Assembly: GCA_036924085.1 (NCBI GenBank)
Contig: JAVGWX010000013.1
Coordinates: forward strand, 63,935,157 to 63,999,156
Length of the DNA stretch: 64,000 nt
Reading direction: 5' to 3'
Source: Ariolimax columbianus
Taxonomy: Eukaryota > Mollusca > Gastropoda > Stylommatophora > Arionidae
The notes under the pieces are model-generated. The model saw only the letters and a list, made by a program, of their open reading frames with translations. It was not told the DNA's origin and searched no databases. A program made the translations under genes and the position numbers. Position 1 is the first letter of the stretch, and each line of letters begins with the position of its first letter. Positions 1 through 64,000 of the stretch are shown here, one piece after another.

Positions 1-290
1 GGACCTAACTGCACTAAGTGAACATCCGTACGAAGCACAGGATGACGTCATTTCTGGTGTAAACATCACAAACCAACAGTAAAGTTTGCAAAATATAATG
101 ATCCTCAAACTCGTAGTTACCTCAGAATACCGTTGAAAACATGGCGGGCGTGATACATAACCCGTCCAGAGTTCATCAGCGAGCAGTAATTCGGTTTCTA
201 ACAGCTGACGGATGTAAACCAGTTGACCTTCATCGAAGAATCCAACCCTTGACGATAAACGGGTCGATCTAAGAACAACGATACTAATAA
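1..290 (+). mobile_element. Mariner-like transposon, 5' end (decayed, cut by window edge)
   Basis: The frame from ATG at 141 begins MAGVIHNPSR and continues with VIRFLTADGCKPVDL, the start of a helix-turn-helix (HTH_48/SETMAR type) DNA-binding domain of mariner-family transposases. It is broken after about 35 codons. The untranslated leader and this start match a second copy at 53,865-54,380 in the same orientation, with many substitutions. The left end lies outside the window. No DDD/DDE catalytic domain is visible downstream, so this is a dead fragment. The pairing of the two copies is seen directly; the family name comes from the N-terminal motif only. Confidence 0.6.
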
Positions 291-377
291 TACTCGCAAT
301 GAAGAACATTTTATAATTAAACAATAATCATGATTCTGATAACAGCTAGAAAACTAACTTGAATACGTGGTATTCAA

Positions 378-803
378 TCAGGCAAAGCTGCCTGATGTCA
401 GGTAACTAAAATCTGCTTGAATCTGTGTCTGTACTTTGCCATGATGGTACAAGGACGTGGTGCAGATCACGTCTCCATTTCGGGAGGTGACACGGGTAGT
501 AGTAGTTTTATTGTCATTAGAAAGACACCCTCGCCATCCATACATCGTCAGCCACGCAGGCTCATCTGTACTTTCGCATTGACACAAAGTCTTTGACATC
601 ACGAGCTCGGTTTGATCGTTGACCCAGCAGGTCAAGTCAGGAGAATCGACTGGTCTGGATGGAATCAATGCAAACAATTCCAGCCTGGCGGAAATACACT
701 TACCTGCCACCTTGCAATGCTTTTCATCTTCTGCTCCAAGACACACCTGGTCCAGAACAAAGGTTAAATAGAAATTCTGGCGAGCTCCATCCCAATCTGC
801 TAA
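378..803 (-). CDS. Possible host exon(s) of a Cys-rich extracellular protein
   Basis: An open frame of about 140 codons runs from 803 to a TGA at 378-380. It has no ATG start: upstream it is open to a stop at 806 and is preceded by a possible splice acceptor (TTCTAGTTAGCAG on the minus strand). It includes DWDGARQNFYLTFVLDQVC, then several spaced cysteines, LTCWVND, YGWRGC, an N-glycosylation site NKT and NGDVICTTSLYHHG, a pattern like one strand pair of an immunoglobulin-type domain. A good splice donor (GCAG then GTAAGTG) lies at about 704-697, so the true exon may end there. I do not recognise the gene. It could also be a chance frame; the cysteine and tryptophan spacing is why I list it. 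Confidence 0.3.
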   Translation of the reverse strand, partial: LADWDGARQNFYLTFVLDQVCLGAEDEKHCKVAGKCISARLELFALIPSRPVDSPDLTCWVNDQTELVMSKTLCQCESTDEPAWLTMYGWRGCLSNDNKTTTTRVTSRNGDVICTTSLYHHGKVQTQIQADFSYLTSGSFA

Positions 804-883
804 CTAGAATATTGATTCTAGGAACCACATCATCCCATAGAGGACATTCCCGTAAGTGATCCGTTCTCTCCCCATGCAGACAG

Positions 884-1412
884 TTAAGCGTTTATCATCT
901 CAGAGTCCCAGTCAGGAGCGAATGTTGTGTTATCCGGATCTTTCCAGACAGGACATTTTCTCCACTCTCCCCTAGTCACTCCCAAATCTATCATCATCTG
1001 CACATATACATTTTGTCGACCTTCTGTCTCTTCGTCACTCGGTATAGTATCCATAACTGTCTTGATCAACTCAATCCTGTATCTCGTCATTCTGTAAAGT
1101 ATCCATAACTGTCCTGATCAACTAAACCTTGTCTCTCGTCATTCTCTAAAGTATCCATTCCTGTCCTTATCAATTCAACCTTGTCTCTCGTGATGACCGC
1201 GTCGTTCCCCACAGCCCGTCCCGCCTCTGCATAAGCTCTTTCGTTGCCCCAGACCCTGCATGTCCCGGAAAGTAGATCCATGTCACACCTTGTGTACCAG
1301 AATTGCTCAGAAGAGAGGCCCACTCCCTTCTTAGCATGCGACCGTCTATCTTACGAAGCATACTCTGCGAGTCTGACAGTCTCAATGCGCGTGTCACCGG
1401 CTGCGTCAACAA
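884..1412 (-). pseudogene. LINE RNase H / C-terminal fragment
   Basis: The minus strand encodes the second half of a retrotransposon RNase H domain: DSQSMLRKIDGRMLRREW, then VTWIYFPGHAG, the equivalent of the common WIYxPGHAGVxGNExADRLA segment. After this it shifts frame and the final catalytic aspartate region is lost. Downstream pieces RDKVELIRTGMDTLENDE and MIDLGVTRGEWRKCP are typical C-terminal tail motifs of this LINE class. The ELIxTxMDT-coding stretch is triplicated in tandem (about 1,030-1,195, unit near 60 bp). RT and endonuclease are absent, so this is a 5'-truncated, decayed insertion. Confidence 0.6.
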
Positions 1413-2572
1413 CCAAGTTAGGGCTGCTGTTACAGCATCAATCTATATCCACCTGCCCAATCTGTGCACGAAAATTATCACCTGCAAACTAGAAAGGAAA
1501 ATAGACGATAATAACAATAACATTAATGATTTAATAACAATAATAAACCCGTCCCTTCCATTTGTGGACCATGACCACAATAATGCTATTGGCTTTATCC
1601 AGCAAATTCAAATCTCGGGATACCTATTTTTCCCTTTTTTGTTTCATTGGCAATGCGTGCTATATTAGTGAGATCGCTGGCTCTGTCACAACCTTCCCTT
1701 GTCGGTTGAGCCGACCCTTGAAATGGAGACCACTGGTCCATCGAGGAGAGACAGTGGGTTGCGTTCAATAGTGCACGCAATTAAAAGTACATTATGCTCG
1801 TCTTTTTACAAACACAATTTCAATTGAATAGTGATATCTGAACAGCCAAGAGAGGCCATTTCCGGATTGCAGAAGCTCTTACTGCCATAATATTCTTCTC
1901 ATTAGTACGGGAGCTTCTGACTCTCTTCAATAAAGTTAACCCCTATCCAATTTTAATTTTTGTAAACTAGTTATACGCCGCAAATTTTTGTTTCAGTTAG
2001 ACATTCACTCCCCATGTCAGTCTCAATTTTGAATTTGCTTTTACTGCGCGTCAGTAATTACTTGATGTTGATTATCTTAAGAGAATCATATTTTGAATTA
2101 TCTACATTCATATCCGGAGTACTGGGGGGAAATAATATTGCATTATCACTTGGTGCCTGCCATCGTAATTCTCTCCCTTGTCGGTATCATTTCTGAATTG
2201 ACTTTTCAATGTAAGCCGATATGGATAACACCCGTTCAGGCTTCGCTGCATAAACGAGTCAATCCTTAGAAACGTTCAAGCTATTCCGTGCTCGGCTGGT
2301 CCACTGACTAGCGATGACAATCATAGGGAACGGACATTACATTACAAGCGTTGTTGCTTTCAATGAGATGGCTATATTCTACTTTAATGAGCGGACAACC
2401 AATATTATTGTGAATTTAATAGTATGCATTAATTAATCGTATGGATGTGTGCGTGTGTATGAGAGAGATTGTGTGCGTTTATGTGTTTTTGAAAAATGTG
2501 TTGCACATGAACTTGCGCATCTCCATCTAACACTTTCACTAGTTGTGAAGTTGGAATACATATTGCTCATTC
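1413..2572. other. No gene seen; AT-rich intergenic sequence
   Basis: I see no supported coding region in this stretch. It contains a short GT-rich run at about 2,445-2,490 (gtgtgcgtgtgtatg), probably a decayed (GT)n microsatellite. Open frames here are short and without recognisable motifs. Confidence 0.5.
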
Positions 2573-2725
2573 AAAGTTTTTAATTCAGGTTAGAACACAC
2601 AACTTGTAAAGAGCACCTTTTGTTGTGAGCCGTGCTACTTAACCACTAGCCCACGCTGTCCCCCCTATAAGTTTTTCATTCAGGTTAGAACACACAACTT
2701 GTAAAGAGAACCTTTGGGACGATTT
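2573..2725 (-). mobile_element. tRNA-derived SINE head with partial tandem duplication
   Basis: Read on the minus strand, GGGCTAGTGGTTAAG (about 2,634-2,648) is a good RNA polymerase III A box, and GTGTTCTAACC about 45 bases later resembles a B box with one mismatch. The spacing fits a tRNA-like head. The B-box half (caggttagaacacacaac) recurs about 97 bp away, at about 2,587 and 2,684, so part of the unit is duplicated in tandem. No SINE body or tail could be defined. Confidence 0.5.
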
Positions 2726-2954
2726 AGAGACGAGAGTGCAACAATTACAAGTTTACTATCGATAGCAGCAGCTAGAGCAGTCAAATTGTGAGACCTGAAG
2801 CAGAACCGAACTCAAACCGCGAATTGCTCTTTGCGAATGATAAACTACTAAATCACATGGACACGTGGTAAATATAATATGCGAGTTAACGAGAAAAAAG
2901 CAGAAACTATTAGGATCAATAGAACACATGTGTCGCTCAACATAAGTGTCAATC

Positions 2955-3515
2955 ATAGTGCTCTTCTACAGGCTTCTGAGTTCAAGTAGTTGGGCAGTAT
3001 TTTATCAGCTGGAGGTAGGATCGACAGAGAAATTGAGACTAGGTGTCAGAAAGCATATCACCATTGGTGAGACACCCGAGCATTAGTTTGGCAACAAAGC
3101 AACGGCTGATACACAGTATATTTATGCCGACTCTGTGCTACCAGTGCCAAACACGGCATCTGTTAAAAATGCGAGAGCAGAATTTTGACGCGTGAAATGA
3201 AGTGTTTGAGATAGGTCATCTGTGTTTCCAGGACAGACAGAATGCGAAACGACGACATTTGCAGTATGGTTGGCACTATGTCTTGTGGTGAATACATTTC
3301 CAGGTTGAAAATCAGTTGATTTGTTCATCTCGTGGGAATGTACCCTCATCAACGTCCACTGACTTTTACAACGGTAGCATATCTCAGTAGAGGGCAAGGC
3401 TCGGTCATAAAGGAGATTGATATATGGCAATAGAGTGATAGTGCAGCTATACGGGCTCACATTGACCAACGCAACGCATGACAGATGACTTAAGCTCCCC
3501 ACGACTCCTAACAGC
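2955..3515 (+). pseudogene. LINE RT C-terminal fragment (thumb to C-terminus)
   Basis: The plus strand carries in order: SEFK-stop-LGSILSAGGRIDR, EIETRCQKA, then PTLCYQCQT (equivalent of the LxYGxETW motif), EMKCLR, RMRNDDICSMVG, GEYISRLKI and VHLVGMYPHQ. This is the conserved order in the C-terminal part of widespread animal LINE reverse transcriptases. At least five in-frame stops and one or two frame changes kill it. The RT palm (YADD) is not present, so the copy is 5'-truncated. A 131-codon open frame on the opposite strand (3,122-3,517) is only its shadow. Confidence 0.65.
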
Positions 3516-3519
3516 ACAC

Positions 3520-4014
3520 GGGGAAAGACTTATATATTACTAACAACGACGAGAATTTAAAAAATAAAATATGAAACAAAGTATACTCACTTGCACTGTG
3601 TTATAATCATGTTTTGAACATGTTTCAGGCACTGATCTTCAATTAAAAATGGAATCACGAAAAGGACATTACTGTGTACTCCTGGTGTAATCACAAGCTG
3701 CCATGTCCTGATTGAAATCAAATGATTATGAAACATTTGACTGGTGTTGATTTTGTTTATTACAAGAGCACGTGTTCTGTACGGTCATAACTTTAGATTT
3801 AGCATGAATTAAGGATGTGAGCATGTCGAGTGTTGTGAATTTATGTTTCGTGAAAATGTGAAAACAGTTTGATTTCCCTAGCAACAGTTGTCATGGGAGA
3901 AGTTAGCAAGTGCATGTATCACATTTCTTATTGGGGCAGGGGACGTAATTCATCTTTGAAGATACTTTAACAAATCAAGCTTTTTTGTTGTTGATATTTA
4001 AATATATGTCAATT
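3520..4014. other. No gene seen
   Basis: AT-rich sequence with no recognisable coding motif, RNA gene or repeat on either strand. Confidence 0.45.
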
Positions 4015-4285
4015 GATCCCATATGTGATATGTGAGTCTTCCTGATAATATAATATGTTAACTGATATAAATATGCAATATGAAAGTCTGCCAGATAAGA
4101 TCATATGTTAAGTCTTCTAAATATGTAACGTAAAGGTGAAAGATATGATCATTTGTCAGCTGATCACAATATGTGCAAGTAAAGAGTGAGATAAAATGCA
4201 ATTTGATCAGAAAATATGATATGAAAGTATGCCAGATAAGATATATTGTAAATTGATTACAATATACGCGAATAAAGAGTGCCAT
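4015..4285. repeat. Degenerate AT-rich minisatellite, period about 41-51 bp
   Basis: The anchor ccagataagat and variants recurs at about 4,039, 4,090, 4,139, 4,190, 4,231 and 4,272, with intervening text such as catatgttaa and caatatg. Copies are strongly diverged, so this is an old array. The open frame on the minus strand here is a by-product. Confidence 0.6.
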
Positions 4286-4579
4286 ATAAGAGAATCAATT
4301 CAGGGTACACGTGGAAAGTAGCGACAACGACTCACCTTTGGAAGTCAGAAATGCAGAGACATCAAGGTATTTAAACGTGCTGAAAAAAAAACATATGCAG
4401 AGGATATGGATATGGGCAAATAGAAAGATATGTCCAGACACCATTGCAGCCAGTCTTAGGACTGACCAACCAGAGGATAATATGTCAAAGGAAAAAGGCT
4501 AATTAATAAAAAGATAAAACTACCAACATCCATATCCAACATATAACTAAATCAGCACTCACGAACGACCACTAATTAA

Positions 4580-4903
4580 ATATCATCATTATCATCGGCA
4601 TCATCATCATGTAGCATGCCCTTTATAGAAAGTGGATCCCATCACAGTTTGTCTGAAAGAAACTCATTACCTTGCCAAAACTCCAGCCGCACCAGGCATA
4701 TCCATACATTCCTGGACATCTATGTGCCATTGACGTCGTGGTCTAACCCTCTCTGTTTTACCTGGTACGATACCTTCCAGCATTGTTCTCTCAAGACCGT
4801 TGTGTCTCTTGATGTGACCAAAGTATTTAATTTTTCTGGACAAAAAGGAATTAATACCCCAGTGCACCTCCATTTTCTGTGTTGTTTCACATTCTATTCT
4901 CAC
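4580..4903 (-). pseudogene. LINE C-terminus with (ATG)n 3' tail
   Basis: The minus strand reads RKIKYFGHIKRHNGLERTM, LEGIVPGKTERVRPRRQW and HIDVQECMDM, the C-terminal tail of a common animal LINE family (KLxYFGHIxRHNxLEKTILEG, GRGRPRRQW). It is followed on the same strand by a run of ATG/ATGATG triplets (4,583-4,612 on the plus strand as atcatcattatc, gcatcatcatcat), as expected for a non-LTR element with a microsatellite 3' tail. Everything upstream of this tail is missing: the 33-bp minisatellite abuts the 5' side. Confidence 0.7.
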
Positions 4904-7900
4904 TTTCTACCTGGTTGTAGCCCAGTGTTGTCTCACTTTCTTTCGGATTGCAGCCAAGTGTTGTCTCACTGTATACCTGGGTGTAGAACAGTGTCGTCTC
5001 ACTTTCTAACTAGTTGTAGCCAAGTTTTGTCTCACTTTCTACCGGATTGTAGCCCATATTTGTCTCACTTTCTACATGGTTGTATCCCAGTGTTGAATCA
5101 CTTTCTACATGGTTGTATCCCAGTGTTGAATCACTTTCTACCAGTTTGTAGCTCAGTGTTGTAATCCGTTCTACCATGATGTAGTCTAATTCTCATTTCA
5201 CTGCCTACCTAGATGTAGCGCAGTGTCGTCTCACATTCTACCGAGTTGTAGCCCAGTGTCGTCTCACGTTCTAGTTGGTTGAAGTCTAGTGTGTCTCACT
5301 TTTACCTGGTTGTAACTCGCTGTTGCCTCACTTTCTACCTGGTTGTAGCCCAGTGTCGTTGCACTTCCTAACTGGTTGTAGCCCAGTGTTGTTTCACATT
5401 CATTTTTTTACTTTCTACCTGGTTGTAGCAAAGTGTTATCTCACTTTCTCTCTGGTTGTAGCTTAGTGTTATCTCACTTTCTCTCTGGTTGTAGCTTAGT
5501 GTTATCTCACTTCATATCTGGTTGTAGCCCAATGTTGTCTCACATGCTCTTTTCTCTTTCTACTGGGTTGCAGCCTAGTGGTGTCTTTCTTTCTACCTGG
5601 ATGTAGCCCAATGTCGTCTCACTTTCTACCTGGATGTAGCCCAGTGTTGTCTCACTTTCAACTAGTTTTAGCCCAGTATCGTCTCACTTTCTACTTGGTT
5701 CTAGCAAAATGTCTCCCTCCCTGTACTGTTGTAGCCCAGTGTTGTCTCACTTTCTATCTGGTTGTATCCCAGTGCTTTCACATTCTACCTGGTTCCAGCC
5801 AAATGTCGTTTCACATTCTACATGGTTCTAGCCAAATGTCGTATCACATTCTACTTGGTTCTTTGTTATAGCCCAGTATCGTCTAACTTTCCACCTGGTT
5901 CTAGCCAAATGTCGTATCACATTCTAATTGGTTCCTGGTTATAGCCCATAGTCGTCTTTCGCCCTACTAGGTTGTAGCCTAGTATCGTCTCCCTCCCTAC
6001 CAGGTTGTAGTCCAGTATCGTCTCCCTGGCTACCAGGTTGTAGCCCAGTATCATCTCCCTACATACCAGGTTGCATTCCAGTATCGTCTCCCTCCCTACC
6101 CGACTGTAGCTTAGTGTAGTCTCCCTCCCTACCAGGTTGTAGACCAGTATCGTCTCCCTTCCTACCAGTTTGTAGCCCAGTATCGTTTCCCTCCTTACCT
6201 GGTTGCAGACCAGTATCGTCTCCCTTCCTACCAGTTTCTAGCCCAGTATCGTCTCACTGCCTACCTGGTTGTAGCCCAGTATCGTCTCCCTCCCTACCAG
6301 GTTGTAGCCCAGTGTCGTCTACCTCCATACCAGGTTGTAGCCCAGTATCGTCTCCCTGCCTACCAGGTTTTAGCCCAGTATCGTCTCCCTCCCTACCAGG
6401 TTGTTGCCCAGTATCGTCTCCCTCCTTATGAGATTGTTGCCCAGTATCGTCTCCCTCCCTACCAGGTTGTAGCCCAGTGTCATCTCCCTCCCTACCAGGT
6501 TATAGACCAGTGTCGTCTACCTTCCTACCAGTTTGTAGCCCAGTGTCGTCTGCCTCCATACCAGGTTGTAGCCCAGTATCGTCTCCCTCCCTACCAGGTT
6601 GTAGCCCAGTATCGTCTCGCTCCCTATGAGATTGTTGCCCAGTATCGTCTCCCTCCCTACCAGATTGTAGCCCAGTGTCCTCTCCCTCCCTACCAGATTG
6701 TAGCCCAGTGTCCTCTCCCTCCCTACCAGGTTATAGACCAGTATCGTCTCCCTTCCTACCAGTTTGTAGCCCAGTATCGTTTCCCTCCTTACCTGATTGT
6801 AGACCAGTATCGTCTCCTTTCCTTCCATTTTGTAGCCCAGTATCGTTTCCCTCCCTACCTGGTTGTAGCCCAGTATCGTTTCCCTCCCTACCTGGTTGTA
6901 GCCCAGTGTCGTATCATTTTCTACCGGGTTGAAGCCCAGTGTCGTCTCACATTCTAATTGGTTTTAGTCCAATGTTGTTTCGCATTCTATTTTCACTTTC
7001 TACTTGGTTGTAGCCCAGTGTATTCCTCATTTTATATCGGGTTGTAGCCCAGTGTTGTCTCACTTTCTTTATGGTTGTAACTAGTGTCTTTTCACTCTCT
7101 ACTTGGCTGTAGCCCAGTTTCCCGTCACTTTTTACCTGGTTGTAGCCCAGTGCCGTCTCAATTTCTACAAAGCTGTCGCCCAGTGTTGTCTCACATTATC
7201 CTGTCACTTTATACCAGTTCGTATCCACGTGTTGCCTAATTTTCTGCCTGGTTGTAGTCCAGTGTTTTCTCACTTTCTCTTCTTATTTTGTACCGGGTTG
7301 TAGAGCAGTGTGATCTCACTTGTTAGAGGGTTGTAGCCAAGTTCCGTTTCACTTTCTGCCTAGTTGTAACCCGGTATCGCCTCACTTTCCACCGGGCTGT
7401 AGCCTAGGGTTGCCTCACGTTCTACCTGGTTGTAGCCAGTATTGCCTGACTTTATATCTGGCTGTAGGTCAATGTTGTCTCACGTTCTACCTCGTACTAA
7501 CCCAGTGTCGTCACTCTTTCTAGCTGGCTGTAGCCCAGTGTTGTCTCACTTTCTACCTCGTACTAACCCAGTGTCGTCACTCTTTCTAGCTGGCTGTAGC
7601 CCAGTGTTGTCTCACTTTCTACCTCGAACTAACCCAGTGTCGTCACTCTTTCTAGCTGGCTGTAGCCCAGTGTTGTCTCACTTTCTACCTCGAACTAAAC
7701 CAGTGTCGTCACTCTTTCTAGCTAGCTGTAGCCCAGTGTTGTCTCATTTTCTACCTCGAACTATCCCAGTGTCGTCACTCTTTCTAGCTGGCTGTAGCCC
7801 AGTGTTGTTTCACTTTCTACCTCGAACTAACCCAGTGTCGTCACTCTTTCTAGCTGGCTGTAGCCCAGTGTTGTCTCACTTTCTACCTCGAACTAACCCA

Positions 7901-8085
7901 GTGTCATCACTCTTTCTAAATGGCTGTAGCCCAGTGTTGTCTCACTTTCTACCTCGAACTAACCCAGTGTCGTCACTCTTTCTACCTGTTTGTAGCGCAG
8001 TATTTTGTCACTTTCTACCTGGTTGTAGAGCACTGTTGTCCCACTTTCTACCTAGTTGTATCCCAGTGTGCTGTCACATTCTGTT
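4895..8085. repeat. 33-bp minisatellite array (about 95 units)
   Basis: Each unit holds tgtagcccagtgtcgtc followed by tcactttctacctggt, 33 bp in all. From about 5,950 to 6,900 a subfamily with gtctccctccctaccaggt dominates; before and after it the tcactttctacct form does. Units are 32-35 bp and moderately diverged. Because 33 is a multiple of three, long frames stay open (an 11-residue periodic product), but there is no sign of a gene. Confidence 0.9.
7519..7985. repeat. 66-bp higher-order repeat within the 33-bp array
   Basis: Two 33-bp variants alternate, one with tctagctggctgtagccc and one with tctacctcgaactaaccc. The dimer begins at 7,519, 7,585 and 7,651 and continues at 66-bp spacing for about seven copies with very few differences. 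This local block is much younger than the rest of the array and produces a frame of 264 codons with a 22-residue period (7,442-8,236). Confidence 0.9.
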
Positions 8086-8089
8086 TGTT

Positions 8090-11000
8090 TCGTCTGTAGT
8101 TGTTTCGGCAGATGGTTCTTACGGTATGTGGTTGTTTGTGTTATGCTTATTTGGGCATGTGTGTATTATGGTATGTAGTTGTTTGGGCTTGTGGTTGTTT
8201 GGGCATGTTGTTGTTTTGGTCTTTTGTGTGTTTTGACATGCTGTTGTTTGGGCCTGGGGCTGTTTTTGGTATCTGGCTGTTTGGGCCTATGGTTGTTTGA
8301 TCATGTTTTTTGTTTGGACATGTAGTTGTTAGAGTATGTTGTTGTTTGGGACCGTAGTTGTTTGGGTATGCTGTTAATTGGGCATGTGGTTGGTTAAATA
8401 TGTTGCTGTTTTGGGCCTGTGGTTGTTATAGTTTGGGCTTTTGTTTGTTTGGGCCGATGTTTTTTTTGGAATGTTGTTGTTTGTGCCTATGTTGTTTGGG
8501 CATGTGGTTTTCTGGGCATGATGTTGTTTGAGGATGTTGTTGTTTGAGCTTATGCTTGTTTAGACTGTGGTTGATTATACATGTTGTGTGAGCATGTTGT
8601 TTGGGCCTGTGGTTGTTTGGGCATGTTGTTGTTTTGATCTGTGGTTGTTTTGACATGCTGTTTTAGTATGTTGTTGTTTGAGCCTGTAATTATTAGGTTA
8701 TGTGGATGTTTTGGCATGTGATTGTTTGATCCTGTGTTTGTTTGGACCTGTGGTTGTTTAGGCATGTTGTTATTTGAGCATGTAGTTGTTTTGTACTGTG
8801 GTTGTTTAATCATGTGCTTGTTTGGGCATGCGGTTGTGTGGGTATGTTGTTGTTTGGGCCTTGGGTTGTTTGGGAATGTTGTTTTTTGGGCCTGTGCTTT
8901 TTTGGGCAGGTTGTTTTTTGGGCATGTTGTTGTTTGAGTATGTTGTTTTATGAGCCTATGGTTGTTAGAGTATATTGCTGTTTGGGACCGTGGTTGTTTT
9001 AGTATGTTGTTGTTTGAGCATTTGGTTTTTTGTGCCGATGGTTATTTGAGTATGTTGTTGTTTGGGCCTATGTTTGTTTGCGTATGTGTTTTATTGGGCA
9101 TATTGTTCTTTTAGCATGTTGTTGTTTGAGCGTATGGTTGTTTGGGATGTAGTTGTTTGGTCTTGTTGTTTGTTATTACATGTTGTTGTTTTATCATCTT
9201 GCTGTTTGGGCATGTGGTTGGTTGGGCCAGTGGTTTTTTGGGCGTGTTGTTGTTTGAGTACGTTGTTGTTTAAGCATGTTGTTGTTTGGGCCTGTGGTTG
9301 TTAGGGTATGTCGCTGTTTGGGTCTATGGTTGTTGGGGTCTATGGTTGTTTGCGACTGTATTTGTTTGGGCATATGGTTATTACAGCATGTGGTTGTTTG
9401 GGTCTGTGGTTGTTTGGATCTGTGGTTGTTTGGGTTATGCGTGTTTGGGTATGTGGTTATTGCGGCATGTGGTTGTTTGTGCTTGTGGCTGTTTGGGCTT
9501 ATGGTGATTTGGATAAATGGTTGTTTGGGTCTGTGGTTGTTTGGGTCTATGCATGTTTGGGCATGTGGTTATTACGGCATGTGGTTGTTTGTACTTGTGG
9601 TTGTTTGGGCCTGTGGTGGTTTTGGTCTATGGTTGTTTAGGTCTGTGGTTGTTTGGGAATGAGGTTATAACGCATGTGGTTGTTTGGGTATGTGGTTGTT
9701 TGGGTCTTTGGTTGTTTGGGTCTATGGATGTTTTGGAATGTGGTTATTATGGCATGTGGTTGTTTGGGTCTGTGGTTGTTTGGACCTGTGGTTGTTAGGG
9801 TATATGGTTGTTTGGAACTGTGGTTGTTTGGGCCTGTGGTTTTTTTGCCATGTGAGTGTTTGATCCTGTGGTTGTTTGAGCATGTGTTTGTTTCGTCCTG
9901 TGTTGTTTTTTTCATGTGCTTGTTTAGGCATTTGTTTGTTTGAGCGTGTGGCGGTTTGGGCATGTTGTTGTTTGGACCTGTGGTTGTTTGAGCATGTAAT
10001 TGTCTTGGCCTGTGTTTGTTTGGGATTGTTGTTGTGTGAGTATATTGTTGTTTGCTTCTGTGATTGTTTGGACATTTTGTTATTTTGATCTGTGCTTGTT
10101 TTAACATGCTGATGTTTGGGCCTGGGGTTGTTTGAGCATGTTGTTGTTCGGGCATGTAATTGTTAGAGTATGTGGTGGTTTGGGTCTATGGTTGTTTAGG
10201 TCTGTGGTTGTTTGGGCATGAGGTTATAACGGCATGTTGTTGTTTGGGTCTGTGGTTGTTTGGGTCTTTGGTTGTTTGGGTCTATGGATGTTTTGGCATG
10301 TGGTTATTACGGCATGTGGTTGTTTGGGTCTGTGGGTATTTGGGCCTGTGGTTGTTCGGGTATATGGTTGTTTGGAACTGTGGTTGTCTGATCATGTAAT
10401 TGTTTTGGCCTGTGGTTATTTGGTAATGTGTTTGTTTTGGATTGTGGTTGTGTTAGTATGTTGCTATTTGGGCCTGGGGTTGTTTTTGGCATCTGGCTGT
10501 TTGGGCCTATGGTGGTTTGATCATGTTTTTTGTTTGGACATGTAGTTGTTAGAGTATGTTGTTGTTTTGGACCGTAGCTGTTTGGGTATGCTGTTAATTG
10601 GGCATATGGTTGGTTAAATATGTTGTTGTTTTGGGCCTGTGGTTGTTATAGTTTGGGCTTTTGTTTGTTTCTGCCGATGTTTTTTTTGGAATGTTGTTGT
10701 TTGTGCCTATGTTGTTTGGGCATGTGGTTTTCTGGGCATGATGTTGTTTGAGGATGTTGTTGTTTGAGCTTATGCTTGTTTAGACTGGTTGATTATACAT
10801 GTTGTGTGAGCATGTTGTTTGGGCCTGTGGTTGTTTGGGCATGTTGTTGTTTTGATCTGTGGTTGTTTTGACATGCTGTTTTAGTATGTTGTTGTTTGAG
10901 CCTGTAATTGTTAGGTTATGTGGATGTTTTGGCATGTGATTGTTTGATCCTGTGTTTGTTCGGACCTGTGGTTGTTTAGGCATGTTGTTATTTGAGCATG

Positions 11001-14000
11001 TAGTTGTTTTGGATTGTGGTTTTTTAATCATGTGTTTGTTTGGGCATGCGGTTGTGTGGGTATGTTGTTGTTTGGGCCTTGGGTTGTTTGGGAATGTTGT
11101 TGTTTGGGCCTGTGGTTTTTTGGGCAGGTTGTTTTTTGGGCATGTTGTTGTTTGAGTATGTTGTTGTTTGCGCCTATGGTTGTTAGAGTATATTGCTGTT
11201 TGGGACCGTGGTTGTTTTAGTATGTTGTTGTTTGAGCATTTGGTTGTTTGGGCCGATGGTTATTTGAGTATGTTGTTGTTTGGGCCTATGTTTGTTTGCG
11301 TATGTGTTTTATTGGGCATGTTGTTCTTTTAGCATGTTCTTGTTTGAGCCTATGGTTGTTTTGGGATGTAGTTGTTTGGTCTTGATGTTTGTTATTACTT
11401 GTTGTTGTTTTATCATCTTGTTGTTTGGGCATGTGGTTGGTTGGACCAGTGGTTTTTTGGGCATGTTGCTGTTTGAGCACGTTGTTGTTTAAGCATGTTG
11501 TTGTTTGGGCCTGTGGTTGTTAGGGTATGTCGCTGTTTGGGTCTATGGTTGTTTGGGTCTATGGTTGTTTGCGACTGTAGTTGTTTGGGCATATGGTTAT
11601 TACGGCATGTGGTTGTTTGGGTCTGTGGTTGTTTGGATCTGTAGTTGTTTGGGTTATGCTTGTTTGGATATGTGGTTATTGCGGCATGTGGTTGTTTGTG
11701 CTTGTGGCTGTTTGGGCTTATGGTGATTTGGATAAATGGTTGTTTGGTTCTGTGGTTGTTTGGGTCTATGCATGTTTGGGCATGTGGTTATTACGGCATG
11801 TGGTTGTTTGTACTTGTGGTTGTTTGGGCCTCTGGTGGTTTTGGTCTATGGTTGTTTAGGTCTGTGGTTGTTTGGGCATGAGGTTATAACGCATGTGGTT
11901 GTTTGAGTCTGTGGTTGTTTGGGTCTTTGGTTGTTTGGGTCTATAGATGTTTTGGCATGTGGTTATTATGGCATGTGGTTGTTTGGGTCGGTGGTTGTTT
12001 GGACCTGTCGTTGTTAGGGTATATGGTTGTTTGGAACTGTGGTTGTTTGGGCCTGTGATTGATGGGTCTGTAGGTGTTTAGGTCTGTTGTTGTTTGGGTC
12101 TGTGGTTGTTTGAATGTGTGGTGGTTTGGCCTGTGGTAGTTAGGCCTGTGGTTTTTTTGCCATGTGAGTGTTTGATCCTGTGGTTGTTTGAGCATGTGTT
12201 TGTTTCGTCCTGTGTTGTTTTTTTCATGTGCTTGTTTAGGCATTTGTTTGTTTGAGCGTGTGGCGGTTTGGGCATGTTTTTGTTTGGACCTGTGGTTTTT
12301 TGAGCATGTAATTGTCTTGGCCTGTGTTTGTTTGGGATTATTGTTGTGTGAGTATATTGTTGTTTGCTTCTGTGATTGTTTGGACATTTTGTTATTTTGA
12401 TCTGTGCTTGTTTTAACATGCTGATGTTTGGGCCTGGGGTTGTTTGAGCATGTTGTTGTTCGGGCATGTAATTGTTAGAGTATGTGGTGGTTTGGGTCTA
12501 TGGTTGTTTAGGTCTGTGCTTGTTTGGGCATGGGGTTATAACGGCAAGTTGTTGTTTGGGTCTGTGGTTGTTTGGGTCTTTGGTTGTTTGGGTCTATGGA
12601 TGTTTTAGCATGTGGTTATTACGGCATGTGGTTGTTTGGGTCTGTTGGTATTTGGGCCTGTGGTTGTTCGGGTATATGGTTGTTTGGAACTGTGGTTGTT
12701 TGATCATGTAATTGTTTTGGCCTGTTGTTATTTGGTCATGTGTTTGTTTTGGATTGTGGTTGTGTTAGTATGTTGCTGTTTGGGCCTGTGGTTGCTTGGG
12801 CAGGTTGTTGTTTTGGTCTGTGGTTGTTTTTACATGCTGTTGTTTGGGCCTGGGGTTGTTTTTGGCCTGTGGTTGTTTGGGTATGCTGTTGTTTTAGTAT
12901 GTTGTTGTTTGGGACCGTAGTTGTTTGGGTATGTTGTTATTTGAGCATGCGGTTGGTTGAGTGTGTTGTTGTTTGGGCGAATGGTTTTTTGGTATGTTGT
13001 TGTTTGAGGCTATGGTTGTTTGGGTCTGTGCTTGATTAAGCATGTTGTTTGAGCATGTTTTTTGGGCCTGTTGTTGTTTGGGCTTGTTGTTTGGACATGT
13101 TGTTTTAGTATATTGTTGTTTGGGCCTGTGGATGTTAGGGTATGTGGTTGTTTGGGTATATGGTTGTTTGCTTCTGTGGTTGTCTAGGTATGTGTTTATT
13201 GCGGCATGTGGCTAATTGGGTCTGCGTTTGTTTGGATATGTGGTTGTTGGGGTCTATGCTTGTTTGGGATTGAGGTTGTTATGTTATGTAGTGGTTTTGT
13301 GCATGTATTTGTTATGGTATGTTGTTATTTGGATCTGTTGTTGTTTGGGTCTGTGGTTATTACGGAACGTGGTTAATTATGCTTGTGGTTGTTTTGGCCT
13401 GTGGTGGTTTGGGTCTATGGTTGTTTGGGTCTGTGGTTGTTTGGGTCTATGGTTGTTTGGGTCTATGGATGTTTGGGCATTTTGTTATTACGGGATGTGG
13501 TTGTTTGGGTCTGTGGTTGTTTGGGCCTGTGGTTGTTTGGTGCTGTAGTTAGTGGTTCTGTAGTTGTTTGGGTCTTTTTTTGTTTGGGTCAGTGTCTGTT
13601 TGTGCATGTGGTTGTTTGGCCTGTGGTAGTCTTGGCCAGTGGTAGTTATGGCATATGTTTTTTTTGGCATGTGATTGTTTTAGCATGTGGATGTTTTGGC
13701 ATGTGATTATTTGATCCTGTGTTTGTTTGGACCTGTGGTTGTTTGGGCCTGTTGTTATTTAAGCATGTAGTTTTTTTGGCGTGTGGTTATTTAATCATGT
13801 GTTTGTTTGGGCATGTGGTTGTGTGGGTATGTTGTTATTTGGGCCTTTGGTTGTTTAGGAATGTTATTGTTTGGGCCTGTGGTTGTTTGGGCAGGTTGTT
13901 TTTTGGGCATGTTGTTGTTTGAGTATGTTGTTGTTTGAGCCTGTGGTTGTTAGAGTGTATTGCTGTTTGGGACTGTGGTTGTTTTAATATGTTGTTGTTT

Positions 14001-17000
14001 GAGCATTTGGTTGTTTTGGCCGATGGTTATTTGAGTAAGTTGTTGTTTGTGCCTATGTTTGTTTGCGCATGTGTTTTATTGGGCATGTTGTTCTTTTAGC
14101 ATTTTGTTGTTTGAGCATATGGTTGTTTGGGATGTAGTTGTTTGGGCTTGTTGTTTGTTGTTACATGTTATTGTTTTATCATCTTGTTGTTTGGGTCTGT
14201 GGTTTGTTGGGCATGTTGTTGTTTGAGCACGTTGTTGTTTAAGCATGTTGTTGTTTGGGCCTGTGGTTGTTAGGGTATGTCGTTGTTTGGGTCTATGGTT
14301 GTTTGGGTCTATGGTTGTTTGCGTCTGTAGTTGTTTGGGCATATGGTTATTACGGCAAGTGGTTGTTTGGGTCTGTGGTTGTTTGGATCTGTGGTTGTTT
14401 GGGTCTATGCATGTTTGGGCATGTGGTTATTACGGCATGTGGTTGTTTGTACTTGTGGTTGTTTGGGCCTGTGGTGGCTTGGGTCTATGGTTGTTTAGGT
14501 CTGTGGTTGTTTGGGCATGAGGTTATAACGCATGTGGTTGTTTGGGTCTGTGGTTGTTTGGGTCTTTGGTTGTTTGGGTCTATGTATGTTTTGGCATGTG
14601 GTTATTATGGAATGTGGTTGTTTGGGTCTGTGGTTGTTTGGACCTGTTGTTGTTAGGGTATATGGTTGTTTGGAACTGTGGTTGTTTGGGCCTGTGATTG
14701 ATGGGTCTGTAGGTGTTTAGGTCTGTTGTTGTTTGGGTCTGTTGTTGTTTGAATCTGTGGTTGTTTTGGTCTATGGTTGTTTAATCATGTGGTTGTTTGG
14801 CCTGTGGTTTTTTTGCCATGTGAGTGTTTGATCCTGTGGTTGTTTGAGCATGTGTTTGTTTCTTCCTGTGGTTGTTTTTTCATGTGGTTGTTTGGGCATT
14901 TGTTTGTTTGAGCATGTGGCGGTTTGGGCATGTTTTTGTTTGGACCTGTGGTTGTTTGAGCATGTAATTGTCTTGGCCTGTGTTTGTTTGGGATTGTTGT
15001 TGTGTGAGTATATTGTTCTTTGCTCCTGTGATTGTTTGGACAGTTTTTTATTTTGATCTGTGCTTTTTTTAACATGCTGTTGTTTGGCCCTGGGGTTGTT
15101 TGAGCATGTTGTTGTTCGGGCATGTAGTTGTTAGAGTATGTGGTGGTTTGGGTCTATGGTTGTTTAGGTATGTGGTTGTTTGGGTATGAGGTTATAACGG
15201 CATGTTGTTGTTTGGGTCTGTGGTTGTTTGGGTCTTTGGTTGTTTGGGTCTATGGATGTTTTGGCATGTGGTTATTACGGCATGTTGTTGTTTTTGGGTC
15301 TGTGGGTATTTGGACCTGTGGTTGTTTGAGCATGTGTTTGTTTTGGATTGTGGTTGTGATAGTATGTTGCTGTTTTGGTCTGTGGTTGTTGTGACATGCT
15401 ATGGTTTGGGCCTGGGATGGTTTTTCGCCTGTGGTTGTTTGGGTATGCTGTTGTTTGAGTATGTTGTTGTTTGGGCATGTAGTTGGTTGAGTGTGTTGTT
15501 GTTTGGGCCGATGGTTTTTTTTGGTATGTTGTTGTTTGAGCCTATTGTTGTTTGGGCCTGTGCTTGATTAAGCATGTTGTTTGAGCATGTTGTTTGGGCC
15601 TGTAGTTTTTTGGGCTTGTTGCTGTTTGGGCTTGTGGTTGTTTGGACATGTTGTTTTAGTATGTTGTTGTTTGGGCCTGTGGATGTTAGGGTATGTGGTT
15701 GCTTGGGTCTATGGTTGTTTGCTTCCGTGGTTGTCTAGGTATGTGTTTATTGCGGCATGTGGCTATTTGGGTCTGCGGTTGTTTGGATCTGTGGTTGTTG
15801 GGGTCTATGCTTGTTTGGGCTTGTGGTTGTTATGTTATGTAGTGGTTTTGTGCATGTAGTTGTTATGGTATGTTGTTATTTGGATCTGTTGTTGTTTGGG
15901 TCTGTTGTTATTTGGGCATGAGGTTATTACGGAACGTGGTTAATTGTGCATGTGGTTGTTTTGACCTGTGGTGGTTTGGGTCTATGGTTGTTTGGGTCTG
16001 TGGTTGTTTGGACATGTGGTTATTACGGTATGTGGTTGTTTGGGTCTGTGGTTGTTTGGGTCTATGGTTGTTGTGGTAAATGGATGTTTGTGCATTTGGT
16101 TATTACAGCATGTGGTTGTTTGGGTCTGTGGTTGTTTGGGCCTTTGGTTGTTTGGTGCTGTAGTTAGTGTTCTGTAGTTGTTTGGATCTTTTGTTGTTTG
16201 GGTCAGTGTCTGTTTGTGTATGTGGTTGTTTGGCTTGTGGTAGTTTGGCCACTGGTAGTTATGGCATATGTTTGTTTTGGCTTGTGATTGTTTTAGCATG
16301 TGGATGTTCTGGCATGTGATTGTTTGATCCTGTGTTTGTTTGGACCTGTGGTTGTTTAATCATGTGTTTGTTTGGAAATGTGGTTGTGTGGGTATGTTGT
16401 TGTTTGGGCCTTTGGTTGTTTAGGAATGTTGTTGTTTGGGCCTGTGGTTGTTTGGGCAGGTTGTATTTTGGGCATGTTGTTGTTTGAGTATGTTGTTGTT
16501 TGGGTCTGTGGTTGTTTTTGAATGTTGTTGTGTGAGCATATAGTTGCTTGGGCATGTGGTTGTTTGTGCCTGCGTTTGTTTGGGCCGTTAGTTGTTTGAG
16601 TATGTGGTTATTTTGGTATGTTGTTGTTTGGGCCTGCTGTTGTTTGAACATGTTGATGTTTGGGTATTTGTTTTTTTTGAACAAGTAGTTCTTTGGGCCT
16701 GTTATTGTTTGGGCCTATGGTTCTTTTAGCATGTGATTGTTTGAGCACGTTGTTGCTTGTGTCTGTTGTTGTTTGAGAATGTGGTTTTTTGGGTATGTTG
16801 TTGTGTGGGCCTATGGTTGTTTGGGCATGTTGTTGTTTTGGCCTTTTGTTGTTTTGGTCTGTACGTGTTTGGGTATGTTCTTGTTTTGGGCCTATTGTTG
16901 TTTGGACCTTTTGTTGTTTGGGCCTGTTGTTATTTGGCTCTGTGGTTGTTTGTGTATGTTATTGTTTGGTTCTGTGGTTGTTTGGGTATGGTGTTATTTG

Positions 17001-18990
17001 GACCCGTGCTTGTTTGCGCATGTCGTTGTTTGGGCCTGTAGTTGTTTGGGAATGTGTTTGTTTGGACATGTGGTTATTTGTGTATGTTGTTGTATGGGCC
17101 TGTTGTTGTTTCGGCATGTTGTTGTTTGGGTATGTGGTTCTTTGATCATGTGGTTGTTTAGGCATGCGTAGTTTGGGCATTTTGTTATTGAGCAAGTTGT
17201 TATTTGGGTCTATTGTTGCAGAGCCTGTGGTTGTTTGAGCTTGTGTTTTATTGGCTATGTTGTTGTTTGGGCCAGTGATTGTTTGGCCTTTTGTTGTTTG
17301 GATCTCTTGTTGTTTGGGCATGTTGTTGTTTGGGGATGTGTTTGTTTGGCTTGATGTTTGTTAAGCAAGTAGTTTGTGCATGTTGTTTTTTCGGCCTTTT
17401 GTTGTTTGAGCCTATGGTTGTTTGGGCCTGTGGTTGTATGGGAATGGTGTTGGTTGGGCCCGTGCTTGTTTGCACATGTGGTTTTTGGCATGTGATTGTT
17501 TGGGCAAGTTGTTGTTTGAGTCTGTGGTTGTTTTAACATGCTGTTATTTGGGCTGGATGATGTTTGAGCCTGTAGTTGTTTGGGCGTGTGGTTCTTTAAA
17601 CATGTTGTTGTGTGGGTATGTTGTTGCTTGGATATGTTGTTGTTTGGGAATTTGTTTTGGGCCTGTAGTTGTTTGGGTATGTTCTTGTTTTTGGTCTTGT
17701 TGCTGTTTGAGCATGTTGTTTTTTGGGCTTTTTGTTGTTTGGATATGTTGCTGTTTCGGCCTGTGCTTGTTTGAGCCTGTTGTTGTTTGGGCTCATGGTT
17801 GTTTGGGCATGTGTTTGTCTGTGCATGTGGTTGTTTACGTATGTTATTGTTTGCGCCTGTGGTTGTTTGGGCATGATTTCTTTGGGTCTGTTGTTGTTTT
17901 AACGTGCTATTGTTTGGGCTTGTGGTTGTTTAGGATGTGGTTGTTTGAGCATGTTGTTGTTTGGGCATGTGGTTGTTTGAGCCGGTTGTTGTTTGGGAAT
18001 GTTGTTGTTTTAGCATGTGGTTGTTTGAGCATGTTGTTGTTTGAGTATGTTGCTGTTTGAGCATGTTGTTGTTTGAGCATGTAGTTGTGTGAGCCTATGG
18101 TTGTTTCGGTATGTTGTTGTTTGGGTTTACTGTTCTTTGGGCCTGTTGTTGTCTGGGCCTGTGGCTATTTGTGTCAGTGGTTGTTTTGGTATGTTGTTTT
18201 TTTGGGCATGTGGTTGTTTGGGTATCCCATTTTTTGAGCCTGTGGTTGTTTGGGTATGTTGTTTGTTGTGCCTGTTGTTGTTTCGCATGTTGAGGTTTGG
18301 GCATGTGTTTATTTGGGCATGTTGTTGTTTGAGCTTTTGGTTGTTTGGGCATGTGGTTGTTTAGGCATATTGTAGTTTGGTTCTGTTGTTGTTTTAACAT
18401 GCTGATGTTTGGGATCGTTTGGGCCATTGGTTGTTTAGGTTTGTGGTTGTTTGAGCGTGTTGTTGTTTGAGTATGTTGTTGTTGCATCATGTTGTTGTTT
18501 GGGTATGTTGTTGTTTGGGCCTAATGTTGTTTCGGCGTGTTGTTATTTAGCTTGTGGTTGTTTAGGCATGTGGTTGTTGAGATATGTTGTTGATTGGACA
18601 TGTTGTAGTTTGAGCAAGTTGTTGTTTTGGCCTGTTGTTGTTTTGGGCCTGTGCTTGTTTGAGCAAGTAGTTATTTGGGCTTGTGATTGTTTCGGCATGT
18701 TGTTGTTTTGGTATGTTGTGGTTTGGGTATGTGGATGTTTTTGTATTTTGTATTTTTGGCCTGTGGGGGTTTGGGTATGTTGTTGTTTGGGCCCGTGGTT
18801 GTTTTGACATGTTGTTGTTTGGGTATGTTGTTGTTTTGGAATGTTGTTGTATGGACATATTGTTGTTTGGGCTGTTGTTGTTTGGGCATGTTATTGTTTG
18901 GGCATGTGGTTGTTTGGGTATGTTGTTGTTTGGGTATGTTGTTGTTTGGGTATGTTGTTGTTTGAGTATGTGGTTGTTTGGGTATGTGGT
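8090..18990. repeat. G/T-rich 16-bp satellite, about 10.9 kb
   Basis: The unit is close to ggttgtttgggtctgt (16 bp), with common endings gcatgt, gcctgt, gtatgt and ctatg. The plus strand is almost purely G and T with very few A or C. Because 16 is not a multiple of three, 48 bp of array cycles through all three frames, so all plus frames give the same 16-residue Cys/Gly/Leu/Trp/Val-rich period and all minus frames an Asn/Gln/Thr/Pro/Lys-rich one. The many overlapping open frames are artefacts of composition (few stop codons can form). Confidence 0.92.
8278..16680. repeat. Higher-order copies of 2.2-2.75 kb inside the 16-bp satellite
   Basis: Unusual variants recur at long fixed distances. 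The tgatcatgttttttgtttgg variant is at 8,299 and 10,519 (2,220 bp apart). The gggttatgcgtgtttgg / gggttatgcttgtttgg variant, at about 9,430 and 11,650, shows a similar spacing. Further on, the unit with atgtgtttgtttcgtcctgt at about 9,885 recurs at 12,197 (2,312) and, modified, at 14,853 (2,656). The tatgtgtttattgcggcatg variant is near 13,190 and 15,740. So the satellite grew by at least three large tandem duplications, with later indels of about 90-500 bp between copies. Confidence 0.8.
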
Positions 18991-18999
18991 TTTATGCAT

Positions 19000-19410
19000 G
19001 TATGACTGCCTTGTTCTCATCCTTGCAATGAGTTGTCTTTGTGTGTGTGTTCATTTTCAAGTTATGTACCATTAGTCTTTTTTGTACTCCGTGAAATCCG
19101 CAGGATTCTACTCTAAAACCACATTTCGTTGCTTCGAATGATCGTGTCGCTTGCTTGCTAATTGTCCATGATTCACTGCCATATCTTAGTACTGGTTCTG
19201 CGAAACACCAAATTACTATTTTTCTTAGTTCCTTTGACCATGGTGTGTTGTACATTATCCATTTCATTGTCAGGAAGACCGATTTTCTTGGACTATTCTC
19301 CATTTTATTTCGTAATTACATCTTCCAACTGATCTTATGGATGTGCCCAAGTATTTGAACATGTTACCTTGTTTCAATTCAGTTTCCTTTCTAACATGGC
19401 TTTATCCCCT
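19000..19410 (-). pseudogene. LINE RT thumb fragment
   Basis: The minus frame from 19,303 reads SKELRKIVIWCFAEPVLRYG, SESWTISKQA and ATKCGFRVESCG. This matches the RT thumb segment LRKRLIKCYVxPVLxYGSECWTISKQ of a LINE family that is also present at 24,250-25,075. The homology continues past the frame start into 19,304-19,410 (gtgcccaagtatttgaaca resembles cgcccaggtgtttaaacg at 24,507). The RT palm is absent. The 16-bp satellite directly abuts the 3' side. Confidence 0.65.
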
Positions 19411-19565
19411 CTAGGATAAGAACTACACACGTTAAAACAGAACACCAATATACGAGTGCTCCTTCAACTTACATGAATGATATAGTATAACCACTAGGTC
19501 CGTTTCATTTTCAATCTGGCTAATATTGTTATATCCAGTACTGTAATTATATTCCATAATAGATC

Positions 19566-19705
19566 TTTCCATATGGATAACTGTCAAAACCTGGCGAGCT
19601 GACCTCAGATATGTTAAGTAGATTTGTTTCAAGGACATATGACGTACTAACTACGAACACTGTGATGACGTCTTTTCATGACTTTCAATACCACGAACGA
19701 CGTCA
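19566..19705 (+). repeat. Dispersed repeat, copy 1 of 2
   Basis: About 135 bp here, starting catatggataactgtcaaaa and ending near ctttcaatacca, recurs at 41,332-41,470 in the same orientation with roughly 85% identity by eye. I see no coding motif, box A/B promoter or terminal repeat. It is probably a piece of an unrecognised SINE or short DNA transposon. Confidence 0.55.
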
Positions 19706-19734
19706 CGTCACAAACAATTTGTTTACTTTACATA

Positions 19735-19870
19735 TAAAACATATACATATATATTTATACACAAATGCGCACAAATAAGTAGGCATTGACGCATACACAC
19801 ATACACACACATACAAACACACAAACACAGATATATATTTAAATATATATATATATATACATACACATAA
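19735..19870. repeat. Mixed (TA)n / (CA)n microsatellite
   Basis: A compound simple repeat: tacatatatatttatacac, then a cacacatacacacacatac-type run, then atatatatatatatatac. The open frame across it on the minus strand is low complexity. Confidence 0.9.
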
Positions 19871-19929
19871 TCATAGCCACAAACGCTCCTTGTGGAGCAT
19901 AGCTCCTCTACAAATACTTGCTGTCTTCC

Positions 19930-22090
19930 TATCATGAGCCATCTGAACCGTTTCAGTCCACGTATTATTTGCCATCCTTTTATTTCACTCCAGCTCCCTC
20001 TTCCGTGAGTTTGACGGCCTTCCTCTACTTCTTATGTCCTGCGGATTCCATAACAGAGCTTGTGTGGCAATGTTGTCTACTGGTGTCGGTAAATGTTGGC
20101 CAATCCATTGCTTTCTTCGTATTTTATGATCCACTGCTATTTGTCCCCATCAGTTGCACGTTGGTAATCTTGTCGTACCATTTCCATCCTTGAATTTTGG
20201 GCCGCCAACCAATGACGATAGTCTGTACCTTTTTCATTAGTGCCTGTGTTGTCATCCATGTTGCAGAGCATCATAATAGAACAGATTTTACGTTGGAGTT
20301 TAAATTTGTTGTATTTTGATGATGGTTTTAATTTGTATTAACTTTCACAAATTCCTAAATGCAACATCGTTTGTTGTACCTCCTTCTATGTCTGTATTGT
20401 AAACATGGTATGTGACAGACTCAACATTCTGAAGGTGGGTGGCTCAAAGCCTAATTCAATAATTGTTAGCTGTATTTATTTTCAAAACCTGTGTTCTGCC
20501 TGTTTGCACCCCTAACATCAATTGTAGGGACCTCTCTTCGGGTTTACGTATCATTTTTTGTATCTGGCTGTGGGTATGAGACAGGAGAGACACATCGATA
20601 AAGTCGAGATCTTCAAGTTGTCTCGTCAATGTCCTTTTAATGCCGTTGTACCTGGACGATAAAGTTAACTTTACAATCCAGTCAATGTTTCATTTCACTC
20701 TGTCCTACAGTCACATTTTTGCACATCTTTCACACGCGCCCTTATGGTGAGGCCCTTCAATTGCACTTTGGTTGGGCTAGCTTCTGACCTAGCATATGTA
20801 CTCACAGGCGCACACATGCATTCATGCACTGGTGTGTGCGTCCTGATATCGCCCAATGGACTACGGTCTGCGGTGGAAAATGGTGCGCCTCCGCCAGTAG
20901 AAACTAGTGAGGAAAACATCTAGGCAACAACAACAACAAGAGAAAGTAGTGGGGACAGTAGAAAGCCCCTCCAAACCACAATTCTAATTTTAAAGTGTTC
21001 AGAAAGCTGACCTTCATGAGCATTCGACATCTCGTTGCTTCATTTGTTTTCTGGATTACATCAGAGAATTCCAGGGGCACTTCATAGTGTCTGAGCAGCT
21101 TCTATAGTGATACCCTGTCCAAGCTGTCAATCACTTCCTCGTAATCCACAAATCCTACAATAAGCTGTACGTTCCATTCCTCCCTTTGTTTAATTATTAT
21201 TGTCAGTGTTGCTATCTGTTCAGTGTAGGATCTTTTTTTACGAAAGCCGACCTGCTCATTCCTCAACTGTTCATCTAAGGTCGTTTTCAGTATCTCTAGG
21301 ATGATCCGGTTCAAAACTTTCCCATGTACCGATAATAACATTATTCCTCTATAATCGGTACCTTGCTGAACATCTCACATTATTACATAGCCATCTTTCA
21401 AGTCTTCCGGCATCTCTTCCCTCTCCCAGACTTTACCGAGTAGCTCTTATAACATCGTTTTTAACTTTAAAATGTCCGCTTTGATCGCTTCCGAGGATAT
21501 ATCATCTTTACCAGGCTTTCAAAAGCCGAATGCCTTATAAAATTTCTTCTACGACTGGCCTCTCACAATTACCTGTAGTTCTGAATCTGTTTACTGACTG
21601 TCAAAAGAATCACGTAGAGCCGGGCGGCTTAGGAGTCCCGCAAAATGTTCAGCCAATCTATTTGTTTGCTCATTGGTGTTGCTGAACTACTTTCCTGTCT
21701 TATCTTTGATAATACCATTTAAATGCGTATACTTGTCTGTTAGTAAGTTTGTGTTGTTGTACATGTCTTCCATATTTTCTTTTACAGCAGCATCATCTTC
21801 ATCTCGCTCCAACTCATCAATATATTTTATCTTGTCGCTTCTGATTTTCTTCCATAATTCTTTGTTGGCTTCAGCGTATGTCAATTTGCCTAGCTTTCAG
21901 CTTACCTTTGTTTGCCTAGGTTAAACCCTTGTTTTTCTTTGCCTAGCTTTCAGCGTTCCTAGTCCTGCTTCCGCGAACATATGGCTTGTTAACTTTTCGT
22001 TCTCTTAACTTTACGATAGTTTCAGATGTTATCTAAACTTTATGCTGGAGCTGTTTTTAACCACATAATTCTTGGAACAAGATTGGGTTT
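19930..22090 (-). pseudogene. LINE pseudogene (RT linker, RT, C-terminus)
   Basis: Going down the minus strand: a pre-RT linker (KLRERKVNKPYV, ELWKKIRSDKIKYIDELE), then LLSVHGKVLNRIILE and NEQVGFRKKRSYTEQIATL (RT fingers), VGFVDYEEVIDSLDRVSL (motif A), a weak GVRQG/LLSP-like motif B near 20,950, RYNGIKRTLTRQLEDLDF and SLLSHTHSQIQ (motif C region), LQNVESVTYHVYNTDIEGG, and at the end RKQWIGQHLPTPVDNIATQA with LLWNPQDIRSRGRP. The catalytic FADD is changed to FIDV, and stops and frameshifts are frequent. A SINE with a CAA tail splits the element between motifs B and C (20,690-20,945). No endonuclease was seen. Confidence 0.75.
20690..20945 (+). mobile_element. SINE-like insertion with (CAA)n tail, inside a LINE
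   Basis: LINE coding similarity stops at about 20,945 and resumes at about 20,690 (minus strand order), leaving some 250 bp foreign to the RT. The insert ends on the plus strand in caacaacaacaacaag, a tail typical of SINEs. Its body (cacaggcgcacacatgcat, ggtggaaaatggtgcgcc) differs from the (CAA)-tailed family at 23,866, 43,430, 54,485 and 61,005. I could not find a clear target-site duplication or a good A/B box. Confidence 0.45.
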
Positions 22091-22595
22091 CTTGGCCTAA
22101 AACTGTGTTTCTGACAACGTGATATTCGTTCATACACAATTATTAAATACACATATACACACATGTACACCTATGCGACCATACAGATGACCCGCTGAAG
22201 TCACAGACCCTACTAAAATCATTTCACTGTTTCAAACTCATTTTTTTTCATGATGGCGTAACAAGTTGGGATAACTCCAGGAGCACTCAGTAATCTGTCA
22301 CTTTAGTTGTTTCTAAGTTTAAAAATGCTCTGAAACATGAACAACAACAAATAAGAAATATTTCAGTACGTGTAATTGTTCTTTGATTGTTTAACAACAT
22401 GCTTGCTCATTTTACCCGTGGTTGTCAGGGATATTTATGTATATATTGGGCAATTTGCACCCTTACATCGTTCATATCCCCACTGCACTTATTTTGCGGT
22501 TCTAAGTATCCTTTAAGTTTAATAATCTCTAAGCTGCCTCCTCTACGCATGACTATTATTATTATGTAGTACATCGACGGGGTCCCAATTGAGCA
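22091..22595. other. No gene seen
   Basis: AT-rich sequence with a short CA-rich run near 22,150 and no recognisable coding or RNA motif. Confidence 0.45.
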
Positions 22596-22599
22596 CCAA

Positions 22600-22925
22600 G
22601 TATCGAGTTAAATCTATCTCCAAGTATTGAGCTAAATATATCACGAAGTATCGAGCTAAAGCGATTGCCAAGTATCGAGCTAAATCTGTCACCGCATCAA
22701 GCTAAATCGATTGGCAAGTTCCACGCCAAATCTTTCATGAAATATCGAGATAAATATATCACCAAGTATCGAGATAATTATATCACCAAGTATCGAGATA
22801 AATATATCACCAAGTATCGAGTTAAATCTTTCACAAAGTAACGAGCTAAATATATTAACAAATTTCAAGCTAAATCTATCAACATGTATCGAGCTGAATC
22901 TATCACAAACTATCGAGATACATCT
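22600..22925. repeat. 24-bp minisatellite (about 13 units)
   Basis: The unit is aagtatcgagctaaat plus ctatcacc, with variants ataaatatatcacc. Spacing is close to 24 bp throughout, and an 8-residue period (SILGDIFI-like) appears on the minus strand. No spacer-like unique sequence separates the units. Confidence 0.85.
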
Positions 22926-23149
22926 AACACACAATTCGTGTTGAACGCGATGCTCACAAATGACGTCACCATTCATTTTCCTGAAACCGTAAGTTTTGAC
23001 AACAGTAATCAATTGTTTAATATAAGCCATTATGTTTCTAGCGTGTAGACATTAGCCTTTCAGGGATTGAAATCGATCTCTACACCATGCATTGTGAAGC
23101 TGCAACCCGAGATACTTGAGTGAAAGAGAAACATATTTTTCCTTAGATT

Positions 23150-23275
23150 ACATAAACACACACGAACATATACATACACATAAACACAGACACACACACA
23201 CACACACACACACACCGACACACACATATACACACACACACATACACACACACACACACCAACACACACAATTAT
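23150..23275. repeat. (CA)n-rich microsatellite
   Basis: Runs of cacacacacacac interrupted by cataca and cgacac. Low-complexity frames on both strands come from it. Confidence 0.95.
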
Positions 23276-23479
23276 TACCTGAAAAGCATCATCATCAGAT
23301 GCTCTGCTATGTGGCGTTGGCGATAATGGACATTTATTCGCGTCTATCACGTGCTGTTGTCGCCCATGCCAGTTTTTCACGCTGTCCACCATGTTCTCTC
23401 TTTCCTGCTAATTCTCTCATTGTCACAACGTGCTCTAAGCCCCGTCATCCCATAACATGCGCACAATCGGATAACTGTC

Positions 23480-23865
23480 TTGTTCTGATCCTTGCATTAA
23501 GTTGTCGTTGTCTTTGTGTCTTCTCCAGTACAGCATAATAAATCTTCTTTGTAGCCCATGGGGTCCTTGCATTAAGTTATCTTTGTCTTTGTGTCTCCTC
23601 CAGTACTGCATAATAAATCTTCTTTGTAGCCCATGGGGTCCTTGCATTGTTATCTTTGTCTTTGTGTCTCCTCCAGTACTGCATAATAAATCTTCTTTGT
23701 AGCCCATGGGGTCAGCAGCATTAAGTTATCTTTGTCTATGTGTCTCCTCCAGTACTGCATAATACATCTTCTTTGTAGCCCATGGGTTCCTTGCATTGAG
23801 TTATCTTTGTCTTTGTGTCTCCTCCAGTACTGCAAAACAAATCTTCTTTGTAGCCCATGGGGTCA
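23480..23865. repeat. Tandem repeat of about 72-76 bp, 5 units
   Basis: Each unit contains ttatctttgtctttgtgtct, cctccagtactgcataata and cttctttgtagcccatgggg. Five copies lie head to tail; one starts with agcagcatt instead of cttgcatt. The first unit resembles the sequence at 19,010-19,055 (cttgttctcatccttgcaat) at the 3' side of a LINE fragment, which suggests the unit came from a LINE 3' region. The coding frames here are repeats only. Confidence 0.85.
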
Positions 23866-24115
23866 GCAGCATTCTGTTGTTGTTTACGAACGCCCACAAT
23901 GAGTAGGTTCCCTTTTGTGCGTCCTGATAAGGGCGTTAAGTGCAAGTTGCAATAGCTTTACTAACATACGGAGTATGCTGGTGAAGGTCGACCGGGTCCT
24001 CCAGACGGTAAGGTTATGCTTGGATTAAACTGCGTGTCACTCACAACTACGGGGTTTATTTCGATTCCTCGCCTCGTTTAACAGAATTCCATGAAAACAT
24101 CCCGTTTCCACAAAG
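23866..24115 (-). mobile_element. (CAA)-tailed SINE family, copy 1
   Basis: On the minus strand this copy reads ccccgtagttgtgagtgaca, then a central block with ccttcaccagcat, a weakly conserved gcgcacaaaa-like block (here cgcacaaaagggaacctact), cattgtgggcgttcg and a short aacaacaaca tail. The same order of blocks is found at 43,430-43,640 (-), 54,485-54,755 (-) and 61,005-61,220 (+). I see no convincing tRNA-like A and B boxes, so the class is unclear. Confidence 0.65.
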
Positions 24116-24129
24116 AACTAATAGGAAGC

Positions 24130-24245
24130 GGAGGTGATGGTCTTGTCCAGTATGTTTTGTCTGACCCCCAACTAATTTGTCTGATCAGTATAGTTTGCTT
24201 GACCAAAAATAATTTGTCTGATTAGTATAGTTTGCCAGATCAGAT
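24130..24245. repeat. Short tandem block with tgatcagtatagtttg
   Basis: Three diverged units of about 35 bp carry gtctgatcagtatagtttgc or close variants. The same block, expanded, lies on the same side of the SINE copy at 54,765-55,095, so it is probably part of a larger element and not chance neighbouring sequence. Confidence 0.6.
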
Positions 24246-24249
24246 GTTA

Positions 24250-25075
24250 ATCTTCCGCCCCAGCATTCTTCTGTAAAACCCCATTCTCCGTTGCTTCAAC
24301 AGATGTATGCGCTTGCTTACTAATTATAAATGATTTACTACTATATGTCAGTACTGGATCGATGTAGTATCTAAGGACTCTCTTTCTCAGTTCCATCGAC
24401 AAGGTTTTGTTGCGCAATATTCACTTCATGGTCTGGAAGACCATTTTTGTTTTGGCTATTCTCATTTTATCTCATAATTGCATCTTCCATCCGATACTAT
24501 GTATGCGCCCAGGTGTTTAAACGTGACGCAGGATTTTGGAGTGTACGGCTTATTCGTCAATACCATTACTTCCGATCTCTTCCTATTTTAGCTTAAGACT
24601 TTGTTTTTAATTTGCTGAACTACCATCTTTACCATTTCCAGCGAATCAGTTTCATTCTGGGCTGTCAATACAATAGTATCAGCATTTCGCATATTATTTA
24701 TGTTCTGTCCGTCAATTGATATTCCAGGAATTGTTTGTATCTCTCTCAAAATGAACTCGCTGTTTAAGGAGAACAGGCCAGGGGACAGAACACAACCTTG
24801 CCTGACTCCTCTTATTATATATACATAATCTCCCCCTTGATTGTTAATTCTTTTAGCCGCACTCTGTTTCCCAATACATACGAGGTAAATGGACCCTTGC
24901 CATCAATATATAAACTTGTCAGCATCTGGCCGAGGTACATATGTTTTACCCAGTGGAACGCTTTAATATCATCTATGACACACAGATATACGTCGGCTAT
25001 CATCTCGATGGCACTCTAAATTATCGCTCTTATAATGTATAAAGCGTTGTTAGGGCCCTTTCCTTCCAAGAACCC
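24250..25075 (-). pseudogene. LINE reverse transcriptase fragment, catalytic motif lost
   Basis: Minus-strand order: a pre-motif piece (GKGPNNALYIIRAI), DVYLCVIDDIKAFHWVKH (motif A, F/YIDYTKAFD type), MLTSLYIDGKG, IRGVRQGCVLSPGLFSLNSE (motif B, intact), then MRNADTIVLTAQNETDSLEM, where the catalytic YADD has become NADT. A stop follows after KNKVLS. Further down are TFKHLGAYIVSDGR and a thumb region homologous to the fragment at 19,000-19,410. Stops and frameshifts make it inactive. Confidence 0.75.
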
Positions 25076-25385
25076 ACACTGCTCATCCTGAAACGTACTT
25101 TGCGCCCTTCCAAGAACCTTCACTGCTCGTCCCCAAACACTGTTTTTGCCCTTCCAAGAACTCACACTGCTCGTCCTCAAACACTATTTTTGCTTTTTCC
25201 AGGAACCCACTGCTCGTCCCCAAACATTGTTTTTGCCCTTCCAAGTACCCATACTGCTCGTCCCCAAACATTGTTTTTGCCCTTCCAAGTACCCATACTG
25301 CTCGTCCCCAAACATTGTTTTTGCCCTTCCAAGAACCCACGCTGCTCGTCCCCAAACATTGTTTTGCCCTTCCAAGAATCCACTT
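25076..25385 (-). repeat. 44-bp tandem repeat grown from LINE RT coding sequence
   Basis: About seven units carry ctgctcgtccccaaacattg and tttttgcccttccaag. On the minus strand one frame of the unit reads DEQYGYLEGQKQCLG, which is recognisable as the RT segment EQFGFLKGKGTRxA that should sit directly before the RT fragment at 24,250-25,075. So this array is an in-place tandem expansion of a piece of that LINE. Three overlapping 44-residue periodic frames result and are not a gene. Confidence 0.75.
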
Positions 25386-25399
25386 TTTTTTTGTTGCTT

Positions 25400-25990
25400 A
25401 GATGTGTGCCTCACTAATTTCTATGTGTTTTGCTTCCAGGTGCCACATCATCTGGTGTTTATCTTACGCTTTATCATTTTACCTACACAGCTCAGTAGAC
25501 TGATAGGCCTGTATCCATTTGGATCTGTTCTATCTTTTTCTTTCTTTGGTACTGGTATAAGTACAGCATCTTTCTATGCCTGAGGTACAATTCCCCTTTT
25601 CCAGCTTTGGTTCAAGACTGAAAGTAACTTCTTTTTTGCTGTTTTGCCCAACCCCATCAGCATTTCATTTGTTACCCAACCTTCTGGGGGCGATTTCTTT
25701 TTCTTTAAAGTTCGCATGGCCTCATTTCATTGATTATTAGTTTTGCCATCATATTCTCCTCTGGCGCCATCTTAATTTTGTTCTTCCCTTATGTCTGTAG
25801 GGACATCAATGTCGTTTGCTCTGGCATAGTGTTCTATAAAGGCGTTTGCTGCTTTTTTTCTTCCAATAAGCATGTTGTCACCCTGCTTGATGGTAATTTG
25901 TTTATTTGATGGCTCTGACTAGATTCCATAGTTTGTTCCCTTTATTATCTAGGTGGAGTCTTTCTGGTTTGTTTTGTCAAATGCGGGTGC
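25400..25990 (-). pseudogene. LINE fragment of the 34-37 kb family (pre-RT to RT fingers)
   Basis: Minus-strand pieces NKGNKLWNLVRAI, KQITIKQGDNM, APEENMMAKLIINEM, KAGKGELYLRH and NGYRPISLLSCVGK (the last in a shifted frame) follow, in order, residues about 415-600 of the open frame at 33,970-36,099. Stops and frame changes are frequent. Both ends are cut: the 44-bp array abuts the 3' side and nothing of the endonuclease is present. Confidence 0.7.
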
Positions 25991-26429
25991 AAGAAGGTGT
26001 GTATGGATATCAGTTTATGCACATTTCAGTTCATATTTCAATTTCATTGCTGTAATTGATTTGTATTGAAAAAATAAAAAATTTAATTTCTTTTAAAACC
26101 CACTCGTCTAACCCGTCCCGTGACTTTGACGCCTCCATGTAGGTTCAAGGTTCAGCTCAGTGTAAAAACGCTACCTTACACAAGTAGAATGGAATCAGAT
26201 CTGGTTCCTCCCCATAAGTCATGTAAATAAGGCGACCACGAGAAAGAGAAAGTTGGTCGGGTGGAAAATATTTACTTACATTCCGTGTCGAAACACCATG
26301 TCACACGGCATCCGTCCAGTATTCAGCAACTTGAGCTGCCTTTTCGTTCGCCTCCATCATGTCGTTCAACTCACATGTCATCAGATGATCTTGGTCCTGA
26401 ACTGCGCCGCATTCACATGTGTCGACATC
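25991..26429. other. No gene seen
   Basis: No supported coding motif. A short A/T run (gaaaaaataaaaaatttaat) sits at about 26,066. A plus-strand frame over 26,261-26,653 is the antisense of LINE sequence. Confidence 0.4.
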
Positions 26430-29090
26430 TGAGTATCCCTATTTCTTCAAATTCACTCTGCATCTTGAGACACCATTTCGAAGTCTTTTCATTGCCTTCC
26501 ACACAGCGTAGGGCAGGTGGCGTCCAGGCGCAGCGTCTTTCTTGGGATCTATCCATGGATCCTGCATTGTTTCGCGCCACCTCTCTATGCGCCGACCTTC
26601 CGGGCTTGTCTGGATGGACTCTGTCGATTTTAAGAAACTATGTCTTGATTTAAGTTTTGTGGTTTGTTCCTGATGGCAAAACATCGGGTGTCTAAGGTTA
26701 TGTTCCTGTTTGCCCTCGCTCGATTTCCGCAGCTACACCTCTTCTTATATCATGTGGTGCAATGCCAATTAAGGGATATATTATGTTTGTGGGCTTGGGT
26801 TTAAGGCACCCCGACACTATCCTGCCCATCGCGTTCACTGCTGTATCATCGTGTTTTCCATGGGTGGAGTTTTTCCAGACTGGGGCTATATATTCCGCTG
26901 CGGAAAGGCATAGGGCAATCGCTGATGTGGGTACGACTGTTGGCTGAGCACCGCATGTTGTGCCAGTCAATTTTCGGATAATGGTGTTTCTCGCATGTAC
27001 ATTACGCTTTGTCTCCTGACAGTGTCATAAAGGATAATGTGCGATCCAACTTGACACTCAGGTATTTGGGAGCCGAGCAATGTTCAAGATTCTGTCCTTG
27101 CCATCTGATCTGCAGTTCTCTGTTTGCCTCTCTGTTCTTGTGGTAATAGGCCCATACCTGAGTTTTTCTAGGGTTGCGTTTTAGGTGGTTTTCCCGATAA
27201 TACTCTGCGAGGTAATTCAGAGAGCGTGTTAGTTTACCGTCTACCTCCTCTAAGCCATTAGCCTGACCAGCGACTGATGTGTCATCGGCGTATATACATT
27301 TCTTTTGTCAGTATCCATAGGTTAGTCTTTGGTATAGATGTTGTATATCATAAGATCAAGAACACTTTCTTGAGCCAGGCCGTAGGTTTGATTTTGCCAA
27401 CTACATAGAATTGCATGTTTTGAAGTACGCATTTGATTATGTTAGACAGACACAGTCTTTCGTCATGTTGTATAACTTTGTCTGCAACCTACGATGATTT
27501 ACTGTGTCCTAGGCAGCGCTTAGGTCTATATGTGCCACTCCAGTCACCTGGTTGCGCTCGAAACCATCCTCTATTATGTGTGTTAATTTGAGGATTTGAC
27601 TACTGCAATATCTCCCAGGTCTGAATCCAACGTGTTCCTTGATCAGCCTCGAGTCTATCCAGGGAGAGATGCGGTTCAGAATCATCATTTCAAAAACCTT
27701 GTATAGGTAGCATAAGAGCGACACTGGTGGAAAATTCGTTGGGTCTGTTGGAGTTTTCCCAGGCTTTAATAGGCCAACCACGTGTGCTTTCCTCCATTTT
27801 TGGGGCATATTTAAGGATTCGATGCATATGTTCATGAGACTTAGTAGGCAATTGATTGTTATTGGTCCAAACTGTTTTATTTGCTCTGTTCTCAAGTCGT
27901 CGGGTCGGCTGCTTTATTAGATTTTGTTAGGTTTATTGCTGCTCTTAATTCTTCAGTTGTGAAAGGTGCGCCCACTATATCAATCTTGACCTCCCGTTGC
28001 CGTTGGGTTCTTGTTTGTCCCGTTTTATATTTGGTTTGACCATCCATCAGTAATTGGTGGGCCAATTGGTCAGGAGTAACTTGAGTTATTCCAGGAGGAG
28101 CACATGTTGGGTCACTGCTGAGGTTCTTAATGAGTTCATATGCTCGCCTGCTGTTTTGCTTCATGTCCAAGTCTTTCACCAGGCTGCGCAACTTTTGCGT
28201 TTTGAATTCTGAGATGACATGAAGGAAATTTTCTCCAGCCTGGATGGTTTCCTCACCGAAGGGGTCTGTTTCGAACAACAGTTTATATTGCTCGTACAGT
28301 GCCTTTGAGTCATCGTTTAATCCAGGAATGTCCTTGATCGGCATCCTCGTGGGATGTCTTCTGGGGATTAATGTCGTTAATTCTATGAAAGCGTCATAGT
28401 TTGCAGTCTTATGTTCTAACTTGGACAGCTCTATCTCTAGGTCACATAAAATTGGTGCCCAATTAGCGAGTTTAAAATTGAATCGTCGTTTGAAGACTAC
28501 GTTCGCTGGTTCGACCATTGCTTTAATACTACATATAATGGGTCTATGTTGAGTTCTTGGAATAGGTTCTCCAATATTTTTTGTCACATGATTAAATATT
28601 TGAGTACTGACAAAAATATTGTCAGGAATATATCCCCTTTACCATCTGCCACTGTGAAAAGATGCTGGTAGTTTTAGGTCATGTAAGAGTAGTAGGCCGG
28701 TGGTCTCAGCCCATCTCTCACATTTTTCACCATCGACGTCTGTCTCTCATTGCTGTCTCTCATTGCTGTCTCTCAATGCTGTGTCATTTGAAATCGTCCA
28801 TGATTTTTTTAGTTTTCCGGGTTCTGAAATTGGCAGGTTCTTGACACTCGAAATCGTCAATGGGTGGCGTGAATATTGACGTCGCTGTGGAAGACTTGGT
28901 TTGGATTACAATAGTCTCTATGTTTCCTCCATGAGACTGATATACTGAATCGATGTCTCGGTCTGTTGATTCGAACATAATGTTACTATATTTCTGATGG
29001 TGTGTCTCTGCAACATGTTTCATTCCCTGTATATTAGGTCTTTGACCAGCGATTACACGATGGGTCTCTTGTGTCATTAGGACATTGTAA
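26430..29090 (-). pseudogene. Jockey-like LINE, nearly whole, 5'-truncated and frameshifted
   Basis: Minus-strand order: part of an apurinic endonuclease-like domain (29,077-28,590, diverged; QHRPIICSIKAMVE gives the terminal H of the SDH motif), a linker, ELRAAINLTKSNKAADP, then after a +1 shift near 27,895 the RT: LLKPGKTPTDPTNFPPVSLL, EHVGFRPGRYCSSQILKLTH, VAHIDLSAA-stop, and IYADDTSVAGQANGLEEVDG with an intact YADD at about 27,280-27,294. The C-terminus has CLSAAEYIAPVWKNSTHGK, IVSGCLKPKPTNIIYPLIG and LPYAVWKAMKRLRNGVSRC, followed by a Cys/His stretch in another frame. No RNase H domain is seen. At least one stop after motif A and several shifts make it dead. Confidence 0.75.
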
Positions 29091-29102
29091 TTGCGCTGTT
29101 AT

Positions 29103-29125
29103 CTATATATATATATATATCTTAT
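29103..29125. repeat. (TA)n microsatellite
   Basis: A run of about eleven TA units just 5' of the jockey-like LINE remnant. Confidence 0.9.
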
Positions 29126-29525
29126 ATATCCGATAAAATTACTTCTTTTTCGCTGGATAACCTTTCGATGTTGTTTGAAATCAACACGAGTGCTGGTTTA
29201 TGAATTGGTTTGTGATTCATGGGGGTTTTGTGCTGAAAGAATTAGGTAACTAGATAAGTTATTAGGGAGACACACAGAGGGAGTGAGAGTAAGAGTAAGA
29301 AATATCAGCGCGAGAACATATATTGTCTTCCACAGGAAAATTAGCAGTTAGTGAGACAAAAAGATATAATTCATATACCAGGGGAGTTCTTTTTCATCCG
29401 ATTGACGCAGTGCGCCCGAAATAATAAGGCGGATCTGGCTTGCTGCCTCCGTTATGAGCCACCTACGCCACGTATGGAATAATGATAGACACTCTCTCGG
29501 ATCCAAAAAACGAATTTGTCAGAGC

Positions 29526-29626
29526 TGTGTGATTCATGTCCTCCTGTGTGATTCATGTCCTCCTGTGTGATTCATGTCCTCCTGTGTGATTCATGTCCTC
29601 CTGTGTGATTCATGTCCTCCTGTGTG
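29526..29626. repeat. 19-bp tandem repeat, about 5 units
   Basis: The unit tgtgtgattcatgtcctcc repeats with essentially no change, so the array is recent. It abuts the LINE fragment that follows. Confidence 0.9.
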
Positions 29627-30010
29627 GTTCAGAGACTTCACTTAAAGAGGACATATCAAGACTCGATGCGTTCCACATGGGCAACCAGTGACATATCTTC
29701 GGTATCCTGTGGTCTAATCGTATCCGTGTTGTCGCTGTGTCTACAAAGACGATTTTTTTCCTCCATCTCAGTCACTCTGGCACGCCGCAGCCTGTCTGTG
29801 TATGGTCACGTGGTATGCCTGGACCAGGAAGTTCTGGTTACCAGATCATGTTCAAGTAGCTATGTGTAACAACGGTCTCCCACCGGCCGACTGAAGAAGC
29901 CCCCGATCTACATGGCTCCGGCAAATAGTAGTCTCTCCTTCAGTAGTGGCCGAGATTTGGTGACAAGCCTCAGTAGTTGGACATGGCAGTGATCGATCGA
30001 TGCAACGGGT
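29627..30010 (+). pseudogene. LINE RT C-terminal fragment
   Basis: Plus-strand pieces in changing frames: SRLDAFHMGNQ-stop-HIFGILW and SNRIR (equivalent of the LxxFHxRCLRxILGIRWxDRI motif), then VTLARRSLSVYGHVVCLDQE (xRRRLxWxGHVxRMD type), and PPTEEAPDLHGSG-like text matching the Pro/Arg-rich tail. Three or more frame changes and stops. The palm and everything upstream are missing. Confidence 0.55.
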
Positions 30011-30049
30011 CTTAGATGCCAAAGCGAACATTATTATTAAAGACGGAGT

Positions 30050-30165
30050 GAGAGTCAGTATTAAAGAGAGAGATAGAGATGAAGAGAGATAATGCGAGGG
30101 AGAGAGATTAGGGAGGGGGGGGCGGGGGGGGGGGCAAAGAGAGAGAGAGAGAGAGAGAGAGATGA
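30050..30165. repeat. Purine tract: (GA)n and a long G run
   Basis: The plus strand is nearly pure purine: gagagatagagatgaagaga, then a G run with one C (about 30,113-30,134), then (GA)n to about 30,162. The G run could form a G-quadruplex and the GA tract a triplex. Confidence 0.9.
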
Positions 30166-30179
30166 TGGATCTAAAGAGA

Positions 30180-30530
30180 AATAAAAATGCAATTAACTTT
30201 TGACCGAATCAAATAAAATGATTCAGACTTTTGAAACAATCAATGTTGGATTTATCGATACACACAATGTGATCGAATGATATTATCTTTTACCAAAACA
30301 ATAACCACATCACTAAAATAACAACAACAATGAACGTACTTTGTCTGTTTCTACAATCTGTGATCAGAATAGAAGACTTCTGCAGAGAGGTGAATCTGTT
30401 TGTGAAGCTAGTGTCTGTAGACTGGGGCTTATATTCTGTCCGAGTGAGACATCTGACGTCAGTTAAACAGTACAACCTAATACAACTTTTAATTTTTGTA
30501 ACTATTTTGTTGATTATCAAATGCCAGATT
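30180..30530. other. No gene seen; left flank of the rDNA-headed element
   Basis: AT-rich flank. The base before the element is the final t of atgccagatt (30,521-30,530). I could not find a matching direct repeat after the element's 3' tail at 37,819. Confidence 0.5.
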
Positions 30531-31165
30531 ATCTGGGGTAGTTGTCTCGCCGCGGCGACTCAATTTCAACCAGTGTTCGTAAAGCGATCTCAGTCCCGCC
30601 AGGCGGAGCGATAGCGCGGGCTTGCGGAAAACGCTCGCCTGCCTTTCCCCGTAGTGCGAATTGGGTGCGGTTTGTGGTAGTGGCTCCTCCACCGAGGTGC
30701 GCTAGTCTGGTCCGTATCAGGAAACGTGGTCCGTCCGTGGTGATTTATCTAAGGCTTATAGCAGAGCTCGACAGTACGTCTCGCTGGTGGTCCGACTCTC
30801 GCAAAGAGCTTGTGACCGGCAAATGGAAAGCAGGAATCGTTGCCTCGAGGCCCTGCGTTCTCCCTACGGAGAAGAAGGGCAGGCCAAATTGTGTCTCTAG
30901 TCCCAGTGAAATTCGTCGCCGAGGTCGTTGGGATCCGTTCTGCACAGAGCGCTGCCATCCCTCCTCAAGCGAGCCCGGTCGGTCGGTCGGTCGTCTGGTG
31001 CGTGTGGGAGGCCCCTGTCAGGCGGTCTTAGGTCGACGGAGTGAGGGACGGGTGGAACAAACCGTCCGTCCCGTCAGTCGGTCCCTGCGGCCGTCGTCCC
31101 AGCGAGGCTTTTTACACACCCTTCCTCCGCCGACCGGTGTGTGCTGTACGTACGTCTCCGACAGA
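30531..31165 (+). promoter_or_regulatory. Putative pre-rRNA 5' ETS, used as element 5' region
   Basis: GC-rich sequence (cggtcggtcggtcggtcgtc, ccgtccgtcccgtcagtcgg) directly upstream of the 18S start, in the place of the external transcribed spacer. Both element copies begin at exactly the same base 635 or 633 bp before 18S, which would fit the RNA polymerase I transcription start. I infer that Pol I transcripts may have supplied the retrotransposition template. The true promoter lies upstream of the start site and I cannot see it. An open frame of 249 codons over 30,542-31,291 is low-complexity GC coding noise. Confidence 0.55.
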
Positions 31166-32332
31166 TATCTGGTTGATCCTGCCAGTAGTCATATGCTTGT
31201 CTCAAAGATTAAGCCATGCATGTCTAAGTTCACACTGTCTCACGGTGAAACCGCGAATGGCTCATTAAATCAGTCGAGGTTCCTTAGATGACACGATCCT
31301 ACTTGGATAACTGTGGCAATTCTAGAGCTAATACATGCTTACCAAGCTCCGACCCTCGCGGAAAGAGCGCTTTTATTAGTTCAAAACCAATCGTCGTTTC
31401 CCCTCGCGGGGTTGCGGCGTCCCCACTGGTGACTCTGGATAACTTTGTGCTGATCGCATGGCCTCATGTGCCGGCGACGCATCTTTCAAATGTCTGCCCT
31501 ATCAAATGTCGATGGTACGTGACATGCCTACCATGTTTGTAACGGGTAACGGGGAATCAGGGTTCGATTCCGGAGAGGGAGCATGAGAAACGGCTACCAC
31601 ATCCAAGGAAGGCAGCAGGCGCGCAACTTACCCACTCCCGGCACGGGGAGGTAGTGACGAAAAATAACAATACGGGACTCTTTCGAGGCCCCGTAATTGG
31701 AATGAGTACACTTTAAACCCTTTAACGAGGATCTATTGGAGGGCAAGTCTGGTGCCAGCAGCCGCGGTAATTCCAGCTCCAATAGCGTATATTAAAGTTG
31801 TTGCAGTTAAAAAGCTCGTAGTTGGATCTCAGGCGCAGGCGGGCGGTCCGGCTCGCGCCGGTTCACTGCCCGTTGTCTCCTGCCCTACCGTCTGCCGGCT
31901 CTCTCCCACGGGTGCTCTTCGCTGAGCGTCCTGGGTGGCCGGCGCGTTTACTTTGAAAAAATTAGAGTGTTCAAAGCAGGCCTCGGCTGCCTGAATAATG
32001 GTGCATGGAATAATGGAATAGGACCTCGGTTCTATTTTGTTGGTTTTCGGAACTGGAGGTAATGATTAACAGGGACAAACGGGGGCATTCGTATTGCGGC
32101 GTTAGAGGTGAAATTCTTGGATCGCCGCAAGACGAGCTACTGCGAAAGCATTTGTCAAGAATGTTTTCATTAATCAAGAACGAAAGTCAGAGGCGCGAAG
32201 ACGATCAGATACCGTCGTAGTTCTGACCATAAACGATGCCGACTAGCGATCCGCAGGAGTTGCTTCGATGACTCTGCGGGCAGCTTCCGGGAAACCAAAG
32301 TGTTTGGGTTCCGGGGGAAGTATGGTTGCAAA

Positions 32333-32381
<49 letters not shown>

Positions 32382-32405
32382 GCGGCTTAATTTGACTCAA
32401 CACGG
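31166..32405 (+). rRNA. 18S rRNA, 5' two thirds (1,240 bp, truncated)
   Basis: It starts tatctggttgatcctgccag (the usual form is tacctggttgat) and follows the eukaryotic small-subunit order: gtctcaaagattaagccatg, cgcgaatggctcattaaat, ctagagctaatacatgc, gccagcagccgcggtaattc (the 530 loop, intact here), aaattagagtgttcaaagca, aaggaattgacggaagggca and tttgactcaacacgg. It then breaks off: the sequence that should follow (gaaacctcacccggcccg) is missing, so the 3' third, including the decoding site, is absent. It cannot make a functional rRNA. The variable segment with ggcgggcggtccggctcgc and cctgggtggccggcgcgtt suggests a heterobranch gastropod. Confidence 0.9.
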
Positions 32406-33080
32406 CCAACACTGAAATGATTGACATGCCGAGACCACTCTTCTGGGGCTTAATATGGAACTGGTGCTGGACTTAGACCCCCAGAAATCTGGAGTTATGC
32501 CCCCTGTGGCTCGGTTTTGTCTGCATCCAGTGTTTGATAAAGGAATTGACGGAAGAGCACTATCAGGAGTGGAGCCTGAGACCTAAGTTAACTTAACACG
32601 CCAATAATGCAGAATGACTATCAAAAAGTACACCTTCGTGGGGTCTAATAGAGAACATGTGCTGGAATTAGACCCTCGAAAATTTTGGGGCTACCCTCTT
32701 GATTGTCTCGCTAAGGGAATTGACGGAAGGGCACCACCAGGTGTGGAACCTGCGGCTTAATTTGACTGAACACGCCAATACTGTAGAACAACTGACAAAT
32801 CGAGAGCACTGCCGTTTGGGTCTAATAATGAACGTACGCTGGTATTAGACTCACGGATGACAAGTCAGCTCCCAAACACTCAAATGAAAGAACGCTACGG
32901 AAATCGTGTTTAACTCCGCAGAAACCGCAGATTTCAAATACCTGGTCATTGACAAACAAAAGCCCTCAATAAATTCGTCTGACCAAATAGTGAACGGGTG
33001 CTGGAAATAGATCATCTGAAGACAGGTCAGTTTTACCCTACAAATGACAGGGCGTTGCTACGGAAAACCAGCTCAAATCG
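32343..33080 (+). repeat. Tandem units derived from 18S (about 175-195 bp each)
   Basis: The 18S segment ggaattgacggaagggcacc followed by accaggagtggagcctgcgg recurs at about 32,346, 32,539 and 32,713, increasingly altered. Each is followed by cacgccaa, a diverged attgac block and a gctgg-a-ttagac motif. Weaker later units carry only gtgctggaaatagatc and gctacggaaa (about 32,995-33,075). So the stretch grew by tandem duplication of 18S nucleotides near 1,180-1,300 plus new sequence. The minus-strand copy has two clear units instead of three. Confidence 0.8.
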
Positions 33081-33969
33081 AGAGGAGCCGCAGACACTTT
33101 GGTTCACGTACCAGGCTGATAAGCCAAGGGCGCGAGGCTACCATGTGGGGGATTACGGCCGAACCCTGGTAAGCCGTAATCCCGCCCAAAATCTCAGCAC
33201 CACTGCAATGGGAGGCTCCTACATGATCGGGACCTAGGGCTTGCGCCTCAGCCCTATCAGGTAGAGCCACAGTATGAGGTCCTTGCCGTCCGCCAATCAA
33301 AGCGGGCGGACAACTGCTTGATACTCACCCTATACGGCGTTGGGGTGCGAAAACACCAACCAAAGACTTAGTACCTGGTCGGGGTGTCGAAAACAGTAGA
33401 GCAGCCACCTCACTGTGAACTGTCAAGACTCAACCACTGACCATGAGAGTTGTCCGCACACCAGGCGATCAACATCTCTGTGACATTACCAGGCTTGTCC
33501 TCTGGCGAAATGCACTCCGGCTACGATATCTACCTCTGTACGTTATCAGCCATAACTATCATGCTGGACGCAGAAGAGATGCAGACCAGCGGACATTGCA
33601 CACCTGCCCCACTGTGTCAACACCCCAGGTGGCGGGGAATGCTAGGCGTACCATCCCTGCATAGAAGCCAAGAAAACAAAGGGAAAAAGAGATACCCCAC
33701 TCACATGCAAATGCTACGTTTCTGGCAGGACGTGACGATCCTGGGATACAGACACACTGGACTGCCTCTCTTCCGGGTAAACCAGTCCATCTCATATATC
33801 ATATCATCATTGCACCCTATAGACACGAGTAGTGAAGACTCGAAAGTCTGGTAAGACAACTTCTATAGGAGAGAAAACTCTGATCGTAAACAACTGCTGC
33901 CTTGCAGATAGGCTGGGGACAGCCAAAGGCTAAGGAGGGCATCCCTACAGAAACGCCTGTTGAAATCGG
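33081..33969 (+). other. Linker between rDNA-derived part and endonuclease
   Basis: Homologous to 49,030-50,010 (opposite strand) but more diverged than the rDNA part, with indels. Frames of 73-134 codons occur, none with a recognised motif and none preserved between the two copies, so I do not call a gag-like first protein. A shared stretch before the coding start, caacgtaaat (about 34,006), marks the place where the other copy loses the coding part. Confidence 0.55.
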
Positions 33970-36099
33970 ATGCACGGGGCCGCAAGCCTAACAAAACAGT
34001 GCAACGTAAATCACAGTATGATGGCAGCACAACCTTTTCGAAAAACGTATGGCGCTCATCCTGAGGAGACCCGCCAGGCAGCGATAGCGCCGGGCCTCAC
34101 GCCTCGAAGGGGCCCACCCTTGACTACTGGTGGTCACCCACCCATGTGTCGTGGAGTCAAGGCACATGGCTATGGGGTAACGTCTATTGGCCAAAACCTC
34201 AAGACCCTCAAAATACTACAGTGGAATGCGGAGGGAGTCATTAACAAAAAACTTTCCCTAACACACCACCTGCATGAAGGTAAGATTGACGTGGCATGTA
34301 TCCAGGAAACGCACCTCAACAATAACCATAAATTCTCAATCAGAGGATACCAGACCTTCCGTCTAGATAGAGAAGGCCACAAAGGAGGGGTTCTGATACT
34401 GACCAGAAACAGCATACCGAGTAGCGCGGTACCTGTCAATCACACCGGACAAGCAGAAATTGTAGGAGTTGACATAATGGCTCAAGAGACGAAACTCCGC
34501 ATTTTCAATCTGTACGGACCACCAAACAGAGACCTATCGCTCTCGAGTATGGAGGTCAGAGACTCCAACTGCATAGTAGTTGGAGATTTCAACAGCCACT
34601 CGGAGAGATGGGGATACTCTGACACAGACAGTAGAGGTGACGAAGTGGAAGATTGGGAGATAGATGCAAATCTCTCCCTAATCAATAGGCCGGAGGATAG
34701 CCCTAGCTTCTACTCAAGAACATGGCATACCACCTCGACTCCAGATTTGGCCTTCTCCACACAGGACATACACTATAAAATAGACCGCCAGGTGCTGAAC
34801 CAACTGGCAGGTAGCGACCACAGGCCGATCAGGCTAACCATTGACATGGAAGTAAGCCCACAGGAAACAAAACCGCTCCCACGTTGGAATTACAAACGAG
34901 CCGACTGGGACAGATTTGCAATCCTGACAGATGGGCTGTGTGAAACCATCAACACACGAAACACCAAAATGAAGCCCATGGTGGAGAGCCTAAGCAAGGC
35001 AATAATGCAAGCCGCCACTGAAACCATCCCAAGAGGAGCTAGGAAAAACTATAAGCCCTACTGGAATGATGAGTTACAGAAAGTGGAAGATGCAGTAACA
35101 AATGCTAGGAACATGGCAGAACGAGAAAAATACATGGAGGCAAACATCGCCCTCAAAGCCGCTGCGGCGAAGTACAAACACACTCTCAAGCAAACAGCAA
35201 GAGAAAGTTGGAAAAATAAAACGGAAAGTCTGAACCTGGACAAAGACGGGAACAAGCTATGGAAGCTAGTCAGAGCCATGAACGACGAAACCCCGTCAAA
35301 TAAACAAATTACCATCAAGCAGGGCGAGAACTTGATCACAGGTAAGAAAGCTGCAAACGCCTTTGTCGATCACTATGCCAGAGCAAACCACATCGAGGTC
35401 CCTGCAGATAAGCATACAGACATTAGCGAAGAGCTAAAGGGACACGAAAACATAAATACGGCTCCTGAAGAGCACATGATGGCCAAACTTACAATGCGCG
35501 AAATGAAAGAGGCTATGAGTACACTAAAGAAAAGGAAATCTCCCGGAAAAGACGGGATAACAAACGAAGTGCTGATGGAGCTGGGCCAAACAGCGAAGAA
35601 GAAACTACTATCAGTCCTGAACCAAAGCTGGAAAAGGGGTATTGTACCCCAGGCATGGAAAGATGCAATACTGGTACCAGTACCAAAAACAGGGAAGGAC
35701 AAAACAGATCCAAATGGATACAGGCCCATAAGCCTACTGAGCTGTGTCGGCAAGCTGATGGAACGGATGATAAACACCAGACTGATGTGGCATCTGGAAG
35801 AAAAACGAATACTAATTCCACAGCAAGCCGGCTTTAGACAGCACAGATCCACTGAGGACCAGGTCATCCTCATAGCCCAGGAGATAGAAGATGCCTACCA
35901 GGCACAGAAACACACAGTAGCTGTTTGGGTGGATCAACCACTACCTCAAACAAAGAACGGCCAGAGTCCAAGTACAAGGGCAGATGAGCAAAAAGGTGAC
36001 ACTCGAGCAGGGAGTACCCCAAGGGGGAGTACTGTCACCCACACTCTTCCTGGTATATATAAACGATATTACAAAGAATATACCAAGAAGAGTCCGTAG
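33970..36099 (+). pseudogene. LINE endonuclease and RT N-terminal half
   Basis: Open frame of 709 codons. Residues about 80-290 form an apurinic endonuclease domain with all signature residues visible: LQWNAEG (N86), IQETH (E113), LYGPP, GDFNSH (D206, N208), STPDL (D260) and GSDHRP (D283, H284). A linker follows (FVDHYARANH), then RT fingers: KRKSPGKDGITNEVLMELG, NGYRPISLLSCVGKLMERM and QQAGFRQHRSTEDQVIL. It reaches the motif A aspartate (VWVD, D655), after which the frame is wrong: 89 bp are missing compared with the copy at 45,650-45,740, between two tggat repeats. The last 54 residues are read out of frame. The start is the first ATG of the frame; the true start may be nearer residue 77. 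The protein would nick target DNA and prime reverse transcription. Confidence 0.85.
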
Positions 36100-37789
36100 C
36101 TCAATGTTTGCAGACGATCTGGCTATGTGGACCTCTGAAAAGAATCTCACTATAGCAAGAAATCGGATGCAAACGGCCCTAACATCGCTGGAAGAGTGGG
36201 CGAACTCATGGCTGGTCAAAATAAACGAGGAGAAAACCACGTGCACAATATTCTCGCTCTCATTAAAACCCCAAAGTACCAAATTAAGCCTAAATGGCAA
36301 AATCCTGCAGCCAAACGACAACCCAACCTATCTGGGAGTCACATTTGATCGGCGCATGACATGGAAAAGTCAGATTGAGAGAAACCGAATGAAAGCCAGA
36401 GAAAGAATGGCGATCATGAGGAAACTTGCTGGCACAAGCTGGGGAGCAGACGAAGGCATACTAAAGAAACTGTACACTGGAAGAGTGAGACCAGTTCTCG
36501 AGTATGGCATCGCGGCATGGACAACAGCAGCGAAGGCGAACTTCGATAAAGTTAACAAACTTCAAAACCAAGCCATGAGAATTATAACAGGTGGCATGAA
36601 GTCAACGCCAATTGTAGAACTTGAAAAGATTACAAAACTGCAATCAATGACCGACAGAAGAGACTGCAGAGCCCAGCTGCAGTCAGAGAAACTCCGAAGA
36701 CTGACGGACCATCCAATGTACCAGAGACTAAACAATTTGGGAACTGGGAAACTAAAGCGGAGAAACTTTGCAGAAATAGCCAAAGCAAAGATGCACGAAG
36801 ATCCCATAAACGCACTAACAACACCAAAACCCATCACTACTGTACGAAAACCTACTTGGAGGCAGGATATATTTCCAGAGGTGGTAGAAAATATACCAGG
36901 TATTGCAAACAAAAACTGCCAGACCGAAAAAGAAAGGAGAGACACTACCCTAAGCTTCATAACGAAAAGCTACCCAAGCATGGACTGGACCCATGCATAC
37001 ACCGACGGTTCTGTAACAAACGCTACACAGAACGGAGGGGCAGGAGCATTCCTGAACCTACCAAATGGCAGAAAAATAACACTGTCACTCGCTACTGGTA
37101 AGTACACAAGCAATTTCAGAGCGGAGGCAGAGGCACTGAGGGCGGCAGTGGAAGAAATGGCAACACACAGTGAAAACGAGAGCCACATAGTCTTGCTGAC
37201 AGATGCTCTCGCCGTAGTCACAGCGCTAAAAAGCCAGAAAAACACTGAGCTAAATGACTTAAGAGCAGCACTCTGCAAACTGTGCCAGCTGTCCGCACCA
37301 AAAAGGGTAGTGGTACAGTGGGTTCCGTCACACTGCAACATCCAAGGCAACGAGGAGGCAGACAGACTGGCAAAAGAAGGTGCAAGGCTACCACAAACAG
37401 ATACCAGTATGACGTACGAAGAGTCAAAACGGCTTATCAAAGCCAGGTACATGACTAAATGGGAAACCGAACATACTGGTTACACCAAAAACGATGCCTA
37501 TTACCAGTTGAACCGAAGAGAGCAGGTCGTTGTCTTCAGACTTCGCACTGGCCACAATAGACTGAGATACCACCTATTCAAAAAATTGAAAATAGGTGGT
37601 ACCGACAAATGCCCGTGCGGTACCGGTAAAATGACCGCTGAACATCTGCTGCAGAACTGCCCGACATACGAGGATCAGAGAGAGCAGATGTGGCCAGTGC
37701 CAGTGGAACTGCAAGACAAGCTCTATGGTAGTGGCGAGAGTCTCAGGATGACCGCCGCTTTTTTCGAGAAAATAATGGTTACTGTCTGA
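35984..37789 (+). pseudogene. LINE RT C-terminal half, RNase H and Cys/His motif
   Basis: Open frame of 601 codons; the RT similarity begins upstream of its ATG (WINHYL at about 35,932), showing it is the continuation of the previous frame. RT motif B is EQGVPQGGVLSPTLF, motif C is MFADDLAMW (FADD at 36,107-36,118, intact), then YLGVTFDRRMTW and VRPVLEYGIAAW (thumb). RNase H spans about residues 335-465 with its acidic set visible: YTDGS (D341), FRAEAEAL (E381/E383), LLTDAL (D407), WVPSHC (H450) and EEADRLA (D460). The C-terminus has CPCGTGKMTAEHLLQNC, a CCHC-like zinc motif. Ends MVTV before the tail tgtgtacgcagaagaag. The organisation fits the I/jockey group with RNase H. Confidence 0.88.
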
Positions 37790-37818
37790 CTGTGTACGCA
37801 GAAGAAGAAGAAGAAGAA

Positions 37819-38559
37819 ACAGTACACGTGAACAAGATTAGCATAATGTAGTTTGGTTGGCTGCGCAATTGTGTGACTAACTGGCCAAAAAAATGGAAGC
37901 TCAAATTATAGTCTACTGTAGATACAGGCATTCTGACTCACGGAGAAACCATCTTGAAATGTCACATTCCACCGACGACCAAATGTCAAAACGTTCAACT
38001 CATGTCCGTTCCACAATGGTTGCAGTCAATTGTCGTCTCATATCTCAATAACCATTGCACAGATCAAATATATACTTATTTTACTTGGTCTTATCTTTTC
38101 AATGTCCCAATGACTTTCTAATTTACATTTAGTCAGGAACTGCGATATTCTTAAAGTGGCTAGTTCCTTTAATCTTTGTTAGGAAAGGAATTATTTAGAT
38201 GTTGCAGAAAAGAACTTAACAAAAATTATTAAATTGTCTTTCGTTATGCATAGGCGTCACTCCATCTCGAATGATGTTGTGTACATTATGTATCCCATAA
38301 TGCCCTTTAAATAATGTAGTTCATGTGTTTTAGGAACTGTAAGAATTAATTTCACATTTCGTAGAAAAATGTGTGAAGATATATAAACACAGGATAAAAA
38401 AGAACATAGCAAGTACTTTCATCAGATGGATTAGTCCAGGTTTATAAATAGACGCTGGAGCAAATAACAAATGGTTACAATTCAGTTCTGAGGTCCATTT
38501 TCTAACTGACTGTGGTGGCCCAGAAATGTGCCGTTTTGCGAAAGTGATGGGAACTTCTG
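37819..38559. other. No gene seen
   Basis: Right flank of the element; AT-rich, no motif. The minus-strand frame over 38,330-38,671 has a transposase-like N-terminal part only (see next entry) and a membrane-like tail that I take as chance. Confidence 0.45.
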
Positions 38560-39520
38560 TTTCTCTGAAAGTAAAAATGTAAGTTAATTTATCACAATCA
38601 TAGTCGGACGATTTCAACAAATTGATGACTGCTCTCGATTGAACGAAGGACAGTCCATCTTTTTTTTCCAATTGTCCGCTTCCTCTTTCAAGACCTGATC
38701 CTCACATTTAGTCCAATACTCTTGTGTATATTTGAAAGGGATGGGTATTTTATTTCAAATCACATAGTTTAACAGTTTTATTTTCAGCTGATACTTGTCT
38801 TTTAACTTTCTCCCAAACGAGTTCAATTCGGTTTAATTGGGAATTATAAGGTGGTAGTCTCACGTACATATGACCATGTTTTTTTTTGTTTGGTGTTCCT
38901 GCGTTTGGGTTTGATGAATTGTCCATTATCTGACAGAAATATTTATCCAAGAACGGAAGAACCGGTTTTAAATCCACTCTCTAAATATGTTTTCTTTCAT
39001 CTCGGTATGATAGTCCCGATGGTCCGTAAAATTTGAAGGAAACACAAGTTCTGCTTTCTTCTAACCCATAATGTCTGCTACCTGCATGCGCTATTATCAA
39101 GCGATGCCATTTGTCACTTGGTACTAATCGTGTAACTGTTCCATCCACTGATTGCCGTTCCTTTTTACTTGTGTGGTGAACATTTATTCAAGTTTGACCC
39201 ACATACACATTATCATATCATTGTTTACGCATATCGTGTACTTCACGGTAAATACTTACATCTCATGAATACTAGATGCAGCTTCTCACAGATAACGTTT
39301 CTCCAGCTAGCACACTTTATGTAGGTAAAGCCTTTGCCCCTTACAGTTTTCCACATTGTAGATCTATATACATCAATGTCATTGTGTGTTCTCAGATGAG
39401 ATTTCAGTTCCATTAGTGTCACTTTTTCTTTGCAATCAAACATTCTACAAATCTCTCTGACAAACCACATCCCTGTCAAAACTATTAACATTGTCTTTCT
39501 TGTTTGTCTACTAGTCTTTT
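38560..39520 (-). pseudogene. Tc1/mariner-IS630-type DDE transposase relic
   Basis: Minus-strand pieces: an N-terminal HTH-like part (EKVTLMELKSHL) with IKCASWRNVICEKL; the middle SVDGTVTRLVPSDKWHRLII and AHAGSRHYGLEE; then FCQIMDNSSNPNAG, equivalent of the catalytic V(I/M)DNASYH segment; and VRLPPYNSQLNRIELVWEKV, in which the glutamate of NxIELVW is the third DDE residue. A C-terminal TQEYWTKCEDQV follows. There are about three frame changes and several stops, so it is dead. No terminal inverted repeats could be identified by eye. Confidence 0.7.
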
Positions 39521-40430
39521 TCCCGGTGGATGCTCAATTTGTAATAAACCTTCACACAATATGAGTTCTGATGAGTTCTGTAATTTAATTGGTCTATTTA
39601 AATTAGGCCTCTGTCAAATCATCACTATTCCAATTAAGACAGTCAACAATCAATAGTTGTATCTTCCAGTATCGGAATGCGACCACAAAAACAATCACTG
39701 ATTCTGACAAAAACAGCTATGAAAACTACATTTCAAATCTTGTTTTTACAAATTATCTGGGTAATAAAACTATCGCCGTTGATATAGCACCAAATTGACT
39801 GCGATGTTTGCAGCTTTTGGTCAAACACATCCGACTTCAGCAAGAAATTTTTGAGTACCTGGTTTGCATTCCTTTTTCGACACTTTCTCCTTAGCCAGTC
39901 TACCCTGCCGAGCCTGTTATCCAGGATCACCGCGTGGAGGTGTAGAAGGGTCTTGGCAGCTCTGGTTCGCTGGCCCTGACGCTAGCAGTCAGCTGTGGGT
40001 CGCTAATGGTATCGCCAAGTTGCGTTGAATGTATTCATCATCATGCCACCAGAACATGGATTTGCCTGGTTTTCACACTAGTCGACGACTTACAATTGTG
40101 TTCACGGAAACGTGGTGTTGTTTTCAATTTAGACTAGTTAATTCGATCGTTTGTTGTGATTTCTTCCATCCAATTATCCTGGTCTGGACATCGGCTTTAT
40201 GAATGGCACTACGCTTAAACATGTGTCGTATTTTTTAACTGCCGAGTTCATAGGGTTAAACTTCACGAAATTGGCAAGGGAGATATTTAGACACTACTAT
40301 AATGAACTGAACACAGCCGGGGAGAGATCCCAGACTCACTCACATGATGAGTGATGTCCATCCGACCTCTTGTGGTTATGGAAAGGGCACGGCACACAAC
40401 TTTAGATGTCATGTCTTATCCGCTTCCTTG
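39521..40430. other. No gene seen
   Basis: A minus-strand frame at 39,733-39,930 (LRRKCRKRNANQVLKNFLL) is Lys/Arg-rich but unrecognised. Short AT-rich flanks and a cggt/tggcg-rich patch near 39,930-40,010 carry no clear motif. Confidence 0.4.
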
Positions 40431-40439
40431 AAGGATACA

Positions 40440-40485
40440 TATTTATGGGAAAGGCTTCGGGAGTAAACCCTGATGAAAAATATGC
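40440..40485 (+). repeat. Short shared block, copy 1
   Basis: ggaaaggcttcgggagtaaa followed by ccctgatgaaaaatat recurs inverted at about 62,398-62,440 with three or four changes over 36 bp. It probably marks a short dispersed element whose limits I could not set. Confidence 0.4.
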
Positions 40486-40689
40486 ATCGTGTACTATGTC
40501 GGGTCGTCTCGATAAATATATTGCCACTGACCAAAGGTAGCTCAGGACCAGATAGTGAGGAACACAAAAGGCGCGGTTTCTTCCTCACTTTAATCCAAAT
40601 CACCGCGCATGTCACCTATTTCAGCGGAAACATCAAGAGAAAAGACTGTCCACACGCCTGAACAAGGAGATTGGTCTTCATAACTTGTG

Positions 40690-40925
40690 ATTGATGAACA
40701 TCATCATCATCAGTCCCGTAACCTAGAAGGTCGTTGAGGCACTGTTATTGTAGTTTGTCGAACCAGTTCCCGCCATAAGCCTCGATTTTTCGTCATGGTA
40801 TTAGTTTCAGCTAAAGACCTTCATTCTTTTATATTGTTCTCCCATCTCTGTTTTGGTCTCCCTCTCCCACGCTTCCCAGACACAGGGCCTTGTATGACAG
40901 TCCGGGTCAGCCCCACGGTGACAAT
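40690..40925 (-). pseudogene. LINE C-terminus with (ATG)n tail
   Basis: The minus strand reads GRPKQRWENNIKE, then ETNTMTKNRGLWRELV and VPQRPSRLRD-stop, followed by a run of GATGATGATGATG. This is the C-terminal tail of a common animal LINE family (RKRWEDNIKEWTGL, WRELV, VPQRPSRLRD). Only about 235 bp survive. The fragment at 63,483-64,000 ends in the same motif. Confidence 0.65.
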
Positions 40926-41023
40926 GTATTCCAAACATTTGCCATTCTTTGATTAAAAAAGCATTTCCAAATATCTAGTCTGGACCTTTCTGTAATTCAG
41001 TTGTAGCTGTGCCCTCTTGTTCT

Positions 41024-41088
41024 TGTAGGAGGCTGTGCCCTCTTGTTCTTGTAGGAGGCTGTGCCCTCTTGTTCTTGTAGGAGGCTGG
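41024..41088. repeat. 26-bp tandem repeat, 3 units
   Basis: gctgtgccctcttgttcttg plus taggag, three nearly exact units. Confidence 0.85.
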
Positions 41089-41331
41089 AAAACTTGTTAT
41101 AGCCTAATTCCTTATTCCCCTTGATTATACACTTTTATTGAATCACCTTGACTTCCTCTTTTTTCTAGACACTTTTGAAATCTAAACTCAAATCTTTATT
41201 TAGGAACTCCACTATACGTTGTTTCGCACTTCTGTATATCATTTACGTCATTTCTATACCCCTTCTACGATAAATACTCCACCACTGTACACAGTAGTCC
41301 AATCTGCCAGTGCTCTCACACGTTACCTGCG

Positions 41332-41470
41332 TCCCATATGGATAACTGTCAAAACCTAGCGAGCTGACCTCACATATGTTAAGTAGATGTGTTTCCCCGA
41401 ACATATGACGTATACGCTGCGAACACCGTGGATGACGCCATTTAATTACTTTCAATACCAGGAACTACAT
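41332..41470 (+). repeat. Dispersed repeat, copy 2 of 2
   Basis: Partner of 19,566-19,705, same orientation: catatggataactgtcaaaa, gcgagctgacctca, catatgacgta and ctttcaatacca are shared. Confidence 0.55.
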
Positions 41471-41474
41471 CAAA

Positions 41475-41545
41475 TCAACTTAACTTATCTTAACTTAACT
41501 TAATTCAAATTACTTTGACTCAACTCAACTTAACTCAACTCTTAA
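41475..41545. repeat. Simple repeat (aactt/aactc)n
   Basis: Tandem aacttaacttaatt and caactcaacttaactcaact, a decayed 5-bp repeat. Confidence 0.8.
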
Positions 41546-41559
41546 AATCTGAAACTACA

Positions 41560-42790
41560 TTTTTTCAATCCAGGCAACAGTGAGTTTCCATTTCTTTTTT
41601 CGACATTGCGTTTATTTCACGAATTACTGCGTTTTTTTAAGTCACTAATCGAATTACGGTACGCAAGAAGAAATACAAACTGCTGCAGTTACCAGTCGCC
41701 TTGACCTGTATTACGCCTACTGTCACCCTATGCTCTGTGAAAATTGTATAACCTCCACGCACTCCTAGATATAGGCAGGTAGGTTAAGATGACACTTGTT
41801 ATCCGTCCAGAATACATATTACCTTTCTCAGGCCAGTTAGCATTCATCCAACCAAAGATGCACTGATACACATGTATAATGTCAAACCGAACTATAAGTT
41901 AATAACATTCCTTCGATTTTATTTATTGTCCATGTTGTTGACCAGAACAGCTGTTGTGTATACGGACTGGAAGATACAATATCGATATCGATCACCTGTC
42001 TCTGCAGTATGTAATAGTTTCATGCGTTAAGGACAATGTATGTGAAATGACAAAGGTGGAGCATAGGATTTGTGACTAGCAACTTAGACTATGAGTCGAA
42101 ATTAGCTAGGACAATAATTTGATATTTCAGCGCAGTTAGAGACCGTTCAAACAAAGGTCATGCCTCCGTGCATTCATTGACAAGACCAGGTATGGATTAG
42201 CAACTCGAGCAGTAGTGGACAATGTTTATTTAGTAAGTTAGAGACCGTTGTCAAAGTTGGAATAGAGGGGAAAAGGAAGGGGAGGAGGGGCTGGTACTGG
42301 GCCAGCCAATATGTTACGATAGCTAAAGAAACAAACAGGAGATACGAAGATGTGCATGTCATATGAAGTTTGGAACAAAACTGTCACTGTAGAACTGGCA
42401 TGTGTGTTAGTATAGCTAGCACAGAGAATACAGCTGAGTGGAAGAACGAAGTTGGACTGAAAAGTTTTGCCGACATAACAATGATTCGAGTGGCTCGCTG
42501 GTCAACGAAATAGGGATACAAGTATTTCCTGGCCAGCGGTTATGTGGGTTAAGAATATGATGGCCAATACAACCAGGAGCAAGAAAGAGTTCACAAGTCA
42601 GCTGTCCGGGAAGTTAACCGCTATGCCTTTTGCGGGCATTGTACTATTGCCTAATGGAAGGGACAGTGAGCCAATCTTAGCGACACGAGAGAGCAATCTG
42701 ATCATCTCGAGTCAGAAAGTTGATATGTATGAAAAAGGGAATACAAATACGAGGGGTACATTTCCAAAGTTAGATGTTATAAACACCTTG
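41560..42790. other. No gene seen
   Basis: Unique-looking sequence without recognisable coding motifs. A plus frame at 42,542-42,793 (83 codons) starts with ATG and has hydrophilic composition but no family I recognise. Confidence 0.45.
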
Positions 42791-42794
42791 TGAT

Positions 42795-43400
42795 ATAATT
42801 TTAAAAAAAAGGGACCTAAAGTGTTCCAAACATATGGGATGCAATCCCAAACAAAAGTGTCAGTTTGATGTTCCAAAAACCTGATATACAATAATAAAGA
42901 GCGTGTAAGTTTGATGTTTAAACACCTGGGATATAATCACGAAGAGCGTGTACGTTTGATGTTCTAACACCTGAGATATAATCACGAAGAGAGTGTAAGT
43001 TGGATGTTCACACCCGGGATATAATCACGAAGAGAGTGTACGTTTGATGTTAAAAAACATGGGATATAATAACGAAGAGAGTGTAAGTTTGATGTTCAAA
43101 TAACTGCGATATAATCACGAAGATCATGTAAGTTTGATGTTCAAAAGCCTGGGATATAATAACGAAGAGAGTGTAAGTTTGAAGTTCAAATACTTGGGAT
43201 ATTATCACGAAGATCGTGTAAGTTTGATGTTCTTCTTCTTCTTCTTCATCGTACGCAGTCTGACAGTAAACATTATTTTTTCGAAAAAAGCAGCCGTCAT
43301 CCTGAGGCTGTCGACACTGCCATAGAGCTTGTCTAGTGTTGCCACTGGTGATGGCCACATCCCGGATATGATCCCGAAGAGCGTGAAAGTGTTTCCTGTG
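42795..43400. repeat. 45-bp minisatellite, interrupted by a LINE 3' end
   Basis: Units carry gggatataatcacgaagag and gtgtaagtttgatgttc. About nine units lie before 43,229 and one more (cccggatatgatcccgaaga) after 43,356. The interruption is the LINE piece below. Confidence 0.85.
43229..43356 (-). mobile_element. LINE 3' end, about 125 bp, of the 34-37 kb family
   Basis: The minus strand reads the last 40 or so codons (RQPQDDGCFF in one frame; the coding frame gives LRMTAAFFEKIMFTV), then gactgcgtacgatgaagaag and a GAA run. It is a severely 5'-truncated insertion into the 45-bp array, a useful reference for the family's 3' terminus. Confidence 0.8.
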
Positions 43401-43429
43401 TTTTGTTGACGTTTACCTGTGAAGAGAAT

Positions 43430-43640
43430 TGTTGTTGTAGTTGTTGTTTAATGCCCACAATGAGTAAGTTTACACTTTTGCGCGCTATAATGTAGCGGGT
43501 TGTAGTAGCTTTCCTCACATTCCGAGCATGCTGATGAGGGTGGACTGCAGTTTTCCAGGCGGTTGTAATATGATGACTTCAATTGCGCGTCACACACTAC
43601 TACGGGGATCACTTTCATCCATATCTCGTCAGCCAGACAG
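43430..43640 (-). mobile_element. (CAA)-tailed SINE family, copy 2
   Basis: Minus-strand blocks gtgatccccgtagtagtgtg, ccaccctcatcagcatgctc, cccgctacattatagcgcgc and ctcattgtgggcatt, then aacaacaactacaacaacaa. Order and spacing agree with copies at 23,866, 54,485 and 61,005. Confidence 0.7.
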
Positions 43641-44019
43641 CATTGAAAGTATATAGCTTCAATGGAACGCTACATGTAAGACAGATTATGTTCTTGGTCA
43701 GTGTATTCTACCAGACCATCACGCAATCCGTCCTCGTCAGTATTTTGTGTCTGACTGGACTAGCTTTTCAGTTCCCCTGTTAGCAGAATAATTAAGGTAA
43801 CAGGATAAACAATCCACCATACGACACGTAGCGATACGTCAGCATTATTAATAATTGTTAATACCAAGTTTATTACAACAATACAATTTTATGTTCCTAT
43901 GTTCTGTTTGTTGTCTATTTTGTTTAATACATATGTCCATAACTATGGGACATTATCATGTTTTTAGTTTAAATCGATATTTTATGTATTTTAGGTCGTG
44001 TAAATCTGGTTGCACTTTG
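43641..44019. other. No gene seen
   Basis: AT-rich. A weak gtcagtattttgtgtctgac near 43,737 resembles the tandem block that flanks other SINE copies. Confidence 0.4.
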
Positions 44020-44935
44020 TGATACCTTATATTAGTGGTTTTGGACTTTTTGATATGCGAGGACCAATTCGCAGACATCTAGAACATTCGCTGATCAAAG
44101 AAAAGACGGTTACTTCACACACATACCACACCATGGACAGTTACATCACACACAGACCACACCATGGACAGTTACATCACACACAGACCACACCATGGAC
44201 AGAAATATCACACACAGACCAAAACAGGGACAGTTACATCACACACAGACAACACCATGGACAGTTACATCACACACAGACCACATCATGGACAGTTACA
44301 TCACACACAGACCACAAAATGGACAGTTACAACACACACATACCCTATAATGGACAGTTACATCACACACAGACTCCATCATGGACAGTTACATCAGATA
44401 CATACCCCATTATGGACAGTTACATCACACACAGACCCCATCATTGACAGTTACATCAGATACATACCCCATCATGAACAGTTACATCACACACAGACCC
44501 CATCGTGGACAGTTACATCACACACATATCCCATCGTGGACAGTTACATCACACACATACGACATCATGAACAGTTACAACACACACATATACCATCATG
44601 AACAGTTACATCACACACATATCCCACCATGGCCACTTGCATCACACACATACCCCCTCATGGACAGCTACATCACACACATATACCATAATGAACAGTT
44701 ACATCACTCACATACCCAGCCATGACCACTTGCATCACACACACACCACATCATGAACAGTTACATCACACACATACCCCATCGTTGACAGTTGCATCAC
44801 ACACAGAACCCCATCATGGACAGATATATCACACATAGACCACACCATTGACAGTTTCATCACACACATACCCCATTATGGACAGTTGCATCACACACAG
44901 ACACCATCATGGACTGTTACATCACACACAAAACA
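44020..44935 (+). mobile_element. hAT-like terminal sequence joined to a 31-bp satellite
   Basis: The segment at 44,025-44,075 (ataccttatattagtggttt, then tatgcgaggacc) is a diverged copy of 55,970-56,035 read inverted, where it is taccttgttctagtggttct then caaaccttttat. The tagtggttctcaaacctttt core is like hAT-superfamily terminal repeats. In both places it leads directly into the same satellite (here 44,098-44,935). I see no transposase, so this is best seen as a non-autonomous element carrying the array. Confidence 0.5.
44098..44935. repeat. 31-bp minisatellite, about 27 units
   Basis: The unit is atggacagttacatcacaca plus cagaccacacc. Since 31 is not a multiple of three, all three plus frames stay open with the same 31-residue His/Thr-rich period. 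The inverted short array at 55,760-55,960 belongs to the same family. Confidence 0.9.
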
Positions 44936-46170
44936 GAAACCTCAATCTAGATAGAGAAGGGAACAAACTACGGAAATTAGTCAGAGCCATGCATGACGAA
45001 ATACCATCAAATAAACAAATTACCATCAATCAGGGTGACAACATGTTTACTGGAAAAAAGCAGCAAACGCCTTTATAGAACATTATGCCAGAGTAAATAA
45101 CATTGATATCCCTACAGACAGGCAAACACACATAAGTGAAGAACAAAATAGCCACGACAACATCCAGATTGCACCAGAGGAGCTCTTGATGGCAAAACTA
45201 AATATGAATGAAATGAATGAGGCCATGAGAACTTTGAAGAAAAAGAAATCGCCGGGAAAAAATGGGGTAACAAATGAAATGACGATGGGGTTGGGCCAAA
45301 CAGCAAAGAGGAAGTTAATGTCAGTCCTGAACCAAAGCTGGAAAAGGGGAATTGTATCTCAGGCATGGAAAGATGCTGTACTTATACCAGAAGAAAACAA
45401 AGAAAAAGATATAATAGATCAAAATGGATACATGCGTATCAGTCTACTGAGCTGTGCAGTCAAACTGAAAGAGCGTATGTTAAACACCAGACTGATCTGA
45501 CACATGGAAAAAAAGACAGTTATTGATTCCACAGCGAGCAGGATTTAGACAACACAGATCCACTGAGGATCAGATCACTCTCATTGCGCAGGAAAGAGAG
45601 GATGCTTACCAAGAAAAAAAGCATACAGTTGCGGTTTGGGTGGATCTAGAGAAGGCATTTTACAAGGCACGGCAAGAGGGACTTAAAGTAAAGCTACGAA
45701 GAAGTAAATTATCTGGCAAAATGTACAGATGGATGAGCCACTACCTCGAAAACAGAACAGCCAGAGTTCAAGTACAAGGGCAGAGGAGCAAAAAGGTGAA
45801 ACTGGAGCAAGGAGTACCGAAAGGGGGAGTACTGTCACCCAAACTGTTTCTGGTGTATATAAACAACATCACATAAAATATACCAAGAAGAATCCACAGC
45901 TACATCTTTGCAAGCGATCTGGCTATGTGGACCTATGAAAAAAATCTCACCGTAGCAAACAATCGGATGCAACAGGACCTAACATCGTTGGAGAAGTGGA
46001 CGAAATCATGCTGGTAAGCAAAAAAATTAAGAAAACACATGCACGATATTCTCCCTTTCAAATCACATAACACCAAAATAAGACTTAATGGCAAATATAT
46101 GCGGCTAATCGACAACCCAAACTACCCGGGCGTCACCTTTGATCGGCGCATGACATGGACAAATCAGATC
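44933..46170 (+). pseudogene. LINE copy 3, first segment (pre-RT to RT)
   Basis: Same family as 33,970-37,789. From NLDREGNKLRKLVRAM through KQITINQGDN, LKKKKSPGKNGVTNEM, AGFRQHRSTEDQITL, VWVDLEKAFYKARQEGLKVK (motif A present) and EQGVPKGGVLSPKLF to RLNGKYMRLIDNPN. The catalytic FADD is FASD (45,907-45,918), and at least three frameshifts or stops occur. The endonuclease is missing, the 31-bp array being fused at 44,933. It ends at the insertion site of another LINE: aaatcagatc at 46,161-46,170 is repeated at 47,535-47,544. Confidence 0.85.
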
Positions 46171-47534
46171 TTCTTCTTCTTCGTACGCAGTCAGACAGTA
46201 ACCATTATTTTTTCGAAAAAAGCAGCCGTCATCCTAAGGCTGTCGACACTGCCATTGAGCTTGTCTTGTGGTTCCACTGGTGATGGCCACATCTGCTCTC
46301 TCTGATCCTCGTATGTCGGGCAGTTCTGCAGCAGATGCTCAGCGGTCATTTTCTCGGTACCACCTATCTTCAATTTGTTGAATAGGTGGCACCTCAGTCT
46401 ATTGTGGCCAGTGCGAAGTCTGAAGACAACGACCTGCTCTCTTCTGTTCAACTGGTAATAGGCATCGTTTTTGGTGTAGCCGGTATGTTCAGTTTCCCAT
46501 TTGGTCATGTATCTGGCTTTGATAAGCCGTTTTGACTCTTCGTACGTCATACTAGTATCTGTTTGTGGTAGTCTTGCACCTTCTTTTGCCAGTCTGTCTG
46601 CCTCCTCGTTGCCTTGGATGTTGCAGTGTGATGGGACCCACTGTACCACTACCCTTTTTTTACGGACTGCTGGCATAGTTGACAGATTGCTACTCTTAAG
46701 TCATTAAGCTCAGTGTTTTTCTGGCTTTTTAGCTCTGTGACTACGGCCAGAGCATCTGTAAGCAGGACTATATGGCTTTCATTTTCTTAATGTGTCACCA
46801 TTTCTTCCACTACCGCCCTCAGTGCCTCTGCCTCCGCTCTGAAATTGCTTGTGTACTTACCAGTAGCGAATGACAGTGTTATTTTTCTGCCATTTGGTAG
46901 GTTCAGGAATGCTCCTGCCCCTCCGTTCTGTGTAGTGTTTGTTACAGAACCGTTGGTGTATGCATGGGTCCAGTCCATGCTTAGGTAGTTTTTCGATATA
47001 AAGCTTAGAGTAGTATCTCTCCTTTCTTTTTCAGTCTGGCAGTTTTTTTGTTTCCAATTCCTGGTATATTTTCTACCACCTCTGGAAATATATGCTGCCT
47101 CCAGGTAGGTTTTCGTACAGTAGTGATGGGCGTTGGTGTTGTTAGTGCGTTTATGGAATCTTCATGCATCTTTGCTTTGGCTATTTCTGCAAAGTTTCTC
47201 CGCTTTAGTTTCCCATTTCCCAAATTGTTTAGTCTCTGGTGCATTGGGTGGTCAGTCAGTCTTCGGAGTTTCTCTGACTGCAGCTGGGCTCTGCAGTCTC
47301 TTCTTTCGATCATGGGTTGCAGCTTTGTAATCTTTTCAAGTTCTACAATTGGCGTTGACTTCATGCCTCATGTTATAACTCTCATGGCTTGGTTTTGGAG
47401 TTTGCTAATTCTATCAAAGTTCTCCTTTGCTGCTGTTGTCCATGCCGCAATGCCATACTCGAGAACTGGTCTCACTCTTCCAGTGTACAATTTATTTAGT
47501 ATACTTTCATATGCTCCCCAGCGTGTGCTGGCAA
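46171..47534 (-). mobile_element. LINE copy 2, 5'-truncated, nested inside copy 3
   Basis: A minus-strand insertion of 1,364 bp, flanked by the 10-bp direct repeat aaatcagatc. It keeps the RT thumb (LNKLYTGRVRPVLEYGIAAW), the spacer, RNase H and the 3' end with gcgtacgaagaagaagaaga. RNase H is damaged: YTDGS is YTNGS (first catalytic aspartate lost, about 46,946-46,960), and a frameshift and a stop follow (EEMVTH-stop). A 21-bp in-frame deletion between two ggtacc repeats removes the CxC half of the zinc motif (GGTEKMTAEHLLQNC remains). It is a standard target-primed insertion, now inactive. Confidence 0.88.
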
Positions 47535-48951
47535 AAATCAGATCGAGAGAAACCGAATGAGAGCCAGGCAAAGAATGGCAGTCATGAGGAAACTTGCTGG
47601 CACAAGCTGGTTAGCAGACGAAAGAATACTGAAGAAACTGTACACTGGAAGAGTGAGACCAGTTCTCGAGTATGGCATAGCGGAATGGACAACAGCAGCA
47701 AAGGAGAACTTTGATAGAATTAGCAAACTCCAAAACCAAGCCATGAGAGTTATAACATGAGGCATGAAGTCAACGCCAATTATAGAACTTGAAATTATTA
47801 CAAATCTGCAATCCAGGACTGATAGAAGAGACAGCACCAGCAAGCAGAGAAACTAAGAAGACTGACAGACCATCCAATGCATCAGAGACTAAATAGATTT
47901 GGATAAGGGAAACTAAATTGGAGAAACTTTGCAGAAATAGTCAAAGCAAAAATGGAAAAAGACCCTATGAACACCATAACAACACCAACGCCCACCACTA
48001 CTGTACGCGAATCCACCTTGAAGCAGCATATCATTCCAGATGTAGTAGAAAATATACCAGGTATTAGAAACAAGAACAAACAGATTCAAAAAGAAAGAAG
48101 ATACATAACCCTGAGGTACATAACGGAAAACTACCCAAGCATGGACTGGAACCATGCATACACCGACGGTTCTGTAACAAACACAACACATAATGGAGGG
48201 TGAGGGGTATTCCTGAGCCTACCAAATGGTAGAAAAATAACACTGTCAGTGGCAACTGGAACATTCTCAAGCAATTTCAGAACGGAAGCAGAGGCACTGA
48301 ATGCTGCAGTAGAAGCAATGCTGACAGGCCAAAGCAATGAAAGGCATATACTCCTGTTTACAGAAGCCCTGTCTGTGGTTACAGCACTAAAAAGACATAA
48401 AAATACTGAACTTATAAATGTTTTAAGAGCAGTACTCTGTCAACTATGCCAGCAGTCCGCACCAAAAAGAGTAGTGGTAGAGTGGGTTCCATCCCACTGT
48501 AACATTCAAGGCAACGAGGAGGCAGACAGACTGGCCAAAGAAGGTGCAAGATTATCATAAACCAGATTCTAGTGTGACCTACGAAGAGTCCAAAAGGTTT
48601 ATTAAGGCCAGATACATAGCCAAGTGCGAAACAGAGCATACTGGCTACACAAAAAATGATGCCTATTACTAGTTGAACAGAAGAGAGCAGGTCATGGTCT
48701 TCGGATTCCGCAAAGGCCACAACAGACTGAGGTACCAACTATTCAATAAACTGAAAATAGGTGGTACTGATGAATGCACCTGTGGTACATGGAAAATGAC
48801 CGCTGAACATATGCTGCAAAATTACCCGACATACGAGGACCAGAGAAAGCACATGTGGCCATCACTAGTGCCAACACTAGACACGCTTTATGTCAGTGTC
48901 GACAGTCTCAGGATGACAGCTGCTTTATTCGAACACATTCAAGTTGGCGTC
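47535..48951 (+). pseudogene. LINE copy 3, second segment (thumb, RNase H, C-terminus)
   Basis: Continues copy 3 from RNRMRARQRMAVMRKLAGTS after the nested insertion: LEYGIAEW, PTPTTTVRESTLKQHIIPD, NHAYTDGSVTNT, NFRTEAEALNAAVEAM, WVPSHCNIQGNEEADRLAKE and KIGGTDECTCGTWKMTAEH. RNase H aspartates are present but stops (NGG-stop, RLS-stop, YY-stop) and shifts break it. It ends at aagttggcgtc (48,941-48,951), the target-site duplication of the rDNA-headed element; the rest of its 3' end resumes at 52,405. Confidence 0.85.
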
Positions 48952-49989
48952 TTCTTCTTCTTCATCGTACGCTGTTTACAGCGATATTTACGTTGCACTG
49001 ATTTAATTTGTTAGCCAGTGGCTCAATGCATCCGATTTCAACAGGCGTTTCTGTAGGGTTGCCCTCCTTAGCCTTTGGCTGTCCCCAGCCTAACTGCAAG
49101 GCAGCAGTTGTTTTTGGTCAGAGTTGTCTCTCTTGGGAAGTTGTCTTGCAGGACTATCGAGTCTTCCCAACTCGTGTCTATAGCGTTTGGTAATGATATG
49201 ATGGACTATGTACTAGTTTGTACTATCCCGGAAGAGAGGCAGTCCAGTGTGACTTTTTCCCATGATCGTCACGTCCTGCCAGAAACGTAGCATATGCATA
49301 TGAGTGAGGTATCTTTTTGCTCGCTTTATTTTCTCGGCTCATCTGCAGTGATGGTACGCCTAGCATTCCCCGCCACCCGGGAGCTTGCCACCATAGGACA
49401 GGAGGTGCAATGTCCGCTGGACTGCATCTCTTCTGCGTCCATTGGAATGACTGATAGCAGACAGATGCAAAGAGCGAGGAAGGAGTGCATTTTACCAGGT
49501 GCATTCCTGCGGCTCGATCGGGCCCTCAGATGGTAGCTTATCAGCCAAGCACGTTGACCAAATGTCAGCGACCTGTGATTCCTCTCGAAATAGTGCATTT
49601 GACCAGGTGACAAGCCTAGTCTTGCACGGAGATGTTGTTCGCCTGAGGAGCGGACATATCTCATGGTCAAGGGTTGAGTCTCAGCAGTTCGCAGTGAGGT
49701 AGCTGATCCACTGCTTAGGGTACCCCGACCGAGAACTAAGTCTTCTACAATTGATTTCATTCCTCATCGCCGTATGGGGTGAATATCGAGCAGCTTCCCG
49801 CCCGCTTTTATCAGCGGACGGCAGAGACCTCATTCTGCGGCTTGACCGGGCGGGGCTGGAGCGTGGCCCCCAGGTCCCCACCATATCGAAGCCTTTGTAT
49901 CGTGCTGGGCTGCTTTTGGGCGGGATTTTTGGCTTAGAGGCGTTCGGCCTTAATCCCTCACCTTGCACCGTTGGCTTATCCGCCTAGTA

Positions 49990-50544
49990 CGTGAACCAAA
50001 TGTCTGCGGCTCCTCTCGGGCTTAGCAGGATTACCGTAGCAAAGCCCTGTCATTAGTAGGGTAAAACTGACCTGTCTTCAGAGGGTCTATTTCCAGCACC
50101 CGTTCAATATTAGCCAGACCGTATCAATAGAGGGCTTTTAGTTTGTCAATGGCCAAGTTTCTGGAGCCTGCGATTTCTGCAGGGTGAAGACCAGATTACC
50201 GTAGCAGGCGCTCTTTCATTTGGAGGTTTGGAGACTGACCTGTCTTCCGTGGGTCTAATACCAGCACATGTTCACTATTAGACCCATCAAAGGTGCTCTC
50301 TTTTGACAGTCTTTCTACACTATTGGCGTGTTTAGTCATTTTAAGCCTCAGGCTCCACTCCTGATAGTGCTCTTCCGTCAATTCCTTTATCAAACACTGA
50401 ATGCAGAGCAACCGAGCCACAGGGGGCATAACTCCAGATTTCTGAGGGTCTAAATCCAGCACCAGTTCCATATTAAATCCCAGGAAAGTGGTCTCGGCAT
50501 GTCAGTCATTTCAGTGTTGGCCGTGTTGAGTCAAATTAAGCCGC

Positions 50545-50590
<46 letters not shown>
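49990..50590 (-). repeat. 18S-derived tandem units, second copy
   Basis: On the minus strand ggaattgacgga recurs from about 50,582 and 50,388; later units keep only tgctggtattagaccc and gctacggtaatc. The 32,713-type unit of the plus copy is missing, so the arrays differ by one unit. Confidence 0.75.
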
Positions 50591-50593
<3 letters not shown>

Positions 50594-51760
50594 TTTGCAA
50601 CCATACTTCCCCCGGAACCCAAACACTTTGGTTTCCCGGAAACTGCCCGCAGAGTCATCGAAGCAACTCCTGCGGATCGCTAGTCGGCATCGTTTATGGT
50701 CAGAACTACGACGGTATCTGATCGTCTTCGCGCCTCTGACTTTCGTTCTTGATTAATGAAAACATTCTTGACAAATGCTTTCGCAGTAGCTCGTCTTGCG
50801 GCGATCCAAGAATTTCACCTCTAACGCCGCAATACGAATGCCCCCGTTTGTCCCTGTTAATCATTACCTCCAGTTCCGAAAACCAACAAAATAGAACCGA
50901 GGTCCTATTCCATTATCCCATGCACCATTATTCAGGCAGCCAAGGCCTGCTTTGAACACTCTAATTTTTTCAAAGTAAACGCGCCGGCCACCCAGGACGC
51001 TCAGCGAAGAGCACCCGTGGGAGAGAGCCGGCAGACGGTAGGGCAGGAGACAACGGGCAGTGAACCGGCGCGAGCCGGACCGCCCGCCTGCGCCTGAGAT
51101 CCAACTACGAGCTTTTTAACTGCAACAACTTTAATATACGCTATTGGAGCTGGAATTACCGCAGCTGCTGGCACCAGACTTGCCCTCCAATAGATCCTCG
51201 TTAAAGGGTTTAAAGTGTACTCATTCCAATTACGGGGCCTCGAAAGAGTCCCGTATTGTTATTTTTCGTCACTACCTCCCCGTGCCGGGAGTGGGTAAGT
51301 TGCGCGCCTGCTGCCTTCCTTGGATGTGGTAGCCGTTTCTCATGCTCCCTCTCCGGAAACGAACCCTGATTCCCCGTTACCCGTTACAAACATGGTAGGC
51401 ATGTCACGTACCATCGACATTTGATAGGGCAGACATTTGAAAGATGCGTCGCCGGCACATGAGGCCATGCGATCAGCACAAAGTTATCCAGAGTCACCAG
51501 TGGGGACGCCGCAACCCCGCGAGGGGAAACGACGATTGGTTTTGAACTAATAAAAGCGCTCTTTCCGCGAGGGTCGGAGCTTGGTAAGCATGTATTAGCT
51601 CTAGAATTGCCACAGTTATCCAAGTAGGATCGTGTCATCTAAGGAACCTCGACTGATTTAATGAGCCATTCGCGGTTTCACCGTGAGACAGTGTGAACTT
51701 AGACATGCATGGCTTAATCTTTGAGACAAGCATATGACTACTGGCAGGATCAACCAGATA
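50521..51760 (-). rRNA. 18S rRNA, 5' two thirds, second copy (1,240 bp)
   Basis: Same start (tatctggttgatcctgccag), same end (tttgactcaacacgg) and exactly the same length as 31,166-32,405, with only a few substitutions noticed. One of them is in the universally conserved 530 loop: gccagcagctgcggtaattc instead of the ccgcgg form. Another is ggttcgtttccgg for ggttcgattccgg. A functional rRNA would not tolerate the first change, so this copy is free of rRNA selection. Confidence 0.9.
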
Positions 51761-52393
51761 TCAGTCGGAGACGTACGTACAGTACACACCGGTCGGCGGA
51801 GGAAGGGTGTGTAAAAAGCCTCGCTGGGACGACGGCCGCAGGGACCGACTGACGGGACGGACGGTTTGTTCCACCCGTCCCTCACTCCGTCGACCTAGGA
51901 CCGCCTGACAGGGGCCTCCCACACGCACCAGACGACCGACCGACCGGGCTCGCTCGAGGAGGGATGGCAGCGCTCTGTGCAGAACGGATCCCAACGACCT
52001 CGGCGATGAATTTCACTGGGACTAGAGACAATTTGGCCTGTCGGCCTGCCCTTCTCCGTAGGAGAACGCAGGGCCTCGAGGCAACGATTCCTGCTTTCCA
52101 TTTGCCGGTCACAAGCTCTTTGCGAGAGTCGGACCACCAGCGAGACGTACTGTCGAGCTCTGCTATAAGCCTTAGATAAATCACCACGGACGGACCACGT
52201 TTCCTGATACGGACCAGACCAGCGCACCTCGGTGGAGGAGCCGCTGCAGCAAACCGCACCCAATTCGCTCTACGGGGAAAGGCAGGCGAGCGTTTTCCGC
52301 AAGCCCGCGCTATCGCTCCGCCTGGCGGGACTGAGATCGCTTTACGAACACTGGTTGAAATTGAGCCGCTGCGGCGAGACAACTACCCCAGAT
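51761..52393 (-). promoter_or_regulatory. Putative 5' ETS, second copy
   Basis: 633 bp, nearly identical to 30,531-31,165, differing for example by one tcgg tetranucleotide unit and a short rearrangement near the ggagaagggcaggcc block. It starts with the same atctggggtagttg. Confidence 0.6.
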
Positions 52394-52465
52394 AAGTTGG
52401 CGTCTGACAGCGCACGAAGAAGAAGAACAAGAAGAAAAAGAAGAAGAAGAAGAAGAAGATACGCA
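52394..52465 (+). mobile_element. 3' terminus of LINE copy 3 (displaced)
   Basis: After the duplicated aagttggcgtc (52,394-52,404) the sequence tgacagcgcacgaagaagaa continues what LINE copy 3 lost at 48,951 (family form: tgtctgactgtgtacgcaga). A long GAA-rich tail runs to about 52,460. Confidence 0.8.
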
Positions 52466-52734
52466 CATGTCAGATCGCACTGATCGAATTATCGCCTATG
52501 ATCATTAATGATGACTCACCTTTCTTTCAATATACGTCTATTTGCCTCATTAAGGACACATTTGGTTATCAGAGAAGCAAATTATACAATGATATGCTTG
52601 CAAAACATGTGGAAATAACAGACTAAGTAGGGTTGTGAATAGGGATCGCTATTTCATACGGTAGGAATATTTAGCTAAACAATTAAAAAGCATTACATAC
52701 ATTTCAAGGTACATAAACTTTTTAGCTACATAAG
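52466..52734. other. No gene seen
   Basis: AT-rich spacer leading into the satellite; no motif. Confidence 0.45.
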
Positions 52735-53835
52735 CGTTAAGATGTATAACGTTTAATCTAGAGAAACTTTAGTATACACATATTTAAAGCTACATAAACA
52801 TTAAGCTACATAATCATTAAGCTACAGAAACATTAAGGTACAGAAATATTAATCTACAGAAACATTAAGCTGCATAAATATTAAGCTACAGAAACATTAC
52901 GCTACAGAAACATTAAGCTCAACAAACATTAAGCTACAGAAACATTAAGCTACATAAACATTAAGCTACATAAACATAAAGCTACATACACATTAAGCTA
53001 CATAAACATGAAGCTACATAAACATTAAGCTACACAAACATTAAGCTACATACACATTAAGCTACATAAACATTAAGCTACATAAAAAGTAAGCTACATA
53101 AATAGTAAGCTACACAAACATTAAGCTTCATAAACATTAAGCTACAGAAACATTAAGCTACATAAACAGTAAGCTACATAAACAGTAAGCTACATAAACA
53201 TTAAGCTACATAAACATTAAGCTACAGAAACATTAAGGTACATAAACATTAAGGTACAGAAACATTACGGTACATAAACAATAAGCTACACAAACATTAA
53301 GCTACATAAACATTAAGCTACATGAAAGTTAAGTTACATAAACGTTAAGCTACACAAACATTAAGCTACATAAACATTAAGCTACATAAACATTAAGCTA
53401 CACACACATTAAGCTACATACACGTTAAGCTACACAAACATAAAGCTACATAAACATTAAGCTACATACACATTAAGCTACACACACATAAAGCTACATG
53501 AACGTTAAGCTACACAAACATTAAGTTACATAAACATTACACTACACAAACATTATAGTACATCAACTTTAAGCTACACACACTTTAAGCTTTACACACT
53601 TTAAGTTACACACACTTTAAGCTACATTTACCTTAAGCTACAAAAACTTTAAGCTAGACACACTTTAAACTACACCCACTTTAAGCTTTACACACTTTAA
53701 GCTACATAAACTTTAAGCTACACAAACTTTAAGATATATAAACTTCAAGCTACATGAACTTTAAGATTTATAAACGTTATGCTATATACACTTTAAGCTA
53801 TATAAACTATAAGCTACATAACCTTTAAAATGTAA
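52735..53835. repeat. AT-rich 16-bp satellite, about 65-68 units
   Basis: The unit is gctacataaacattaa, with variants in which cataaacatt becomes cagaaacatt, cacaaacatt or cacacacttt. Strand composition is A-rich. It is unrelated in sequence to the 16-bp satellite at 8,090-18,990 despite the equal period. Confidence 0.92.
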
Positions 53836-53864
53836 TTAAAAGTTTCATAAACTGTAATGTGTGA

Positions 53865-54380
53865 GGCCTATTCAAATGAAACCGGATCTAACTGCACCAT
53901 GTGAACATAAGTAATTGCGCATGATGACGTCACGTCTGATGTAAACATCGCGTACCAGCCGTTAAGTTTTCGAAATGTCATATCCTCTGACTCATGGTTT
54001 TCTCAGCAGACGGTTGAAAAGATGGCGGGTGTGATACGGAATCCGTCCAGAGCTGATCAGCAAGCGGTGATTCGGTTTCTAGCAGCTGAAGGATGTCGAC
54101 CAGTTGATATTCAGCACAAAATGCAGGCAGTGTATGGTTAGAAAAGTATGTCAAAGACAACAGTGAATAATTGGACAATGATGTTTAAAGAAGTACGTGA
54201 GTTAGTGAAAGATCTTCCAAGTCCAGGTCGGGCGCATATTGTTGCGTCTGGAGATGTCATCGTCACCAAAACTGATGCAGGACTTCGGGTGGACCGTCGC
54301 TGGACGGAAAGCAGTGACAATCTACAATACTGCACACAAGTCAAGAAAGTTACAACAGCCAAATAGGTAGCGATTGTGAG
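53865..54380 (+). pseudogene. Mariner-like transposase N-terminal half
   Basis: A leader starting gtgaggcctattcaaatgaa (mariner end-like) precedes ATG at 54,022: MAGVIRNPSRADQQAVIRFL, AAEGCRPVDIQHKMQAVYG, then a TAG at 54,139-54,141. The same frame continues as KSMSKTTVNNWTMMFKEVRE, LVKDLPSPGRAHIV. This is the HTH domain with the WxxxFKEGRExVxDDPRPGR-like motif of mariner/SETMAR transposases. Similarity fades after residue about 75 and the DDD domain is missing. The copy at 1-290 matches its first third. Confidence 0.7.
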
Positions 54381-54484
54381 AAGCGATGTTCTGCAAAGGA
54401 CATGCTACTTACATGTTTAGTTCCTGATCTAATGAGTTGATCATCTATGTAGACATTGTACAGTGTAGATGCCAGAGCCCTTCG

Positions 54485-54755
54485 TTGTTGTTGTTGTTGT
54501 TGTTGTTGTTCTTGTTCTTTGGGAATGTCCACAGTGAGTAGGTTACTCTTTTGTGCGCCCTAAAAAGGTCGTTAAGTAGCGGGTTACAGTTGCTTTCTTC
54601 ACATCCTGAGGGTGCTGATGAAGGTGGACCGTTGACCTCCAGGTGGCTGTGCTATGCTTGGCTTCATCTTACGTGTCGCTCACTACTACGGGGATCACCT
54701 CGTTAGCCAGACTGCCATGAAAACAGCTTGTTTCCAGAGAGGGATACTAGGAATC
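54485..54755 (-). mobile_element. (CAA)-tailed SINE family, copy 3 (best copy)
   Basis: Minus strand: tggcagtctggctaacgagg, tgatccccgtagtagtgagc, atgaagccaagcatagcaca, ccaccttcatcagcaccctc, cccgctacttaacgaccttt, agggcgcacaaaagagtaac, actgtggacattccc and then (aac)n of about nine units. This gives the fullest view of the family, roughly 265 bp. Confidence 0.75.
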
Positions 54756-54764
54756 CGACGTGAG

Positions 54765-55095
54765 GGTTTTGACTAGTATATTTTGTCTGACCCTGACTAA
54801 CATGTCTGATCAGTATATTTTGCCTGACATTAACTAACATATATAATCAGTATATTTTGTCTGACCCTGACTAACATGTCTGATCAGTATATTTTGCCTG
54901 ACATTAACTAACATATATAATCAGTATGTTTTGCCTGACCCTGACTATCATGTCTGATCAGTATATTTTGCCTGACATTAACTAACATATATAATCAGTA
55001 TGTTTTGCCTGACCCTGACTATCATGTCTGATCAGTATATTTTGCCTGACATTAACTAACATATATAATCAGCATATGTTGCCTGATCAGACGTT
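54765..55095. repeat. About 66-bp tandem repeat (tgatcagtatattttgcctg)
   Basis: A dimer of two related parts: gtctgatcagtatattttgc with ctgacattaactaacatat, and ataatcagtatgttttgcct with gaccctgactatcatg. About five copies. It lies upstream (in SINE orientation) of SINE copy 3, as a shorter version does at copy 1. Confidence 0.85.
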
Positions 55096-55109
55096 AGTCT
55101 ACACCCTCC

Positions 55110-55755
55110 CCCCCCCCCCGGGTGCTACCTTAAACCAGACGATGTTTCGTTATTCCCTAATATCATGTAAAAATCGTTTGTTCTACAATCTATATATACA
55201 ACTACCTGGGTCAGGTACCAATCATTTGTCACGTATATCTTTGATAGGAGAAGGCGGTGAAATACCGGGTCGCATACCGCTGTGAAGCCAATAAAAGCAA
55301 CCCCTGCCAAATAATTACGCTCGATCACATCTTTAGTATGATGTTAGGTTCAGGACCTGGCTACATCACGATTTTCTTAACCAAAAAACTGCATGTTTCG
55401 GAATCAGTTTACCCCCGATAGTGTTAGTCAGTTTAGAATCAATTTTTGGAACACTTGATTTTAGGAACTGCCCACAAATTTCAGGACATAAAACATTGCT
55501 CTTTCAGAATACTGTTATCCTCTTTTGTGCTTGATATTCGATCTAGAATCATTTTCTCCTCGAACACTTTATACAGGGAACATAATAATGATGCGATAAT
55601 ATCAGAACAGGTGAATTATTTGAATAAGCGTGTCAAACAACAGCAGAAAGGGATTTGAAGAAAAGACTCTGGTGCTGATTGATAGAGAGGAAAAATGGTT
55701 AATATAATCGACTTTATTGCATCCGGATGACCCATTATCTGCTAGGTTCCTTTGA
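55110..55755. other. No gene seen
   Basis: A C run (ccccccccccc) occurs at about 55,108-55,119. No recognisable coding motif. Confidence 0.45.
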
Positions 55756-55759
55756 TTGT

Positions 55760-56035
55760 ACATGACCGCCTATACATGTGATCTTACCGTCGAACATGTG
55801 GTGTATGTGGGATCTATCTATCTAAGATGTGGTATGTGTGTGATGTAACCGTCAAATATGTGGTCTATGTGTGATCTAACAGTCAAAGATGTGGTATGTG
55901 TGTGATGTAACCGTCTAAGATGTGGTCTATGTGCGATATATCCGTCAAAGATGTGGTATGTGCAAGTTTTAACTGTCCCTAAATTAGTCCCCGCATATAA
56001 AAGGTTTGAGAACCACTAGAACAAGGTATCCAAAT
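55760..56035 (-). mobile_element. hAT-like terminal sequence with short 31/32-bp array, inverted copy
   Basis: Minus strand: tagtggttctcaaacctttt and atgcggggac (about 55,985-56,020), then about six units of ttacatcacacacataccac with atctttgacgg. Both parts match 44,020-44,935 in order. The array is much shorter here. Confidence 0.55.
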
Positions 56036-56049
56036 GCACATTAACAGTA

Positions 56050-56765
56050 ACACTTACTTACTTAGTGACTCCTATTATATCCTGAGGTGTAGAGCCTTCT
56101 ACCTTACTTACTTCGTCGATCCTCTTCTACCTTATGGTGTAGAGGTTTGCCAGAGAGAAAGCCATGCTGTTCTGAGCGCCGTATTTCTTCTCGCCCCTTT
56201 CCAATCCATCCCTCGGCCACTTAGAGACTGGCATGTGGTGCTTTCCAAACGTAAGTTCTTTGATTCTGATATCATCCTTTTCCTCCATGGCTTCCTCTTC
56301 TGTCACTTCCATATTATCCTTTTCCTCCATGGCTTCCTTCTCTGTCACTTCCATATCATCCTTTTCCTCCATGGCTTCCTTCTCTGTCACTTCCATATCA
56401 TCATTTTCCTCCATGGCTTCCTTCTCTGTCACTTCCATATCATCCTTTTCCTCCATGGATTCCTCTTCTGTCACTTCCAGGGTTTGATTTTCCTCCACTT
56501 CATGAAAATATGTCAACAAACCTTACTGTCTGTCCAATACCTCTTCTGGGGCGTTCAGCAGTGCACCTTGTTTATCTTTAACACATTTCAGTAGACATTC
56601 ATTTTTCATCCACATGTTCTTCAGGTTCCTGTAGAATAGCTTATGGTTTTCTTTAGGATTATATTCCATCTTCTTTCCGAATTCTTCCCAGGATTTCTGT
56701 TTGGCTTTGTGCAAAGTCTTCTAAGCTTCTGTTTTTAAATTTAGATATTCATTATATTTCTTTTT
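56050..56765 (-). pseudogene. LINE pre-RT linker with expanded acidic repeat
   Basis: Minus strand: AKQKSWEEFGKKMEYNPKEN, HKLFYRNLKNMWM, CVKDKQGALLNAPEEVLDRQ-stop, then LLTYFHEVEENQTLEVTEEE and five or so 14-residue units MEVTEKEAMEEKDD (42 bp each, about 56,270-56,490). The first part is the linker found before the RT in a common animal LINE; the acidic part is its normal short Glu-rich stretch amplified in tandem. After the array, RT motifs are absent. The 3' side ends in two 50-bp units with cttacttacttcgtcgatcc. Confidence 0.6.
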
Positions 56766-57050
56766 CTGTGACTGAGTGGTCTCGAGGTAAAACGTCCGGC
56801 CTCGGGTGCTGGGGATTGCAGGTTCAAATCACAGTAAAGACAAGGACTTTTTCAAGTGGACTTTCTAATATTTACCCGAATCGCTGAGGCTCGGAAGAGG
56901 CGGCCCCCGAACAGTGTAGATCCATGAAAAAGCAACCTCCTCCTCCGCGAAGGATGAGGACTGGAACCATGCCGCAGCAGTGGGTCATGGATGTTGCCGA
57001 TCGACACAACTGGACTCAGACGATTACGCTAACATTATTATTGTAGTTAG
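56766..57050 (+). mobile_element. tRNA-derived SINE
   Basis: A tRNA-like head: actgagtggtctcgaggtaa (A box) and ggttcaaatcac at 56,821-56,832 (near-perfect B box), 40 bp apart, with a variable-arm-like ggcctcgggtgctgggga between, as in Ser/Leu-type tRNAs. A body of about 200 bp follows (tacccgaatcgctgaggctc, gcagcagtgggtcatggatg), ending near cattattattgtag. Confidence 0.75.
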
Positions 57051-57129
57051 TGCCAAATGTAGTTAATAAAACAGACAAGAAACACAGTAGTACAACATTA
57101 AAATGTAAAGCAATGGCACATAACATGCT

Positions 57130-57650
57130 CACCATTAATGTCTTACACAACAACACATCCCTTCTAACCCTCGACCTGAACCATCAATATAACCCAATTT
57201 GTTGTTGGGAATTTGGAAGTTATATTTGACAGAACAGTGAAATCAGCCGATCAAAACAAAACTTCAAGGAAAACGGTTATTTCAAAAGACTTCAAGAGTG
57301 TACTCCAAGCGATCTCAAGCCCAAAAGATAGTCTCACTTGAAATAAAATACAACATAGGATTGCTGTCTCAAATCATAGATTTAGTCCTAGAGTGGATTC
57401 CTGCACACTGTGGGATCCATGGAAAAGAGAAAGCAGGTCAGCTGGAAAAAGCCGGAAGTGGAGGCACACAGACTCCCCATCCACAGAGCTATAAAGAAGC
57501 AACGACTATAATCAAATGATCCATGAAGACAGAATAGAAAGACAAGCACAAATAATACAAATCATTGTAATACAAAGCACAGTCTCTTTCGTGAACCTCA
57601 CCGGACTAGAAACATATCATCAGTTGATCGATGAAGAAGAAGAAGAACCC
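57130..57650 (+). pseudogene. LINE RNase H fragment with GAA tail
   Basis: Pieces LEVIFDRTVKSADQN, FKSVLQAISSPKDSLT, then VLEWIPAHCGIHGKEKAGQL, in which the last RNase H aspartate (EKADRLA) is glycine, and YKEATTIIK before a stop. ETYHQLIDEEEEE follows in the tail region (gatgaagaagaagaagaacc). Related to, but distinct from, the 34-37 kb family. Confidence 0.6.
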
Positions 57651-57769
57651 GTTGATGTCTGGTGAAATGTATAACAACTGATTTGATTAAAGTAACATGT
57701 ATTCTCCACAGGGGGGATTACTGACGTGCAACGGATAGTCATACATGATTACTGACATGTAACTTTAAC

Positions 57770-59966
57770 ACAAGCTGGAAACAAGGAGCTGTCTCCACAG
57801 TGTGGAAGGAGGCAAGGACTGTCCCCTTTCTTAAACAAGAGAAAGAAACCATGCAGCCAGGCATTTACATACCTATTAGTCTACTCAGCTGTGTGGGGAG
57901 ACTGATAGAACGAATAGTTAACACTAGAATAACCTGGCATATGGAATCAAAGAATGTACTTATCCCCAGCAAGCAGGTTTTCGTCGAAACAGATCGATCG
58001 AAGATCAGGTGACATATATCTCGCAGGAGATAGACGATGCATTTCAAGAAAACAAAAAACACTGGCAGTCTGGATAGACCTAGAAAAAGCCGTTGATTAA
58101 ATATGGATAAGCGGGTTAAAACTGAAACTACAGCAGAAAGGTGTAACCAACAACATGTACAAGTGGATCAGTGATTATCTAGGTAACTGGACAGCAAGAG
58201 TGCAACTCCAAGGACACCTCAGCAAAAAGATGAAAACTGAACAAGGAGTTCCACAAGGTGGAATACTCTCACCTATGCTGTTCCTCATATAAATATAATT
58301 GATATAATCACATAAATACCTAAACGAGTACACAGTGCACCATATGCAGACGACCTGGCCCAACGGACATCCGAAGAGTCTACACCTGTAGCTAGAAACC
58401 AAATGCAGGAGGCTTTAAATAAAATAGAGACATGGACAAACAAATGGCATATCGCTATAAACAAATCCAAAACCACGTACACAATCTTCTCTCTATCTCC
58501 TAATCCCCAAGAAGTAATCCTGCAAGTAAATGGACAGACGTGCCCCCTTGACATAAGTCTAACTTATCTGGGAATAACAATGGCCCCATAGCTGACATGG
58601 AAAATAAAGATGAAAAAAGCTACCAACAAAGCTAAGACCAGAATGGCGATACTGAGGAAGATATCAGGCTCAACATGGGGAGCGGACACGGGCACTCTAT
58701 AGAAACTGTACACAGGTTATGTGAGGCCAGTGCTAGAATACGGGATAGCAAGCTCAACATAGGGAGCGGACACGGGCACACTATAGAAACTGTACACCGG
58801 ATAGCAGCATGGTCCACAGCTACAAAGAATAACATTCACAACATAAATGCAACCCAGAACCCAGGTAAACGTATCATCACTGGAGCTATGAGAATACCAC
58901 CAATAAATGCAACCCAGAACCCAGGTAAACGTATCATCACTGGAGCTATGAGAACACCACCAATAAATGCAACCCAGAACCCAGGTAAACGTATCATCAC
59001 TGGAGCTATGAGAACACCACCAATAAATGCAACCCAGAACCCAGGTAAACGTATCATCACTGGAGCTATGAGAACACCACCCATAAATACAACCCAGAAC
59101 CCAGGTTAAAGTATCATCACTGGAGCTATGAGAACACCACCAATAAATGCAACCCAGAACCCCGGTAAACGTTTCATCACTGGAGCTATGAGAACACCAC
59201 CAATAAATGCAATGGAGAACATCACACGAATCGAAAGTATGGAGACGCGCAGAGACCAGAAAAACACTCCAGCAGGGGGAGAATTTCAAACGAATGCCTG
59301 ATCACCCAAAATATGACATGATACATCGCATGGAAAGATGGTGATTAAAGAGAAACCACTTCATATCAAAAACAAAACAACGTGTAAGAGCAGATCAAAT
59401 CATAAGCCAGGAAGTGGTTAGAGATCTAAGACAAACATCCCAAATCCCGTCATCGAAAAAAAAATCCCCTGAGATGTTAGAAACCATAGAGGGAATAGGG
59501 AAAAAGGGAACTCAGACAGATTCAGAAATGAAATGTACCACATAAGAATATAGTAGGAGAGTATACCCACCAGAAACATGGACACGCGTATATACTGATG
59601 GCTCATCTAACAAAGCCAAATCTAATGGAGTCGGTGGGGTCTATTACAAACTAAGGAATGGAGAAAAAAAAAACTCCAGTTGTAACTACGGGAACATATT
59701 CCAGTAATTTGCGTGCAGAAGCAGATGAACTGAATGCCGCAGCTGAGCTTGTAATCCAAGATAAAGATATCCACCAAGAAAACATAGTATTCCTGACTGA
59801 TGCCGCGTCAGTAATATCAGCGCTAAAACAACACAAAGATAAAGATATCGAGCAATGTATGTTCTCCCTGACACAACACTCAGCATTGCACCCAAGGTTG
59901 GTCATACAGTGGATCCCATCCCAATGCAATATTGAAGGCAGTGAAGCTGCAGAGAGCATGCGTTAA
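57770..59966 (+). pseudogene. LINE RT-RNase H remnant of a related family
   Basis: Plus-strand order: ARTVPFLKQEKETM, IPISLLSCVGRLIERIVNTR, a broken motif A (SLDRPRKSR in one frame), QGVPQGGILSPMLFLI-like motif B in another, PYADDLAQRTSEE (motif C intact, about 58,343), YLGITMAP-stop, WGADTGTL-stop-KLYTGYVRP and LEYGIA. The thumb then dissolves into tandem copies (next entry). RNase H follows: VTTGTYSSNLRAEADELNAA, VFLTDAASVISAL and IQWIPSQCNIEGSEAAESM, with ADRLA lost. Stops are frequent. Similar in design to 33,970-37,789 but clearly diverged. Confidence 0.7.
58846..59215 (+). repeat. 60-bp tandem repeat grown from LINE thumb coding sequence
   Basis: About six units with aataaatgcaacccagaacc and aggtaaacgtatcatcactg. 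In the LINE frame each unit reads NATQNPGKRIITGAMRTPPI, which is the NKLQNQAMRIITGGMKSTPI segment of the family. A separate 74-bp duplication (gggagcggacacgggcac) lies just before, at about 58,665-58,800. Units are nearly identical, so the expansion is recent relative to the LINE's decay. Confidence 0.85.
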
Positions 59967-60229
59967 GATTACAAGATAACTACTCAGAGTATACCACGAC
60001 CTCAGGAGTCGCACAAATCTTAACGTTAATTCCTCTATTTTTGGAATATGTATTTTCATATTATTCGAGAAGAATGTATTTAATGACCGTGTCAGAGCGT
60101 TCACTTTACCCACAGGCCATAGATGACCCAGACATAACCAGGTGGCGTTGATGTCAGTATCCGAATACATTCCGATGAGAAGAGATTCAAGTTATGTTGA
60201 TGATGGCTAATGTTACATAGTTGATGTCC
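59967..60229. other. No gene seen
   Basis: Short spacer without motif between the LINE remnant and the 38-bp array. Confidence 0.4.
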
Positions 60230-60920
60230 TGTTTTGTTTGTGGTCTATTCTGCTTGACAGTTTGATTTTATATTGATGGTCTTTTCTCCTTGACAGTTTG
60301 ATTTTATATTGATGGTCTAGTCTCCTTGACAGTTTGATATTTTATTGATGGTCTATTCTTCTTGACAGTTTGATTTTATATTGTTGGTCTAGAGTCCCTT
60401 TGACAGTTTGATTTTATATTGTTGGTCTAGAGTCTTCTTGACAATTTGATTTTATATTGATGGTCTAGAGTCTCTTTGACAGTTAGATTTTATATTGATG
60501 GTCTAGCGTCTCCTTTACAGTTTGATGTTATATTGATGGTCTAGCGTCTCCTTTACAGTTTGATGTTATATTGATGGTCTAGAGTCTCTTTGACAGTTTG
60601 ATTTTATATTGATGGTCTAGCGTCTCCTTTACAGTTTGATGTTATATTGATGGTCTAGAGTCTCTTTGACAGTTTGATTTTATATTGATGGTCTAGCGTC
60701 TCCTTGACATTTTGATGTTATATTGATGGTCTAGCGTCTCCTTTACAGTTTGATGTTATATTGATGGTCTAGAGTCTCTTTGACAGTTTGATTTTATATT
60801 GATGGTCTAGCGTCTCCTTGACATTTTGATGTTATATTGATGGTCTAGAGTCTCTTTGACAGTTTGATTTTATATTGATGGTCTAGCGTCTCCTTGACAG
60901 TTTGATGTTATATTGATGGT
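60230..60920. repeat. 38-bp minisatellite, about 18 units
   Basis: Units contain ttgatggtctagagtctct and ttgacagtttgattttata. From about 60,480 two variants (gagtctctttgacag/gatttta and gcgtctcctttacag/gatgtta) tend to alternate, giving a 76-bp higher-order unit. Confidence 0.9.
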
Positions 60921-61004
60921 ACAAGGTCCATCTTGATAGTTGGCCAATATCGCCATCCCATTTGCACGCTGTTCTTCCGGAACAGTAGCCGTTTCATGGA
61001 CGGC

Positions 61005-61220
61005 TGGTTAACGAGGTGGGTGATAGACGTAATCCCCGTAGTAGTGAGCGACATGCAGATGAAGCCATGCATAGCACAACCGCCTGGATGATACCGCTCC
61101 ACCTTTATCAGCACGCACGGGATTTGAGGAAAGCTACTGCAACTCGCCATTTAACGTCCTTTTAATGGGGACAAAAATCAATTTACTCATAATGGATTTT
61201 CAAGAACAACAACAACACCA
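61005..61220 (+). mobile_element. (CAA)-tailed SINE family, copy 4
   Basis: Plus strand: gacggctggttaacgaggtg, taatccccgtagtagtgagc, atgaagccatgcatagcaca, ccacctttatcagcacg, cgccatttaacgtcctttta and a caagaacaacaacaac tail that runs into the CAC microsatellite. Confidence 0.7.
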
Positions 61221-61343
61221 TCACCACCACCACCACGACCACCACCAACAACACCACCACCACCACCACCACCACTTCCAAAACCACCACCACCAACATC
61301 ACCAACACCACCACCACCACCAACACCACCACCACCAACATAA
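61203..61343. repeat. (CAC/CAA)n microsatellite
   Basis: Runs of caccaccaccaccaccac with CAA, CAT and TTC interruptions; gives a His-rich frame (61,165-61,356) that is not a gene. It probably grew from the SINE tail. Confidence 0.9.
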
Positions 61344-61445
61344 AATCTGTAAGTGAATGTTAAATTTTAGAAATCTTCAACTGTATATATTAAATTATAT
61401 AAATCTATGTGTATATGTCATATTACAGAAATATTTCTTTATGTG

Positions 61446-62066
61446 TTATGTTTTATTGGAACTCATCTCTGTGTTTGTGTATAAAGAAAACATCTGACGC
61501 AGTATACTGCTATAATTACTGCTCATTAGATAATAAATGAAAATATTCACAGAGGAATTGATTGATTCTATAACGATGCCTGTGCCCGAAATTAGAATCA
61601 GCATATTCCTGTTTGTCCCATCCACCGAAAGTCTTGGCTCCAAAGACATAACTAGAAATATGACGTTATGGGGAATGAAGCAGATAATGAAGAGGATGGA
61701 TATTGTTAACACCATTTTGGCCACATTTTGGTTGCGGGTAGAAACGTTGTTCGCTTGTTCAGAAGTCGTTGTCTCCCTTCTCCATTTTGACATTTTGCAT
61801 AATTTGATCACTTGAACAAGAGTGCATATAATAATAATTACATGTGCGCTGAAAGGAATAAATGTGTTATTTATTGCGAAAGACAGCTTTTCAGTGAGTT
61901 CTTGATCTTTGGTAAATACGAGATCAATAAGGGTTTTGTTTATGTAAGGGAAATATTTGGCCCGTAGCTTGTTCACAGCATACACCGGAGTAACGCTTGC
62001 TAGCAGAATAACGAAGACACAGGCAATCACTGTGGCGACTCGTTGCGGTGTCACGATAGATTTTAC
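61446..62066 (-). CDS. 3' exon of a rhodopsin-like GPCR (TM4-TM7)
   Basis: The exon starts after a strong splice acceptor on the minus strand (tttttttttccag at about 62,080-62,067) and reads VKSIVTPQRVATVIACVF to the stop. VKSIVTPQRV is typical of the second intracellular loop in molluscan chemoreceptor-like GPCRs. TM4 is VIACVFVILLASVTPVYAV, TM5 FIPFSAHVIIIICTLVQVI, TM6 VLTISILFIICFIPHNVIFL with a CFIPH in place of CWxP, and TM7 ends NSSVNIFIYYL, the usual SxxNxxIYY replacement of NPxxY in this group. N-glycosylation sites lie in the second extracellular loop (NKT, NNT). About 206 codons, no break. TM1-TM3 must be on an upstream exon (higher coordinates), which I could not find in the window. 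Likely ligand unknown: peptide or chemosensory. Confidence 0.8.
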   Translation of the reverse strand, partial: VKSIVTPQRVATVIACVFVILLASVTPVYAVNKLRAKYFPYINKTLIDLVFTKDQELTEKLSFAINNTFIPFSAHVIIIICTLVQVIKLCKMSKWRRETTTSEQANNVSTRNQNVAKMVLTISILFIICFIPHNVIFLVMSLEPRLSVDGTNRNMLILISGTGIVIESINSSVNIFIYYLMSSNYSSILRQMFSLYTNTEMSSNKT

Positions 62067-63286
62067 CTGGAAAAAAAAGATGCTATATTTTTGGCAGGGT
62101 TATTAATATGCATGCATAACTATTTATCTGTAACTATCCCAAAATGTATGCGGCCATAACGTGACACAGGTAGAATACAAAAAAATGTCCTCTGTAGGTA
62201 TAATGTGATGATGTTGTTCATCTATCACATGTTATGAAGACCACTCTCTCTGTTCAGCCATTCGTACAATCTTTTCTCTTGCTGTGTCTGTTGAAATGGG
62301 TGACATGCGCTATGATTTTGATTAAAGTGAGCAAGAAACTGTCTTTTGTCAGCTTTACTAACTCGTCCTAAGCTACATTTGGTCAGTGACACAGGATACA
62401 TATTTGTCCTCAGGGTTTACTCTCGAAGCCTTTCCTGTAAAAAGGTATTTGGCAAGGCAGCGGGGGTGGGATGATATATATACTTGTGTGTCTTGTCATT
62501 TTTCAGAACTGCAATAGGTCGTAGGGACGGCCCTCAGCGTGCAAGTAATGTGTTGGGCATCTCTCCCGGACGACGTGTTCTAGTTCATTATAGTCACTTG
62601 TCTACATTTCACAGTCACACGAAAAACGACGCTGTCTGCAGCTAGGGAGAAGGGAGCCAATCTCGTGAAGTTCAGGCGTGTGCACTTAGCCGATATAAAA
62701 CGGCACCGGTTTAACCGTAGCACTAATTCATATAGACGATGTCCTTGCCAGGACAATCGGATGGAAGAAAACACATACAAATGAACGATTTAACTAGTCC
62801 GAATGGAGAACTACGAAACGTTTCTGTGATCACAAGCGTAGGTCGTCAACTAGTGTGATCTTAATGCAAACCCGTGTCCTGGCGACATCCATGAAAAACA
62901 CCAGACCAATGTTAGACCTGCAGCCGGTAAAGTGTCATCTTTACTGCACTACACTACGTATATACGCACATACACATACACACACACAGTTACACACAAA
63001 CACTCGCGAGAGACAGAATACTCGACTGAAAGGACTGGCTAGGTGAACAAAATAAAAGGTCCTCATCACTCGTGATGGACGAACAACGCACGTTAAAAAT
63101 ATGTTGGCAGTTGACAATGGAAAAGAGTAGGCTTAACGGCCGCTGCCCAGGAACAATTCAAAAATAATGTGAACAAGCTGTTACGGCATCCTCACAGGTG
63201 ATTCCGAGTTGGTGCATTCTTAAAGCAAATGGAGAAGAGCAGAGAAGGTATGGTCAAACTATGCGCAGTAACGTTGATTCTTCCGT
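62067..63286. other. Probably intron or upstream region of the GPCR gene; no exon seen
   Basis: I found no frame with TM1-TM3 features. It holds the inverted copy of a 36-bp shared block (about 62,398-62,440) and a short CA run near 62,975-62,990. If the gene is intact, its 5' exon lies here in a form I missed or beyond the window. Confidence 0.4.
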
Positions 63287-63482
63287 TACACTAAACTACA
63301 CTACACTACACTAAACTACACTAAACTACACTAAACTACACTACACTAAACTACACTAAACTACACCAAACTACACTAAACTACAATAAACTAAACTAAA
63401 CTACACTAAACTAAACTAAACTACACTAAACTAAACTACACTAAACTACTCTAAACTACATTAAACTATACTACACTAAACT
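63287..63482. repeat. (ctaaactaca)n simple repeat, LINE tail
   Basis: About 20 units of ctaaactaca/ctacactaaa type in 5- or 10-bp steps. It directly follows, in minus-strand sense, the end of the LINE remnant (ggtcttcccgtaaccggtga side), so it is most simply the expanded 3' tail of that element. Confidence 0.8.
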
Positions 63483-64000
63483 CAGGTCAGGTCAGGTTAG
63501 GTCTTCCCGTAACCGGTGAGGTCGTTGGGGCAAACATGAAGACATCCTCACATTCTCATGCAACCCCTCTCTGTCAGATGCCACTGCCTATGACTCTTCT
63601 GGTCGGGGACTGGTCCATTCTTTGTGTTGTCCTCCCATCTCTTTTTGGTCCAGCCTCTTCGTCGTCTGTCATGCACCTTTCCGTGAAGGATTGTATTTGC
63701 ATGACATTTTGATCTCGATATGTGACCGTTATAATATTTCCAGTGGTATTATAAATCCTCATGGTTGCCCAAAGCGCTTTATGCAATACTCTATCAACCG
63801 CGTTCTTAAAATACACAAACACATGATACAGTATTTGCTGCTGTTCTAAATATTTATCGCTTAGCTGCCTTATGTTAAATATAGGTTCTGTAGTGCTTCT
63901 TCCCTGTCTGAACCCTGCTTGCTCCTCGCAATAATGTTCTCTGCTTGGGGTTTCAGTCGGTCGAGGATTAATCTAAGCATGACCTTGCTAGGGTGGCTGA
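63483..64000 (-). pseudogene. LINE remnant with RT palm deleted, runs off window
   Basis: From the window edge on the minus strand: EHYCEEQAGFRQGRSTTEPI, FNIRQLSDKYLEQQQILYHV, FVYFKNAVDRVLHKALWATM (motif A; FIDFKKAFDRVWH type, with the catalytic D changed to F-K in YFKNAVD) and RIYNTTGNIITV. Shortly after, the sequence jumps to the C-terminal tail (GPKRDGRTTQRMDQS, KKRWEDNTK and CLPQRPHRLRED in changing frames). So the RT palm with YADD and the thumb are deleted. Confidence 0.65.

Follow-up and report, generated by a model that had tools for sequence, protein, structure and literature searches.

A LINE in the ribosomal DNA of Ariolimax columbianus is a probable source of dispersed copies headed by pre-rRNA

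In the genome of Ariolimax columbianus, 18S rRNA sequence is joined after nt 1240 to a LINE at thousands of places, and most of the copies that were retrieved begin at the rRNA transcription start site. We consider it likely, with a probability of roughly 0.8, that a LINE resident in the rDNA and transcribed from the rRNA start is the source of these dispersed hybrid copies.

According to the proposed mechanism, an APE-type LINE with one ORF for endonuclease, reverse transcriptase (RT) and RNase H would reside in the rDNA after 18S nt 1240, with the native promoter kept. The resident unit would be transcribed from the rRNA start site, presumably by Pol I, and the hybrid RNA would contain, in this order, the 5'ETS, 18S nt 1-1240, degenerate 18S/28S repeats, the ORF and a GAA tail. 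The LINE protein would reverse-transcribe this RNA from the tail to the 5' end, with integration at unrelated sites and duplication of 11-14 bp. As the offspring would begin at +1, they would lack the upstream promoter and most would presumably be sterile. Resident units would swap ETS, 18S and the initial ~170 nt of the element with one another, probably by exchange in the rDNA, and concerted evolution and selection would hold their 18S native, so that each dispersed head would preserve the resident units as they were at one date. The remainder of the LINE would keep its own, older lineages, an autonomous clade I and a non-autonomous clade II. A minority of insertions would have acquired extra 5' pieces by template jumps onto pre-rRNA or other RNA. 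We infer the direction, from resident to dispersed copies; the use of Pol I is suggested by the sequence of the native promoter, and co-transcription with rRNA by the agreement of base 1 with the native start, taken together with the promoter of the resident unit.

The window, which is the whole stretch of 64,000 nucleotides that was analysed (contig JAVGWX010000013.1), contains copies 1, A, B and C, with the following features.

30531-37816, + strand: copy 1, whole unit from ETS to GAA tail
30531-31165, + strand: pre-rRNA 5'ETS from +1, copy 1 (aligned end to end with native unit L033, whose ETS has 635 nt)
31166-32405, + strand: 18S rRNA nt 1-1240, copy 1 (Rfam and alignment with native L033)
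32406-32950, + strand: element-specific 5' region with degenerate 18S repeats (nt ~1177-1240) and presumably 28S-like sequence
33049-33451, + strand: degenerate copy of the 28S rRNA 3' end (Rfam LSU_rRNA_eukarya, model 3005-3399/3401)
33970-37789, + strand: ORF for APE endonuclease, RT and RNase H, broken in copy 1 (Pfam PF14529, PF03372, PF00078, PF00075)
37801-37816, + strand: GAA-repeat 3' tail, copy 1 (same tail at 18 loci)
30465-30474 (5') and 37817-37826 (3'), + strand: putative target-site duplication AAACAGTACA, copy 1 (10-bp match)
30475-30530, + strand: 56 extra bases 5' of the copy 1 head, between AAACAGTACA and base 30531
48953-52393, - strand: copy A, non-autonomous, with ETS, 18S nt 1-1240, repeats, 28S-like piece and GAA tail, without ORF
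52394-52405 (5') and 48941-48952 (3'), - strand: target-site duplication AGACGCCAACTT of copy A, 12 bp, on both sides
44928-46169, + strand: copy B part one (RT region), split by copy C; aligns to copy 1 35213-36375
46169-47534, - strand: copy C, 5'-truncated, inside copy B; duplication GATCTGATTT, recognised by eye from the flanks
47533-48940, + strand: copy B part two, ending at the copy A insertion

The ETS of copy 1 aligns with that of native unit L033 over the full 635 nt with several differences, and its 18S block has 0 differences from native 18S (L033), against 5 for the block of copy A. The Rfam model SSU_rRNA_eukarya matches 31169-32313 with 950 bits and, on the - strand, 50613-51757 with 940 bits. 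The initial annotation had described the copy 1 head as ETS plus 1,240 bp of 18S, which Rfam and the native-unit alignment bear out (18S nt 1-1240). It had also noted a second copy with the same first base, 18S block and type of tail; this is copy A, which runs from 52393 to 48953 on the - strand (ETS from 52393 to ~51761, 18S at ~51760-50521) and ends in a GAA tail. The 18S-derived repeats that it reported match native 18S at 32538-32600 (86% identity) and 32712-32782 (90%), and the pieces between them (32406-32950) we take to be 28S-like, judged by eye. The annotation had overlooked the 28S 3'-end piece at 33049-33451, which scores 70.2 bits (E 2.1e-14) against the Rfam LSU_rRNA_eukarya model. 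The endonuclease, RT and RNase H that it named are recovered as Pfam domains, but the RT of copy 1 lacks a stretch of ~82 bp near 35930, which breaks the ORF. This stretch is present in 18 of the 20 fetched loci, the exceptions being L023, with a larger gap, and L020, without ORF. An uninterrupted ORF of 1,302 aa is found in 10 of the 20, L016 among them. Among the protein relatives listed, those with a named organism are mostly from molluscs (39-49% identity); among viral contigs and genome contigs no relatives of the element were confirmed, and the viral contigs gave 0 junction matches.

Base 30531 is the base that directly follows ...GGAATGTATATT (...GTATATT) of the rDNA promoter in native unit L033. 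Copy 1 and copy A have an identical first base, and both carry ~635 nt of ETS and 18S nt 1-1240. The same first base is found in 20/20 fetched loci, which were picked from 40 scored hits, all covering base 1. When copies were picked by the junction alone (6 from the first 100 listed, all on contig C1), 4 started at base 1 and 2 were truncated within the 18S. In a comparison with rDNA, all 25 dispersed rows start within -3 to +12 of the native start, and 0/25 exceed 3 nt of upstream match, whereas the match continues upstream through the promoter in 14 other rDNA rows and in the resident unit. The earlier proposal of an RNA made from the rRNA start is thus supported as far as the start site goes, and Pol I itself is the probable polymerase. 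The accompanying suggestion that the head provides a strong promoter without insertion into rDNA is not supported, since copies that begin at +1 do not carry the upstream promoter, and the only promoter-bearing copy lies in an rDNA unit, on contig C67.

A lack of other loci that share this ETS start and this 18S end had been named as a refuting condition, but such loci clearly exist. The exact junction between 18S and element occurs at 4,379 places in the 2.29-Gb genome, compared to 0 for the reversed control, and the unit is therefore not a local duplication. The flanking duplications proposed as a second check were also found. At 15 of 18 testable loci (L015 and L020, of the 20, have no defined 3' end), a duplication of 11-14 bp adjoins base 1 and is repeated at the GAA tail, which indicates that the unit inserts as one piece; 0/306 mismatched control pairs reach 8 bp. 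As to the failures, L019 is explained by an overlap of 12 bp at 33648-33659, as a short element lies inside another copy there; in L021 the start is repeated over 17 nt and an 8-bp match precedes the repeat; and no duplication was found at L023. The fetched copies lie on large contigs and their flanking duplications are of unrelated sequence, so that insertions are not confined to an rDNA site. In the readable sequence, no place was found where 18S from nt 1239 onward comes within 30 nt of a GAA tail.

An assembly artefact or misjoined rDNA has to be considered, as rDNA arrays are hard to assemble and the resident unit comes from one contig. The thousands of junctions, and the many large contigs with unrelated flanks and matching duplications, make this explanation very improbable. 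It is also at odds with copy A, a single insertion in the 3' end of copy B, which supplies the empty site. The 3' duplication of copy A is inside copy B, and 0/2000 shuffles reach its 12 bp.

The resident unit (L061, C67:96600-99500) consists of 454 bp of native promoter (0 differences), the start site, ETS and 18S, followed by the element, which is joined after 18S nt 1240. Its 18S is identical to native over 1,240 nt, and its element part differs by 0.2-0.7% from 7 dispersed copies. It is a single unit, and its 3' side reads N. Residents make up 1/12 of the rDNA units whose match reaches the junction (3 more stop short) and 1/5 of the windows that could be read among 20 promoter-bearing or other rDNA windows. 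A 24-nt ETS deletion of the resident unit, with neighbouring changes, is shared by 14/14 length-matched dispersed copies, which were picked by matching length and identity and thus do not give an unbiased rate. The deletion is found in 0/2 other dispersed copies, one of which shares a change at ETS 389. Ten of the 14 loci start exactly at base 1 and have flanks that are not rRNA-like. Elsewhere in this set, L072 starts at base 1 but is preceded by 18S, L076 starts at ~+13, and L067 and L070 deviate within their initial 2-3 bases; at ETS 21, L067 has C and the resident T. Alternatively, the resident could itself have arisen by recombination with a dispersed copy and would then be a product, not a source. 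The ETS is of type N2 in 4/4 native units compared and of type N1 in most dispersed heads, as retrieved with a type N1 query, which favours N1 hits; ETS 21 is C in 24/24 heads of one comparison and T in native L033. The sources of most heads have therefore not been seen. No resident of clade II was found, with 0/40 scored hits on the rDNA contigs known at that stage.

Promoters on C67 are spaced by 18,554 and 11,184, which together equal 2 x 12,150 + 5,438. The last figure is close to the length of one element without head (about 5,490, from L016), and by this arithmetic alone hints at a whole rDNA unit around the resident element.

The head and the element have different histories. Among 27 heads, 18S variants are single in 122 cases and shared in 2, in a star around native 18S. 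Both shared variants are C>T at CpG, and 3.4 would be expected from independent hits, so that there is no sign of dispersed copies as parents. The element 5' region has 228 single and 208 shared variants in 22 copies (Fisher 1.8e-26 versus 18S), and the ETS has 58 and 45. Variants were scored relative to native for ETS and 18S and relative to the majority for the element region. For 18S and ETS, L011, L013 and L019 were left out and both heads of L012 and L015 were counted (25 of the 27 heads have ETS), and for the element region the 6/28 without exact junction string were left out (L011, L012, L013, L019, L021 and L024). An old head, inherited neutrally as a 5'UTR, is rejected by the star-like 18S, by the sharing in the element region, and by the contrast between L016 and L020, which have 0 ETS differences at 631 sites and are 19.8% apart over the element's first ~1,000 nt. 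In four quartets the ETS tree is opposite to the element tree (1000/1000 bootstraps each). One multi-copy comparison used 16/21 copies (without L011, L013, L019, L020 and L023).

An identity break lies at about 32585. For the initial ~170 aligned nt of the element, the tree agrees with that of the ETS (element nt 1-272: 498 and 494 of 500 bootstraps); beyond nt 273 the opposite tree is obtained (497-500 of 500). The ETS and this initial stretch thus move together across two element clades. The opposite trees are then in part due to exchange near the repeats, not to fresh native sequence alone, and the end of the exchanged block lies close to the second 18S-like piece rather than at nt 1240. 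The shared ETS variants and the ~170 nt imply that linkage and inheritance apply to the head as a module, at least in part. The ~170 nt slightly raise the odds, at the expense of the preferred model and of template switching, of an alternative in which dispersed copies are transcribed from a promoter downstream of +1, with selection holding the 18S and repeat recombination shuffling the heads. An internal promoter would also predict the single start base seen in most fetched copies, and the 45 ETS variants common to several copies would fit. The alternative nevertheless appears improbable, as 18S variants fit independent hits only, a mobile element would have to keep 1,240 nt under selection, and the resident unit provides a known promoter at exactly the same start.

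Native-like heads would also be expected if LINE RNA came from dispersed copies and, at each insertion, RT jumped from the 5' region with its 18S-like repeats to native pre-rRNA and copied it to +1. Jumps do occur. In L012 and L015 a second pre-rRNA piece, ETS and 18S up to ~nt 1293 and ~nt 1670, is attached to base 1; in L012 the duplication is at the outer ends. L072 is preceded by 18S sequence, and L021 has the 17-nt start repeat. In L011, L013 and L019, 18S nt ~898, ~349 and ~883 are joined to the element, which could also be due to deletion after insertion. However, such joins are scattered in the 18S, in contrast to the 4,379 exact nt-1240 junctions, which include the old, diverged L035-L038 and L040. 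Moreover, native pre-rRNA does not contain the ~170 nt at the start of the element, which nevertheless move with the ETS, and jumps leave unexplained both an rDNA unit that combines the promoter with this junction and the presence of its ETS deletion in 14 dispersed copies. We therefore regard jumping at each insertion as unlikely, if marginally less so than the downstream promoter, and prefer the resident rDNA unit as source. A sporadic template-jump chimera was rejected as well, since a variable join is found only in a minority (L012, L015, L072, perhaps L011, L013 and L019).

In the titles and abstract openings of the open-access papers searched, we found no LINE with an rRNA head. The 5S- and 28S-derived SINEs named in PMC13174262 also have an rRNA-derived head. 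SINEs of this kind are short, and the 5S-derived ones have an internal Pol III promoter, whereas here a Pol I pre-rRNA head is found in a full LINE. The identification as a SINE was rejected because of the 1,302-aa ORF in 10/20 loci and the pre-rRNA head; even the ORF-less copy A has 3.4 kb. LINE-1 chimeras (28S, 5S, U6 and others) likewise have rRNA pieces at the 5' end, with 28S mostly in sense, but they are sporadic and short (28S: 18 loci, 50-482 nt), unlike the fixed join found here 4,379 times (PMC13174262). Like the rDNA-specific R elements, the element is a non-LTR element with endonuclease and RT, but its insertions are not confined to the rDNA site. For R1 of Drosophila, melanogaster-type full-length copies outside rDNA keep 7-28 bp of upstream 28S (PMC2718515). 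R1 is thus similar as an rDNA-resident non-LTR element with upstream rRNA on outside copies, and different in extent, as the rRNA here spans 1,875 nt as far as the start of transcription and the junctions number in the thousands. R2 and the R2/R1 SIDEs share transcription with rRNA genes, internally deleted partners and template jumps to cellular RNA (PMC3414825). However, a 5' ribozyme cuts R2 RNA from the co-transcript, whereas upstream rRNA is retained here, and the SIDEs described there are in 28S genes, whereas the short form here is dispersed (PMC3414825). Membership in the R2 clade was rejected, as the endonuclease is of APE type, not restriction-like, and no ribozyme family is among the Rfam matches in the window at gathering scores. 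R7 of Anopheles (PMC6530143) and R8 of Hydra (PMC5035012) also reside in the 18S gene, a likeness at the level of the gene; R8 belongs to the R2 group, in contrast to the element here with its APE endonuclease (PMC5035012).

The system bridges two states that were so far separate, R elements confined to rDNA and dispersed LINEs. It would be a natural master-copy system, with an identifiable rDNA source and marked offspring, and with thousands of dated ETS/18S copies one could trace in a single genome how the rRNA start and spacer evolved. We lean towards the further view that fertile copies exist only in host rDNA on the Pol I promoter, that the thousands of others are sterile hybrid cDNAs and dated pre-rRNA fossils, and that two element lineages, one of them ORF-less, use the same nursery. 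If this is true, translation of the protein would have to start on an uncapped Pol I RNA, at a distance of more than 3.4 kb from the 5' end. The system raises the questions of how a probable Pol I transcript can serve for the translation of a LINE, and how transcription of rDNA insertions can be frequent enough for their copies to fill a genome.

Unlike at the other loci, the 5' duplication of copy 1 sits 56 bp upstream of base 1, and AAACAGTACA is weak when taken alone (17/2000 shuffles reach 10 bp). Among loci L001-L040, native L033 included, the segment 30476-30530 has a match only in L001 (copy 1 itself) and, over 14 nt, in L025. The 56 extra bases are probably added template or filler.

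Copy 1 of the element carries, all on one strand, an ETS, 18S, 18S/28S-like repeats, a degenerate 28S 3' end, an ORF for APE, RT and RNase H, and a GAA tail, which bears out the collinear order (ETS, 18S, repeats, endonuclease, RT, RNase H, GAA tail) proposed in the initial annotation. The genome surveyed comprises 2.29 Gb in 401 contigs, with the window at G000:C13:63935157-63999156. Two copies in the window are central here:

30531-37816, plus strand: copy 1
52393-48953, minus strand: copy A, inside the 3' end of another element copy

Compared with the native rDNA unit L033, the head consists of the 5'ETS from its first base (base 1, the rRNA start) and 18S nt 1-1240, in which copy 1 has no difference and copy A has five; the native sequence directly before base 1 is ...GGAATGTATATT. 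Copy A is flanked on both sides by a 12-bp duplication, and its ETS, 18S, 5' region and tail were therefore inserted together.

This arrangement recurs across the genome. In an ETS search, the best 40 of 1,795 candidates were scored, all spanning base 1, and 20 loci were fetched, chosen by ETS similarity. The first base is identical in all 20, and 18 run on into the ORF. Duplications of 11-14 bp adjoin base 1 and return at the tail in 15 of 18 testable loci, whereas none of 306 mismatched control pairs reached 8. The exact 30-base junction between 18S nt 1240 and the element occurs at 4,379 places genome-wide, the reversed pattern at none. The expected further loci with the same ETS start, 18S end and flanking duplications were thus found. 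Six copies sampled by junction only (from the first 100 places listed, all on C1) comprise four that begin at base 1 and two truncated inside the 18S. The 1,302-aa ORF is uninterrupted in 10 of the 20 fetched loci, which indicates recent activity of the element. Among the protein matches listed, relatives with organism names are mostly from molluscs (Elysia, Littorina, Ostrea and others), which makes a mollusc host probable.

A search with the native promoter placed the best 40 of 1,442 candidates on the rDNA contigs C67 (17) and C50 (23). Of the 17 promoters listed on C67, the one at C67:136802-137266 points the opposite way to the rest, and promoter spacing is irregular. The junction was readable in 5 of 20 small stretches at the expected 18S position; four stay native 18S and one (L054) becomes element. 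In the longer stretch L061 (C67:96600-99500), which shows this resident rDNA unit, 454 bp of promoter without difference are followed by the start, the ETS, 1,240 nt of 18S without difference, and then the element. Relative to L033, the unit's ETS has a 24-nt deletion and a few further changes; older heads share two of these changes. The 42 rows of a search with L061 are itself, 14 rDNA matches, 25 dispersed matches and 2 secondary pieces. The rDNA matches run through the promoter (11 stop at the junction, 3 earlier); the dispersed matches carry the element, and none extends beyond 3 nt upstream of the start. Among fetched dispersed copies, all 14 that were length-matched to the resident unit have the 24-nt deletion and neighbouring changes; neither of two non-matched copies has the deletion, and one has the resident's change at ETS 389. 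Over the 598 nt of element that can be read in the resident unit, whose 3' side reads N, seven dispersed copies differ from it by 0.2-0.7%.

To judge by its variants, the 18S part of the heads tracks the native gene. In 27 heads, 122 18S variants are single and 2 shared, both C to T at CpG, while independent placement of the 126 substitutions gives 3.4 shared on average. The element 5' region of 22 copies has 228 single and 208 shared variants. In the ETS, 58 variants are single and 45 shared, with old ETS states common to old copies. Heads are of two ETS types, N1 and N2. Many copies match an N2 head at 99-100%; no source of N1 heads was seen among the four native units compared, all N2. In L012 and L015, outer pre-rRNA pieces are N1 and inner heads N2. 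ETS position 21 is C in 24/24 heads of one comparison and T in native L033; the resident unit has T as well, and so do 14 of 15 copies that could be read at this position.

By their 5' regions, the element copies divide into two clades. Clade I holds L035 and autonomous copies, copy 1 and L016 among them; clade II holds copy A, L020 and L036-L038, of which copy A and L020 have no ORF. Between L016 and L020 the element diverges by 19.8%, yet their ETS shows no difference at 631 sites. In four quartets, the ETS tree is opposite to that of the element's first ~1,000 nt, with 1000/1000 bootstraps either way. The change-over lies within the element: its first ~170 aligned nt fit the ETS tree and the remainder the other, so that ETS, 18S and ~170 nt act as one exchanged block. 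This stops near the second 18S-like piece, where identity drops. Exchange probably took place among resident units.

The simplest account is that an rDNA unit is transcribed through the element and the RNA copied by LINE machinery into new sites. Transcription, presumably by Pol I, would run from the unit's own start site, and copying of the hybrid RNA would extend to its 5' end, with integration at unrelated sites. Dispersed copies start at +1 and are therefore without the upstream promoter; they are probably sterile, and their 18S parts show no sign of descent from each other. The element protein is presumably translated. Template jumps would supply further 5' pieces in a minority of insertions. 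An extra pre-rRNA piece lies 5' of the head in L012, L015 and L072; in L021 the head's first 17 nt are repeated before base 1, as if the RT had jumped onto a very short RNA initiated at the rRNA start. Copy 1 has 56 unexplained bases at its 5' end.

The source would work as that of R elements does, but the present insertions reach beyond rDNA. In the excerpts drawn on here, melanogaster-type R1 copies outside rDNA have 7-28 bp of upstream 28S attached (PMC2718515); for R2, upstream RNA is removed by a ribozyme, and SIDEs are known in its context, as are jumps onto small RNAs as templates (PMC3414825). LINE-1/28S chimeras are described as sporadic (18 loci, 50-482 nt; PMC13174262). None of the titles and abstract openings searched shows a dispersed LINE family whose head is pre-rRNA beginning at the start site.

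18S sequence past nt 1240 was also seen on large contigs at 97-100% identity, in 24 of the best 40 matches (one is L015; others include C4:92309920, C12:4768485, C12:78206511 and C18:12335088); these are perhaps further pre-rRNA retrocopies. Further features of the window are:

49460-49610, minus strand: extra ~110 bp of copy A, missing from copy 1, resembling 28S 3' sequence by eye; rRNA pieces seem to have entered the element 5' region repeatedly
25416-25975 and 27892-28587, minus strand: a more distant relative of the LINE, 75-79% to other copies, and an ORF without Pfam match that by eye resembles a piece of another retroelement
8100-19000: minisatellite, 16-bp unit, ~11 kb, with strong GC and AT skew; other arrays in the window have units of 33, 31, 38, 37 and 60 bp
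61446-62054, minus strand: partial 7TM receptor, Srw type
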